DNA from: Perkinsus olseni
Taxonomy: Eukaryota; Perkinsozoa; Perkinsida; Perkinsidae
Reading direction: 5' to 3'
Length of the DNA stretch: 64,000 nucleotides
Assembly (NCBI GenBank): GCA_013115135.1
Contig: JABANP010000145.1
Span: 46,903-110,902, forward strand
A program made the position numbers and the translations under genes. The notes beneath the pieces were generated by a model, which was not told the origin of the DNA, searched no databases, and saw only the letters and a list, made by a program, of their open reading frames with translations. Positions 1 through 64,000 of the stretch are shown here, one piece after another. Numbering within the stretch: position 1 is the first letter of the stretch; each line of letters starts with the position of its first letter.

Positions 1-171
1 TCGACCAACTCACACAACGCCATCGCGACTGTTGCCTGACTCACCCCTGCATTCCGCACTGATTCAGTCATCGGGGTCTCGACTCGCACGAGGAGTCTAT
101 CTTTATTGAAGGCTTTAGATATCACCGACCTGCCATGAAAGCCTCTCCGAACGTCACTCGGCTTCCTCGTC

Positions 172-715
172 TTACTTATATTTCGGTTTGAAATAAACCT
201 CGGCAATGTGATGACCCGTCTCCTGTGCAAGGTTGCCGAATGCTGTGGACTGCCCAGCCATACACGCGCCATACACTAAAAGAACCGTAGGCGTCCTCAA
301 ATGCGCCGAAACGGCACCCAGGATCACAAACCCGGTAAGCAGAGGACCAGTCAAGCGACACTAGACGAAAGGGGAACCACCTCCCGACCACGACTAACTC
401 ACCCTGGGTCTCCGGAGTCTTGCGGGAGTTCAGATCATCAGCCGTCGTAGCGCAAAAACCAGCCACAGTCTGAGGAGCGATCCATACCGAGACATCGTCA
501 CACGGCAGCTCCCTTACCGCCGCCTCATTAGAGAACGCCACCATGTACTCCAACGGCGGTATCGACCCCTTGGACGAAGTGCTTCCCCTCTGTTGATCAG
601 GAGAATCGTCATCAGCCGACGGACTGCGGGCAGGAGCGCCCGATGTGCTGCTAGAAGAAGTATACTTCTGACTCGATCGTTTGGCCTTCCCCAAGGCAGC
701 TACAGAGAGACACAC
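172..715 (-). CDS. candidate terminal exons of an unidentified protein
   Basis: A minus-strand open stretch at 715-400 is Ser/Asp-rich at first and then reads like ordinary coding sequence. It ends at a good GTGAGT donor near 401, and a pyrimidine-rich acceptor (ending CTAG) lies near 360. Two frames stay open after the acceptor. One is phase-compatible with the upstream exon. The other (354-172) encodes a hydrophobic, membrane-like C-terminus ending in FKPKYK and looks more like protein, but it would need a different upstream exon. I do not recognise the family and cannot settle the reading frame. Other exons probably lie upstream in the same direction. Confidence 0.3.
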
Positions 716-1480
716 GTCACAATAAACTGTAAAAGATCCCCTATACCAGAAGCCTTTCCCTTCAAGCCCTTCTTGTGGTTGATAGCCGAGGCCGTTCGAG
801 CGACTTTGTTCTTCATCAAACGCCTAATGAGAAGAAGCTGAGCTGCACTTCTCACAGGACACCTTACCAAGCACAGTTGATAACAGCGACCACTCCACTG
901 ATGGTATGCTCTGTAATAATGGTAGCACTGTACGGATGGGACCGGACTGTCGTCGCTTGAACATCGAAGGTAGCTGAGAAATATGACGTTCCATGCTAGT
1001 CTCGAGCGTACAGGGATCAAACTAATGTTTCATAACTTGGCTACAACAACGAAGAAGCATGAGGATTTTGGTAGTACGCGACGCGCTGTTGTGATCACGC
1101 GACTGGATTAAAGGTATGGGCCGATCACTCCACCAATAGGCTGCGAAGGGAAATACTGCGCGCCATTAGCGAGGCCATGAATCTCAATATGTCATCTGTT
1201 GGCCAATTTCCATCGGCCGGTATTTTCAACTCTAGGCCGGTCTATTTGCTCAGGTCACCGCACTCCATAAATACGCCCCTGCCCAGCGAAGACATGCTCG
1301 GTGTAATCAAGATTCTCGAAGACACTTGCGGCCACCAGTGTCTTCTTGATCCAACAAGACACTAGCGCCCGTAAGTCTTCTTATCAGGTGCCATCTAGTT
1401 TGTTAGGCAACCAGATAGCAGCTGAGCGCTAGGACGTCAAAGCGGAATCCAAACGCGACTCTTCGAGACAGTATCGACCA

Positions 1481-2050
1481 CTATTGATGGTCAGAATCAC
1501 AAGGCTTTCGATGATGAATGACCGTCGCCATAATGATCGTTAACACGATGAAACGAATCATGCCCATCATTCTATCAGCGCCCTTTCGATCCACGCGATA
1601 TAGCACGTCCCTGATATGCTTGTACGGTACGAGTTGTACCGGAGGAACTTGCAAGACGAAGCGAAGAGAAAATTCCGCTATTGACAGATCATAGTATCCG
1701 CATTGAAATACTCTGACATTCTCGCCTCGAGCGTCCACAGAGGGACGACTGCGGGTGGATCTGCCTGGGGATATCACGGGTAAGACGAATACCCACTATG
1801 GTCGGTTGCCAGGATAGTAGCGTCCTCTTCTGACATCCACCATTCTCTCTTTATGTACTGAGTGATCTCGTTAGAGTAGTCTCCCCGCTCGGATTTGGTG
1901 AGTCGCGTGATGAACCCAGTCGAGTATTCGAACGACCTTCGACTCCGGCTTCCTCCTTCACGTCGCGCCATTCAATCTCGAAGACATGAGTCTGCTCCGG
2001 GGTGTCCCGCATGTCAACCTCATCAATAGCCCGTATTCGTTATTTGTACC
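1481..2050 (-). CDS. candidate 3' exons of an unidentified membrane-anchored protein
   Basis: Two minus-strand open segments (1971-1790 and about 1754-1481) can be joined through a short GTATTC...GGCAG intron in matching phase 2. The last exon carries a hydrophobic stretch (MGMIRFIVLTIIMATVI) close to the stop, so a C-terminal membrane anchor is likely. Upstream of 1971 a second frame, containing the peptide HVFEIEWRDVKEEAGV, also looks protein-like, so the true exon structure is uncertain. No family was recognised. The segment may belong to the same transcription unit as the minus-strand exons further right. Confidence 0.33.
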
Positions 2051-2849
2051 ATTCGTTACCGCGGTACTTGGTCCAATCAGGGCACTTACTTCGTCAGATG
2101 CTTCCACGAGTTTACACCACGCCGAGACTCACAGACACCAGGAGGGCGCTGATAAGCTTTCCACCAAGACTGACCACTGAAGCTTTCCCGTTGAGCGGCG
2201 TTGTCGCCGAGACAGCCGGGCTACCGATCTTGGCTCTGGGAATCGAGCGAAATGGAACTACCAATGCAACCCAGGTTCATGCTAGGCCTCGGCACCGCGG
2301 TGGACGGTATTTTGTCGGGTGCAAGATAATACGCATATCTCGGCGGGTTAGGAAGGCCATACCATCGATCGCTCTACTGTAAGAGCTACGCCGACGAAGT
2401 TTCGCACAATGTACGTCGGCCTTCTCTCTCTTGGGGAGCTGGATACGAACTTGAGCACCAACGATCACGGTACAGTGGTGCAAAGTTCATAAGCCGAAGA
2501 TAAGTCCAATGAGCATCCTCTCGTCGGAAGCTTCCGGCTGACGGTTGCAGAAACGGCGATTCGCCTTCCAGTCTCGCGAAGTCCGTCTGACGCAGTCTCG
2601 CATAGACTTATGGGAGTTGGAAACACCCACGAGAGCCGAACCAACTACCAAAAAACTACGAGTTTTCGCAGCACGCGGCCTCGCAGAAGTCGCGTGTCCC
2701 TGGCTTAATAAAATGGCCACGAGCCACAGCCTACCTCTAATTGTTTTCAACAAGTGTGGCGTCCACGACGTAGTGAGACAATACTGTCCTCGATCCAACA
2801 ACTGCAGTCACGAACCAACAGTCCAACTCATCAGTACTCATCGGCAAGT

Positions 2850-4623
2850 TCCTACCAATTTCGGGCCGTGAACCCCTTCCCCCAGGGAGTTCTGGCACTT
2901 GGGCTCCCACACGTTAGTCGTCTGCAACTGCTTGTCAAGCTCCTCGATGACAGCTGTCTGAAGATTCGGTAGCACTCAAGTCGACAGAGGCAAAGATCTT
3001 CCAACCTCTAATTCAGAGCCCAATCTCTGGAGGACTGATTCCAGCTGTTGACGCCATGCGTGGTAAGGTCTGACCAGAAAGAGTATCTCTCAACAGCGCA
3101 CAAAACAAGCTTAGACCTATGATATGCTCACCCGTTCTGATCAGTGCACTCGGCTTTCTTCCGCGTGCGCAAAGATACGCTGTCTCGCTTGCCGTTAGCC
3201 GATGCTACCTTCAGAGAGAGGAGGCATCCCGTATATTAAAGCCCCGTTTCCCAGAATTCCGTCACGCGCCACGAAATTATCCCCACCTTTTCGTCAGCCT
3301 TGTCTAGTCCAAAGAGCTTGTTGATCTCCGAGCGCAGTCTTGCAACTGCCTCCAGAAGGGCAGGGAAGTCCGACGACAGGACAGGCGCTGCCATGGGCTG
3401 ACAAGCGGACACGACAGGCTCCACGGACTTCCTCAAAAGCACCAATAGAAGGCTAGTTGAAAGCTGTCCGATCCTCGATAGGCTGTAAACCTACTACCTT
3501 GACTGGGCCCTTGCTCTTGCCGCTGCTAAAGATATTCGAGATGCCTCCGCCATGGCTCTCGTGCATCTTCCACTGTGCTCTCACGTCCAACCATCTGCAG
3601 CACCGATCGGCCTCCTTCGTCCACCACCGATCCTCATCCTACTTGTTGATCCAAACAGCCAGCCTCTGCATGTACTCTTGCACAATACACAGGCATTGAT
3701 CTCTCTCCTCAGAGGAGCCCTTCAACCGGGCTTCTATCTCCCCGTGCGTGTCATCATAGGTCAGCACCGTCTAAGACGGAAAGAGCACGGGTGACTGTCC
3801 GGTTTGCACAAACTTTTGGTGCCATTATTTCTGATTCAGTATTGTGCATAGGAGCCCGAAGATCGATAACAGAGAATGCTCCACCTGCCGCGGGGCTTTT
3901 CGCTTCCTCAGTAACCCCACTGAGCGCCAGAATCCACTGCAGCCAGCCTCTCTCGTCCAACCCTCATAGTACATAATTGCTGGAGTTCATCTTAGCCAAG
4001 GTAGCATAGAGATCACTGCTGCACCTCGTTACTCCGTCAATCATCTTGCTCGTCGACAGGGCTGATCAACAAACACAGCAGTTGTAAAAATTATACCAAC
4101 TGAGGCCTCCAAGACTCGCAGACATAACGACTTCCTTATTCTAACTACTACGACGACTACAGCGACTAGTCTTGATGATGACAGACCTCTCCCCACCTCC
4201 GATGTAGTACCCATCTCTTCCTTATCACACTTTTCATCCTTTAGATCATCCACTACTTCAAACCAGCTCTCCTCGAACATCCTATCCAGCCTATCCGTAT
4301 CGAGCTACAGCAGCAGGACAGCACGACCGTCACAGCTCACGGCCAGCCCTACTGCCGCTACTACCTCCCAGATCGTTGATGGCATATTATTAGCAGCAGC
4401 AGGCTTAGGTGAAGTCACTGAGTTCAGCCGACTCACATTGGAGGAACCACCGAGGCCTGCCAAAGAGCACCAACTAGAGCCCGCCCGAGACCAATCGACG
4501 CGGAAAACCCGCCCGTCTGCCGAACGCGCCCAAGCTCCGCCCGGACAATACACGTACTTGGTGCCGAGTCCGACATCTTGTCTGCCTCCGAAACCTCCAC
4601 CCCTCCAGACGCCCGTGTACCGC
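2850..4623 (-). CDS. exon-rich stretch, probable continuation of or neighbour to the PH-domain gene
   Basis: Several short minus-strand segments have protein-like composition and are followed by plausible donors. At 4623-4437 a segment contains KYVYCPGGAWARS and ends at GTGAGT. A 39-nt exon near 4403-4365 and an acidic exon near 4304-4194 (MFEESWFEVVDDLKDEK) join to it in phase 0. Near 3960-3900 the peptide WLQWILALSG resembles the C-terminal helix of a PH domain. Near 3740-3650 and 3640-3500 charged helical exons occur, and near 3400-3290 a coiled-coil-like segment (ALLEAVARLRSEINKLFG). Near 2990-2880 another exon reads VIEELDKQLQTTN. Together these suggest a long multi-exon scaffold or signalling protein, but I could not prove the junction with the PH exons at 4676. 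No product name is justified. Confidence 0.4.
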
Positions 4624-4675
4624 TATACCTGAGAACTGGCTAATCACAGCAGCCACGACGACCAGCGCTCCTTAC

Positions 4676-5071
4676 GTGGCGGCGATGACAATCTGCATGG
4701 AGTTCATCCACTTCCTCATCTCTGGGACCGAGGGGGCACGCATGTAGTAAACGTTATTATCTGGCAGAGAGCAGCTGTCCACGACGGCCGTCCACGACCG
4801 CTCCTTACTATAAATAAGATTGAAATCAGAGCTGTTCGGATCTTCTGAGTCGGCCTTCTCAACATTGCTGATGTAGGAAAGCGGTTGACGCTGTGAAAGT
4901 AGCATAAATTTTAGCCTACCTCGCCTTCGAAAGGTCGAACGTTTTCTTAGCCAGATCCGCCGGACCCGGTGCGCTCAGGTACCCCAGATACCCTCCGTCC
5001 AGAATAAAATACCTGCGTATCTTCCTTTCCGTAAATCGCAAGGTTCGACCTCTACTAACCTCTTCTGCCAT
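4676..5071 (-). CDS. PH (pleckstrin homology) domain protein, two exons
   Basis: The exons are 5071-4920 and 4867-4676, joined in phase 2 across a 52-nt GTAGGC...CATCAG intron. Using the nearer AG would break the frame. The product starts MAEEVSRG and then shows the typical PH core: a basic first strand running into RRYFILDGGYLGYL, then DLAKKTFDLSKA, FNLIYSKERSWTAVV, and the closing helix EMRKWMNSMQ with its conserved Trp. PH domains bind phosphoinositides or proteins and recruit their host protein to membranes. An in-frame TAA (4674-4672) follows the last codon, but the same bases form a GTAAGG donor, so the protein may continue into the exons to the left. The start is the first ATG, and further 5' exons cannot be excluded. 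Confidence 0.62.
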
Positions 5072-7020
5072 CGTTTAACTTTCCCTGAGCTAAGCTTGGA
5101 AAGATACCCTTCCATATGGACACCCGCTATAGAAGCCCTGGACTGATCCCCTCTCCCGTGTCACCACCAGCAGCAGCCACTGTCGAAGCAAGAGCGGCAG
5201 ATCGGGTAGCCTGAACAAGCGGCCAGCTGCCAGGCACCACGACAGGACAGCAGTACCCTATCATCGTCCTTCTCCGGAGCCACAGCAGGGCCAGCCTCGG
5301 GCGTGGTGGACTGAGGAGGAGCCCGTCAAAATTCAGGACCTCGTGAAAATTCCCATCCCCCCCAAAAAAACGCTTAGTACGGCAGTGGTAGGAGGTATTT
5401 GCCTCGGTCTTGGCTCCTGCGCGAGCGATGGCTGAGCCGATTCCGATACGTCCCCATCGGAATCTTTATGCGAACCGAACTTAGGCAGAATTGAAAGAAC
5501 AGCTGCGCTCTGAGAGGATGGATGGAAGGTGGATTGACAGCTATGAGCAGGAGATCATTACAGTTCTACTGCGAGATACTCGAGGAGGGACTTTCGCTAC
5601 ATCACCGTCCGCTGCTGTTGTGGTCACACCTCCTTGCGAAGACGCATTCTGATGGATGGCGTTGGAATACACAAGCCCACTACTGCGTCAAAAACTTGAA
5701 CCAACACACCGAACAGCAACCTCGTCACTTCCCCTACGCCCCTTGACGGATTGAGTCTCCTCAAACGACCACCCACGTCGGCTTACACGGTCCAATTTCA
5801 ATAGCGTGCTGCTCATTTTACTACTGACTTCCACGGGAGCTACCGTTGCTAGTTAAACCCTCAATACTACCTTCCCAAGGCCTTTGTCGGCAGTCTGCCC
5901 TTCAGACGACGCCACACCCTCCCCCTGCTTCTTGGTATCACCTAGGTCCTCTTGCGCGTGCGACCTCGAGAACCATCTCAGTCCGGGAGACGATGACCGC
6001 TTCCCGCCTGAGGAGACTCGTCCCACTCGCCGATGTACCATCTCTATTGACGTCCGCACAGACCCACACGTTCAGGATACCGGACGGATCCAAAGTTGAA
6101 GGCATCCCTTGTGGGCCCCCTCAGTGCTGATATTTTCGCTAGGGACAGCCTAGGAACATGATTACTGAAAGGTGTCCTGTAACTTATAATCTACTTTCGG
6201 AAGCAAGTTTCTCGTGAAAGTGGATACGAAGTTCGGAAGTCCAGGGCCGATGCACAGACGCAGCGGCGCGAACAAAGCAGCTCCCTCTCACCACCAGAGG
6301 CAGAGGCAGAGGCGACGTCGCGTCGTGGCCGGTCGTTGACGGTATCGTTAGCGGGGACGGGAGGCTCTGAAGGGTGAATATCGTCAGGGAGCTCAGCGCC
6401 TATGAGTACTACTCTTATCGAATGCAGAAGGGGGGGCTGTGGTAGGGCGATTAGGTGCCTGAGGGAGTGCTGTAGATGGTCGCAAGCGTTTGGCCTCTCT
6501 CGAGGAGAGCTAGCAGGAGCCCATTAGTTTACTAGAACTAAAAGCGCAACCACGAATGGCGACTGGTTGTGATAGTCGTGCATCGACCTAAGATACGCTC
6601 ATACACTCCTGTCATCATCACACTAGTCCCGTACCACTCCCTCCCCAACTTCCTACTACTACCCTATGGGCCCTCTTCGCTAAACGACGATTCAGAGCAG
6701 CCCGGAGCTCCTCATTATTAGACGATACTGACATTATTGATAAACTACCAACCACAACAATAACCGAATAAGCATCACCCAACGTTCCCAGAGAGGCCTA
6801 CAGGCCTGCTACTACTGAGCATCCACAGATTTTGCACAGCCCGCCAGGGGTGCCAGAAAGCTGCCCATGGATCGTTGTCAGCTACCCGACATTGGAGACG
6901 TTCAATAGACCACTTATTACAATACCTCAGACTTGCACAGCGCAGACAAGCATAGCTCCACCGTCCTTAATTCATCAACCTGCTTCCGGGCGTTGTTGAC
7001 TATCATTCAAAGACAGTCCA
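5072..7020. other. no gene recognised
   Basis: Only short frames of unlikely composition are open here on either strand. No transposon protein, tRNA-like fold or long repeat was seen. Small exons could be hidden. Confidence 0.4.
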
Positions 7021-7205
7021 GGTAACGCTATTGGATGGACTGGGAAGAGGTAGTCTTTTGAACTTCTCGATCAGCTGCTGCAGGCCCGCACAGCCGCTCC
7101 TGAGAACTCACGGTTGTTCTTCCAGTGCCAGAAGACCCGGAAGGCTCCTCCCAACCACACCTTCACGAACTCAACTCCCACTATACTTGCGAGATGGAAG
7201 GCTTT
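7021..7205 (-). CDS. candidate internal exons of an unidentified gene
   Basis: On the minus strand, a segment near 7180-7115 (VGVEFVKVWLGGAFRVFWHW) ends at a GTGAGT donor. After TTCTCAG a second segment near 7100-7030 (LQQLIEKFKRLPLPSPSN) looks coding. The longer plus-strand frame across 7031-7504 is Ser/Pro/Leu-rich and is probably its shadow. No family was recognised. Confidence 0.25.
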
Positions 7206-7504
7206 CAATAATATCGACTACATCCCAAAATCTTGCTTTCTTACCTCCACTAAGTGTTCCTCAACGGCAAAATTCACCGCGGTCGTTACTATCCATCTCT
7301 TACACTACCAGGCCCCTTCTTCTTTCCCTTCCCAATTCTACCACCACCCTGCATTCATCCAAGTATCCAAGGTCGGCCCCTGTCACCCTCCCCTACCGTC
7401 GAATCTATATACCAGCTTTCCCCGATGACCCCACCGTAAGAACCGATCATCAACACCATCATAGACAGATTAATACCCCCTTCAGGACCGGAGAAGCCAA
7501 CTAG

Positions 7505-8700
7505 GGCAGCTCTGGCGAACGGGCAACCACCGTCTTTGGGTCTGGATAACCACTGCAGTCCTCTACGTAGACATTCCCTCCCTTAACTGGCCTCACTTCT
7601 GCTGGAATCAGGTCCAACTTCTCTTGAGTAGTATCTTTGAGTATCTTAGGTTGAAGGGCGGCATAAACGGTTAGAGATCATCAGCCCATGTATGAGCCTT
7701 CAAAAGCAGATTCCATCAGGCCTCCATCCGTCCCTGTTATTGATTTTACCGATCGAGCTTACAGTCTTTGCGGCCGCGGCGACGGCGGTTGGGGTGTAAG
7801 TCGATGGGAGTATCTTAACGTTGTGTAATTAACCGTCTTCGACCTAAGATTCTCGAATCCCGTATATTCTCATACATGGAGTCGCCAGGACTAGATCCGA
7901 CGACCTCTCTCATGAGGGGGTCGTTCGCTAAACCAATTCCGCAACTCAGAATCGACTCTGGAGCCGCCTTTTGCGTGTGAGAATCAATTCCAGAATCGAT
8001 TCTGAATTTCAGAATGACCCTATTGAACCGGGGGCGGGTCTCCACGCCTCCCGACTTGACCGTTCTCCCCTCAGTTACTGGTGGTGCTCTGTAGCCTACC
8101 TGAATATCGGCAGGATGGCCTTGCACAACGCTGGGGTGAGCCTGAGCCGCCTTCGACCCTCTCGACTCCCCAACCTGTCTCAGTTCCTCCTGGCCTCGGT
8201 ATTAATTTTAATTTGGAGTATCCTTCTGGTTACCACAACTTCCGCAACTCCTAGCACTTGGCGCCAGACCAATATACCTCTGTAACGCTCCGGGGAGGTG
8301 GCCAACCCAAAATCGATAATAATATCGTCCTTCGCTACGCTAGCGCCATCACTGGGCCCGCTTGCAAGCTACCTCCTACTTCAAGGTTCATCCTATTCGG
8401 TCTGCTGCTGGTCAAAGATGCTCTCCTGTTGGAGGGTCGGCCACCGAGCGATGAGCGACGAATAGGAGTTTGGTGCCGCTCCAAGGGCGTCATTCAGAAG
8501 GTACCAGCTGTCGTCCATACCACTGTTACCCGGACTCTTCAGATTCTTCTGCTCCTGCAAACCATCACTTTAACAGCGCAGCTCGATAGCCCCTCCCCTT
8601 CGAGGGGTTCAGCGGCCCTTTGGTAGTGACCAGAAGCCATTGGTGAATGTATGACGTCTAGGGCAGGCTACTGACCTTAACTCCCTTTATGGGTTTACTC
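7505..8700. other. no gene recognised
   Basis: Both strands hold only short frames. An imperfect palindromic patch around the 12-base core AGAATCGATTCT lies near 7990-8005. Nothing else was recognised. Confidence 0.35.
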
Positions 8701-8703
8701 ATA

Positions 8704-9375
8704 CTAAACGTCGTTGAGGCCTCCGTAAAAATCCACAGCCTCTGTAGGTTTGGTTCGTCCCATTCGATTCAGCAGCTTCGCTCCGCTGTTCTTAGGGACG
8801 CATCCTGGCGGCGATACGGCAGGCTTGACCGCAAGGATTAGGGCCTGGCGCAAGGGAGTGTCCCACAGCCGCTTCGTGATTTTGATTTCGCCAAAACCTC
8901 TGTAATCACAAAACACGATTATACCGATTTTGATGAGATCCATAATATCTATAGGAGCAAGATCTTTCAGCACTAGAGGGACCTGTGGATCGTGTACCTG
9001 GACAATCACAGCCTGCTGCTGTTACTGGCATCGTGCCAGTGGCATGATGCCAGTCCTGCCCTCCTCAGCCCTCACTCTGGCCGAACGGGTCCTCAACCGA
9101 GCAGCTGTTAGTGACTTCCCTTTATTGACAGCTATACGATGGGACAAAGTGAAGAGGGAATCCTGCGGGGAGGGAATCGGTAATTGCCGAAATCGATCGA
9201 CCGCTTCATATGTATAACAGTTGATGTGATGCAGGGGAGACACTACAGCGTCTTCGGATAGAGATCTACGACCTGTTGGTACGGCGATGGTCCGAGAACC
9301 GAGTATTCGATCCCATTTTCCGACGCGTACCGAGAAGCATTGACGGCAGCGTGATGTAAGTAAAATACTTGGCAT
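8704..9375 (-). CDS. candidate small gene, possibly organelle-targeted
   Basis: A minus-strand frame starting at 9375 has a Ser/Arg/Thr-rich, acid-poor N-terminus (MPSILLTSRCRQCFSVRVGK) typical of mitochondrial presequences. A second frame ending at 8704 contains GFGEIKITKRLWDTPLRQAL and a basic C-terminus, and is preceded by a TGATTACAG acceptor near 8899. The two could be exons of one gene, but the intron limits are unclear and the family is unknown. The 11-mer GCGGAGCGAAG occurs inside the second segment. Confidence 0.33.
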
Positions 9376-9639
9376 TTACGTGGCTCAGATCCGGTGAGTG
9401 AGGTGAAATAAGGTTAGATCAATCAGATATTAAGTAATCGAAATTCAGTAAAAGATGTGAATAATTCTATTTCGGAATCCAATAGATGTAGCTCCGAGGA
9501 AGATTCCCGCACCAAACGAGCTGCGCTTAACTCCTGTGATTTCCGTATATCTTGGCCAACTCTGTGGCAACCACAGCGATGATGATCACCGATGCATCGT
9601 TGAGCTCCTTCATGGCGGCAGGTATGGTTATGATGTTGG

Positions 9640-11171
9640 ATCACCCGTGCCCAACATCCTCACGCAGCCGGTGCCAGAGGGCACACGTACGCTCGATGCC
9701 CATGAGGAACAGAAGGCTCTTGAGCTGCTCAAGGACGATGGATTCGTTAGGGTAGGCGGAGCGAAGCGATTCATATATGCGCATTTTGTTTGCCGTCATC
9801 AGGTGTCGAATTTAATAGATCTGGACGTGATCAAGTCAGTGCGGGACAAGCTTCACGTTAAGTGTCCGAAGGTGTACCAGCGAGGTCGGGGCCTCCTCCC
9901 AGCTGCTCGTCCTAGTTTGATCGTCCATCGACAGGTGAAGAATGGGAAGAGATGACCACGCAGGAAGTGGATACCGAAGACGTCGAGGAGGGTGATGAGG
10001 AATGCTTTGTAGTTGACTCCGCCAATGGCCGAAGGTAGTTGTACAGTATACCAGAAACTGGTCCGTGGCGCGGCTAGACACTCTTACTTGTACTTTGACA
10101 AGTTTCGGATGGGAAGATGCGATCGGGCTAGGGTCCATGCTATAGTGACCTAGCTATGGGCCTTCTGTGGCTCTGCTGGCTTCATAAAAATAACAATATT
10201 ATCAACAGTAACTTATGATAACACAAATATCGATGGCAACTTACGAGAATATAAATGACACTTGTAGAGACGCTTCTGCAGGCATTACCTCATTCGACGC
10301 TCCCAGTACGAAGCCCTGGCTCATGGGGTGCTCAGAGGGATCATGCCCCTCATTTATCGATATATGGAGGCGGAGCGAAGCGTAGGTGGTGTCATCGATT
10401 GCAGTCGGATGAATGCTTGTCGATAGGACACGCTGTTGGCCAAGGGCAGTGATGCGCCTAAAGACACCACCACGCCATTAAAAGAAATCTTACCCGAGGT
10501 CCAGCCTGTCATCAAGGACGATGGTAGGAGTAATGGGCGTCCGGGTTGGACCTCTCTCGTCTGGCGTGTCAGGTTCAGGGCCTGATTTGATACCCTCGGT
10601 GGCGCCGCGGTTGTACATCTCCGACGTAGAAAGGCTTCCTCCGGTGATGCTTTCCCCAGTCCGCTGCCAGATGCAAATGGTGGTGGCGAACCCCGTGGCT
10701 CAGGGGCAGTTCTGGCACTTGGACAACGGTGCCGGCGGCCTCACTGTGGTAGTGCCTCTAACGCTGGATGATGAGATGCTGGGCCCTCTCATGGTGAGCA
10801 GCCTGCCTTGTCTCCGTAGCTGCAGTGTAGCCTCGGTAGGTGCTGCCAGGCTCCCATCATGTTGCTGGAAAAAACGCGTGAGGTGCCGCAGAGTCCGTAT
10901 ACTTTGTAGGGTGTTTCCCTTCAGTACTGACTGGTGGTGGACCCGAGCCCTCAAGGTCTTCAAGGGTGCCTTGACCAGCAGCGGCCCTGACGGGAACACT
11001 TCGATAACCTATGACCTCGGAGACGCCATCATTTACAGTGGAAAGATGGTAACGTCTCAGGAAATGGGAGATGCCCGGCCCCGCACCGCTGTTGTAGATC
11101 AAGAGAGAACGTGGCAACCGGAAGTACAATCGGTCGAAGGTGTATCTTGTGTGGCGGTTCGATTTTACTGA
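9640..11171 (+). CDS. phytanoyl-CoA dioxygenase (PhyH)-like 2-oxoglutarate/Fe(II) oxygenase, multi-exon
   Basis: Plus-strand exons follow the order of the PhyH family. The N-terminal EEQKALELLKDDGFVR ends at 9751. After a 51-nt intron, 9803-9884 gives DLDVIKSVRDKLHVK. After a 50-nt intron, 9935-10034 is an acidic insert. Further exons lie near 10340-10400 and 10470-10522. The metal-binding exon near 10671-10793 contains QGQFWHLDNGAGG, where His and Asp form the HxD facial-triad motif. Near 11010-11045 comes GDAIIYSGKM, the family's pre-His strand, and the end VAVRFY is followed by TGA at 11169-11171. The distal His and the 2-oxoglutarate Arg are not securely placed because the last exon limits are unclear. 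Members hydroxylate lipid or small-molecule substrates; the substrate here is unknown. The start codon is not resolved. Confidence 0.55.
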
Positions 11172-12319
11172 CACCCCTCCCCCCGGCCAGAACGTCTTTC
11201 AGACTGTCTGGTAGCAGCCACTGTGTGTAACGACGCTCGTGGGCATGATCGGCTCAGGTACGACATTTGCGGGTACTTCCTCGACCATTTAAAGAAGTTT
11301 TACTTTTGGATGCCGGTTGGCAGCTAACATGGAGGAGTGCTGTTGTTGTTTCTGACCGTGTGTGTTCCGCGTTGGGAAGATGGGACTTGGCAGGGCAATG
11401 TCATAAAGACACAGGCTTGGTGATGAGACACTGTCCCCTACTGTGACGCCGTCGTGTCTTGATACCGAACAACAACCTACTGACCGGATATTCTTGAGCG
11501 CTTAAAGTCCTCAGTGTGTCGCCGCTAATCGTACGTAGCAAGTATACTTTGGCATGCGTCTCTGATGAATATCTTGGCTACAACCGAATACCCTCCCATA
11601 GAATGAGCCTTGAAATTACAGTGGCAACACAACACACTTTGTAGTATACCGATATAAGCACTTATTAAGCCTACGAGAAATGAAACTTGAAGAGACGACA
11701 TAACACTACGACATTGGGACATAGATGTTGGGGAGATGTCATGGGTCAGCATGCTCGACCTTTCACGACCACCTTACTTTAGCCATCATGACCATCTCCA
11801 CAACAAAGGTCTCGGTGAACGCAATCGAGCACACAATACCGGTCATAGCCTCGCCAGAGACGACACGCTCATCAGCCTTCAGCCAGGATTAGGGATACCT
11901 ATTTCGCAGCCAACCAAGACAGTCGTAGGATACCTTATCGGCGGATACCGTGTGTAAGCATGAGACTGTACATTAGGGAAGAGATGATGATTGTGAGGGG
12001 ACTTGATCCAATGAGACTCACTGCAACTCAGCCACACCGATTCGTGGACAACAAACAACACAGGCGTAGTAATCCGCCACTGGACTCTTGTACATCATCA
12101 CGAAGTTGTTCACGAACCTAGGGAATACACGACGCCGTCGACGTCCGTTGGTAGATAACCAGAATCAAGTATGACGGAGAAATGACCGACAACCGACGAT
12201 AACCTGACAGCCAAGATGAAAAGCACAGAAGCGATACTTGATAGAGGACACAGTGAACCGCTGAGTGATCGTCACTCTCCCGAAGCCAACTAGGATAGAC
12301 CATTCGCAGCAGAGCACTT
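11172..12319. other. no gene recognised
   Basis: Short frames only on both strands. The region ends at the target duplication (ACTT, 12316-12319) of the LTR element. Confidence 0.35.
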
Positions 12320-12501
12320 TCATCGTCGGGCGTTTCTATATCTGGACCAGTAGTCATTGTGTAACACAATAGGGAGCAGAGTTGGATGTAACAGGAGAAT
12401 AAATACAATACTTAATGATTAACAACAGCAGCCACTCTACTAGCGCATATCCTGCGCAGCCACAGCTTGTGTGGAGAGTATCTATGGAGAGCGATGCATC
12501 A
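12320..12501 (-). repeat. 3' LTR of the integrase-only element
   Basis: 182 bp, identical by eye to 14246-14427. On the minus strand it begins TGATGCATCG and ends GACGATGA. It also carries a duplicate of the ORF start, which runs on into a short meaningless frame to 12118. Confidence 0.88.
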
Positions 12502-12678
12502 CGCCCCCCAGGCTGGTTAGCATGAAAGAACAACAGTCACTACAGAGAGCATTAAACTGGAATCCCAGTTTTCCTCAGCTTGTTCTTGCACCGTGTAGTT
12601 AAGCAGCCTCTCGATGTGAGCTGAACATCAGAAACGACTTGAGGATACAATACCCACAAAGAGTGTTGACTACCGCAA

Positions 12679-14283
12679 TCAAACCATCGACCGTGTTCGC
12701 CCAACAGTAAGCGACGCACCCAGAGGCGCGACTCGAGTGGCTGGTTCTTCACAACGGTTCCCCAGATCGTAGAAGTAGGTCTCGACCTGAGCCTCACACC
12801 ATTCCACCGTGATGAACATTATAACATTACCCTCCTCAAGCTGACTCCTGGGCTTAGACAACAGATGATGTGGATCCGGTAGAGTCAGCTGCATACTCAA
12901 TCCCTGAGAAGTGAGAGAGGCATTGCATTTTCTCACTTGATGCAGAGGCAAGGGCTCATCAATGCCGTACACAGTCACAGCAAGTCTATCCGGAAGAACT
13001 TCTCGAACAATGTAAGGACCCAGTGATTTGCTCCGACCCAGACCGTCGCGAATCACACGATAAATGAGAGAACCTTCACTAAGATCATTCTGCAAGTCAT
13101 CAACGGAAGTACTACTTCGCTGGTTGAGAGCATCGACCGACTTCGCACGGCGCTCAGCAACTTCGGAGCACCAGCCCTCAGTGAATGTATTAACGGCATT
13201 CCGGACTCTATCAGTGATGGCCACAGGATCATCAGATGCATGTAAATCATCATGATATCTAAAAGTATCAGTATCCAGCATCACCTCAAGGCTCCCTTTA
13301 GTAGATTCACCGTACAGCATCAACTCCGGAGTGAATACCGTTTCACTCCCACTCGTAACATACCGAATCGTAGTATTAATAACTCGTTGCACCAGAGGAA
13401 TAACTGACAGGTCGGAAGTCAACAAGCGCTCCAAATGACGCTTGAGCGCCCTTACAATGACTTCGATTTGCCCTTGACTCTGAGGGGTAATGCCACTGGA
13501 AGGTACGAAGCTGATCTGAAGCTTCGCGTACAGGAGCCTCAGCACTTTGCTGCAGAAAGAGTGGCCTCTATCTGACCTAACAATCAGAGGTACTCCATAC
13601 CGGAGTACCCACCGATCGAGCAGTAAACGCACTACCGTAGGAACAGTCTGGTCCGACGCCACAGCCAATTCGGTATAATTACTGCAGCCATCGACCATTA
13701 GTAGGACCGAGCAACCGTGGAGAACAGTGCCAGAGCTCGGATCAGTATAAGTCCAACCACTCACAGGCCCTGCAAAATCAATGTATAACACTTCAAAACG
13801 CCTTGTAGCAACCGACTCCCGGTAGCCACTACCTGGCGTATGCCTGGCGCGCTCTCTGTCGCAACCAAGGCAGTGCCTGGTAAATGCTTCACAATCCGAC
13901 AGCATCCCAGGCCAATACACCCATCTGCTCAGACGATTCTTCATTTGAAGCGGCACCAGATGACCTACAGCATCATGCGCATGATTCCAAGCCTTGCAGA
14001 ATGCTGAAGGACTCAGCTGCAAAAGCTTGTCATTGGGGCCTCGGAAAGATAACCCTGGAAGTGAACCATAGACGCAGAAAGACGTCAGTCCAACCATATT
14101 CTGGACTGCGAGGGAAACATTCTCTAATCGACGAAGTGAACGTTCGCTTAGAGCCTCCGAGGAATCAACGAACTCGTTTTCCTTATCCAACTCCTTGATA
14201 ACCGTGTCCTTCAAGAAAGCAAACCTTTTCCTGGACGGTGCACCATCATCGTCGGGCGTTTCTATATCTGGACCAGTAGTCAT
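12679..14283 (-). CDS. LTR-retroelement integrase (HHCC + DDE core), ORF begins in the 5' LTR
   Basis: The first ATG is at 14283, within the 5' LTR, giving 534 residues. About 65 charged N-terminal residues precede a His/Cys zinc-binding region (NHAHDAVGHL, later HCLGC). The catalytic core has Asp169 in YIDFAGP, Asp238 in RSDRG and Glu274 in GQIE, the retroviral/Ty3-type D,D(35)E spacing. A C-terminal SLGPYIV segment resembles the GPY/F DNA-binding module. Integrases join the cDNA ends to target DNA in the nucleus. All catalytic residues and the reading frame are intact. No gag, protease or RT domains exist, so this looks like an internal deletion that fused the gag start to integrase. Confidence 0.82.
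   Translation of the reverse strand: MTTGPDIETPDDDGAPSRKRFAFLKDTVIKELDKENEFVDSSEALSERSLRRLENVSLAVQNMVGLTSFCVYGSLPGLSFRGPNDKLLQLSPSAFCKAWNHAHDAVGHLVPLQMKNRLSRWVYWPGMLSDCEAFTRHCLGCDRERARHTPGSGYRESVATRRFEVLYIDFAGPVSGWTYTDPSSGTVLHGCSVLLMVDGCSNYTELAVASDQTVPTVVRLLLDRWVLRYGVPLIVRSDRGHSFCSKVLRLLYAKLQISFVPSSGITPQSQGQIEVIVRALKRHLERLLTSDLSVIPLVQRVINTTIRYVTSGSETVFTPELMLYGESTKGSLEVMLDTDTFRYHDDLHASDDPVAITDRVRNAVNTFTEGWCSEVAERRAKSVDALNQRSSTSVDDLQNDLSEGSLIYRVIRDGLGRSKSLGPYIVREVLPDRLAVTVYGIDEPLPLHQVRKCNASLTSQGLSMQLTLPDPHHLLSKPRSQLEEGNVIMFITVEWCEAQVETYFYDLGNRCEEPATRVAPLGASLTVGRTRSMV
14230..14245 (-). promoter_or_regulatory. primer binding site of the LTR element
   Basis: TGGTGCACCGTCCAGG directly abuts the 5' LTR on the minus strand. 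The leading TGG complements the tRNA 3' CCA. The donor tRNA was not identified. Confidence 0.7.
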
Positions 14284-14427
14284 TGTGTAACACAATAGGG
14301 AGCAGAGTTGGATGTAACAGGAGAATAAATACAATACTTAATGATTAACAACAGCAGCCACTCTACTAGCGCATATCCTGCGCAGCCACAGCTTGTGTGG
14401 AGAGTATCTATGGAGAGCGATGCATCA
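14246..14427 (-). repeat. 5' LTR of the integrase-only element
   Basis: 182 bp, containing the ATG (14283) of the integrase ORF, and adjoined by the primer-binding-site-like sequence on its inner side. Confidence 0.88.
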
Positions 14428-14819
14428 ACTTCGTCACAAGAACCATGACATGTACCGGAACAGAACTCGCGGCGCTGTAGAAGACGATGAGAAGATACCT
14501 GAAGGTGTACCGAAACACGAAGCAGGTTGGGTCTGCCCATTCAGACCATGATATATCGGACTGTACCAGAGCACCCCGACCCAACGAGGGCGGAGTAGCG
14601 ACCTTCCCGCGATAGTAATAGAGAAAGATTCGATCCCTCGCAAGTAAAAACCAAAGAAGCACCAGACAACGTGCTCTGTGCGTCCTCCAAAACATTGAAA
14701 TAGATCCAAGTTTGGAAAACAACATACATATTCATACGACTTTTCGACCATATCCATAGAAGACGTTACAACCATATTCATTCCTCAGCAAACCGTACTA
14801 AGACAGAAGCCAGACGAGA

Positions 14820-17800
14820 CGTTACGACGTAGAAGAAGTCACGACCATGTTCATAGAAGAAGTTCGAACATACCCATTCCACAGCGAACTGTACCAAGAG
14901 TACCAATTCAAACAAGACGAAGCAGTTACGACCATATTCACAGAAGAAGTTACGACCACATTCATAGGAGACGTTACGACCATATTCACAGAAGAAGTTA
15001 CGACCACATTCATAGAAGACGTTACGACCATATTCATAGAAGAAGTTACGACCACATTCATAGAAGAAGTTACGACCATATCCATTCCTCAGTGAACCAT
15101 ACCAAGACAGAAGCCAGACGAGACGTTACGACGTAGAAGAAGTTACGACCATATTCACAGAAGACGCTACTACGCAGAAGAAGTTTCGAACATATTCATA
15201 GAAGAAGTTCGACCATTTTCGTTTCCTAGTGCATCGTACCAAGAGGAAGGTCAAACAAGACGTTCCCATCATATTCATACAAGAAGTTACGACCACATTC
15301 ATAGAAGTTGCGATCATCTTCATAGAAGAAGTTCGACCATATTCATTTGTTAGTGAAACGTACCAAGAGAGATCAAACAAGACGTTACGACCATTTCCAT
15401 AGAAGAAGTTACGACCACAATCACAGAAGAAGCTCGAACATATCCATTCCTCCGTGAACCAAACCAAATAGTCGCGATATAGACGTTACGATGTAGAAGA
15501 AGTTACCACCATATTCACAGAAGAAGTTACGACCACAATCACAGAAGAAGCTCGAACATATCCATTCCTCCGTGAACCAAACCAAATAGTCGCGATATAG
15601 ACGTTACGATGTAGAAGAAGTTACCACCATATTCACAGAAGAAGTTGCGATCATATTCATAGAAAAAGTTCGACCATATTCATTTCCTAGTGAACCGTAC
15701 CAAGAGAGAGATCAAATAAGATGTTACGACCGTTTTCATAGAAGAAGTTACAACCATATTCATATAAGAAGTTACGACCGTATTCATAGAAGAAGTTACG
15801 ACCACATTCATAGAAGACGTTACGACCACATTCATAGAAGAAGCTCGAACATATCCATTCCTCAGTGAACCATACCAAATAGTCGCGATATAGACGTTAC
15901 GATGTAGAAGAAGTTACCACCATATTCACAGAAGAAGTTACGACCACATTCATAGAAGAAGTTACGACCACATTCATGGAAGACGTTACGACCACATTCA
16001 TAGAAGAAGCTCGAACATATCCATTCCTCAGTGAACCAAACCAAATAGTCGCGATATAGACGTTACGATGTAGAAGGAGTTACCACCATATTCACAGAAG
16101 AACTTGCGATCATATTCATAGAAAAAGTTCGACCATATTCATTTCCTAGTGAACCGTACCAACAAGGCGTTACGACCATACTCATAGGAAAAGTTCGACC
16201 ATATTCATTTTCTAGTGAACCGTACCAAGAGAAAAATCAAACAAGACGTTACCACCATATTCATAGAAGAAGTTACAACCATATTCATAGAGGACGTTAC
16301 GACCACATTCATAGAAGAAGTTACGACCACATTCATAGAAAACGTTACGACCACATTCATAGAAGAAGCTCGAACATATCCATTCCTCAGTGAACCATAC
16401 CAAATAGTCGCGATATAGACGTTACGATGTAGAAGAAGTTACCACCATATTCATAGAAGACGTTACGACCACATTCATAGAAGAAGTTACGACCACATTC
16501 ATGGAAGACGTTACGACCACATTCATAGAAGAAGCTCGAACATATCCATTCCTCAGTGAACCAAACCAAATAGTCGCGATATAGACGTTACGATGTAGAA
16601 GAAGTTACCACCATATTCACAGAAGAACTTGCGATCATATTCATAGAAAAAGTTCGACCATATTCATTTCCTAGTGAATTGTACCAAGAGAGAGATCAAA
16701 TAAGATTTTACGACCATTCTCATAGAAGAAGCTACGACTATAATCGTAGAAGAAGTTACGACCACATTAATAGAAGAAGTTACGACCATATTCATAGAAG
16801 AAGCTCGAACATATCCATTCCTCAGTGAATCGTACCAAAACAGTCGCGATATAGAAGACGTTACGGCGTAGAAGAAGTTAGGACCATACTCATAGAAGAA
16901 GTTACGACCATATTCATAGAAGAAGCTGCGATCATATCCAAAGAAAAAGTTCGACCATATTCATTTTCTAGTGAACCGTACCAAAAGAGAGAGAGATCAA
17001 ATAAGACGTTACGACCATTTTCACAGGAGAAGTTACAACCATATTCATATAAGAAGTTACGACCGTATTCATAGAAGAAGTTACGACCGTATTCATAGAA
17101 GAAGTTACGACCACATTCATAGAAGACGTTACGACCACATTCATAGAAGACGTTACGACCACATTCATAGAAGACGTTACGACCACATTCATAGAAGACG
17201 TTACGACCACATTCATAGAAGAAGCTCGAACATATCCATTCCTCAGTGAACCATACCAAATAGTCGCGATATAGACGTTACGATGTAGAAGAAGTTACCA
17301 CCGTATTCACAGAAGAAGTTACGACCACATTCATAGAAGAAGTTACGACCACATTCATAGAAGCTCGAACATCCATTCTTCAGTGAATCGTACCAAAACA
17401 GTCGCGATATAGAAGACGTTACGGCGTAGAAGAAGTTACGACCATATTCATAGAAAAAGTTCCGATCATATTCATAGAAAAAAGTCCGACCATATTCATT
17501 ACCTAGTGAACCGTACCAAGAGAGAGATCAAATAAGATGTTACGACCATATTCAAAGAAGAAGTTACGACCATATTTATAGAAGAAGTTACGACCACATT
17601 CATAGAAGAAGTTACGACCACATTCATAGAAGACGTTACGACCACATTCATAGAAGAAGCTCGAACATATCCATTCCTCAGTGAACCATACCAAATAGTC
17701 GCGATATAGACGTTACGATGTAGAAGAAGTTACCACCATATTCACAGAAGAAGTTGCGATCATATTCATAGAAGAAATTACGGCCACATTCATAGAAGAC

Positions 17801-18510
17801 GTTACGACCACATTCATAGAAGAAATTACGACCACATTCATAGAAGCTCGAACATATCCATTCCTCAGTGAATCGTACCAAAACAGTCGCGATATAGAAG
17901 GTTTACGGCGTGGAAGAAGTTTCGACCATATCCACAGAAGAAGTTGCGACCACATTCATAGAAAAAGTTGCGATCATATTCAAAGAAAAAGTCCGACCAT
18001 ATTCATTTCCTAGTGAACCGTACCAAGAGAAAGATCAAATAAGATGTTACGACCATATTCAAAGAAGAAGTTACGACCATATTTATAGAAGAAGTTACGA
18101 CCACATTAATAGAAGAAGTTACGACCATATCCATTCCTCAGTGTGAACCGTACCAAAACAGTCGCGATATAGAAGACGTTACACGACGTAGAAGGAGTTT
18201 CGACCATATCCACAGAAGAAGTTACGGTCATATTCATAGAAGAACTTTCGAACATATTCCAAGAAGTTACAACTATATTTATAGAAGAAGTTAGGACCAT
18301 ATTCATAGAAGCAGCTTCTATCATGCTCATTACTGAATAACCCGTACCAGAACAGAAGCCGAAGAAGGCGTCTGACCATATCCATACAAGAAGCCCGCAC
18401 ATATCCATTCCCCACTGAACCGTACCAGAACAGTCGCAATTTAGAACACGTTACGACGTAGACGAAGTTTACACCATATTCATAGACGAAATTTCGACCG
18501 TATTCGTATA
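14820..18510. repeat. 24-bp minisatellite array with higher-order units
   Basis: About 3.7 kb is built from a 24-bp unit starting GTTACGACCACATTCATAG and ending in a GAAGAA-type tail, with variants (GACGTT, ACCATATTC). Blocks are separated by a recurring spacer containing TCCATTCCTCAGTGAACC and GTCGCGATATAGACGTTACG, giving longer repeats of roughly 170-350 bp. Because the unit length is a multiple of three, many blocks are open in several frames on both strands (VTTTFIEE-type and FFYECGRN-type peptides). These frames are broken between blocks, so I do not call a protein. Confidence 0.9.
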
Positions 18511-19929
18511 AGGGGTTTTAAGCACACCGTAGAGGTCCACGATTCATGGACTTCACGGATCATGAACCGACTACTTTGACGACTCTTTGTGGCTCAGATC
18601 ATACTCTTAAGACCATCCACAAGTGGACAGCTCCCCCAATATTATTATCAACGTGGCCAACACGATCAACTACGACCAACATACCGCGACCTCATCCATC
18701 AAAAGCAAGCATCACTAGAAAGATACCATCCTACACCCATACTTCGATTGATACCGAGTATGGACCACTTCGAGCACTTGTCACATATATGATTATCAAG
18801 TCGTACCATTAGGACCCACCACAACCATACTAGAGAATAATTAGATATCTATGCTTAGATACTGAATCTGTAACGAGTGCAAGAACTTAGCGTACTACTA
18901 GCGTGAAGCTATAGTGGGACAGTTGTGCAGGGTGCTCCAAGGGGACAATTTGCACAACTTCTCCTTGACCCGTGCAAAGAGCACCTACTGCTCAACAATA
19001 GACCTGCCCCTCGGTTCTTCCCCACGCTGCGGTTTGGTTATTAGAGGTACCCAAAACATCTGTTGGGTCGCGTGAAACTCACTCAATTTTGCTTCGTTTC
19101 GTGCGCCGCTCCTTTACGGCTGTATTCTATGCCAATGTGCGAGCAGGTTACATCGGTCAGTTTTTCTCTCGGAGATTCGGAGCCTCTTCTCTCTCTCCAT
19201 TCGGCCAAGCTTATACACGAGAGGTTCCCCAAATGCTGTGTTTGTTCATTATGCTTTAAGCCAGTTCGATTCGTTCTTGCCCGTAAACGCCGACGCTCGT
19301 CTAAGGAGTCAGCTGGGTAGATGATGATCGTTGAGGACCGTAACGGGAAGGTGCTCACGAGCTTTCATTGTGAAGAACCTCATTCTCTTGCCCACTTTGG
19401 CTATGGTTGCAATATAGGATACTGCTACCTTAAGGCTCTTGTAACATAACATAACACAACATCAGCAGGCGAAGCAAATATACTAACCATGTGTATTCTG
19501 TGATGCTGAGGAAATAACGGGACAGAACAACAGAGTCGAGCGATGCATGATAATCCTCAACCTTTCCATGCGAATCTTTACCACTCATCTCTGACCTTCA
19601 CGACGAGCAAAGACATCACCCCAAGTGTCGGCCATGCTTTTAAAGGACCGCCTGAAAGATGTAACCGTAGTAGTGTGTGCATCACCCACAGCCTTACCTT
19701 AGCTCTTCGTCTGGTTACCGGACCAGTGAAGCCAATCGTCGACGTTGTACTCTCCTCCTCATTGGAGGAAGAACCCATGGACCGCTCCATCGAGCCATCT
19801 GTTGATATCGACCACTGCGTTTTCGGCAGTGTCGCTGTTGCCGACTTGCTGGCTACATTCCGTAGCCGTTGATGATACCTAAACATGGTGTGCACGGTGA
19901 GCTCATAGTCCTACGCTGGAACAGGCTCA
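18511..19929. other. no gene recognised
   Basis: Degenerate flank of the minisatellite, then short frames on both strands (for example around 19060-19360 and 19540-19895) whose composition does not favour either strand. No domain was recognised. Confidence 0.35.
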
Positions 19930-21027
19930 ATTGATGTTCTTCAACCACAGAGTGGACAGTGAGGGAGGGCAGTCCGGAAGGAACGAAGACGCGTTCATCT
20001 CACAGCGACTGTCAGCCGATGCACCACTGACTTCCTCCAGATGGTCTCTGACGGTCTCGCCTCCCTTGTCCTCTCGGAACCACCGCACGATGGAATCGAA
20101 GTTCCTCAGGAAAGCATCTACCTTGCTAGTGAGCGCTCAAGTGACATCTCTCACTTGAAAACGAAGACAACACCGCCGGCGAGAATCGACATCATCACGA
20201 TGGTTCTCAGTATTCTGTCAACCAGAACCGCAGCGAATTGCAGAAATGCCGATAACCTGCACGCAGCAGCATAGAGGCTTGGAAGCGGACCTCGCTGGGG
20301 GTACAGGGCGGCCAGGAGGCTTGTCAAAAACCACAGTGGAGCTGTTGTGGCATCCGTCGCAGATACTGGGGAGAAGTAGAGCGGCCTGAGAGAATCACTA
20401 CGGACGACTTCCGCCTCGACTGGCTCTCCACAGGGACCCTACGAGAGTCGAGTGAAATCGATATCCTCGAGCTCGGGAATGGATTCCTTTGCCGTCTTAT
20501 AGAAGAGCTCGAAGCAGTACTGCAGTTGATAATGCGAATACATCACCTAGAAGGAGAGGCCACCATCACGATCACAGCATATGGGAGTAGTTACCTTGGA
20601 AACTACGCCGAACATGACAGCTGATACTATAATGGAAGCTCGCAAGGCTAAGGTGTCTCTCTGAGGAAGAGAAGTCAGGGAGCTCATGACGAGCTAGGGA
20701 TACCTGCTTCTTTTGGCGCGCTTCCTGACTGAAGACGCGAGTGGCCGTCTCGGGGGCCAAACAGACATCACAGCGAGCCTGGGACAGGGAGAGCGTCTGG
20801 TCAACGTCTGATTCACGACTCCAACTCGCCTGGCACAATTCCTCAATGAGTAGTTCTTGGGCATCAAGGCGTCTTTGTTGGGCACGGATTAAGTGGGTAA
20901 GATCTTCTATCTAAGTTTACCAGCATTCGGCGGGTGATGGGGAGACCAGCCTGACCTCAGCGACGCACTGGTCCACCCTCGGATCCCCCTCATCCACCAC
21001 TTGACTCTCATCGTCGATATCCGACAT
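19930..21027 (-). CDS. candidate multi-exon transmembrane / coiled-coil protein
   Basis: The likely start is the ATG at 21027 (MSDIDDESQVVDEGDPRVDQ). After a short intron, a helical exon near 20895-20700 reads RAQQRRLDAQELLIEELC and on to FSQEARQKKQ. After a CTTCCTCAG acceptor a hydrophobic exon near 20660-20595 (RASIIVSAVMFGVVSK) looks like a membrane segment. Near 20545-20445 comes YQLQYCFELFYKTAKESIPE, and near 20120-19970 a charged exon FLRNFDSIVRWFREDKGG. All lie on the minus strand and are bordered by plausible splice sites, but phases were not checked throughout. The gene starts only about 95 bp after the stop of the upstream gene. The family is unknown. Confidence 0.42.
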
Positions 21028-21122
21028 GCGTAGAAGAACGTAACTTAGCGACACCCGCACCCAAAAGATGCGCCACGCAATCGCGCTGAGAGTGATGCAA
21101 GAGGTTTTCCTTACAGCATTAG

Positions 21123-23470
21123 TCATGAGAACAAGTCAATGCACTGCCCATCAGGAGTGCCTTCGCAGCCTCTGATATCAGTGGCCGGATTGTCTTCCTC
21201 TCCATAATCCACAGTCATCGCTGTGTTATTTTCTTCTGCATAATCCACAGTCATCGCTGTGTTATCTTCTTCACCATAATCCACAGTCATCGCTGTGTTA
21301 TTTTCTTCTGCATAATCCACAATCATCGCTGTGCTATTTTCTTCTGCATAATCCACAGTCATCGCTGTGTTATTTTCTTCTGCATAATCCACAGTCATCG
21401 CTGTGTTATTTTCTTCTGCATAATCCACAGTCATCGCTGTGTTATCTTCTTCACCATAATCCACAGTCATCGCTGTGTTATTTTCTTCTGCATAAATCGC
21501 TGTGTTATTTTCTTCTCCATAATCCACAGTCATCGCTGTGTTATTTTCTTCTGCATAATCCACAATGCTGGCTGTGTTGACAACAATCGCCGCAGCCGTT
21601 TCCACTATTGCTGGAGTTCCTGCCAGTACGTCGTCGTGCGGTGAACCTTCTTTCGTCATCCCGTTTAAATCGGTTCCTGGGCTTTCCAAGGTCGATGGAG
21701 TCACATTGCCTGATGAACTTTGAGCATCCGAAGCTTGACCTTCATGCTGTGGCGCTTCACCCACAGTAAGAGAACTTGACCCGGGCTCATCGAGGGCTTG
21801 CGTTGAATCGACCTCTCCAGGACTCAACGCCGCAACTTCAACCACTTCCTCTCCGTCAGAGGGAGAGGGTGCCACCGACGGGACAGCGTTACCCTCCTCT
21901 AACGCTAGTGGCTCGTCTAGCCCATCCCTAGCGATTTCTGGAGCCCGTCCAACTTCCCTCTCCTTAGGAGCATCAGCCATCTCTTCTTCGTTGTCGTTAG
22001 GCGTGGTGATGCTGAAGTCCTCCAATCTCCCAGTGCCCAGCTTTGGGTCTTCCGCCTGTTGACTCAGCCCCTCGTCAACTGCCAGAGGCTCCTCCTCGAT
22101 CATCGAAACCGAGCTTGAATATTGAGTGACATCCGCCTGTGCCTCGGACGCCTCAGGCGTCACTGCAGTTGCCCGTTGAAGGCCATGATCGACCTCGGAT
22201 ATGCCTTCATCGTCATTCAGTGTTACGCCCGGCTCACCTCCCGTCATGGTGCTTTTCCCTATCGATATTAACCGGTCCCCTCCTGTTTCATGGTCAGCCA
22301 CAGCATCCACAGTGAGCTGCTGATTCGAGACGGCGCTCGCCGCCTCCGAACCAAGTGCCTCCGACGAGGTCTCCACGACCAGCGGGGTTCCTCCTACGTC
22401 TCCAACAACTTCCCCTTTTGCCGAGACCTCCTCCCCCGAAAGTTCGTCCACGCTCGTCGGCGGGTTATTTCGGGAATCAGTCTCAATATAGTTCTCGAGA
22501 GCAGTATTGGTATTAGCATGCTCCAGCATACAGCCATGAGTTCCCTTCAGACACGCCCTCTCCTCCGTCGCCCACTCGCCACCAACGTTCAACCCAAGCC
22601 GCTGTTGCCTGCAGTCGCCAAGACGGCAGGAAGTCCAAAAACCCCATGCTGTATCGGCTCGTTCTTCCCCTGAGGCCTTCCGACACACCATCACCTCGTC
22701 CGTACTATTGCAGGCTCGAAAGGCCATCGCTGCGAGCAGACCAGGGTCCAGGATACCTCCGGGTTTGAAGAGGACCAACAGACCGCCGGGTGCGAGCATG
22801 CTCCTGAGGTTAGACATGTACTCCAACACAGCCCGGGACAACTCCCCGAGCGGCATCTCCTCTCCCTCCACTGCCGACATAGCGTCACGAAGGTTCTGAG
22901 CCAAACCCAAATAGTCAATAACAACAGTTCGACCGGTGGGGAGACTTGTCGAGTTAGACAGTTTGGATGCTTCGCTCCGCTAAGACCCTGGTCTCGGTGT
23001 CATCCCGGGGGTTGCCCTGGAGGACGGTCACATCGGCGTTGGGTAACCTACCGGAATTCGCCATTGCAGCCAGCTGATGATAGGTTTACTCTTGTCTAAG
23101 GCGGTCAGCCATAACGGCTGTTGGTATTGAAGGACCGCCGCTTACGGTGATGCTCAAGGGCTCCATTCGAGACAGGACGCTGATGATCTCGGAGGGCAGG
23201 CGAAGGTCACTCTCCTAATGGTGGGGAGGAAACGCTGAGATGTGACCTCCACCCGAATGTGCTACTTGAAAATCAATGAAGTCCTCTTCAGCTGCTCTGG
23301 CGTGAGCAGGGATGATGTCAAGCACCTCCAGCACTGAGGTGTACTCGGGACCTAGCCCGATGGCGGCGAATGTGAGGAAGGACTGGTAGGCGACCCTTGG
23401 CCATGAGAGCATCAGGGTTGTTCAACTTGAGGGTGAACACAGCCCCTTCGTCAGCTCTGTTATGCTGCCT
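21123..23470 (-). CDS. methyltransferase-fold-like protein with acidic repeat tail
   Basis: The last exon, open to 21123 and starting near 22910 or slightly upstream, encodes nearly 600 residues. Its beginning (TVVIDYLGLAQNL, then SMLAPGGLLVLFKPGG) resembles the late strands of a Rossmann-fold SAM methyltransferase, but the SAM-binding motif would lie in upstream exons I could not assemble. A long acidic, Thr/Ser/Glu-rich low-complexity region follows, then about ten copies of a 12-residue repeat (NTAMTVDYAEEN type), ending CIDLFS. Upstream minus-strand fragments (LKLNNPDALMAKG near 23430; NADVTVLQGNPRDD near 23030) are probably earlier exons. Function remains open; methyltransferase is a fold-level guess. 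Confidence 0.5.
21185..21565 (-). repeat. 36-bp coding minisatellite
   Basis: A 36-bp unit (ATAATCCACAGTCATCGCTG followed by TGTTATTTTCTTCTG/C on the plus strand) is repeated about ten times in frame, with one unit shortened. The repeats remain in frame and nearly identical, encoding an acidic 12-residue motif. Confidence 0.88.
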
Positions 23471-23762
23471 ATCATTCCAATAGCAGGAAAGCTAGGTCGC
23501 CGTTCACGCCCTCTTCGTCCTCATTTACTGACTTGCCAAACGCGAACAGGCACTCCGCCGGATACACACAACACATCATCACTATGGGCCCCTTCACACG
23601 CGGACAAGATGCGGATCACGCAAAGGGAAAGAAGCGTCCATCTCAGCGTACAGTCTGGTCGAGAAAATCGCTCAAGGAAAGGCCGGGATGTTCATATATC
23701 ATGGGCAAATACAATAACGTATATAACAACAGCATAAGCTAGCATAGTGGATGTTCGCATAG

Positions 23763-24555
23763 CTAAACAATCACCCAATCGGAGTCTTCTAGATCGGTCA
23801 AGAGGTCTGTTGGGGCAAGGCCTTTGTAGACCTCATCGCAAAGGCCTTCGAACGTGTCGTATTCCTTCTCTATAGCCTCGGATGTCAGTCGACATACATC
23901 TCGCAATTCGACGACTAGAGCTTCCCCAGGAGGCCCGAGTCCCTCTAGGGTGTTCTTCAGGACAATAACTTGCTTTTTTCTATGCGGCTGGTAATTCAAC
24001 TCTTTAGCGGCCGAATCCACGCTAACCAGGCCTTCGAGGAGTGTCGAGTTGTCGAGATGGTTCAGCGGATCCGGGTCAGGACTGAAGCAGGAAAAGCAAA
24101 GTTGGAACGAGAAAGATACCATCATCGTAGAGTTCCTACTAGCCGATTTCAAATGCGGACCGGTACCAAGTCTCGGGACAAACAATGAGACGTGTCTTCG
24201 TCGCGCTGTTCTGTGCAACTGTGAGCCCTAGAGCAGTGTGATTTGCCCATTCAGGGTTGCCTTCGCTGAACAAGCAATCCACGCCCCGTTGTTTGCGAGT
24301 CTCAGGGAGTTCTGCTTGAGCCCAGGGAAGGCCTGAGGACGGCCGAGTCGTGAGATAGCGAGGCGAAGGTAGACAGTGATTCGTTAGAGGCAGACCTCTC
24401 GCCTCCACAAAGCGGAGCATAAGGGACAAGTCAGAAGGTCATGAATCAATTCGTTTGGAAACACCTGTCCGTGTGGACATGCTTACGTCAGCGGAGGCGA
24501 GAGGGACCAAGGCTGCAGCAGCAGTGGCGATGATGATGACCTCTTTAGGCGACAT
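23763..24555 (-). pseudogene. secreted 4-Cys family, copy 1 (frameshifted)
   Basis: Exons 24555-24487, 24332-24140 and 24081-23763. Exon 1 encodes a signal peptide (MSPKEVIIIATAAAALVPLA). Exon 2 is 193 nt instead of the 191 nt of its near-identical duplicate at 32923-33113. A 2-nt gain at about 24282-24287 shifts the frame and hits a stop, so the conserved CLFSEG and VCPET segments are no longer in frame with the signal peptide. Exon 3 is intact (LNYQPHRKK, RDVCRLTSEA, GLCDEVYKGL) and ends DSDWVIV. Either a recent pseudogene or an assembly error. Function of the family is unknown; see the intact copies. Confidence 0.72.
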
Positions 24556-27081
24556 TTGAGGGGTCTGCCTAGACACTGCATGGGGACAGCATTGTGGCCA
24601 GAACCCAAGTATGTTATGCAGAATATGATGGATACTCATATCCGTATAGGTTACCCTTCGAAGCCGTTCTTGCACAAGTTGGATGGAAATAGAACACGCG
24701 CGGTCAGCGTGCTGGAGGGAACTGAGCAATGCTGCTCGATGGATGATGGTATCGCTCGCCACAGGCGGGCGGACTGGTCGAACTCAGATGAGATGGTCTC
24801 GTAGAGTTCAACTGTGCACACCGTTCAGCTCATTGAGGACATCAGAATTTCTGATTCAGAAGCATCCTCTGATCGTGCGAGTTGCCTGAGTGTCCGGTGT
24901 GTCCCGACACAAGCCTCTTGTGTCCGGAGAGGACACAAGCTGTCGGACAGACCGTTGGGTCCTACAGCAAGCTAGGCAACTGCCTTACCACCTATTCAGC
25001 CTTCGAATTGTGGTTTCTCATTTAATGTGTGAGGAAATTTAAAGGAGCCTTGCCTCCTACTCAGAAGCTACGCCTTCCCTTCATCTGAGCCGTGCCTCAG
25101 GAAGATCTTCGCGTCTTCGTCTCGTTTCTTCACTCGCATCTCTAGGTGTTAAGGTCTACTCGCTGAGATTCTTTCCGCACGCATCCCCTCTAAACCGTCC
25201 CCCCTCTAATTCTCAGATGAGAATGAATTCACAGAGTTGGGGTTAGATTTGGTTTCTTCGGGAACTCGAGGCTCTTTACTCTTTTAGTTGTTCGGCGGGG
25301 TGCTCGTGGAAGCTCCTTGGTCTCTTCTAGCGTTTTGAATTCTCGCTGAGTGAGGTAGTGAGCTAGGAGTAGCTCGATGTTCGCTTCATCTGCGTGGCCT
25401 GATTTCGAGTCGAACTTGGTAGAAATTGATCCAAGTTAGTGACGAACGTGGCTTCCTGAGAGGTCGAGGTCGATACAGTCCCACGGCTTCTGCACGAGTA
25501 GTAGTCTTCGTCGGCGGCCACTTCTGTATGTGCGTAAACTGTGCGAATCTTCATGATCCACTTGATTGGCCTTAACGCCCGTCCGTTCGAGCACTAGGTC
25601 GGTAACAATTGACATAGTTGTCCTGACCATTTCGGATGCAGTCCGCAGATTGAACCATCCGAGTCGGAAAATCCGACATTATGCAGCAACATCGGCTGCC
25701 AAGCTGCTCCTGTCATGAGTACGGGACTGCAGTTCATCTCGGAGTGATGCGATCACTTCGGGTGGGACAATAAGCCCCATAGATGCTTCGAGCATCGGCA
25801 CGGTTCTGACAGAACCTCAATCAGGCTCCAGGATGACCTCTTGCGGTCACTCCTCTAAACCTGTCCTGAGCAACACAGATCGCCTAGAGCTATCACCTCG
25901 GCCGTAGGACAGTAACTTAACTGTTCAATCTGATCAGCAGCGTTGCAGCGACAATGTCGGCCAGGCTCTGTACTCTAGAGAAGACCTTCCTTCAGGCTCC
26001 AGAAGGGCGGTCCATCATGAATGATTCATGATTGCCTCCCCTTCGGAGTGTGGCGGCTTACTTCCAGTGGGAGGCTCCTGAAGGCAGCAATCGAGGTAGC
26101 AGCTCGAGATCAATCAGTTATCAACCAAGTCTATCTGTTTGGTTGTTATATCGTTCCAACTTAGCGGTTTGCGCCGGCCCAGTTGGGCTTTAGTCTTGCT
26201 GCTGAATGCCAATCGCTAGCAAGTTGGAGGAGATTGGGGAGAGTGCTTTGACCTGGTAGGTCCTGGGATCACCAGTCGCGATCTCATGCCTCCACCTCGG
26301 GCACTGTGGTTCGCTTGCCCACCAACTCGCGGTGGCTGTCACAGTTCTGGCACTGAGGCTCAGGTCCTGAGCCGCCGCCCCTGTCTGGGGCAAGCCGTTT
26401 GACACAGCTCTCGGCTGCTTTGAGATGCCTCACGAGTGGCAACCCGCTGCACAGTGCTCACTGCACTGTTCGGGCTTCGGAACCACCTCCTCCCAGTCCC
26501 CCGCGGCTACGGTTTTAACGGTGACAGCCGGCGCCTTTTGTGCTGAGAGACGTGGCGATTATACCATGTACAGCACGATGTATAAGGGAAGCTTCAATCG
26601 ATGGCAGTATGTCACCTTGTATCTATATCAGTATATCATGCACTGTTGTCACTCATTTTGAAGCACCCTCCCTTTGATTGAGCCTTAAACGCAAATAGCG
26701 AAGCATTCAGACAGCATCTGGCACACACAAGACATGCAAGAATGAATACACACAAAGAAGAGGACGAACATGCCTCTACGGTGAGACACGAAATACACAC
26801 AAATATGAGAGAGAGAATCACGTCAGGTAACCCAGGAGCCGAAAAGCTCTCAGCGTGCACACACCAAGTTGAGATGCACAAAGGCTTTTTTCGTTCTTAG
26901 ACATGCAGGGATCGTAAATGGGAAAGAGAAGAAGTAATTCATCTCAACATACTAAGACACAGCATATTGATAAATAATAGCTGCTGAGCACGGTTATTGG
27001 TCTCACCATGAAGCACCAGCAGCCTACTCAAAACGGTCGTCCTTCGTCCTTAGCAGCTTCTGTGGTTTCAGATCAGCTTAG
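24556..27081. other. inter-gene sequence of duplication unit, copy A
   Basis: Near-identical to 33330-35897. It holds short inverted motifs (for example CATGAATGATTCATG near 26020), and no frame has clear coding character. A non-coding RNA or short-exon gene is possible but not supported. Confidence 0.4.
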
Positions 27082-27845
27082 CTAATACTGATCACATAGC
27101 TTATCGAACGAACCGAACCTCCCCTCCACGGCCGCCACTGCAGCCCGGCATGCTTTCACTGATTCCTTCTCAGTTTCTCCCGACTTCGACGTTATCTGCC
27201 TCAAGTCACTCTGGGCGCGCGAAGTGGGATCTCCAAAAGTCCTGAGCCTATAAGCAGAGCTGAAACTCCGTGGGTTCAACCTTCTAGCAGCGGTATTTAG
27301 TCTATCCAACGCATCATGCAGCCCCAAACCGGTTATTCTGCTCAGCGGATCCCTTCCCGGACTGAAACAGAGGGAGAAACATCATGCGGGTGGAGCAAAG
27401 AGTATGTGATGCAGACATGACTCACCGCTCGGCCTTGAACGCTTGTCGCTGTGGAGTCGTGGGACAAACGATTTCCCTCGTATAGGGAGTGTGGTCCAGC
27501 CCAATAACAAACTCCAAAGCTGTGTGGCCCACTTGACCGACTCTGTCATCGCTAATATAGCACGTGGCACCGTTGTTCTTGGTTTCGAGGTGCACCGAAC
27601 TAAGTGGAGGGAACGCCTGAGAGTAAGCGCATTTGACGGTGGAAAAGTCGCTCCTCGGAGTATCGATTGGGAGACTGGGTTTCAATGCGAGAACAGGCCG
27701 CAGTGGATGCGCTTACCAAAGCGGAGGCGAGAGGGGCCACGGCTGCAGCAGCGGCGGCGGGACTGTTCCTCCAGCGGTCCAATGATGATGTAACACGACC
27801 AAAGGGTGGCAGGGGAATTGAGTAGCGCTCGAGGAGTAGAAGCAT
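27082..27845 (-). CDS. secreted 4-Cys family, copy 2 (altered 5' exon)
   Basis: Exons 2 and 3 (27616-27426 and 27361-27082) are intact and match copy 5 closely: AFPPLSSV, CYISDD, IVCPTTP, then NPRSFSSAYRLRTFGD, KACRAAVAAVEG, LCDQY. Exon 1, ending at 27717, has lost a stretch of about 65 bp that in copy 5 spans the usual start codon. The remaining alanine-rich tail (AAAAAAVAPLASAL) is in frame with an upstream ATG at 27845, giving a longer, less typical leader. The product may not be secreted normally, so this may be a decaying copy. Intron 1 is 100 nt and intron 2 is 64 nt, as in copy 5. Confidence 0.65.
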
Positions 27846-28148
27846 CGCTTGCCTTAGGCTGATTGAACAGGCGAGCGATGCAGCAGTTCCTGTTCAAGCA
27901 ACTGCCAGCCGTCCGGGGTCTATCCCTTCTGGATTTCCGATGAGGGGCCTCGGGGGCGCGAAAGCGACTCGCCTCAGGCGAGGGTCGCATCAAGCGGTGA
28001 TGGACGTGATGTCAATGACAAAGTCTCTTTCACGCATAAGATAGAAATAAAGCATCCCAACATAATGATGTAGTAGCAAATTGATGAATAATAGCGGTTG
28101 CCCGCGGTCACTAGTATCGCAATGAACCATCGGCAACTTCACAGGGGC

Positions 28149-28190
28149 TTTAAAAAACCTCCTTACAGAGCTTCTCAAGTGAACCGTATG
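28149..28190 (-). pseudogene. 3' fragment of the secreted 4-Cys family
   Basis: On the minus strand these bases encode the family's C-terminus (AYGSLEKLCKEVF and stop), matching copy 7, then stop matching abruptly at a duplication junction. No other exon is attached. Confidence 0.7.
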
Positions 28191-28796
28191 CCTCCCTGTC
28201 AGATGTGAGAACCTACCTGTGACGCACGCGGGGCAGGTAGCTTCCAGCATTAACGGCAACGCCTCTCTCGTTCCCTTGGAACTCCTCGGCATTCAGCAGT
28301 AGAGGCCTGAAAGGGCCAATACGCAAGCGCGGACGGTGAGCCACCAAGATGGGACGTCTTGTGAACTTATCACGGTAAATCACCCGGCAATTAATGACTG
28401 ATTGAACGCGGAAGCTTCAACACTCGGACAACGTCTGCTAGACACCACATGCAAAAATGCGCCTCTTCCGTTGATACACTCAAAAGATAAAATAACATAC
28501 CTTTTCGGCAAGACACAAAACACATAAATATGAAAAAGAAAAGCCGTCACGCGCACACGAAATTGAATATCTCGACAAGTTTTTCTTTCGTTTTGACATG
28601 CGGGGATAATCATTGACAAAGTCTCTTTCACGCATAAGATAGAAATAAATTATCCCAACATAATGTAGTAGAAAATTGATGAATAATACTATTATTAATA
28701 GTGGTTGCCCGCGGTGATTAGTATCGATATGAACCATCGGCAACCTACTCACAATGGTCGTACTTCGTCCATAGCCGCTTCACAGGAGCTTTAAAA

Positions 28797-29482
28797 AACC
28801 TCCTTACAGAGATTTGCAAGCGAACCGTATGCCTTCTCTAGAGCCTCCACAGCGGCCCGGCAGGCCTTCTCCGATTTCACAGCCGTTTGTGACCCACCCA
28901 TGTGGGTCCTCAAGTCATACTCCGGAGTACGGACGACATCCCCGAAAGTCTGAAATTTTTTTGCGTGGTTAAGCTCCGAGCGTTCAACCTCGTGGCGGCC
29001 GCATTCAGTTCTTTTAAGGGCCCAGATATCGCCGAGCTATCGAGCTTGGTGAGAGGAATCTCGTACGGACTACAAAGAGGAGGAGACATTAGGATGAATG
29101 GAATATTAGGCAGGCTAATAACCTACTATCCGCGCCCGTTCAGGGTTTCACCCCCACGACAGACAATGTTCCTTATATGTGGCACCGTGCTCACTGCAAT
29201 TCCAAACTCCAAAGATTCATGACCCTGCTGTCCGGCTCTGCCATCACTAAGGCAGCACGTGGAACCATAGTCCTTGAGCTCTAAGAATACCCCGCGCAGC
29301 GGAGGGAATCCCTGAGAGAGGCAGTCGTGGGGCGCTCGGATGACAATGACGAAGCGATTCGCTCCGTCTTCGGAGACATGTCCGATGACCTCCCAAGGGA
29401 GATCTACCTACCCAGCGGAGGCGAGAGGGACCAAGGCTGCAGCAGCAGCGGCGGCGACGATAACCTGTCTAGTCGGCATTCG
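28797..29482 (-). pseudogene. secreted 4-Cys family, copy 3 (pseudogene)
   Basis: Exon 1 (start near 29482) encodes MPTRQVIV and ALVPLASAG but lacks one base at its donor compared with copy 7 (GCTGG then GTAGGT), so the splice joins out of frame. Exon 2 is intact (GFPPLRGVF, CCLSDG, NIVCRGG). Exon 3 begins PYEIPLTKLD and then shifts frame in an A7 run near 28953-28959. The downstream frame still encodes FQTFGD, TPEYDLR, KACRAAVEALEKAYGS and LCKEVF. Two independent one-base lesions argue for a real pseudogene, though both could be sequencing errors (one is in a homopolymer). Confidence 0.72.
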
Positions 29483-29584
29483 AAGGAATACAAGTAAACA
29501 CTGGATGAAGGCTGTCACTCCGATTATCAACGTGACAAGAGCAGAGGGCGGTGGAGGAATGAGACAACGCTCGACAGTCGGGAT

Positions 29585-29695
29585 TATCGCTCGCCTTAGG
29601 CGAGCGAGGCTAGTGCAGAAGGCGAGCGAGGCTAGTGCAGCAGGCGAGCGAGGCTAGTGCAGCAGGCGAGCGAGGCTAGTGCAGCAGGCTAGCGT
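29585..29695. repeat. 22-bp tandem repeat, array 1
   Basis: Four to five copies of a unit containing GGCGAGCGAGGCTAGTGCAG, located upstream of family copy 3. It is shared with the array near 41585-41745 upstream of copy 7. Confidence 0.88.
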
Positions 29696-30465
29696 TTATG
29701 CAGTCCCGAGACCCACCTTCCACGTGACTGTCGCTAGAGTGAACTTAACTCCACGGTCCATAGTGGCCACTCCTTCGTAGCGGCAACGACGATCCGCAAA
29801 GATTTCACCCATTCAACAAGCGCGGGGACTGACGGTCCGTGTTGCAACAGCAACCCTGAGGGCTTATCGAGGGACAGCAGTGCTTACAAAGTCCCCCGTG
29901 CACCTGCCATTTCGCCGCTCTTCGTTGAGCCCTGAGATCCCAGCCATTGAATTTCTCCCTGATGTTTGAAAGGACAAAATAATTCGCGGTGATAGAGAGA
30001 GGTTGTCAGAAACGCCGAAAGGCTGATGCTACAGTAAAACCTCTCCCAGGGGAATGGTTGGCCCTGTACCCAAGCGCGGCGGTCGAGGGCGAAGCGTCTC
30101 CACTGAAGTCCCTGGAACCTTGCGACGAGGCGCTCGGTGGCCGTGCTGTGGCCACGACGCCTGGATGAGTGTGATCTCTCAGTTCTAGTAGACCTGCCCT
30201 ACTGCATAGCCTTCTACTCCTCGTTGACGCATTCGGATCGATGATGGGTGAACAGAGTAGCCTTTCTCGCAATCGACCTCACAAGCCTATCAGTGAATAT
30301 CGGCTGAGCGCCTTCAATCGACCATCACCACCACCGGTGGAAACTACCAGCCACGTCTCCCATGACGCATCCCTCAAATATCGAACCCAACGACCATGAC
30401 TGGTTGAACCATATGGCACTCCCGCCATGTGTGATATACTGGTGCACGAAGCACCTTCGGACAGT

Positions 30466-31962
30466 TCAAGAAAGTCTTAACAACTGTAACATTGATATCA
30501 TCATCAAATACGCTCTACAAGAACGGCTATGTTGAGAAGTACATCGAGGCGTCGTCATTATCACCATCACTCCGGTGGGCAGAGCCATGAACACATCCTG
30601 TCGACATACTTGTGTGGCCGCTGTGTGAGAGCTAGTAGTACTTTCTTCAAGCACAATATGACCACCACTTGAACGGCAACACTGGTAAGGCAAACCCAAG
30701 GCCCAGGCCTGGTCACCAAGACCACCCTCAAAGTTCCACACAGCCGTCAGGGTTACCGAGTGGACGACGGATAGACAGAGACAGATGAATCTGCACATTC
30801 GCCGAGCAAACGAAGAGCAGCAACCGAGCATGGCAGCAGAACCGTAGACGCAGTAGAAGAGTATGTGAAGAATGATACGCATGGCGGTGACTGTGATACC
30901 CGTGACGATGCGACCGGTGAGCATAGTAGCACAAATCATCGGGAAAGCATTTACTAGTGTTATCCTCAGGCTGTACTCATTGGCACCCCATTGGTTGAAG
31001 AGATGAGCGAAAAGCTTCTTCGCTTGCGATCGGAAGTTTTCGAAGTCGCCGTAGAGTCTCTCGATATGCTGCATGATCATGACTCTGTCGCCTTCTAGAT
31101 AACACTTCAACGCTCGGGCGTCGAACCTCAAAAGATCCTGCTGGAGCTTCAACCGAGGCTTGCCGTCAATGTACAGGCAAAAATACCCCGTGCACAAGGA
31201 AAATACCAAATCAATGAGCCAGCCCGGTAGAAAGACATCGCCATCGAGAGCAGTGCGAAGGGCCCAGTAAAGCTGCTGAAAGGACATAATTCTCGCTCGG
31301 TTCTCGATGATCAGAAGTGGCCAAATCTCAACATTCCGAGACGAGTCTGTCCTGAGAAAGCAGGCTAACTCGAAAATGCACCAGAGCCTCTCATTATAAT
31401 CAGCGCTCCAAAAAATGACCAACTTCTGAGACCGCTGGAGGTAGTCGCCGATGTGCTTTATACCCTCTAGTTTCTTCGCTTCGTCGTCCTGGTGAATGCA
31501 AAATTGGTCGAAGAAGACCATGGTTCGATCCCAGCAGAGGAAACCTCCGAGTAGATACCCGCTGAACAAAGCCAGCCACATGCCGACAAATATGACAGGC
31601 ACCGGCAATTCATACAGTGTCATCGCCCAACCACACAAGCCGGCCAGCGTAAAAGCCTGTACGCTGTTATAGCGGAGCGAGAAGCATCCGTACTTCAAAT
31701 AAGGGGCCGCCGACCACGAATGACTGATGAACATATCCAAACGCTTCACTCGCCTGGACCGTAGGAAGAGGTCATTCTTGTGGAGTTCTCGACCGTGGGG
31801 CTTCAACGGCCAATGACGGGCAAGGTCACATGCCGCAACTCCTTTGAGATCGAGTAAGCCTTGAGTGGTAGCCGTAGAGAATCCTTCCGGAGAGAGTTCA
31901 TGATGGGTTTGAAACCGGGGCGTCAAGCCCGAATGGAGTTGCTCATGACCGGATGATGACAT
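30466..31962 (-). CDS. multi-pass membrane protein with TIR-like FISHSW domain
   Basis: About 498 residues from the ATG at 31962. After a soluble N-terminus, RLDMFISHSWSA begins a TIR-like fold that continues after a membrane insertion with FFDQFCIHQDD, KHIGDYLQRSQKLVIFW and YNERLWCIFELACF. The Cys-Ile-Phe-Glu-Leu-Ala motif is typical of these alveolate proteins. Hydrophobic spans lie in the first third (FTLAGLCGWAMTLYE, VIFVGMWLALFSGYLLGG), mid-protein (WLIDLVFSLCTGYFCLYI) and towards the C-terminus (two to three helices). The role is unknown; TIR-like domains may act in signalling or NAD cleavage, but no such activity is claimed. A truncated duplicate lies at 56270-57184. A one-base difference between copies after NFEGGL means one of the two C-termini is shifted. 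Confidence 0.72.
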   Translation of the reverse strand: MSSSGHEQLHSGLTPRFQTHHELSPEGFSTATTQGLLDLKGVAACDLARHWPLKPHGRELHKNDLFLRSRRVKRLDMFISHSWSAAPYLKYGCFSLRYNSVQAFTLAGLCGWAMTLYELPVPVIFVGMWLALFSGYLLGGFLCWDRTMVFFDQFCIHQDDEAKKLEGIKHIGDYLQRSQKLVIFWSADYNERLWCIFELACFLRTDSSRNVEIWPLLIIENRARIMSFQQLYWALRTALDGDVFLPGWLIDLVFSLCTGYFCLYIDGKPRLKLQQDLLRFDARALKCYLEGDRVMIMQHIERLYGDFENFRSQAKKLFAHLFNQWGANEYSLRITLVNAFPMICATMLTGRIVTGITVTAMRIILHILFYCVYGSAAMLGCCSSFARRMCRFICLCLSVVHSVTLTAVWNFEGGLGDQAWALGLPYQCCRSSGGHIVLEESTTSSHTAATQVCRQDVFMALPTGVMVIMTTPRCTSQHSRSCRAYLMMISMLQLLRLS

Positions 31963-31968
31963 GAACAA

Positions 31969-32560
31969 TCAACCTGATCGAACAGAAGCATCAAGCGCCA
32001 AATTCTTCCCAGCGCTTCTTCTGAGCGCCAACTGATGTCGTCGTCTCTCCTCAGTTCTAACTTCGGAACTCGAATAGGGAGTCGGTAGGCCAAGTACAGA
32101 GAGGGCCACGCGCTGCCTTGACGCGAATGCGGGCCGCTAGCTAATATAGCTAATCTGTCTACCTAATCTACTGCGCACGACGTCACGCTGTCTTCTTCTC
32201 AACGATCCCACCACAACTGAACGCGACCGAACGAAAGTGGACAACCGCGAGCAACCAACGGCCGAACTCTCAAATTTAACTGAACACAACTCAGTCGACA
32301 AGTCCAGAAACATGCTCTCACATACCGCGCGTCAATCAACAAACTTGGGCCTGTCCGCTGAGGTATTCCGGGAGGAATAATTCCGATCGTCCACTTTGAG
32401 GTTCTCCCACTCAATTTTGAAATTCTTCAGCGTGTAGTCGGCGAAGAACTCATAGTTGGCCTGAGCAAGCCCCTCGAGGTCTCATCATCAGTGGAAAAGA
32501 TAGCTCCCATCACGACGACAGTTCTAATACGTCTTCGAAGAGCAACAGTGGCTGGTCAGC
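31969..32560. other. 5' flank of the FISHSW gene, no other gene
   Basis: No protein-like frame was seen. The region separates the FISHSW start from the last exon of family copy 4. Confidence 0.4.
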
Positions 32561-33329
32561 CTAACCGATGGTACAACGAAATCTATGACTTGTTGGGGCA
32601 AGGCCTTTGTAGACCTCATCGCAAAGGCCTTCGAACGTGTCGTATTTCTTCTCTATAGCCTCGGATGTCAGTCGACATACATCTCGCAATTCGACGACTA
32701 GAGCTTCCCCAGGAGGCCCGAGTCCCTCTAGCGTGTTCTTCAGGACAATAACTTGCTTTTTTCTATGCGGCTGGTAACTCAACTCTTTAGCGGCCGAATC
32801 CACGCTAACCAGGCCTTCGAGGAGTGTCGAGTTGTCGAGATGGTTCAGCGGATCCGGGTCAGGACTGAAGGGGGAAAAGCAAAGTTGGAACGAGAAAGAT
32901 ACCATCATATTAGAGTTCCTACTAGCCGATTTCAAATGCGGACCGATACCAAGTCTCGGGACAAACAATGAGACGTGTCTTCGTCGCGCTGTTCTGTGCA
33001 ACTGTGAGCCCTAGAGCAGTGTGATTGGCCCATTCAGGGTTGCCTTCGCTGAACAAGCAATCCACTCCGTTGTTTGCGAGTCTCAGGGAGTTCTCCTTGA
33101 GCCTAGGGAAGGCCTGAGCACGGCTGAGTCGTGAGATAGCGAGGCGAAGGTAAACAGCGACTCGTTAGAGAGGCAGCAGCACAAAGCGGAGCACAAGGGA
33201 CAAGTCAGAAGATAATTAATCAATTCGTTTGGAAACACCTGTCCGTGTGGACATGCTTACGTCAGCGGAGGCGAGAGGGACCAAGGCTGCAGCAGCAGTG
33301 GCGATGATGATGACCTCTTTAGTCGACAT
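32561..33329 (-). CDS. secreted 4-Cys family, copy 4 (intact, new C-terminus)
   Basis: Exons 33329-33261 (69 nt), 33113-32923 (191 nt) and 32864-32561 (304 nt); introns start GTAAGC and GTAGGA and end CTCAG and CTTCAG. The frame is open across all three, giving 187 residues. Domains: signal peptide ending ALVPLASAD; exon 2 AFPRLKEN, GVDCLFSEG, RLIVCPET; exon 3 PDPDPLNHLD, a helical stretch, RDVCRLTSEAIEKK and GLCDEVYKGLAPT. The last ten residues (SHRFRCTIG region) differ from copy 1 because the duplication breakpoint lies at 32592 within this exon. Probably exported or secreted, with two potential disulfides. Function unknown. Confidence 0.75.
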
Positions 33330-35897
33330 TTGTGGGGTCTGCCTAGACACTGCATGGGGACAGCATTGTGGCCAGAACCCAAGTATGTTATGCAGAATAT
33401 GATGGATACTCATATCCGTATAGGTTACCCTTCGAAGCCTTTCTTGCACAAGTTGGATGGAAATAGAACACGCGCGGTCAGCATGCTGGAGGGAACTGAG
33501 CAATGCTGCTCGATGGATGATGGTATCGCTCGCCACAGGCGGGCGGACTGGTCGAACTCAGATGAGATGGTCTCGTAGAGTTCAACTGTGCACACCGTTC
33601 AGTTCATTGAAGACATCAGAATTTCTGATTCAGAAGCATCCTCTGATCGTGCGAGTTGCTTAAGTGTCCGGTGTGTCCCGACACAAGCCTCTTGTGTCCG
33701 GAGACGACACAAGCTGTCGGACAGACCGTTGGGTCCTACAGCAAGCTAGGCAACTGCCTTGCCACTCATTCAGCCTTCGAATCGTGGTTTTTCATTTTAT
33801 GTGTGAGAAAATTTAAAGGAGCCTTGCCTCCTACTCAGAAGCTATGCCTTCCCTTCATCTGAGCCGTGCCTCAGGAAGATCTTCGCGTCTTCGTCTCGTT
33901 TCTTCACTCGCATCTCTAGGTGTTAAGGTCTACTCGCTGAGATTCTTTCCGCACGCATCCCCTCTAAACCGTCCCCCCTCTAATTCTCAGATGAGAATGA
34001 ATTCACAGAGTTGGGGTTAGATTTGGTTTCTTCGGGAACTCGAGGCTCTTTACTCTTTTAGTTGTTCGGCGGGGTGCTCGTGGAAGCTCCTTGGTCTCTT
34101 CTAGCGTTTTGAATTCTCGCTGAGTTGGGTCATTGAAGGTAGTGAGCTAGGAGTAGCTCGATGTTCGCTTCATCTGCGTGGCCTGATTTCGAGTCGAACT
34201 TGGTAGAAATTGATCCAAGTTAGTGACGAACGTGGCTTCCTGAGAGGTCGAGGTCGATACAGTCCCACGGCTTCTGCACGAGTAGTAGTCTTTGTGGGCG
34301 GCCACTTCTGTATGTGCGTAAACTGTGCGAATCTCCATGATCCACTAGATTGGTCTTAACGCCCGTCCGTTCGAGCACTAGGTCAGTAACAATTGACATA
34401 GTTGTCCTGACCATTTCGGATGCAGTCCGCAGATTGAACCATCCGGGTCGGAAAATCCGACATTATGCAGCAACATCGGCTGCCAAGCTGCTCCTGTCAT
34501 AAGTACGGGACTGCAGTTCATCTCGGAGTGATGCGATCACTTCGGGTAGGACGATAAGTCCCATAGATGCTTCGAGCATCAGCACGGTTCTGACAGAACC
34601 TCAATCAGGCTCCAGGATGACTTCTTGCGGTCACTCCTCTAAACCTGTCCTGAGCGACACAGATCGCCTAGAGCTATCACCTCGGCCGTAGGACAGTAAC
34701 TGAATTGTTCAATCTGATCAGCAGCGTTGCAGCGACAATGTCGTCCTACTCCTCGAGGCAGAAGCTTCCTGCGAGATCCAGGCTCTGTACTCTAGAGAAG
34801 ACCTCCCTTCAGGCTCCAGAAGGACATTCATCATGAATGATTCATGATTGCCTCCCCTACGGAGTGTGGCGGCTTACTTCCAGTAGGAGGCTCCTGAAGG
34901 CAGCAATCGAGATAGCAGCTTGAGATCAATCAGTTATCAACCAAGTCTATCTATTTGGTTGTTATATCGTTCCTACTGAGCGGTTTGCGCCGGCCCAGTT
35001 GGGCTCTAGTCTTGCGGCTGAATGCCAATCGCTAGCAAGTTGGAGGAGATTGGGGAGATTGCTTTGACCTGGTAGGTCCTGGGATCACCAGTCGCGATCT
35101 CATGCCTCCACCTCGGGCACTGTGGTTCGCTTGCCCACCAACTCGCGGTGGCTGTCACAGTTCTAGCACTGAGGCTCAGGTCCTGAGCCGCCGCCCCTGT
35201 CTGGGGCAAGCCGTTTGACACAGCTCTCGGCTGCTTTGAGATGCCTCACGAGTGGCAACCCGCTGCACAGTGCTCACTGCACTGTTCGGGCTTCGGAACC
35301 ACCTCCTCCCAGTCCTCCGCGGCTACGGTTTTAACGGTGACAGCCGGCACCTTTTGTGCTGAGAGACGTGGCGATTATACCATGTACAGCACGATGTATA
35401 AGGGAAGCTTCAATCGATGGCAGTATGTCACCTTGTATCTATATCAGTATATTATGCACTGTTGTCACTCATTTTGAAGCACCCTCCCTTTGATTAAGCC
35501 TTAAACGCAAATAACGAAGCATTCGGCCAGCATCTGGCACACACAAGACATGCAAGAATGAATACACACAAAGAAGAGGACGAACATGCCTCTACGGTGA
35601 GACACAAAATACACACAAATATGAGAGAGAGAATCACGTCAGGTAACCCAGAAGCCGAAAAGCTCTCAGCGTGCACACACCAAGTTGTAATGCACAAAGG
35701 CTTTTTTCGTTCTTAGTCATGCAGGGATGATAAATGGGAATGAGAAGAGATAATTCATCCCAACATACTAAGATACAGCATATTGATAAATGATAGCTGC
35801 TGAGTACGGTTATTGGTCTCACCATAAAGCACCAGCAGCCTACTCAAAACGGTCGTCCTTCGTCCTTAGCAGCTTCTGTGGTTTCAGATCAGCTTAG
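33330..35897. other. inter-gene sequence of duplication unit, copy B
   Basis: Counterpart of 24556-27081 with the same lack of recognisable genes. A short insertion (GTTGGGTCATTGAAGG region, 34128-34140) and one near 34741-34777 distinguish it from copy A. Confidence 0.4.
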
Positions 35898-36598
35898 CTA
35901 ATACTGATCACATAGCTTATCGAACGAACCGAACCTCCCCTCCACGGCCGCCACTGCAGCCCGGCATGCTTTCACTGATTCCTTTTCAGTTTCTCCCGAC
36001 TTCGACGTTATCTGCCTCAAGTCACTCTTGGCGCGCGGAGTGGGATCCCCAAAAGTCTTAAGCCTATGAGCAGGGCTGAAACTCCGTGGGTTCAACCTTC
36101 TAGCAGCGGTATTTAGTTCATCCAACGCATCAAGCAGCCCCAAACCGGTTATTCTGCTCAGCGGATCCCTTCCCGGACTGAAACAGAGGGAGAAACATCA
36201 TGTGGGTGGAGCAAAGAGTATGTGATGCAGACATGACTCACCGCTGGGCCTCGAACGCTTGTCGCCGTGGAGTCGTGGGACAAACGATTTGCCTCGTATA
36301 GGGGGTGTGGTCCAGCCCAATCACAAACTCCAAAGCTGCGTGGCCCACTTGAGCGGGTCTGCCATCGCTAATATAGCACGCGGCACCGTTGTTCTTGGTT
36401 TCGAGGTACACCGAACTAAGTGGAGGGAACGCCTGAGAGTAAGCGCATTTGACGGTGGAAAAGTCGCTCCTCGGAGTATCGATTGGGAGACTGGGTTTCA
36501 ACGCAAGAACAGGCCGCAGTGGATACGCTTACCAAAGCGGAGGCGGGAGGGACCAAGGCTGCAGCAGCGGCGGCGATGATGACCTGTTTAGTCGACAT
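35898..36598 (-). CDS. secreted 4-Cys family, copy 5 (intact reference copy)
   Basis: Exons 36598-36533 (66 nt), 36432-36242 (191 nt) and 36177-35898 (280 nt), 178 residues, with GTAAGC...CTCTCAG and GTGAGT...GTTTCAG introns of 100 and 64 nt in phases 0 and 2. Exon 1 is a classical signal peptide (MSTKQVII, poly-Ala, ALVPPASAL). Exon 2 has AFPPLSSVYLETKNNG, CYISDG, LEFVIGLDHT and IVCPTTP. Exon 3 has DPLSRITGLGLLDALDELN, RSFSPAHRLKTFGD, a Ser/Lys-rich linker, ACRAAVAAVEGRFGSFDKLC and DQY at the end. Four cysteines are conserved through the family. Likely an exported protein; no known domain is recognised. Confidence 0.78.
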
Positions 36599-36737
36599 TT
36601 GAGGGATTTGCCTTAACACTGCATGGGGACTGTTCCTCCAGCGGTCCCATGATGATGTAACACGACCAAAGGGTGGCAGGGGAATTGAGTAGCGCTCGAG
36701 GAGTAGAAGCATCGCTCGCCTTAGGTTGATTGAACAG

Positions 36738-37426
36738 GGGCCTATTTCACAAGAAAGGCTCCTCACGGAGCACCTTACGGATAGGTGCAAGGAGCAAGGT
36801 GCCTTACGACGTAAGGAGACTTCTTTCACAAGAAATCGCTCCTTGCACCTTATGCACCTATCCGTAAGGTGCACCTTATGAAGGGCACCTTACAGTGGCT
36901 ATCAAGCAAAATACAGCAGTGAAGACAAGCAGCTTTGAGAAAAGATTCAGTATAACTAGGAGATGTCTTGCTATCTTGGCATATCTCAAGGAAAACGGCG
37001 ATTGAAAGTCGAAGAATGAGGTAACTCCTTCAAGTCCGAAATGTCCGATAAAGTTCGTGGAGCGAGAATTGAACTTTCTCAGGGAATACCGATGCGGGTC
37101 AAGCCATGAGCGGAGCGAAATTCGGTAAAATCCGGTAAGGTGACGACGGATATCCCCATAAGCAACCCCCAAAGGTACCCTATGGCACCTTACGTAAGGT
37201 CCGTAAGGAGGCATGCCAAGAGGCCTTTTGTGAAATAGCCTTACGTTAGGAGCGCTTCCTTATCCTTCCTTATGTAAGGAGCCTTACGGTAAGGTGCCTT
37301 ATGGTGAGGAGCCTCATGGCACCTTACCACCTTACCTCAAATCGTAAGGATGTGAAAGCGACTTACGAGAAAACCGTAAGGTACCTTACAATTTTTGCTC
37401 CTTATGAGCCCTTGTGAAATAGGCCC
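36738..37426. mobile_element. 689-bp MITE (Harbinger-like termini)
   Basis: Terminal inverted repeats start GGGCCTATTTCACAAG and end CTTGTGAAATAGGCCC. A 3-bp target duplication CAG lies at 36735-36737 and 37427-37429. The paralogous site near 27865 in duplication copy A has a single CAG and no insert, so it is an empty site. The interior is packed with short inverted motifs of the type CCTTACGTAAGG and AAGGTGCC and encodes no transposase. GGGCC-type termini with a 3-bp duplication recall PIF/Harbinger, though that superfamily prefers TWA targets. Confidence 0.88.
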
Positions 37427-37587
37427 CAGGCGAGCGAGACTTCCTCGAGAGGCGAGCGATGCAGCAGTTCCTGTTCAAGCAACTGCCAGCCGTCCGGGGT
37501 CTATCCCTTCTGGATTTCCGATGAGGGGCCTCGGGGGCGCGAAAGCGACTCGCCTCAGGCGAGGGTCGCATCAAGCGGTGATGGACG

Positions 37588-38589
37588 CGAGAGAACATGA
37601 ACGTATCCTCTTCATTATTCGGAAATAGAATGCCGTTCGAAAAGCAGGACGTATCCAAACTGTCGATGCGACACCGAAGTGTTTGCATTTCCGAAGTTGG
37701 GAGACATCTCTTTTCTCATAGCGAGGATAAGTCGCCGAAGATAGACCATCCATTTTATGATCTCCGGGGTGAATGGCAAGGCGCTAAACATTGCGTGGTA
37801 AAAACAGCGCTACGACACACAAGATGTTAAGAATCACGACGAGTATTGACTCAAACGGCGATGACAAAGAAAACATCCCAACATACTGGGATGTAGTGAT
37901 GTTACATCACTGATGTAGCCACAAAATTGCACATTAAGCTGTCCCTGTATCTTGTGCCGTTGCCTACTTGAGCTTACGAGACTGTTGATCGCTATAATGC
38001 CCTTGAGCAAGTATATATCCGCAACCTCACACTGTTAGGTTTATACTACTCATCTACAGTGAGCCCAGGTGAGAGAAGTGTGAGAGGGGACCTGGCGTCG
38101 ACCCTGAAATGATAATAATTGATGAATTCACTCCTCGGAGTACGGCGGAACTCCCACCAAGCCGAACCAATCGAATACCACACACTGGTCAACCACGGAT
38201 CAATCCAGCCGGTAGCTCGGCGGATCTGCCATTTGCCTGTGACACGCTCAGTCCAACGGGCGAGAGCGACACGAGTTGCAGAATCCACTGATTGATCTCC
38301 ATGAGCATGCGCTAGTCCGAGGGAAGCCTTGTTATCTACTGACTGCTCGAACGCAATCCCTACTCGCCCACCACACACACAAAACATGCAAAAACACGTC
38401 TTTACACGGCCATCCAGAAAGCAGTGTCTCTTGCTCTTATACCCACCAAGATAGAAAAACAACCTCCATAAACAGCGGTAAAAGAAGAGGCGGTGATGAA
38501 CAAGGGTCGAACTCCACGGTAACATATTTGAAGATAAATCTCAAAATCGACCATCAGGAGATCTGCCACGTCTATCGTCGTCAGGAGCC
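37588..38589. other. no gene recognised
   Basis: Unique sequence between duplication unit 1 copy B and family copy 6. A plus/minus frame pair near 38046-38525 is open on both strands, and neither has a recognisable domain. Confidence 0.35.
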
Positions 38590-39316
38590 TCAATGGGTTA
38601 CATTCCCTTTGCCATACTTATCGCAAAGGGAATCATGCGTGGGATAGGACTTCTCGATAACCCTTATGGCAGCCCAGCAGACATCTCTCATTCTTGCAAC
38701 TGTTTCCTTCCCGGCTGGTCCCATTTGCTCGATATTTTTGTCAAGGGCGCGCACTTCCGTGTCAGACTCGCGTCGGTAGTTCAACTTGATAGCGGCGGAG
38801 TTCAGTCTGGCTAGCTCGTCGCGAAAAGTCGACTTATCGAGGCGTCTGAGTGGATTCAGGCCGGTCTTGTCACTACATCAGAGAGAACGGTTCGAAGGAC
38901 ACTATCTATGAAGAAACGTACAATCTGATTTTGAACTTGCCCTTTGCTCCAGTCTTGGGACAAATGATGTTAGTCATCTGCGGTACGCTCCAAAGCCCAA
39001 CTTTGAAGGCCAGTGCTTTGTGGTCGTCCTGACCGCCTCTGTCATTGCTGAAGTAACAGTGAGCAGCGTTATCGTCGAGCCAGAGGAGTGTTTCCTTCAG
39101 CGGAGGGTAGGCCTGAGAGTCGACGGATAATCGAAGGGGACTGAACACTCCCTCTTCAAGCTAGCAGCATCATGAGATCCACAGAACGGCTTAGACATGT
39201 CGGCCGATTGTTCCCCGAACACTAACACTCGCCGACGGGGGTACGCTCACCTCAGCGGAGGCGAGAGGGACCAAGGCTGCAGCAGCAGTGGCGATGATGA
39301 CCCGTTTAGTCAACAT
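38590..39316 (-). CDS. secreted 4-Cys family, copy 6 (divergent, intact)
   Basis: Exons 39316-39251 (66 nt), 39112-38922 (191 nt) and 38872-38590 (283 nt), 179 residues. Splice sites are GTGAGC/CTCTCAG and GTACGT/GATGTAG, with the same phases as the other copies. Signal peptide MLTKRVIIATAAAALVPLAS; exon 2 AYPPLKETLLWLDDN, CYFSND, DDHKALAFKVGLW, IICPKTG; exon 3 NPLRRLDKSTF, LNYRRESDTEVRALDKN, RDVCWAAIRVIEK and SLCDKYGKG. Although only weakly similar to copies 5 and 7 in sequence, exon 2 length, phases and the four Cys are the same, which confirms the family model. Confidence 0.75.
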
Positions 39317-40785
39317 TCGAGAAGATTTAACTCAATACTGGAACCTTCGTGAGGAACGCTCGGTAATCCGTGATGCCCGGGGCAGCGGAGTTACCGTTTG
39401 TCCCATAACGGGAGAATGGGGCTCCCATTCTCCCGTGCATACACGGTAATCTCAGTATATGCGATGCGCTCTGAGCGCATGGTGAACGCTCACGGTCGCG
39501 AGCCTTTGAGGGACCTTTGAAAAACTTTCAAAGGTTCAAATGGCAGTTCAACCGTTCTTGCGCTCAATAATAATAGAGAAGAGTGAATGCAGTGGGGGCG
39601 ACGGAGGGAAATGCGTAACGCCGCTCGAGGGACAGAATAATCGCCCGCCCGCCCGCCCGCCCGAGCGAGCGAGCGAGCGGATGAAAGAATTTGTGGGAGG
39701 CCTGCGCATCCTTCGATACACGAGAATATGCCGTTACAAGGATCTAGTGATGATCACCGTGACCCGATCGCTCTAGCCGCTCCCGCGCCGTACATGCAGG
39801 ATGTGAAGCGTTGGAGGCTTCAAGTGAACCGAAGAAAGCAGGGAACGACAATTCTCGTTGCAACACCCACCCGGCGAAGGAGCAGCCATTTGTTAACTCG
39901 GCTATGTGCCGCCATATGCTCTTTCTCATATCGTCTAGCCCCACACTGGGTTTTGGTATTGTCATTCTTGCGTGTGACATACTAACAGTATGTCTTACTT
40001 CGACTTTACATTGTCATCCTTGCTGCTGACGAATCCGACTTCCGTCGAACTTGCATATCCACTGGATATTATCCAGTGTCAGCCTTACTTCCAGCAAAGT
40101 TATTATTGTCTGTTCACTTTTAAAACTTGCACGGGAATGAGTGTAGGAGTGCTCAACCCAGGGCTCACACAAGCTCTCTCGAGCAGAAGCCTTCAACGAC
40201 AAGGTTCGCAACGGAGCTTTCCCGCCTCCCTGTCAGACCTAAGAACCTACCTATGACGCACACGGGGCAGGTAGCTTCCAGCATTAACGGCAGCGCCTCT
40301 CTCGTTCCCTTGGAACTCCTCGGCATTCACCAGTAGACGTCTGAAAGGGCCAATACGCAAGCGCTGACGGTGAGCCACCAAGATGAGACATCTTGTGGAC
40401 TTCTCGCGATGAATCATCCGGCAATTAATGGCTGATTAAACGCGGAAGCTTTAACACTCGGACAACGTCTGCTTGACTCACCACATGCCAAAATGCGCCT
40501 CTTCCGTTGATGCACACAAAAATAAAATAACATACCTTTTCGGCAAGACACAAAACACACATAAATATGAAAAAGAACAGCCGTCACGCGCACACGAAAT
40601 TGTTTTTTCTTTCGTTTTGACATGCGCGGGTAATCATTGACGATTTGTCAATGACAAAGTCTCTTTCACGCATAAGATAGAAATAAAGCATCCCAACATA
40701 ATGATGTAGTAGCAAATTGATGAATAATAGCGGTTGCCCGCGGTCACTAGTATCGCAATGAACCATCGGCAACTTCACAGGGGCT
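39317..40785. other. no gene; hairpins and simple repeats
   Basis: Contains a perfect 13-bp inverted repeat at 39408-39436, the palindrome ATGCGCTCTGAGCGCAT near 39460-39482, a CCCG-type tetranucleotide run followed by GAGC repeats (39645-39680), and from about 40229 a block duplicated at 28190-28620. Confidence 0.55.
39408..39436. repeat. perfect inverted repeat (possible hairpin)
   Basis: ACGGGAGAATGGG, a 3-base loop, then its exact complement CCCATTCTCCCGT. Confidence 0.85.
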
Positions 40786-41474
40786 TTAAAAAACCTCCTT
40801 ACAGAGCTTCTCAAGTGAACCGTATGCCTTCTCTAGAGCCTTCGCAGCAGCCCGGCAGGCCCCTTCCGATTTCACAACCGTTTCTGACCCACTCGTGTAG
40901 GACCTCAAGTCATACTCTGGACTATAGGTGGATCTCCCAAGAGTCACGAGCCTCTTTACATCCGGTAAACGCCGCCGGTCCATCCTTGTGGCGGCCGCAT
41001 TCAGTTCATTCAAGGGCCCAGAGAAAGCCGAACTATCAAGCCTTCTGAGAGGAATCTTGTGTGGACTACAATAGAGGAAGAAAAACTGGGATGAATGTTT
41101 ACTCGACGCTAATAACCTACTATCCGCGCCCGTTCAGGCGTTCACCCCCACGACAGACAATGTCCCTTATATGTGGCACCGTGCTCACTGCAATTCCAAA
41201 CTCCAAAGATTCATGACCCTGTTCACCGGCTCTGCCATCACTGAGGTAGCACTCGGCACCGTTGTCTTTGAGCAGAAAGGATGCTCCGCGCAGCGGAGGG
41301 AATCCCTGAGAGAGGCAGTCGTGGGGCGCTCGGATGACAATGACGAAGCGATTCGCTCCGTCTTCGGAGACACGTCCGATGACCTCCCAAGGGAGATCTA
41401 CCTACTCCAGCAGAGGCGAGAGGGACCAAGGCTGCAGCAGCAGCGGCGGCGACGATAACCTGTCTAGTCGGCAT
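40786..41474 (-). CDS. secreted 4-Cys family, copy 7 (intact)
   Basis: Exons 41474-41406 (69 nt), 41305-41121 (185 nt) and 41065-40786 (280 nt), 177 residues. Donors are GTAGGT in both introns, and the acceptors end CTCTCAG and ATTGTAG. Signal peptide MPTRQVIV with seven alanines and ALVPLASAG; exon 2 GFPPLRGASF, CYLSDG, LEFGIAVSTVPH, IVCRGGE; exon 3 PHKIPLRRLD, NELNAAATRM, SPEYDLRSYTSG, GACRAAAKALEKAYGS and LCKEVF. Its closest relative is copy 3, a pseudogene, which lies in the matching duplicated block. Confidence 0.77.
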
Positions 41475-41584
41475 TCGAAGGAGTACAAGTAAACACTGGA
41501 TGAAGGCTGTCACTCCGATTATCAACGTGACAAGAGCAGAGGGCGGTGGAGGAATCAGACAACGCTCGACAGTCGGGATTATCG

Positions 41585-41745
41585 CTCGCCTTAGGCGAGC
41601 GAGGCTAGTGCAGCAGGCGAGCGAAGCTAGTGCAGAAGGCGAGCGAGGCAGGCGAGCGAAGCTAGTGCAGCAGGCGAGCGAAGCTAGTGCAGAAGGCGAG
41701 CGAGGCTAGTGCAGCAGGCGAGCGAGGCTAGTGCAGCAGGCTAGC
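41585..41745. repeat. 22-bp tandem repeat, array 2
   Basis: Six to seven partly shuffled copies of the GGCGAGCGAGGCTAGTGCAG unit upstream of family copy 7. It is longer than array 1. Confidence 0.88.
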
Positions 41746-42332
41746 GTTTATGCAGCCCCGAGACCCGCCTTCCCCGTGACTGTCGCTAGAGTAAACTTAA
41801 CTCCACGGTCCATAGTGGCCACTCCTTCGTAGCGGCAATGACGATCCGCAAAGATTTCACCCATTTAACAATCTCGGGGATCGACTTTTCGGCTTATCGA
41901 GGGACGTGCTATTTTCTCAGGCAAATCACAAAGAAACCTGAATGATTCTCTTACTGCTTACCAAGAGGATTGCAGCGAGACACTCGATGTGGATCAAAAA
42001 ACCTTACCTTTTGGTATGGTAAGGCGAAGTGGTAGCAAGAGAAAGCTTCGCGGCGTTCGGCTGTAGTAATTTGAGAGGTCTTCGAAGCATACTAAACTTC
42101 ATTTCCATACCAGCGAGGAATTTCGGACGGTGCTCGCGAAAGCTCTTACAGAGGCCATTTCCCACGTCTGAGACGTGACGTTTCGAGGTTGACAGGGCGC
42201 GTGTTAAGGGGAGAAATTTTCTGACTCTCACACCGCATTCGGGGACGATCGAGTCAAAGCGCGGTAGACCCAATATCCATCACCAAACGGTACGCCGAGA
42301 AGCCGGAGGCTCATGAGAGATGCTTTTTGAGT

Positions 42333-42371
42333 GGCCCGATCGACCCACTGCGTGGGTACCCCGATCGGGCC
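42333..42371. repeat. nested hairpin inside the short Helitron element
   Basis: GGCCCGATCG pairs with CGATCGGGCC, and between them ACCCAC pairs with GTGGGT. It lies about 370 bp from the element's 3' end. Confidence 0.8.
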
Positions 42372-42548
42372 CTATCTGAGAGTCTGGTGTTGAGACTACT
42401 TAGCAGCGAGCTCCGAGGTCGGACGTCGTTACCTCCGCAAAGACGAGCTTGCAGCAAACTTTGCTAGCAACTTTGCTGCCAAAAGGATCCATGCTTCCAT
42501 TTAAACTTTGCTGAGCAAAGCCCACGAGGGGCAGTCGAAGCCAATCGG

Positions 42549-42950
42549 TTGCATCAGGATATGTCCAGATCGACAACCCTTCTTCGTGAAGCATGCGGAG
42601 ATATAGCTGCGCTAAACTCCTCTATGCGGGAACTATGGAAGGTTAATCATTTTTCTGGCTCCAGCACGATTCTTGACTCGATATACTGTATAGGTGCTGA
42701 TCTCGCAGACTCTGCAGAGCGGTCAGTGCGATCTTCGCCAGAAATGAACCGTTTACTCATTCTTCAGGTATGGGCCTTGCTGCATACCACCCTTCGAAAC
42801 TTACTGTCACCTCTCGAAGTCGTGGATCACGACTCTTCTCCTAGCGCCCTCGCCCTGTTTGTGTGTGCTAAGCACACTGTGCTTGAGATGTTCGACGAGC
42901 GGCTGCGTCAACAATCGACACAGTCTGTAACAGCTACGGGGGGGAGGTAG
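42549..42950 (+). CDS. unidentified 133-residue ORF in the short Helitron element
   Basis: Open from ATG to TAG with balanced composition and helical stretches (RLLILQVWALLHTTLRNLLS, ALALFVCAKHTVLEMFDERL). It has no recognised domain. It runs opposite to the element's presumed polarity, so it may be captured host sequence or chance. Confidence 0.3.
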   Translation: MHQDMSRSTTLLREACGDIAALNSSMRELWKVNHFSGSSTILDSIYCIGADLADSAERSVRSSPEMNRLLILQVWALLHTTLRNLLSPLEVVDHDSSPSALALFVCAKHTVLEMFDERLRQQSTQSVTATGGR

Positions 42951-43638
42951 CCCGCCCTGTACTCGTAATCCGATCGCGTTAGGGCAAACTTATCTCAATG
43001 GACTATCGGGTAGTCACTATCTCGCATTCCAACCTTAGCGATTTCCCCACACATGGAGTTTGAACGACTCTTGTCCAACTGAGAGCGATTAAACTCTCAC
43101 TCAGTAGCCACGGGCACCCAAAATTGTCATCGGTAACTCATAGGGTCTCTTAGACAAGTTATGGTTCCGTGATGTGGAGCCGTAACGGCTCAGCCGTTGC
43201 ACGCATGACCCAATGGGGAGAGTGGCCATTCAACGCAATATGTTCTCACAGAGTAAGCTGACGATCCCAACCCCAATGGGACTGCTCGACGATCTGGAGT
43301 GCGAATGCACCAACGGCGTAGGTACCACCATTGAGTATGACGGGGGTTCATACCAAGCCAGCGCGTTTCGGGGAACGCACGCATGCTCATACGCATGTCC
43401 AAACGCATGCCCAACGCTAGAGAACGCATGACTGCGCAGGATCCGTAATCGCTTATAACTTCATAGCCAGAGCGCTAATAGCTAGCTGAGGGTAATGGAC
43501 AGAACCGGTAACTCCTCCCATACCTCTTCCCCGAATTTCAGCCTCATACCTGCTGTGCACTAAAAATAAAGTAAATAATACCAAAAATCACGATTTGCTT
43601 CAACTAGTCTATGGGTCTTGCGGGGTCCGTGGGGTAAC

Positions 43639-43679
43639 TTTCGCGCTCGCCCGGGGGCCCCAACCCCCGGAGCGCGAAA
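43639..43679. repeat. subterminal hairpin of the short Helitron element
   Basis: TTTCGCGCT and AGCGCGAAA enclose a CCGGGGG/CCCCCGG inner stem. It is nearly the same as 55549-55590. Confidence 0.85.
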
Positions 43680-43750
43680 GGGCGCCTTCGGCGTGCAATT
43701 AAGCTTTTGGCAAAGCAAGTTCGCGCCTGCACCTGCACCAAGAGGATTGC

Positions 43751-44458
43751 TGCAAGAAAAGTGAAGAAATTAAGAAGGAAAGAACAACGCAACACAGAGT
43801 AATGCACATCATCTACTAACACAACATGTCACAACTAATGAGAAATATTGAATGGGCAATTCTCATAAGGATAAAGATGATTTGTAGAATGCAACCCAAT
43901 AATAAACATAATGATAGACGTTTGTTACTGCGGGAAGCATTTTTATCAACAATGAATGATCGATAATGACTCATGACATATTAAGTGATAGCTTTGTCAT
44001 CCAGGCAGTATAAAACTGCCAATGTAAATGATATAGCAATGAATCCTCAGACGAACATTAGGATAAACCTACATACAACGGCGTCAGCGTTTTCTGTGAA
44101 GTAGGGATACGGGCGCTTTGTTCGAAGATTTACCTACAACAGAAGGAAATAATTATCAATTCATACAAACAGAAATAATGACGAAAATATGAAAATGGGA
44201 ATTGCAATAAACATACAGTACACAAGGTCAAGAAATACATTTATATAGTATATAATATCGTAAAAGCTACGTGTACTTGTATAAGCAAACACAAAAGACG
44301 AATACAAAAATATGATGCGAATATTAAAGAATATACGAACATGTTGAAAGAAAATCAGTATGACAACTCTAGAAAAAGCACGTATTTCTGTACCATAATA
44401 CAGAAATATACGCCAAAGAAAATCACAGGTCATATAAAAGAGAGTCGAATAACTTACT
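43751..44458. other. 3' region of the large Helitron, AT-rich, non-coding
   Basis: AT-rich sequence between the zinc-binding protein gene and the 3' terminus. A hydrophobic minus-strand frame (44478-44161) is rich in Phe/Tyr/Ile as expected from base composition and is not called. Confidence 0.5.
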
Positions 44459-45562
44459 TCATGATTCTTCGTTGTCATCTGGAGTTACCTTTGCATTATC
44501 GCAGATCTGTTGAATAGTAGAACTCAGATGAATAGACACGTTGACCACGTGAATAGTTCTAACATTTGTGTCAACCGTGTCTCCTTCAGGATTCTTCACA
44601 GATCCGCCCATCGTCCAACCATATAACATATAATAAGAATTTGAATCGTCGTTTACAGTTTGGGATATAGTACGAACAGCTTCACGCAAGCGAGATATTT
44701 TCTTATTAACGGTAGCAGTTAGTTGTTCAAAACTGACGTCCAATAGTTGATCAGCAAGAAAGTATTGAGCAAATGAGCGACCACTCACCACGATCGGACA
44801 CTCGGGGATATCGGAAATGAATGACGGTTCGATCGTCGCCTGAATACTATATCGAGCTTGAGAATGAACGGATCCAGTACAAACCTTGCAGAAAGCTCTG
44901 GTGCTACTCGGATTTTGCATCAGCGAACGAGTACGATTACAGAATCTATTACCACAAGTACCGTTGATAAAGCGAGCATTATGGAAGTACAGTTGATCAA
45001 CGATGATATTGAAGACGTGTAAACCAGAGCTTTCGATACCATTCAATACGAGTTGAAATCCACTTATAGGTGGCACATAACACTTGTTTATATTGGTTTC
45101 TGGAAACACAGGATATTTTGTGACTAGTACTGGTACCGACGCCTCGCCTCGTCCTAAACTTTCCCCTTCGTACGTACACTCTATCACATTTACCCACGCA
45201 GATAGAGCCATAGAGGATTCCAATTGCATCAGACTTGAACTTTCTTGACGATTCATCGTTTTCACTACAAACGGCAAACTACTTTTCGCACACGAAAAAA
45301 AATACAGTTTATAATAAGAAGAACGTGACTGACCAGATTTGTAGTTGAACTTATTCTTGCTTTGGTTGGTAGAGATCCAACCACCCTTACCGTCATCGAC
45401 ACCTTGCTTCACTCTCAGCAACCGAGCTTGTAGAACATGTTCGGCTGGCACTAGTCTTGATACCACTTGTTTGAGCGTAACACGTGGGTAAACTTCCTCT
45501 GAGTCAATCAATAACTGCATTTCTTGCAGAAGATCCTTATCCAATTTGGAAACAACACTCAT
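44459..45562 (-). CDS. zinc-binding protein of the Helitron, possibly RPA-like
   Basis: 367 residues from ATG 45562 to a stop at 44459. A four-cysteine cluster at Cys203, Cys208, Cys225 and Cys228 (CGNRFC ... CKVC) lies in the second half and is spaced like the zinc ribbon in the C-terminal OB fold of RPA70. Beta-rich segments precede it (YYKLYFFSCAKSSLPFVVK, SAWVNVIECTYEG). Plant and some other Helitrons carry RPA-like ssDNA-binding proteins, which would fit a role in protecting the displaced strand. The match rests on the zinc pattern and context only; OB folds cannot be proven by eye. It is the 3'-most gene of the element. Confidence 0.5.
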   Translation of the reverse strand: MSVVSKLDKDLLQEMQLLIDSEEVYPRVTLKQVVSRLVPAEHVLQARLLRVKQGVDDGKGGWISTNQSKNKFNYKSGQSRSSYYKLYFFSCAKSSLPFVVKTMNRQESSSLMQLESSMALSAWVNVIECTYEGESLGRGEASVPVLVTKYPVFPETNINKCYVPPISGFQLVLNGIESSGLHVFNIIVDQLYFHNARFINGTCGNRFCNRTRSLMQNPSSTRAFCKVCTGSVHSQARYSIQATIEPSFISDIPECPIVVSGRSFAQYFLADQLLDVSFEQLTATVNKKISRLREAVRTISQTVNDDSNSYYMLYGWTMGGSVKNPEGDTVDTNVRTIHVVNVSIHLSSTIQQICDNAKVTPDDNEES

Positions 45563-46311
45563 GGGTGATGCAAAATAATCAGATAAAGTCCTGTTGCAAT
45601 ACTACAATGCGATGAACTCGAAGAAAAATGATAATACAACTTCGACAATGTGTTCACTTGAAAAAAGTATCCTTTCAATTTCACGAAAAAGAAGCTTCCG
45701 TTAAAAGAGGAGTGTATGCCAGCGATATACTACACTGTCGATCATCATCATCCAAGTCGTCCAAATAACTTAGTTTCATACATAAGTAATAATAATCTTG
45801 ATATTGATTGAATATCAAATAATACTCACAATATTGCCAGTACTAGTCTGATACAAAATTCATATATAAACACAACATAAATATAAAATAGTCATTGATT
45901 AACATCCCTCCACTATCTCCAATGACAATAATCAAGTCTCTACTTGAAATCAATGAAATCGTCGTCGAGAATAACAGCATACTAATATGCTGATTGTACT
46001 GAATCTTTATTTGAATACGATAATCATTCATAATCATATTTTCTCTTTCAACATAACATGATGACAATTACGACGAGCATAATAGTGAACAAAGCATGCT
46101 ATAATAACAAATACTCACATCTAACGTCTCTCAAAATTACAATTTTACATCATGAGTGATTCATATGATGTGTCTTTTCACCAATGAAAAATATGAATCA
46201 CAAATTATAGAAATGAGATCATGATGACAAAAGAGAGTCATATTATTAGTTTTTGAAGCGGTTTCGCGCGCCCAAGCAGGTCACGCGAAACCGCAGTTTT
46301 ATGAATATCAT
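45563..46311. other. intergenic AT-rich region within the Helitron
   Basis: Non-coding apart from short AT-driven frames. It contains the hairpin at 46258-46294 immediately downstream of the OTU-like gene. Confidence 0.5.
46258..46294. repeat. 11-bp perfect hairpin stem between OTU-like and zinc-protein genes
   Basis: GCGGTTTCGCG and CGCGAAACCGC flank a 15-base loop. It lies 18 bp past the OTU-like stop codon in an otherwise AT-rich region, so it could act in transcript 3'-end formation or as a replication stop. Confidence 0.85.
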
Positions 46312-47115
46312 TTATGATACGGGATTCATACTCGACTGATGTTTTGTAAACAGCGGCACATAATGTAGCGATCCATAATTATACAGCATCAAGTTCAAAG
46401 ACTCTGTCATACATCCAGATTCCTCAACACGCTCACCATAAATTCTACGGAATGTGGTAGGTATGTCCTCTTCTTGTGGTATATCGATGTTGAGTAGCAT
46501 CGAACGATCACATGCAGATCTGGCTTCTATGTATAAAGGCGGACGATCTGGTTTCACTTCAAGAATGAGCCAGAATGCATCTAGAATGAAATGGCCGTGT
46601 TTGGAGTGTTGGAGAAACTCAGATTCGGTAGCCAACCCGTAGTCAACTAGATACTGACGAGCCAGATTCACGAGAGGGATTTGATCAGAGGATTGGTGTA
46701 GGACGAGAAGGTTTTCATGCTCACATAACTGTAAAAGACTGTGAATAAGACAATTATTGCCAGACGATGTTGCTTTACCAAATGTGTAAGTTTTACTTAA
46801 GTAATCGACATATACTGCTTCAAATATAGTATCACTTTGAACAATTGAATATATATCAGTAACATTCGGATTTTCTTTATTAATATTAGATCGCAGCTTT
46901 AACACATCCAGCTTTCGGCTTTTCGGCCGAGAATCGGAAATGTCTTCTCTTGTGGTCAGTGGCTTCTTCTCCTTCCTTAGAGATGCAAGCATTTTAGCAG
47001 CTTCGGTTTTGTCGATGTCGGCATCTACTGGTAGTTTGTAGGCGAAGAACTGATGAACGACAGATTCTTCCATTCCGCCGCTGATAACCTTCGGATGATT
47101 GATCTGTGAAGTCAT
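46312..47115 (-). CDS. OTU-like cysteine protease of the Helitron
   Basis: 267 residues from ATG 47115. The N-terminal third is charged and low in structure (SLRKEKKPLTTREDISDSRP). The catalytic-type motif SSGNNCLIHSLLQL places Cys122 in the position of the OTU GDGNC motif, followed by a helix as in that family. Near the C-terminus GSLHYVPLF supplies the likely catalytic His251. The first Asp of the usual DGNC motif is replaced (GNNC). OTU enzymes cleave ubiquitin chains, and OTU domains are known in some animal Helitrons, where they may blunt host control. Activity here is inferred, not shown. Confidence 0.6.
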   Translation of the reverse strand: MTSQINHPKVISGGMEESVVHQFFAYKLPVDADIDKTEAAKMLASLRKEKKPLTTREDISDSRPKSRKLDVLKLRSNINKENPNVTDIYSIVQSDTIFEAVYVDYLSKTYTFGKATSSGNNCLIHSLLQLCEHENLLVLHQSSDQIPLVNLARQYLVDYGLATESEFLQHSKHGHFILDAFWLILEVKPDRPPLYIEARSACDRSMLLNIDIPQEEDIPTTFRRIYGERVEESGCMTESLNLMLYNYGSLHYVPLFTKHQSSMNPVS

Positions 47116-47342
47116 GTTTAACCAATGAAAGTAGATTTGCTGGCCAATTTACCTGACAAGCATTGCAATCTTGATAAACACTCGATAACTTGTATAAGAA
47201 TCACACGTCTAATAACCCGATATTATTAACACCACGCGTAATTCATTGAAACGAAACGTAATCAATAGCTGTTACGAGAACTAAATACTATGATAAACTC
47301 GATGAAATTGATAATGTTATTACTCTTATTGAGAATCACCGT

Positions 47343-50279
47343 TTACCGTAAACGCGTTGTATAGTAGTTAATGAAAATCAAATCAGGATACCTACTGCGA
47401 AATGACAACATAATGTTATAACCTTTATCAAGTACATTTTGTGGTGAATCAGACCGACGAATAGTTGAGTGCCATGCTTGTTCTAATTCCAGTCGAGCAT
47501 CACGAGCTACCGTCGAATCGATATCGGAATGAGGAAAACCCATGATGAGGCCAGCTACAGCGAATGGACGCACATACGTGCTACATGTATGCACCGACCC
47601 CTTTAAGCCTCGATTATGTTGATCCAATCGACGTCTAATACTTTTACAGGAACCAACATAGCTGTATAACGTAAGCCGTGTACTGATCAAACTGTAAACA
47701 AAACCACCTGGTCTTCTAGGAAGGGGGACAACTCGAAGTGGAAGTGAATTCAGTCTGGAATAGATCAATTTACACGGCCTTCGACATAGTAGAGAAGAAG
47801 ACATCGCCTCGATAACATGAGTGGCATAAGAAGTCCACGAAGAAGTCTGTTTCAGTAGATATTGTACCGTACTTTTGATCTCATCTGCCGTGTTGATAAA
47901 AATGATCCTATCTAACGAAGGTACCCTACTAATTAACACCAGTAGTTGTTGTCTTTCCCAGAGAGTGAATTCCTTCTGCATAGGATCTCCTCCAGAATAG
48001 CTGATCTTAGTAATAATACCGGGTAAAGTGTCTCCCAAACTCTTGTGTATTGTTTGAGAGACGAAGTTTTTGACTCCATACTGCCTTCGTCGTAGCAGAA
48101 CACCTCTAGCACTAATCTCAAAGCCAACCTCTTTACGAATAGTAACATCTTTCCATCCACTTGATAGTAGTGGTTGATCCACATGAGATATAAAGCGAGC
48201 ACCGGGTGGAGCAACTCGCAGGTGTAAAACATCTTCAGGAGAATCTGGAAGTTTGGTACATATGCAGATTTGACCTTGTGAATATACGTTATCAGCACTA
48301 AGATCATTGCGAGTTAATCTTAATATACTGCCCTCCTTTATTTTCAGCGTGGCCGGCTCCATAACATGGGCATCAAGTATTTTAGAATAGCGGGTACCAG
48401 CGGATCTCCATCTTGCATGTAAACCACCTTCGTTATATTCATCTTCTGCGGAACTTTCAAAAACCCTTTGACCACAGGCAGCACATGATTGTAAATACGT
48501 GAAAAAGCGTTGCACAGCCGCTCTTTCACTACGTTTTTGGCTATAAACCTCACATATCCCAACGCCAGCAAGACTCCTAGCTTCTTCGATAGAACAACAT
48601 AACTTACATCGATGAATAATGGCGTCCGAGACGTAAGTGATATCATAATCCGTTATCTCATCACTATCTTTTCTCAAGATATCAATAACTCGCTGTAACA
48701 CCATGTCAGACGCTGAACGTACATAGTGGCGTAAAATAAAAGCAGAGAAGTGACTTATAAGATAGTTGGATGTCCATAATGGCGGGCCAGATATTGGACT
48801 TAATTGGCGATAGTCGCCAGTGCCAATCACAAGACTCCCGGCCCAGGGCAATCTACTATCTCGAAGCTCACGAAGTATCGAGTCAAGTATCAGAAAGGTT
48901 GTTTCATCAACAAGACCGATTTCCTCAATCAAAAATATGTCTATCGAAAGCAAGTATGCTGTATGTAGAGGAGAACGTCGTAAGCGCTGCACGCTTTGAC
49001 TTATTAACTCAGTGGTGGTCAAATAAGAACCGTGACGCACAACAACGAGATTGAATAATCTATGCAGATGCTGACCACCGTATCGTTGAGCAGTTTCTGA
49101 CGATAAAGCAACGGTAACAGTTTCTAGGCCGAAGGATCTTGCCACAGCAAGGGGTAACATTGCTACAAAGGATTTCCCTGTCCCTGGGGATCCCAGCAAT
49201 AGAGGAAAAGGAATAAAAGACTTATTTCCACTCCGAAAAGCCGATATCGCGGCAAGACAATGATCAAGGGCAAGACGCTGCTCCGACAACGATGCGGGAT
49301 CAGTGCCAGGACTCAGCGAAATAGTAGGATGCCAGCGAACGGGAGTTTGCAATTCAGCATACTGTAGAAGCTCTGTTGATGGTAAGTCATCAAACTTAAA
49401 CTCAGATAATGCTCGGCAAAATCGCTCTCGATTCTTAAGAATTAATTCCCGTAATTCTACCGTGTGAGCTTCTTGAAGTTGTCGTAGTAGTATGAGAGGA
49501 GTATCAAGAAACTGAATCTCGTGGTTGTCAGTTACCATCAAACAATGTAAGATGTATCTAGCAGAGCGGAGATGATAATCAAAACGTCGCTGAGGACCCG
49601 GCATAGCACGTAGTTCACGCATTGCCCAGCTGTCCAACAGTTGGAGCACAGAGCGTTCTCTGTTGTCCGAGTTGTACAAACCAACTCTCTCGAACGCATC
49701 GAGGAGAGTAGCTGCCGAAAAAACTTCAATTTCACAAGTATATCTTCCATAATATAATATTAAATGAGTCAGCCAGCGTATGCTCATATCCGGAAGAATA
49801 AACTTCGGAACTATTTGTATGAGAATTGGTGGCGATATATCCACATAATTGGTAAATTGCAAGGGTTCTAATGATAAAGGTAGCAGGGTTCTCTCCCAAT
49901 AAACATGCAACAAAGGGTGAAAACTACCATGATCACCGTTAAGAACAGCTTGTATAAAATTGGAAAATGAAACCACTGCATTCAAACGTAGCTTGGTAAT
50001 TCTATCTAACCCATCCAGCCACATTCCACTTTGAAGAATTTCTTCTATAGTATCATGAACCACAGCTTCATCACAACGTAGAGGCACCCAGATGAACCAT
50101 TCCAGATACAACGACAGATAACATACGTGAAGTAGTTCTGGAGGTCTAAGGCCGAAACACGTGACCTTATCAGGATAATAATCACGTTGTTTGACATCAT
50201 CGATTAGAAGAAGTTGCGACGGCGTATATTGATGGAACGCTCTAGTTGCCGAGGCGTATTCCGCACAGAAGGAGGCCAT
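47343..50279 (-). CDS. PIF1-type helicase fused to C-terminal GIY-YIG nuclease (Helitron)
   Basis: About 978 residues from ATG 50279. After an N-terminal region typical of Helitron proteins, Walker A LLLGSPGTGKS lies near residue 365, Walker B-like FLIEEIGLVDE near 450, and LVIGTGDYRQLSPI (helicase motif III) follows about 45 residues later; HKSLGDTLPG resembles a late PIF1 motif. The C-terminal 90 residues form a GIY-YIG-type nuclease: FVYSLIS, YSYVGSCKSIRRRLDQHNRG with the Arg and His expected after the second motif, and a downstream Glu in ARLELEQAWH. Helicases of this family unwind DNA during rolling-circle transposition; the nuclease could nick target or host DNA. Usual Helitrons have Rep and helicase in one protein; here the helicase is separate. 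Confidence 0.82.
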   Translation of the reverse strand: MASFCAEYASATRAFHQYTPSQLLLIDDVKQRDYYPDKVTCFGLRPPELLHVCYLSLYLEWFIWVPLRCDEAVVHDTIEEILQSGMWLDGLDRITKLRLNAVVSFSNFIQAVLNGDHGSFHPLLHVYWERTLLPLSLEPLQFTNYVDISPPILIQIVPKFILPDMSIRWLTHLILYYGRYTCEIEVFSAATLLDAFERVGLYNSDNRERSVLQLLDSWAMRELRAMPGPQRRFDYHLRSARYILHCLMVTDNHEIQFLDTPLILLRQLQEAHTVELRELILKNRERFCRALSEFKFDDLPSTELLQYAELQTPVRWHPTISLSPGTDPASLSEQRLALDHCLAAISAFRSGNKSFIPFPLLLGSPGTGKSFVAMLPLAVARSFGLETVTVALSSETAQRYGGQHLHRLFNLVVVRHGSYLTTTELISQSVQRLRRSPLHTAYLLSIDIFLIEEIGLVDETTFLILDSILRELRDSRLPWAGSLVIGTGDYRQLSPISGPPLWTSNYLISHFSAFILRHYVRSASDMVLQRVIDILRKDSDEITDYDITYVSDAIIHRCKLCCSIEEARSLAGVGICEVYSQKRSERAAVQRFFTYLQSCAACGQRVFESSAEDEYNEGGLHARWRSAGTRYSKILDAHVMEPATLKIKEGSILRLTRNDLSADNVYSQGQICICTKLPDSPEDVLHLRVAPPGARFISHVDQPLLSSGWKDVTIRKEVGFEISARGVLLRRRQYGVKNFVSQTIHKSLGDTLPGIITKISYSGGDPMQKEFTLWERQQLLVLISRVPSLDRIIFINTADEIKSTVQYLLKQTSSWTSYATHVIEAMSSSLLCRRPCKLIYSRLNSLPLRVVPLPRRPGGFVYSLISTRLTLYSYVGSCKSIRRRLDQHNRGLKGSVHTCSTYVRPFAVAGLIMGFPHSDIDSTVARDARLELEQAWHSTIRRSDSPQNVLDKGYNIMLSFRSRYPDLIFINYYTTRLR

Positions 50280-50381
50280 GACAATCAAAAGACTTCACAA
50301 TTTAACTTGGAAAAGTACGTAAGAAAGCTTTATTTTCAACACTCGAAGACCAACGCAACTATAAAAGCACAGAAACCAATA

Positions 50382-53300
50382 TTAATACTGTTCTGGTAAC
50401 CGTTCACGAATATAATATTGAAATGGAAAAGGCCCTTCAGCGAAGTTGCTCACTCCCAATCGACGTTTCTTAGGTTTGTGTACTAATGGACGATTCTCAG
50501 CGACATCGGTGTTAACATGCAAGAAGGAGACATTCGTGTGGACGTACTCGAAGCCTAAGGTGTAGAATATAGCTTCAGGAAGTGTGACGAGTCTACCTTG
50601 AAGACGATGATTTTGGATAGTCCCCAGCTGTTGTTGCTTTTTGGTAGAAGTAGAACATCTACCCATATCAATCGATGTAGAAGTCGGACCTCCTGCTTTC
50701 AGTAAAACAGGCTGATAGGTCTGAGATTTCCCAGCATAACTTGCTAAATAGCGAGCACACATAGACCAGTCTGTAAGTAAAACATTAACATTAGCTCTGC
50801 ATAGACAGAACAAATACGGGTTACAAGGAACCCATTGGATATTATCATGATGATCTGTAGCGTATAACCACCTTCCTGGCTTCCAATCCAATCTGATATG
50901 TTTCTGACCATTTTCGTCGATCCGAGCCCAACCGATATCACAATAGAGCTCGAAATCTTCTTCGGAGATATCTCTGTCTATTTCACTATATATAGTAGTA
51001 GTTGACGGTGGATAATAAGGTACTTTACAAACTAAATTACCATTAACATCTCGCTTTTGGCATTTGCCAGCAGAAGCTTGGCAAGAATGCTGCTGGACAC
51101 GGTGGTAAAGATCGCACAAGTAGTCCCAATCCAACTCATTCTTCACCAACCCAGAGGCCATAAGCTTTTCTTTCCAGCTGTAGAATTGTTGAAATGAGCA
51201 GCAAATTCTATGCTTTGCTATGTTCACATTCTCGTTACTCCATAGCAGAAGGTGATAATGAGGTAAATTGGACTCATTGAACTCATACCGTCCCCAAAAG
51301 TGGGTTATTTCTCCTAGTGGTTTCTGAGGGCTTGAGCAAATGAATTCGACTACCTTTTGAACAGTATGATACCAATTAACAAGCATCGGGGTGCAAGCAG
51401 CTTGCCGCAATGACTCGGCATCTACAAAAACTCGGGACTCATTCATCATCGCACGTTGCATCAAGTCGTTGATAGGCTTCAAGGTAGGCGTACCGTCTTG
51501 GTTTGCAGTCAGTGTAACGAAGAATAACGGAGGAGACGATGAAATCAAACTCGCTAATTCTCGCACTCTTTTCTGATGATCACCGTAATCTCGAGTAAAA
51601 ACCTCCTTGGAACTCAGTGGAACCCTATGGGCAGCACCTGAAATGTGCTCCCAACCGATGCGCATGACCATGTTCAATGTAGAATATCGAAGCATCGTAT
51701 TAAGAGCAAAATCGAACAACAAAGCTCCATAAGTCGAATCTGACGAACATAAGCTTGCCCAATCCATTAGTCGCAGAACTGCATGTTGACGAAAGGATGC
51801 AAAGCCGAGGCTATCACTATATAAAGTTATCGGTAATGCTCCTGGAATCGAACCATTGAACATCACCCAAAAGATAACAGGTAATACCAGGGCCTCGGGA
51901 TACAGTAATGAGCAGCAATCGCCAGACTTGCTTACCAGACTTTGAAATAACCTTTGAGCACGTCGAGATAGCTTTGCTACGTAGGCCCTCCGCTTCAAAG
52001 CACCGCAAAGACCATTAATCAGGAATACTCCAGACACCCTGTCGGCAAAAGGATTTGATAAATAGATATCAGCACTACTTGCTTGCGGGCAAATGTCGCA
52101 CGACGTCTCATCCGAGGTATCGTCATCACTGCTTACATCCCCAACAAAACATGCGCCACCATCGGCTATATCTTCATCAGCATACTGCTGAGATGCCTGA
52201 ATTTGAGATCTTCGAACAATTTGCTTAACAACCGCTGAGTTCAACTGTGTCTCATCAGGAGGAGCAATATAGTAGATTGGGCCACGAATAGAGTCACATA
52301 TAAAAGCATAAGCTTTACTACATATAGCTGTTCTACACTGTGTTGCAAAAGGACAAGAGAAAACTGATTTGTGTTGCCGATTAGGACAATGCGAGAAACA
52401 GCAAAAAAAACTAGACGGAAAATCATCTTTGACCAATCTGATACGATGAATTTTACAGAACACTTTTCGTTGACCATCTAAAAAAGACATAAAATCTACA
52501 TCGTTATCGTGATTACATTGGAATTCTTGTTGATCATCTACTAGAGAATACTGAACACAAACAACAGATTTAAATTTGAACTGGAAGTCCTCTGTGGAAC
52601 TCATTGTAGCATGCTGCCCGTAGTGGCATTCCCACCATCCAGTTCGTCCACCACCATGTCTAACGTATCCAATGATATTACATGAACTTCGGCTTTCATC
52701 CACTACATACACTGCACGAAGATGAAATCGTGATCCAAGTATAGTTGGTAATGGCGAATCAGACAATTTCCAAAGCTCTCCCTCATCCTGGCTCCAGCGT
52801 CGAATAAACGTTATGCCGCCAGTACTACTTTCATCACCAGTACTAACATCAGCCAAAAAAGCTGAGATCTCCAGCACATCAAGTGCATAACACCGTATGC
52901 CAGCTGAATGTAGGCAAATACGTAGACAATGAGCAAAATCACTACAAAAAGAGCGACGTTGACTACCGTGATTGTCAATCGATAAGATATTCGCAATCGC
53001 CCGAAAGAATGGATGAGGCGATTGGCGCTTGTTCCGCACAAGAGACTCAATCAACAATTTTAACTGCTTCCGGCAAGGGATCCACAACGAGGAGGAAGAT
53101 GAAGAAGTACTTAGGAGGCTCATACAAAAAGCAGGACATACACTCACTGTGACAAGTAGCATCCACACTAAGTAGCATGCCAATAGACTGCTATAGTCAG
53201 TAGCTCGTGTAATCCGTATAACTGATGGTGTCCTTGGTCTGCTACCATAAGGACCGGACTCATGCGCATATGGAACATAGACATCTCTATCTATATCAGC

Positions 53301-54576
53301 AGTTTTACCGGAATGCATTAAAAGTTGTCGCATACGCATGACATCGGAGGCATCAACCATTGTACTACCAGATAAAGATTGTCCAATACATATATCGCTC
53401 GTTGTAGCATCTTTCAAAGATAGCAGAACAGCTTCCGCAATATGATTTGGTACTTGACCACGATCGACACGCCGAATAAAATCCTCGAACACATCACGCC
53501 GTTCTCTGAGAGTTACAGATTCTGCTACACATGTACGTGGAGACACATGATTCCATACGCCATCGGGTGCTAAACTGAAACAGCTCAACCCATTCGACGT
53601 AAACGATTCACGATACAACTGCCAAGTAGTACAAAAGACGCCTGTTTTAGCAGGTTTAACTACCCGAGGTTGAAGATGAAGCATCGCCAAATTGTCACTT
53701 TGTGATAATGGCACACTTCCAAGGGTAGGATGATATGGTACATGAATATATTGATCTCTACTCCCGCGTTGGTGATTGCAACACGTGATAAATGATAAAC
53801 CACCCTTAGCGTCAATGACAGTACCAGGACATACCGAGACCAGGTCGAATAATCCCGCGACACAACGATCCAACCAATCTGATCTGATACCAACCAATCC
53901 AATTCCATGTCCTGCTTGACTAACTCTTATAGACGAATCGAATGTATAAAATAAATGGTGTAAAGGTATAGTGCCATAACCCTCCAACAAACATACAAAG
54001 CATCCCCAAGGACATCTAATCATCGGCAATGCATATTGTTCAAGACTTCGATAGAAGTCGTCATATAACATACGGCCACTAGGTAAAGGATGATCAATGA
54101 TAAATTTCGTGAAATCTCTAAACGCAGTTTGAGGACAAGATAAGTGCTCCTCGAAATCCATCCACGACATTCTCAGCTCCCATGATAAGGCTTTTAAAAC
54201 CTTATCTCTAGAGTCAGGAGCCAAAATATGTCCATAAAGAATGGACCAAATATATGCTGGCCATATACTCTTCCATCGCAAGTTTCCTTCAATAGCATAT
54301 TCCACACACGAACCACACAGATTAACACATGTACTTAAAGAAGATCTCTTGATTTTTCGTCCATATCTTATACTCCTCATACAACATCTGGCCGCGGAAT
54401 AAAATCGTAACTCACAAAACTTTGTAGACCGCCGCCAACACACTTCACAACGTGTAGTGGAAGCAAACATATTCTCATCTGAAATCATTCTCCACTCTCT
54501 CAAAAAAGGGACAACGGAGTAACTCACCTTGAGATCCAATACAATTCGCCTCAGAATTCGAACAAATTTCTTTCAT
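50382..54576 (-). CDS. Helitron Rep (HUH endonuclease) protein, two exons
   Basis: Exons 54576-54528 and 54478-50382, split by a 49-nt GTGAGT...TTTCAG intron in phase 1, give 1381 residues without interruption. The N-terminus holds a Cys-rich zinc-finger-like stretch (TTRCEVCWRRSTKFCELRF) and later CHYGQH and CDICP clusters. The Rep domain is in the last third: FVTLTANQ (motif 1), PHYHLLLW (metal-binding HUH-type motif 2) and ARYLASYAGKS (paired tyrosines of motif 3). Such enzymes nick one strand at the element end and stay bound through tyrosine. No helicase is attached; the PIF1 protein follows after about 100 bp. In other Helitrons these are fused, so either the genes are truly split or an unrecognised splice joins them. 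Confidence 0.83.
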
Positions 54577-55642
54577 GCAAAACTTTTCCTGATGAAAAAT
54601 ACCAATCATATCAAATCGCTGACCTTCGCAGCACAGAAATTTGAAATTCCACGCCCGTAAAAACCGTCAAATTAAACTACATTCGATTTCTAATAATGAT
54701 GCTCTACTCCCAATTTGAGAACCCCAAACCAACACCTATGCAACACTTATTTTCTCTAAACAGATCACAAATATTATCCCTGGACTACTTGCCCCTTTCC
54801 TTCTTCAATCCGACCTTCACCTTCCCCGCTTAACATTTAAGATTGCTAAAACAAATCGAACTACTTCGGATATTTTCATCCTGGCAATGGTCACCACAAG
54901 CTTATTAGATTACAAATATGATAACCCTCACAAACCCTAACGTACAATTCCAAGAAATGCTCGTTAAAAGGCAGCCAAACACGCTTGTACCCAAAAACAC
55001 CACGCTAGACTGGCATTGCCAGCATAATGACCCAATATTAACCTCTTCATTGAACGAAAATCCACGATGCGAAGGACTTACACGCATGCACAATAATCTG
55101 CACGCATGCCCTCGGGGAACGAAAAGATCTTCGACACTCTATAAAAGTAACAACATAGATTGAAAATAAAAGTCACCTGAAAATGTCGACTAACCCAAAA
55201 ACGCAATCCAGCAACCCCATACGTAACATCATTCGATGCATCAAAAGTTCACAATGCACCAGCACGTCTTGAAGCATGAACGCATGTACCCACGCATGCA
55301 CATTCGAGGCTGTACGCATGCCCTGCGCATGATCACTTATCCGCTAATAACTCCCTAGCCAAGTAGCTATCGGCCACCCGACGAACTTCTGTAGCATCCA
55401 CCTCTCAACCTCTACCTGCTGTCTGAATCTCAGCTTCGTAGCTGTTGTACATCTCGAATTAAACATGATCAACGACGAACAAAATTTCCAAATCTCACTT
55501 GCCTAACATACCAAAGGTTCTGGGAACTTGCGGGGAATTAGAAGTGCTTTTCGCGCTCGCCCGGGGGGCCCAAACCCCCGGAGCGCGAAATAGCGCCTAC
55601 GGCGTACACTTAAGCTTTTGGGAAAGCAAGTTCGCGCCCACA
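54577..55642. other. 5' region of the large Helitron (promoter and terminus)
   Basis: No coding frame. It carries ACGCATG-type motifs near 55080-55110 and 55268-55330, the GC hairpin at 55549-55590 and the terminal GGCGCGAACTTGC sequence. The promoter for the Rep gene must lie here, but no core element was recognised. Confidence 0.55.
55549..55590. repeat. subterminal hairpin of the large Helitron
   Basis: TTTCGCGCT ... AGCGCGAAA with an inner CCGGGGG/CCCCCGG stem, about 55-95 bp from the 5' terminus. Confidence 0.87.
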
Positions 55643-57184
55643 CCCAGCCATTGAATTTCACCCTGATGTTTAAAAGGACTAAATATTTCGCGATGATAGA
55701 GAGAGGTTGTCAGAAACGCCGAAAGGCTGATTCTACAGTGAAACCTCCCCCAGGGGAATGGTTGGCCCTGTACCCAAGCGCGGCGGTCGAGGGTGAAGCG
55801 TCTCCAGTGAAGTCCCCGCAACCTTGCGACGAGGCGCTCGGTTGCGGTGCTGTGGCCACGACGCCTGGATGAGTGTGATCTCTCAGTTCTAGTAGACCTG
55901 CCCTACTGCATAGCCTTCTACTCCTCGTTGACGCATTCGGATCGATGATGCGTGAACAGAGTAGCCTTTCTCGCAATCGACCTCACAAGCCTATCAGTGA
56001 ATATCGGCTGAGCGCCTTCAATCGACCATCACCACCAAAGGTGGAACTACCAGCCACGTCTTCCATGACGCATCCCTTAAATATCCAACCCAACGACCAT
56101 GACTGGTTGAACCATATGGCACTCCCGCCATGTGTGATATACTGGTGCACGAAGCACCTTCGGACAGTTCAAGAAAGTCTTAACAACTGTAACATTGATA
56201 TCATCATCAAATACGCTCTACAAGAACGGCTATGTTGAGAAGTACATCGAGGCGCCGTCATTATCACCATCACTCCGGAGGGCAGAGCCATGAACACATC
56301 CTGTCTACATACTTGTGTGGCCGCTGTGTGAGAGCTAGTAGTACTTTCTTCAAGCACAATATGACCACCACTTGAACGGCAACACTGGTAAGGCAAACCC
56401 AAGGCCCAGGCCTGGTCACAAGACCGCCCTCAAAGTTCCACACAGCCGTCAGGGTTACCGAGTGGACGACGGATAGACAGAGACAGATGAATCTGCACAT
56501 TCGCCGAGCAAACGAAGAGCAGCAACCGAGCATGGCAGCAGAACCGTAGACGCAGTAGAAGAGTATGTGCAGAATGATACGCATGGCGGTGACTGTGATA
56601 CCCGTGACGATGCGACCGGTGAGCATAGTAGCACAAATCATCGGGAAAGCATTAACTAGTGTTATCCTCAGGCTGTACTCATTGGCACCCCATTGGTTGA
56701 AGAGATGAGCGAAAAGCTTCTTCGCTTGCGATCGGAAGTTTTCGAAGTCGCCGTAGAGTCTCTCGATATGCTGCATGATCATGACTCTGTCTCCTTCTAG
56801 ATAACACTTCAACGCTCGGGCGTCGAACCTCAAAAGATCCTGCTGCAGCTTCAACCGAGGCTTGCCGTCAATGTACAGGCAGAAATACCCTGTGCAAAGG
56901 GAAAATACCAAATCAATGAGCCAGCCCGGTAAAAAGACATCGCCATCGAGAGCAGTGCGAAGGGCCCAGTAAAGCTGCTGGAAGGACATAATCCTCACTC
57001 GGTTCTCGATGATCAGAAGTGGCCAAATCTCAACATTCGGAGACGAGTCTGTTCTGAGGAAGCAGGCCAGCTCGAAGATGCACCAGAGCCTCTCATTATA
57101 ATCCGCGCTCCAAAAAATGACCAACTTCTGAGACCGCTGGAGGTAGTCGCCGATGTGCTTTATCCCTTCTAGTTTCTTCGCTTC
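55643..57184. repeat. segmental duplication unit 2, right part of copy B
   Basis: Matches 29944-31482 almost base for base. The left part of the same duplicated block is at about 40650-41910 (compare 28014-29880). The Helitron pair separates the two parts. Confidence 0.85.
56270..57184 (-). pseudogene. FISHSW/TIR-like membrane protein, second copy, cut by BEL/Pao insertion
   Basis: Nearly identical to the C-terminal two thirds of the gene at 30466-31962 from about IGDYLQRSQK to the end. At 57184 the match stops in the codons for EAKK and the retrotransposon begins. The N-terminal part, including FISHSW, must lie beyond the retrotransposon, outside the window. After NFEGGL a one-base difference (near 56420, compare 30718) puts this copy in a frame ending MCSWLCPPE instead of the other copy's longer tail. 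Confidence 0.78.
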
Positions 57185-57443
57185 TGTTGCGCGAACTATT
57201 GTCTTCGTTGGCTGATGATAGTCGGGCGTGCGCGCAATACTTAAGCTTATCTTTACGCTAGTAGATTCGTTATTATTTTTATAAGTGATTAAGGTTACGT
57301 AAAGATTGTTATTACCAACTTAAGATCGTACAAGATCTTGGTATCTACTTCCACTACTACATCATCGTTGGTATTGGCACCGTTGGTACTATTATTGTTG
57401 GTATCCATCCCGAGTTGTGTTATTAGTTTTATTACGCAACCCA
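57185..57443 (+). repeat. probable 5' LTR of the BEL/Pao element (end uncertain)
   Basis: It starts TGTTGCG, and a partly complementary CGCAACCCA ends at 57443, giving 259 bp. No convincing TGG primer-binding site follows, so the 3' limit may be elsewhere before the ATG at 57468. Confidence 0.5.
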
Positions 57444-57467
57444 AGAAGCACTTAAGTAACTCAACAA

Positions 57468-60400
57468 ATGGTAGCAGCTCCTTGTTATGTTTGGACTAGA
57501 CCTTTACTTGGTCGTCTTAAGCGGTTCCAGTTAGAAAGTATCTGTGTTGGTCGACAACTTGAGATTTGCCACACTGTAAATGAGTTCGTAGAGACCATTA
57601 TGGCAAACGACGAGCGTGTGATGAATTCTACAGAGTTGGTTTTGTACAAGTCAGTTTACAAAACGGTGTACAATGAAGATCCACCAGAACCTGAGTCCAG
57701 TCCAGATGATTCTTTTCAACGATCAGGGTTGCTGAGTGCTTCTAAGGATGACCGTCCTTCCTCTTCTTTGGAAGAAGGCATTCTTCCTTCTTCCTCCGCT
57801 AGTGGTGATGTTAGTCCCGTAGCTGGTACGGAAGAAGGTACTAAAGGAGGCGTTGTGGAAACGACTCATAGAGTTTCGGTTCCTGGGAAGTCTTCCTCGC
57901 CTTCTGAGAGTTCTCCTGTGGTATCTCCGCCTCCTACCTCGCAGACTGATTTAGCCGTAGAAATGACTAAATTACGAACGATGGTACAAGAACGGTTTGT
58001 TGGTATTACTTCGGTCTTGGATAGATTTGCTACTCGACAAGAGCAAACTAATGCTAGGTTGAGCTATAATGAATCTATTCTTAATAGTAAGATCGATATG
58101 TTATCCAGTCGGTTCGATAAGGTTGGTGATACTATCATGGTTCAACTCTATAAATCTCCGTTAGCTAAGGAGGTTACTGATATGCGAGAGCATCTTGAGA
58201 AGGGTTTGGTATCATTGCATTCACTTCAACAAGATGTTGCTGACCTGGGTCGCAGAATGTCGGCATTCGAAGCTGATGCCTCCGTTCAGCTGCCTAGGAT
58301 GGTTCCTTTCGATAATACTTGGTCAGCTTATAATGTTAAGGCTAGTCCGAGTGTTGATCGTAAGGATATTATTGATATAGCTGATGATAGCTATGTTACG
58401 ATGAGAAAGAAGCATTCTTCATCCACTGATGATGGAGATGGTTCTCTCATCATTAACAAAGGATTAGAAGGTTATCGTCAAGATGTTGGTATGTCTGGTA
58501 ACGCTTTCACTCCCGATGATGGTGATGTGAAACCTAACTCCTTTGTCCCGGTGCCTGAGAAGAATGATGACTATGATAAGTTGGTTTCTCTATATGAAGA
58601 ACAACGTCGGTCTCTTCTTCGTTTGCAGGATAAGCTGGGTTTAAAGGGCGACAAGTCTGTTCCCGCCGGTAGCTTTGGTCGGTTTGTGGACGATTTTGGT
58701 CAGCAAGTTAATGGTCCTTCCAAGATGAAGAGCCAGATACCTGTTGATAAGGTCCCTTCGTCGCCTCAAGGTGGTAGTGATCCGTTCTTCCCACAAGGTA
58801 TGAAGGATATGAGTGGTCGTCAACCTGAGGCCTATAATACACCTCTTAATGGTATTGGTTCGTCCTTCCCACAAGGTATGAAGGATATGAGTGACCGTCA
58901 ACCTGAGGTTATATCTACTCCTCTTCGTGGTTATGATCCGTCTTCGCCTAAGGTTATAGAAGATATGAGTGGTCGGTTACCCGAAGTTGGTTCTTCTCCT
59001 TCTTTGAAGGATGTGGTTCGTATTAATCCTAAAAAGGCTTCGGTACGTAGTCATATGGGTTATGCGATGCCGGCTTATGGTTATTTGGAGAGCTTTTGGT
59101 TACTTCCTCCACAATGGCAGAAGGGAGTACCAAAGGATCTCCCTTCGTGGGGTGAGGATTCTTCGTTGAGTTCAAGCCAACTTAACTTTGTCAAGCGACG
59201 AGTAGATCAAGCAGCTGATGACTTGGTTAAGCAGGTGAAGAAACTGAAGGATGGTCCCTACAAAGGTTCGGCCGATAAGCGTACTTGGTATAGTATCGAA
59301 CGAGAGATCGTTGATAACTTGATCCTTTCTTCGATTGACTGTGCTAAGGTTCATGTCAAATATTTACTCAACTGTGTTGAGCAAGATATTCGACAGGTTG
59401 TTATGCAGCGTGTTCGTGCTTGGAATTATAAGCATGCTAACCACGTTGAGTTATTGAGTACCGTGTGGGGTATCTTTGATGAACTCTTCCGTAGTGAGTC
59501 AACTCCCGAAACTGTTAGCGACAGGATGCAAAATCTAAAGAAATCGACAAAGGAAACTTTGCCTGAATTCCTATATAGATTGCAGAATGCGTTTTTCAGC
59601 GTAGAGGTTGAAACTGGTCAACGGTTGGTTGATTCTACTAAGGTCACTAGGATGAGAGGTGCTCTTTCTGAGGTTGACGTCCAGTTCATTCGTGAACATT
59701 TTGACCGTAGCCTAGGGTTTGATGAGTTGGTTGCTAAGATTGGCGAGTTCTTTTCTAATGATCTCGACAAGAAAAGCTACGAGACCTATGTTCGTAATTA
59801 TGCTCTTATCTGGAAGTCAGAAGTGGTTCATACTAATATGAACATGGAAACTTCTGGCGAAGATAGTCTTATACCGAACCCAAGTATTAACCCTAAAAAG
59901 GGTAAGAAAGGGAAAGGTAATAAGTCAGTTGCTATGGTCTCTCCTCCTACTTCATCGCCGAAGGTTTGTAGACGTTGTGGGTCCGTAGGGCACGAAGCTA
60001 GTACTTGTTATAAGACTCTGCCTGAAACCTTGATGAAACGTTGCCAACTTTGTGGTGATACTAATCATAAGGCTCAACAGTGTCCGAAAGACAAGAATAC
60101 TCTTCGTTGTTCGCGTTGCCACATGGTTGGTCATTTAGATGTTGTTTGTTATGTTCCTTGGAGCCAAATAGCTAGCCCCAAGGTCGGTACAGATCAGCCT
60201 CAACAACCCCAAGGTAACTTTAAGCCCCAGATTAACTACCAAAAGGATAAGCAGTCTGCAACCGATAAGGTTGCAGCAGGGGCGGAAGGTGTCAGTAATA
60301 GTACTGATTCTAACTCAACGGTTGATATGAGCGCGGCTAGAGTTGACTGTTGTAAAGCTCAGATGGTTAGTAAACTTGAACTTCATGAAGGCCTATTACT

Positions 60401-63400
60401 TGGTTCTATTGAGGTTTACTCCAAGCACGCTGAAGGTAACTATGTTACTCTTAAAGGACTGCTAGATACTGGTGCGTCTACTGGTTTTATAGATGAATCG
60501 TTGGCTTACCAATTGCAGTCTAGTGGTACGGGCGTTATTCTTGATCTATCCAATGTTATGACCGTTAAGTTAGCAGACAAAACTAAACGTTCTCTGTCTA
60601 AGTATTGGGAATGCTATGTTCGTCAGCTAGCTAACGATGGCCAGATTGTCTGGAAGTTGATGAAGTTCAATATTATGCCGGGAACTAACACGCCGGGTAT
60701 TATAATTGGTCGGTCGCAATTTTCAGACCTTGGCTATGTCGTTGGTAAAACGGTGCATTGTGATGGTCAAGAGTGTTTGTTAGCTCACGTCGGTGACCCC
60801 AAACTGCAAGAAGAGTTCCCTGATGAGCCCTTTACGGTGAGTTGTGGACATGTGCTACAAGATCCGGTAGGTCATGAAGATCCTCTCCATGCAGAGAAGG
60901 TTGCTAGGTCTAGGAAGAAGGGTAAAATGGTATATGAGACTAAGGAGTATGATGGTAGGATAGCTGCCTTAGAGTGGAAATCCTCCAAAAGACCCCCTAG
61001 ATCTTATGGCGCTGCAGTTAAACGGTCTGAACGGTTGCTTTATTCCTTGAGGCGTGCAGGTGGTGACGACTTGGTCAAGAAGTACGATGAGCAATTTGAA
61101 GGTTGGTTGGAACAAGGTTTTATAAGTCCTGTTCCTGATGATCAAGTGAAACACTACTTGTTTCATCATCCAGTTATTCGTGTTGGCCATCCTACTACCC
61201 CTGTTCGTCCGGTTATCAACGGCCAGTCCCTCGACCCATACTTGAATGAAACTGTATGTGAGTTGCTTAGGATCGTTGATATCTTGGTTGGTTGGAGACA
61301 AGCTCGTAAGTGGGCAGCCTTCGACTTGAGTAAGGCATTCTTACGCATTCAAATGCGCAAAGAGGATTGTCCTTACCTTGGTATTTATTGGAAGAACCAA
61401 AGCTATGTCTTTAACGTCCTTCCATTTGGTCTAAGTATGAGTCCCTCTTGGTTGACGGCTAACATTAAAGAAGTGCTGGTACGTCTCAGTAAGGACCCCG
61501 CCTTCTCTTCGCAAGTTCTTCCTTACATGGATGACTTAATGTTGTTGATACAAGATGGTGTAGACATCATAACACAACAGCATGCCTTGGTACGAAGGTT
61601 CGAAGAAGATGGTTTTCCTATTGCTACGTCTAAGACGGTTTGGTTTACTCAAGCCGAGTCGTCTAAGATTTTAGGTGTTCCTTGGTATGGCGCTCTTTCC
61701 GACTCTATAGGAGTTAGCTTCACCTTCAAAGGAGATGTTGTTGATTCTCGTAGAAAGTTGGTAGCCATGGTTAACGCCTTTTACGACCCGTTAGGGCTTT
61801 GCCTCGAGTTCGAGATGACTGGGCGAAAACTAATGAGGTTGGTATCTTCTCTAGAATGGGATGCAGATCTAACGCCGGAACTCTATTCCGAAGCTAATTC
61901 CTGGCTAATTAAAGCTAAGAAGATTGCCAAAGAATTTAGATGTCCTAGGTTAATAGACTGCTCTCAGTTGGTTGTTTATGCCGATGCTAGTGCTGACTCT
62001 TGGGGAGTTGATGTCCGAGACCGCCAAGGTGTACGCGTATTAGCTGTTGGTGGGTTATTTCCTGTCGATAGACAGGAAAAATGGACTATCCCTAAGAAGG
62101 AACTACTAGCCTTGGTTCATAGCCGAGAAGTAGTAACCCGTATCTGGAAAGATTTCGCTGATAGTGATAGCAAGAGGTCTGTGATTATTCTTAGTGATTC
62201 TCAGATTAATTGTTACCGCCTTCATAAGGAAATTCAATCCAAAGATACAAAAGCGTGGGAGTTGAAGACAATAGCTTCCTTACGTGGTTGGTTACTAAAT
62301 AATGATGTTATTCTTCGTCATGTTGCTACTGATTGGAATGTAGCCGATGCGATTACTCGTGGTTGCTTTCCTAATCTGGTTAGCTCAGATAAGATCAACG
62401 CCACTATAGGTTGGTTGAGCTCTGGTTATTCTAACCAGGCTCCTTGGGGAGATACTATCAACTTCGAACATGAAGAATTGAAGTTTGAGAAGGCCCTCAA
62501 GAAAGACTACGATAGCCAGTCTATGTTAGTAACCGATCAACATGAAGAAGAATGTGCTAATGCCAAGATAGTGCTCAAGCTCCCTAAGCTCTCGGTTGGC
62601 CATCTTAAGGTTGCTATTCTGAAACACCAAAAGTTACTGAATAGACTTCGTTGGTGGTACAGCAAAGCTACCAAAAGACCGTATGTAGAGTTGAATATTC
62701 AGGAAGCTTGGGAGAGGTTGGTGAGATTTAAGCAGAGATCATATCCTTCTACCCTCAAACTGATTGATCAGTATGATGGTATGAATGACTCTACTAATCT
62801 CAAAGAGAGGAATAAGTTTAAGGCTTACTATGAGGTTAGTCAACCATCTGGTATCTTATATAGAGTGGTTCGTCAAAGTTATGATGGAGACCCGTATTAT
62901 CAGATGGTTATTCCTCACGAAGACCCTATTACTTACGATCTTATTTATATATTTCATTATTCTCGTGCTCATTCTGGTTTGGCGGTTACCCTCCAAGCAC
63001 TGAAAGAAGAATGTTGGTGGCACAATATGAGAAGAATGACTAAACGGTTCGTATCTTCATGTATTATATGTAAGTTGGTCCGAGGACGTCGAGAACATCC
63101 CGGTTATTCTGGCCTACTAAAAATGGAACCACAACCTTGGTATGTCGTGGGTATAGATATAACCGGCCCATATACTAGGTCGAAAGAAGGTTATAAATAT
63201 TTGCTCACTATGACTTGTCAATTTTCAAGATTCATGGTGGTCATGCCGTTGGTGAACTTATCTGCTAAGTCGGTGTGTGAAGCATTTAGAACGACTTGTA
63301 AAAGGTATGGTGTTCCTACGATATTGTTAAGTGACAATGGTTCCCAGTTTGTTAGTAAACAATTTGAGGACCTATGCCACGAAATGTCGATCGAACACAA

Positions 63401-64000
63401 GTTGGTTCCTAGATACAACCCTCAGTTGGGGGGAGGTTACGAACGTTCTCATCAACTTCTTCATAAGGGCCTCCAAAGTTTGTTATTGGATAACCTTCAA
63501 AATAGTGAAGGTCAGTTGGTGGATTGGTATGACTTCTTAGATGACGTAGTATACGTTATTAATTCTAGACCATTGACGGTCCAAGGGTTGACTAAAACTA
63601 AAGTAACTCCCTTTGACCTTATGATGGCTAGATCGGTTGATTATCCGGTGATACCCTCTACTATTAAGCAGAAGCACGGTATGTGGGTACAACGCTACGT
63701 CTCTGAGTTGAACCAGAAGCCACTGCGGGGTGCCAACCAGATTAAGAAGGACTATCAGTGTCGCCTAGGTCAACGACAAACTATCATAGATAGGTATAAA
63801 CCTATCTGGGAAGACCGTAGAGAACGTAGTCGAGAAGCTGTGAATACTAAAGCTACCAAGTATCCATCTCAAGAAGTGAAGATTGGTGACTACGTCCTTA
63901 TTTACAAACCCAAGAAACACAAGTTGGATGTTTGTTGGGCCGGTCCTTACAAGGTTATTGACCGTTGTGGTGTCAAAGTAACTCTCAAAGTAGGTCAGAC
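57468..64000 (+). CDS. BEL/Pao gag-pol polyprotein (partial, no stop in window)
   Basis: Open from ATG 57468 to the window end, more than 2177 codons, and frame was checked at each domain. Gag has a Ser/Pro-rich N-terminus, a coiled-coil segment and three CCHC-type zinc knuckles starting at residue 834 ([14 protein letters not shown] first). Aspartic protease DTGAS is at 1000. RT has [12 protein letters not shown] at 1285 and YMDD at 1353-1356. [18 protein letters not shown] is a BEL/Pao signature in the connection region. RNase H shows YADAS with Asp1506 and [10 protein letters not shown]. Integrase has an HHCC region from His1830 and the D1897-D1956-E1992 triad with 35-residue D-E spacing, then WAGPYKV. 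It copies the element RNA to cDNA and inserts it. All key residues are intact. A single frame means no gag-pol frameshift is used. Confidence 0.9.

What the first reader, a model, noticed from the sequence alone, without database searches (positions are those of the whole stretch)
43738..55642. Four-gene Helitron whose helicase carries a GIY-YIG nuclease
Seen in the sequence: separate intact genes for Rep (HUH and YxxxY motifs), a PIF1 helicase with a C-terminal GIY-YIG domain, an OTU-like protease and a zinc-ribbon protein, all on one strand between defined ends. Established: canonical Helitrons encode a single Rep-helicase, and Helentron-type elements add an AP-type endonuclease. I know of no described Helitron with a GIY-YIG fused to the helicase, but could not search. 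A GIY-YIG may supply second-strand nicking or target choice.
Basis: partly seen in the sequence, partly recalled or inferred. Interest (0 to 1): 0.9.

Follow-up and report, generated by a model that had tools for sequence, protein, structure and literature searches.

The report
Rolling-circle transposon carrying SLX1-like nuclease
This is a jumping gene of the rolling-circle (Helitron) type whose helicase ends in a DNA-cutting domain resembling the cell's own SLX1 branched-DNA nuclease, and proteins with the same fusion turn up in environmental sequence sets, so it may be an undescribed branch of this transposon group.

The parts
43738..55642 (-). Autonomous GIY-YIG Helitron-like element, 11,905 bp; 5' end TGTGGGCGCGAAC at 55642, 3' end CAATCCTCTTGG at 43738
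   Evidence: ends of other copies and empty sites; joint ambiguous within GGT
55546..55590 (-). Strong stem-loop near the 5' end
   Evidence: RNA fold of the first 150 nt, -53.8 kcal/mol, no shuffled control
50382..54539 (-). Rep gene, 1385 aa (TTG start as listed); HUH and YxxxY motifs
   Evidence: Helitron_like_N E 2e-7 at residues 989-1099; motif alignment
50289..50381 (-). Spacer between Rep and helicase frames with stops in all frames
   Evidence: conserved Rep stop and helicase ATG in C52, C718, C448 and C375, no conserved GT/AG
47343..50288 (-). Helicase with GIY-YIG, 981 aa as listed (978 aa from the conserved ATG)
   Evidence: PIF1 and GIY-YIG over Pfam cut-offs
47469..47705 (-). GIY-YIG domain, residues 862-940, SLX1-like
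46312..47115 (-). OTU-like ORF, 267 aa (motif-level assignment only)
   Evidence: NNCLI and HYxPL motifs in 4 of 4 aligned copies; no profile match
44459..45562 (-). Zinc-ribbon ORF, 367 aa; possibly RPA-like single-strand binding protein (CxxxxC...CxxC, RPA comparison recalled)
   Evidence: no profile or fold support
41961..43731 (-). Non-autonomous element of the same family, 1,771 bp, in tandem behind the first with 6 bp (TGCAGG) between
   Evidence: shared 5' and 3' ends

Best explanation
An autonomous rolling-circle transposon of a distinct Helitron-like lineage whose helicase carries an SLX1-type, probably structure-specific, nuclease. Shown by sequence: HUH/Y2 Rep, PIF1 helicase, intact GIY-YIG active site under purifying selection, a fusion shared by a clade, insertion without target duplication at CTRGG|T. 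Inferred: Rep nicks CTNGG|T at the element's 5' junction, at its 3' end and in the target; the helicase peels off one strand, and a single-stranded or circular form is joined to the target. The GIY-YIG domain then cuts the strand opposite or beside the resulting branch (flap, fork or junction) so that the second strand can be completed. The AP endonuclease of Helentrons may be a convergent answer to the same problem.
Against: No biochemistry. SLX1 itself works with SLX4 and has a further zinc domain (recalled), neither seen here. P0001 and P0002 have lost catalytic residues, so the nuclease may be dispensable in some elements, and one copy here, C422, is degenerate. Other Helitrons manage without it. 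Trees rest on rows found by similarity to GIY-bearing proteins. Pfam's Helitron_like_N reaches only 2 of 7 environmental proteins scanned, both under cut-off, so kinship with known Helitrons is distant.
Confidence: 0.62

Rival explanations
1. The GIY-YIG domain chooses or opens the target site, as a homing or retroelement endonuclease does, nicking the second strand before insertion.
For: Other elements use nucleases so: Penelope-like elements carry GIY-YIG, and Helentrons an AP endonuclease (passages). The target is fairly specific.
Confidence: 0.2
2. The domain serves not integration but the element's own replication or excision, for example trimming flaps or resolving forks or circle multimers in the donor.
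For: SLX1-like fold; tandem copies occur.
Against: No evidence separates this from resolution at the target.
Confidence: 0.14
3. The domain is a passive captured host fragment without a function in transposition.
For: Helitrons capture gene fragments (passages); P0001, P0002 and C422 have degenerate domains.
Against: Active site kept in 14 of 14 aligned copies here and 16 of 16 environmental proteins that reach it; dN/dS about 0.09.
Confidence: 0.04

Closest known systems
Helentron / Helitron2 group (PMC4067079, PMC5148889; passages only)
   Same: Rep plus PIF1-type helicase with an added C-terminal endonuclease; accessory ORFs described as OTU protease and RPA; insertion without duplication
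   Different: AP endonuclease there, GIY-YIG here; TT insertion there, CTRGG|T here; P0008, a Rep-helicase with PF03372, lies outside the GIY clade
Canonical Helitron (Helitron1)
   Same: HUH/Y2 Rep, helicase, no target duplication, 3' end starting with CT
   Different: Canonical: A|T insertion, 5' TC, 3' CTRR, one RepHel (features partly recalled, partly). Here 5' TG, 3' CTKGG, no A|T, extra nuclease, Rep and helicase split in this subclade
SLX1 and its plant relative HIGLE
   Same: GIY-YIG domain: best profile and fold matches
   Different: Part of a transposon helicase here, and only about 40 residues follow the domain, with no further Pfam domain
Penelope-like elements and Terminons (PMC5753468, PMC5718144, PMC6431247; passages)
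   Same: Eukaryotic mobile elements with GIY-YIG; Terminons can also carry Rep proteins
   Different: Reverse-transcriptase elements; no RT match in the four ORFs here
Viral mariner element PGv-1 with a GIY-YIG protein (PMC3627910, passages)
   Same: GIY-YIG nuclease in a DNA transposon
   Different: Separate protein beside a mariner transposase; no Rep or helicase fusion described in the passages

Membership tests
Helitron superfamily (broad) | HUH Rep with two tyrosines | tested here: met
   LPHYHLLLW and RYLASY aligned with relatives; Helitron_like_N over cut-off
Helitron superfamily (broad) | PIF1-type helicase with Rep | tested here: met
   PIF1 E 8e-9; one 2,429-codon frame in C161; adjacent frames in the window
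Helitron superfamily (broad) | Insertion without target duplication | tested here: met
   3 of 5 flank pairs gave clean empty sites without duplication; the other two gave none
Canonical Helitron1 | 5' TC, 3' CTRR, A|T insertion | tested here: not met
   5' TG, 3' CT[TG]GG, target CTRGG|T; the joint cannot be placed at A|T
Canonical Helitron1 | Hairpin close to the 3' end | tested here: inconclusive
   No strong stem just before the end in element 1; weak stems in element 2; strong stem at the 5' end (no shuffled control)
Helentron | AP endonuclease at the C-terminus of RepHel | tested here: not met
   GIY-YIG in that place; no PF03372 match in the window proteins
Helentron | TT insertion site | tested here: not met
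   CTRGG|T
Helentron | OTU and RPA accessory genes | tested here: inconclusive
   Motifs only; no profile or fold support
SLX1-type GIY-YIG domain | GIY-YIG fold and catalytic residues nearest SLX1 | tested here: met
SLX1 proper | Further C-terminal zinc (RING/PHD-like) domain (recalled) | tested here: not met
   About 40 residues follow the domain and no other Pfam match is there
SLX1 proper | Cleavage of branched DNA | not testable with these tools
   needs purified protein
Penelope-like element | Reverse transcriptase | tested here: not met
   No RT match in the four ORFs of the element

The most novel reading that the evidence does not exclude
The GIY-YIG elements are a deep third nuclease class of Helitron-like elements, widespread in microbial eukaryotes. 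An SLX1-type domain was joined to RepHel once, early, and cuts the branched integration intermediate, while Rep alone reads a pentanucleotide target like the element's own 3' end. It would show how such elements complete their second strand, with Helentron's AP endonuclease as a convergent solution.
Probability: 0.4. Interest if true: 0.9.

Novelty: new variant of a known kind. Interest (0 to 1): 0.76.

Why it matters
How Helitrons process the target and the second strand after Rep-mediated joining is unsettled (recalled). A lineage that fuses an SLX1-like, presumably branched-DNA, nuclease to its helicase names a candidate enzyme and substrate class that purified protein can test. It also extends GIY-YIG nucleases in eukaryotic elements beyond the Penelope-like and Terminon retroelements and the viral mariner element that I saw described (passages), and gives annotators a signature for a group of rolling-circle elements that Pfam's Helitron_like_N largely misses.

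Tried and rejected
Intron between Rep and helicase: rejected. The GT of the window copy is not kept in C718/C448, while the Rep stop and helicase ATG are.

Chance or decayed GIY-YIG: rejected.

Proteasome hits in the profile search (E 7e-4 and weaker): taken as chance similarity; not tested further.

Identifying the OTU and zinc-ribbon proteins by Pfam and PDB profiles: nothing usable. Structure of the zinc-ribbon protein: unusable, pLDDT 29.8. PADLOC on Rep and helicase: no match. NCBIfam on the domain copies: weak matches only, for the window copy far under cut-off.

Viral contigs: for one query set 0 of 36 pattern matches were relatives; for the other 4 of 572, all in the helicase core only, 24-29% identity. 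Prokaryote contigs: 0 of 118. Rfam at gathering threshold and tRNA on the window: none.

Two of five flank pairs gave no clean empty site: C889 (separate flanks only) and the window's own pair (contig C63 has both flanks with about 65 bp between them).

Full report
What is there. The window is contig C52:46903-110902 of a 61.5-Mb genome in 968 contigs. The genome carries a spliced-leader sequence of the dinoflagellate/perkinsid type: 183 sites with up to 2 mismatches against 0 for the reversed control. The leader was recalled from memory, and its exact TTTT form gave 0 sites. The host is therefore probably a perkinsid or dinoflagellate; the species was not determined.

On the minus strand four ORFs lie in one direction between 55642 and 43738: Rep (50382-54539), helicase with GIY-YIG (47343-50288), an OTU-like ORF (46312-47115) and a zinc-ribbon ORF (44459-45562). 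Pfam gives Helitron_like_N for the first, PIF1 and GIY-YIG over their cut-offs for the second, and nothing for the other two.

The fusion is real and conserved. A GIY-YIG search of the genome found 17 matches, all over the cut-off, and all 17 overlap C-termini of helicase copies found with the window protein (the tool warns that such counts are lower bounds). One further copy that reaches the region, C422, is degenerate. Of these 18 copies I aligned 14; left out were C448, C131 and C929 (same or nearly same as others in the domain) and C422. Identity to the window copy is 25-37%, except one at 73%. Tyr36, Tyr48, Gly50, Arg58, His62, Thr72, Pro79, Arg103 and Glu107 of the domain piece are invariant, and 14 of 14 match Pfam GIY-YIG at E 0.1 or better.

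Eleven pairs were tested for selection on the domain. Two have informative dS: C888/C25 (pS 0.31, pN 0.035, dN/dS 0.09; bootstrap pN/pS 0.03-0.24) and C929/C670 (pS 0.10, pN 0.010, 0.09; 0.00-0.43). Four give 0.07-0.09 but with dS over 2, so saturated. Three had no estimable dS. C718/C448 and C375/C131 are nearly or quite identical in the domain. Upstream of the domain C375/C131 gives 0.64, in line with C131 being broken by stops.

Beyond this genome. A first search of about 5.8 billion proteins gave 4 relatives, one (P0003) with PIF1 and GIY-YIG; a profile search gave 7, mostly distant. Searching with P0003 gave 23 hits, itself included. Sixteen reach the domain and all 16 keep the five catalytic residues. 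Six end before or inside it (P0004, P0016, P0017, P0020, P0029, P0031), and P0032 is a weak helicase-only match. In the 22-row alignment (4 rows of this genome, P0001, P0002 and the 16) 20 rows are intact; P0001 and P0002 keep the domain with lost catalytic residues. P0013, P0022, P0024, P0025 and P0026 carry HUH and YxxxY motifs in the same chain as helicase and GIY-YIG. Of 7 such proteins scanned with Pfam, 7 have GIY-YIG and 5 have PIF1 over cut-off, but only 2 touch Helitron_like_N, both under cut-off. Sources are unnamed contigs, so the host range is unknown. Viral and prokaryote collections gave no full relative.

Phylogeny. In a Rep-domain tree of 16 rows the 11 GIY rows lie on one side of a branch with 99/97 support, apart from three other Helitron-like rows of this genome and P0008, whose domains include an AP-endonuclease-type family (PF03372). 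P0005, which ends before the domain, falls inside. In a helicase tree of 30 rows the 24 rows counted as GIY form one clade, 100/100. Those 24 include P0001 and P0002 (degenerate) and P0004 and P0016 (ending before or inside the domain). The rows were found by similarity to GIY-bearing proteins, so relatives without the domain may be under-sampled.

Rep and helicase. In C52, C718, C448 and C375 a Rep stop is followed by an unalignable or poorly alignable gap and a conserved helicase ATG; C214 also has a stop and a gap. In C161 one open frame of 2,429 codons covers both (1,471 codons of it were read), and C706, C652 and C670 are contiguous in frame across the joint. Separation therefore looks like a feature of this subclade.

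Ends and target. Sixteen 5' ends were compared, and eleven 3' ends: the two in the window and nine others, that is ten of the 23 matches plus element 1. CTNGG|TG stands at 11 of 16 5' junctions and CTNGG|T at 9 of 11 3' ends. The misses are C510 and C556 (a different, duplicated start), C52b (6 bp behind element 1), C92 (CTGCG), C2 (weak copy), and C889/C676 (CTTCG). Some flanks are shared (C448/C718, C495a/b, C868/C92, C889/C676, C587/C495c), so these are not all independent events. Five joined flank pairs were searched. Three gave clean empty sites: CTAGG|TGA (C875; L086-L088), CTAGG|TTCT (C67; L089) and CTGGG|TCCGGG (C92; L090; a second copy, L091, is one G shorter). There is no duplication. 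The joint cannot be placed more finely than within GGT, and A|T is excluded. The C889 pair gave separate flanks only, and the window pair met a C63 locus with about 65 bp between the flanks.

A 1,771-bp non-autonomous element with the same ends follows element 1 (41961-43731). The first 150 nt of both fold at about -54 kcal/mol (no shuffled control).

Mechanism. HUH enzymes cut defined sequences (established knowledge). The same CTNGG|T in the target, in front of the 5' end and at the 3' end fits one enzyme, Rep, acting at all three. That leaves the SLX1-type domain for another step. Slx1-Slx4 is a branched-DNA nuclease (PDB titles), and joining a displaced or circular strand to a target makes a branch that must be resolved. 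This step is inferred.

Known or not. Of 16 papers holding both 'Helitron' and 'GIY-YIG' I read passages of five and saw only the listing of the other eleven; nothing that I saw describes the fusion. Other searches, of which I saw listings and a few passages, showed none either: Helitron with Perkinsus (4 papers), with SLX1 (2), Helentron with endonuclease domain (7), Helitron with Pif1, endonuclease and OTU (2), Helitron-like elements, protist and nuclease domain, any two (66, of which 20 listed), rolling-circle with GIY-YIG (14), Helitron with dinoflagellate (0), and Helitrons with Pif1 helicase (7). Subscription papers and Repbase were not searchable. Helentron features come from passages of PMC4067079, Helitron2 features from passages of PMC5148889.

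Verdict. Confirmed and widened: a new variant of a known kind, with an open and testable enzymatic role.

Noticed in passing
57468-63998: A 2,177-codon plus-strand frame running off the window reads like a gypsy-type LTR retrotransposon polyprotein (zinc knuckles, RT, integrase; named by eye, no profile run).
   Followed up: no
12679-14334: A 551-aa minus-strand ORF that looks like a retroelement integrase (by eye), beside the window's low-GC stretch near 15-19 kb (GC about 0.39).
   Followed up: no
41571-41772: Tandem array of a roughly 22-bp unit (AGGCGAGCGAGGCTAGTGCAGC) just behind the non-autonomous element.
   Followed up: no
G000 contigs C587, C648, C828: The spliced-leader 21-mer lies about 893 bp beyond matches to the non-autonomous element's 3' region in three contigs, perhaps a shared flank.
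   Followed up: no
C25, C888, C670, C929, C422 downstream of the helicase: A conserved ORF beginning MSKH[LHP]P follows the helicase in this subclade, in a place like that of the window's accessory ORFs; it may be a distant counterpart of the zinc-ribbon protein (by eye).
   Followed up: partly
whole genome G000: No GIY-YIG match outside these helicases was found, so no host SLX1 was seen; a gene split by introns could be missed.
   Followed up: no
56270-57124: ORF upstream of the element with weak TIR_2 similarity (E 0.047, under cut-off).
   Followed up: no
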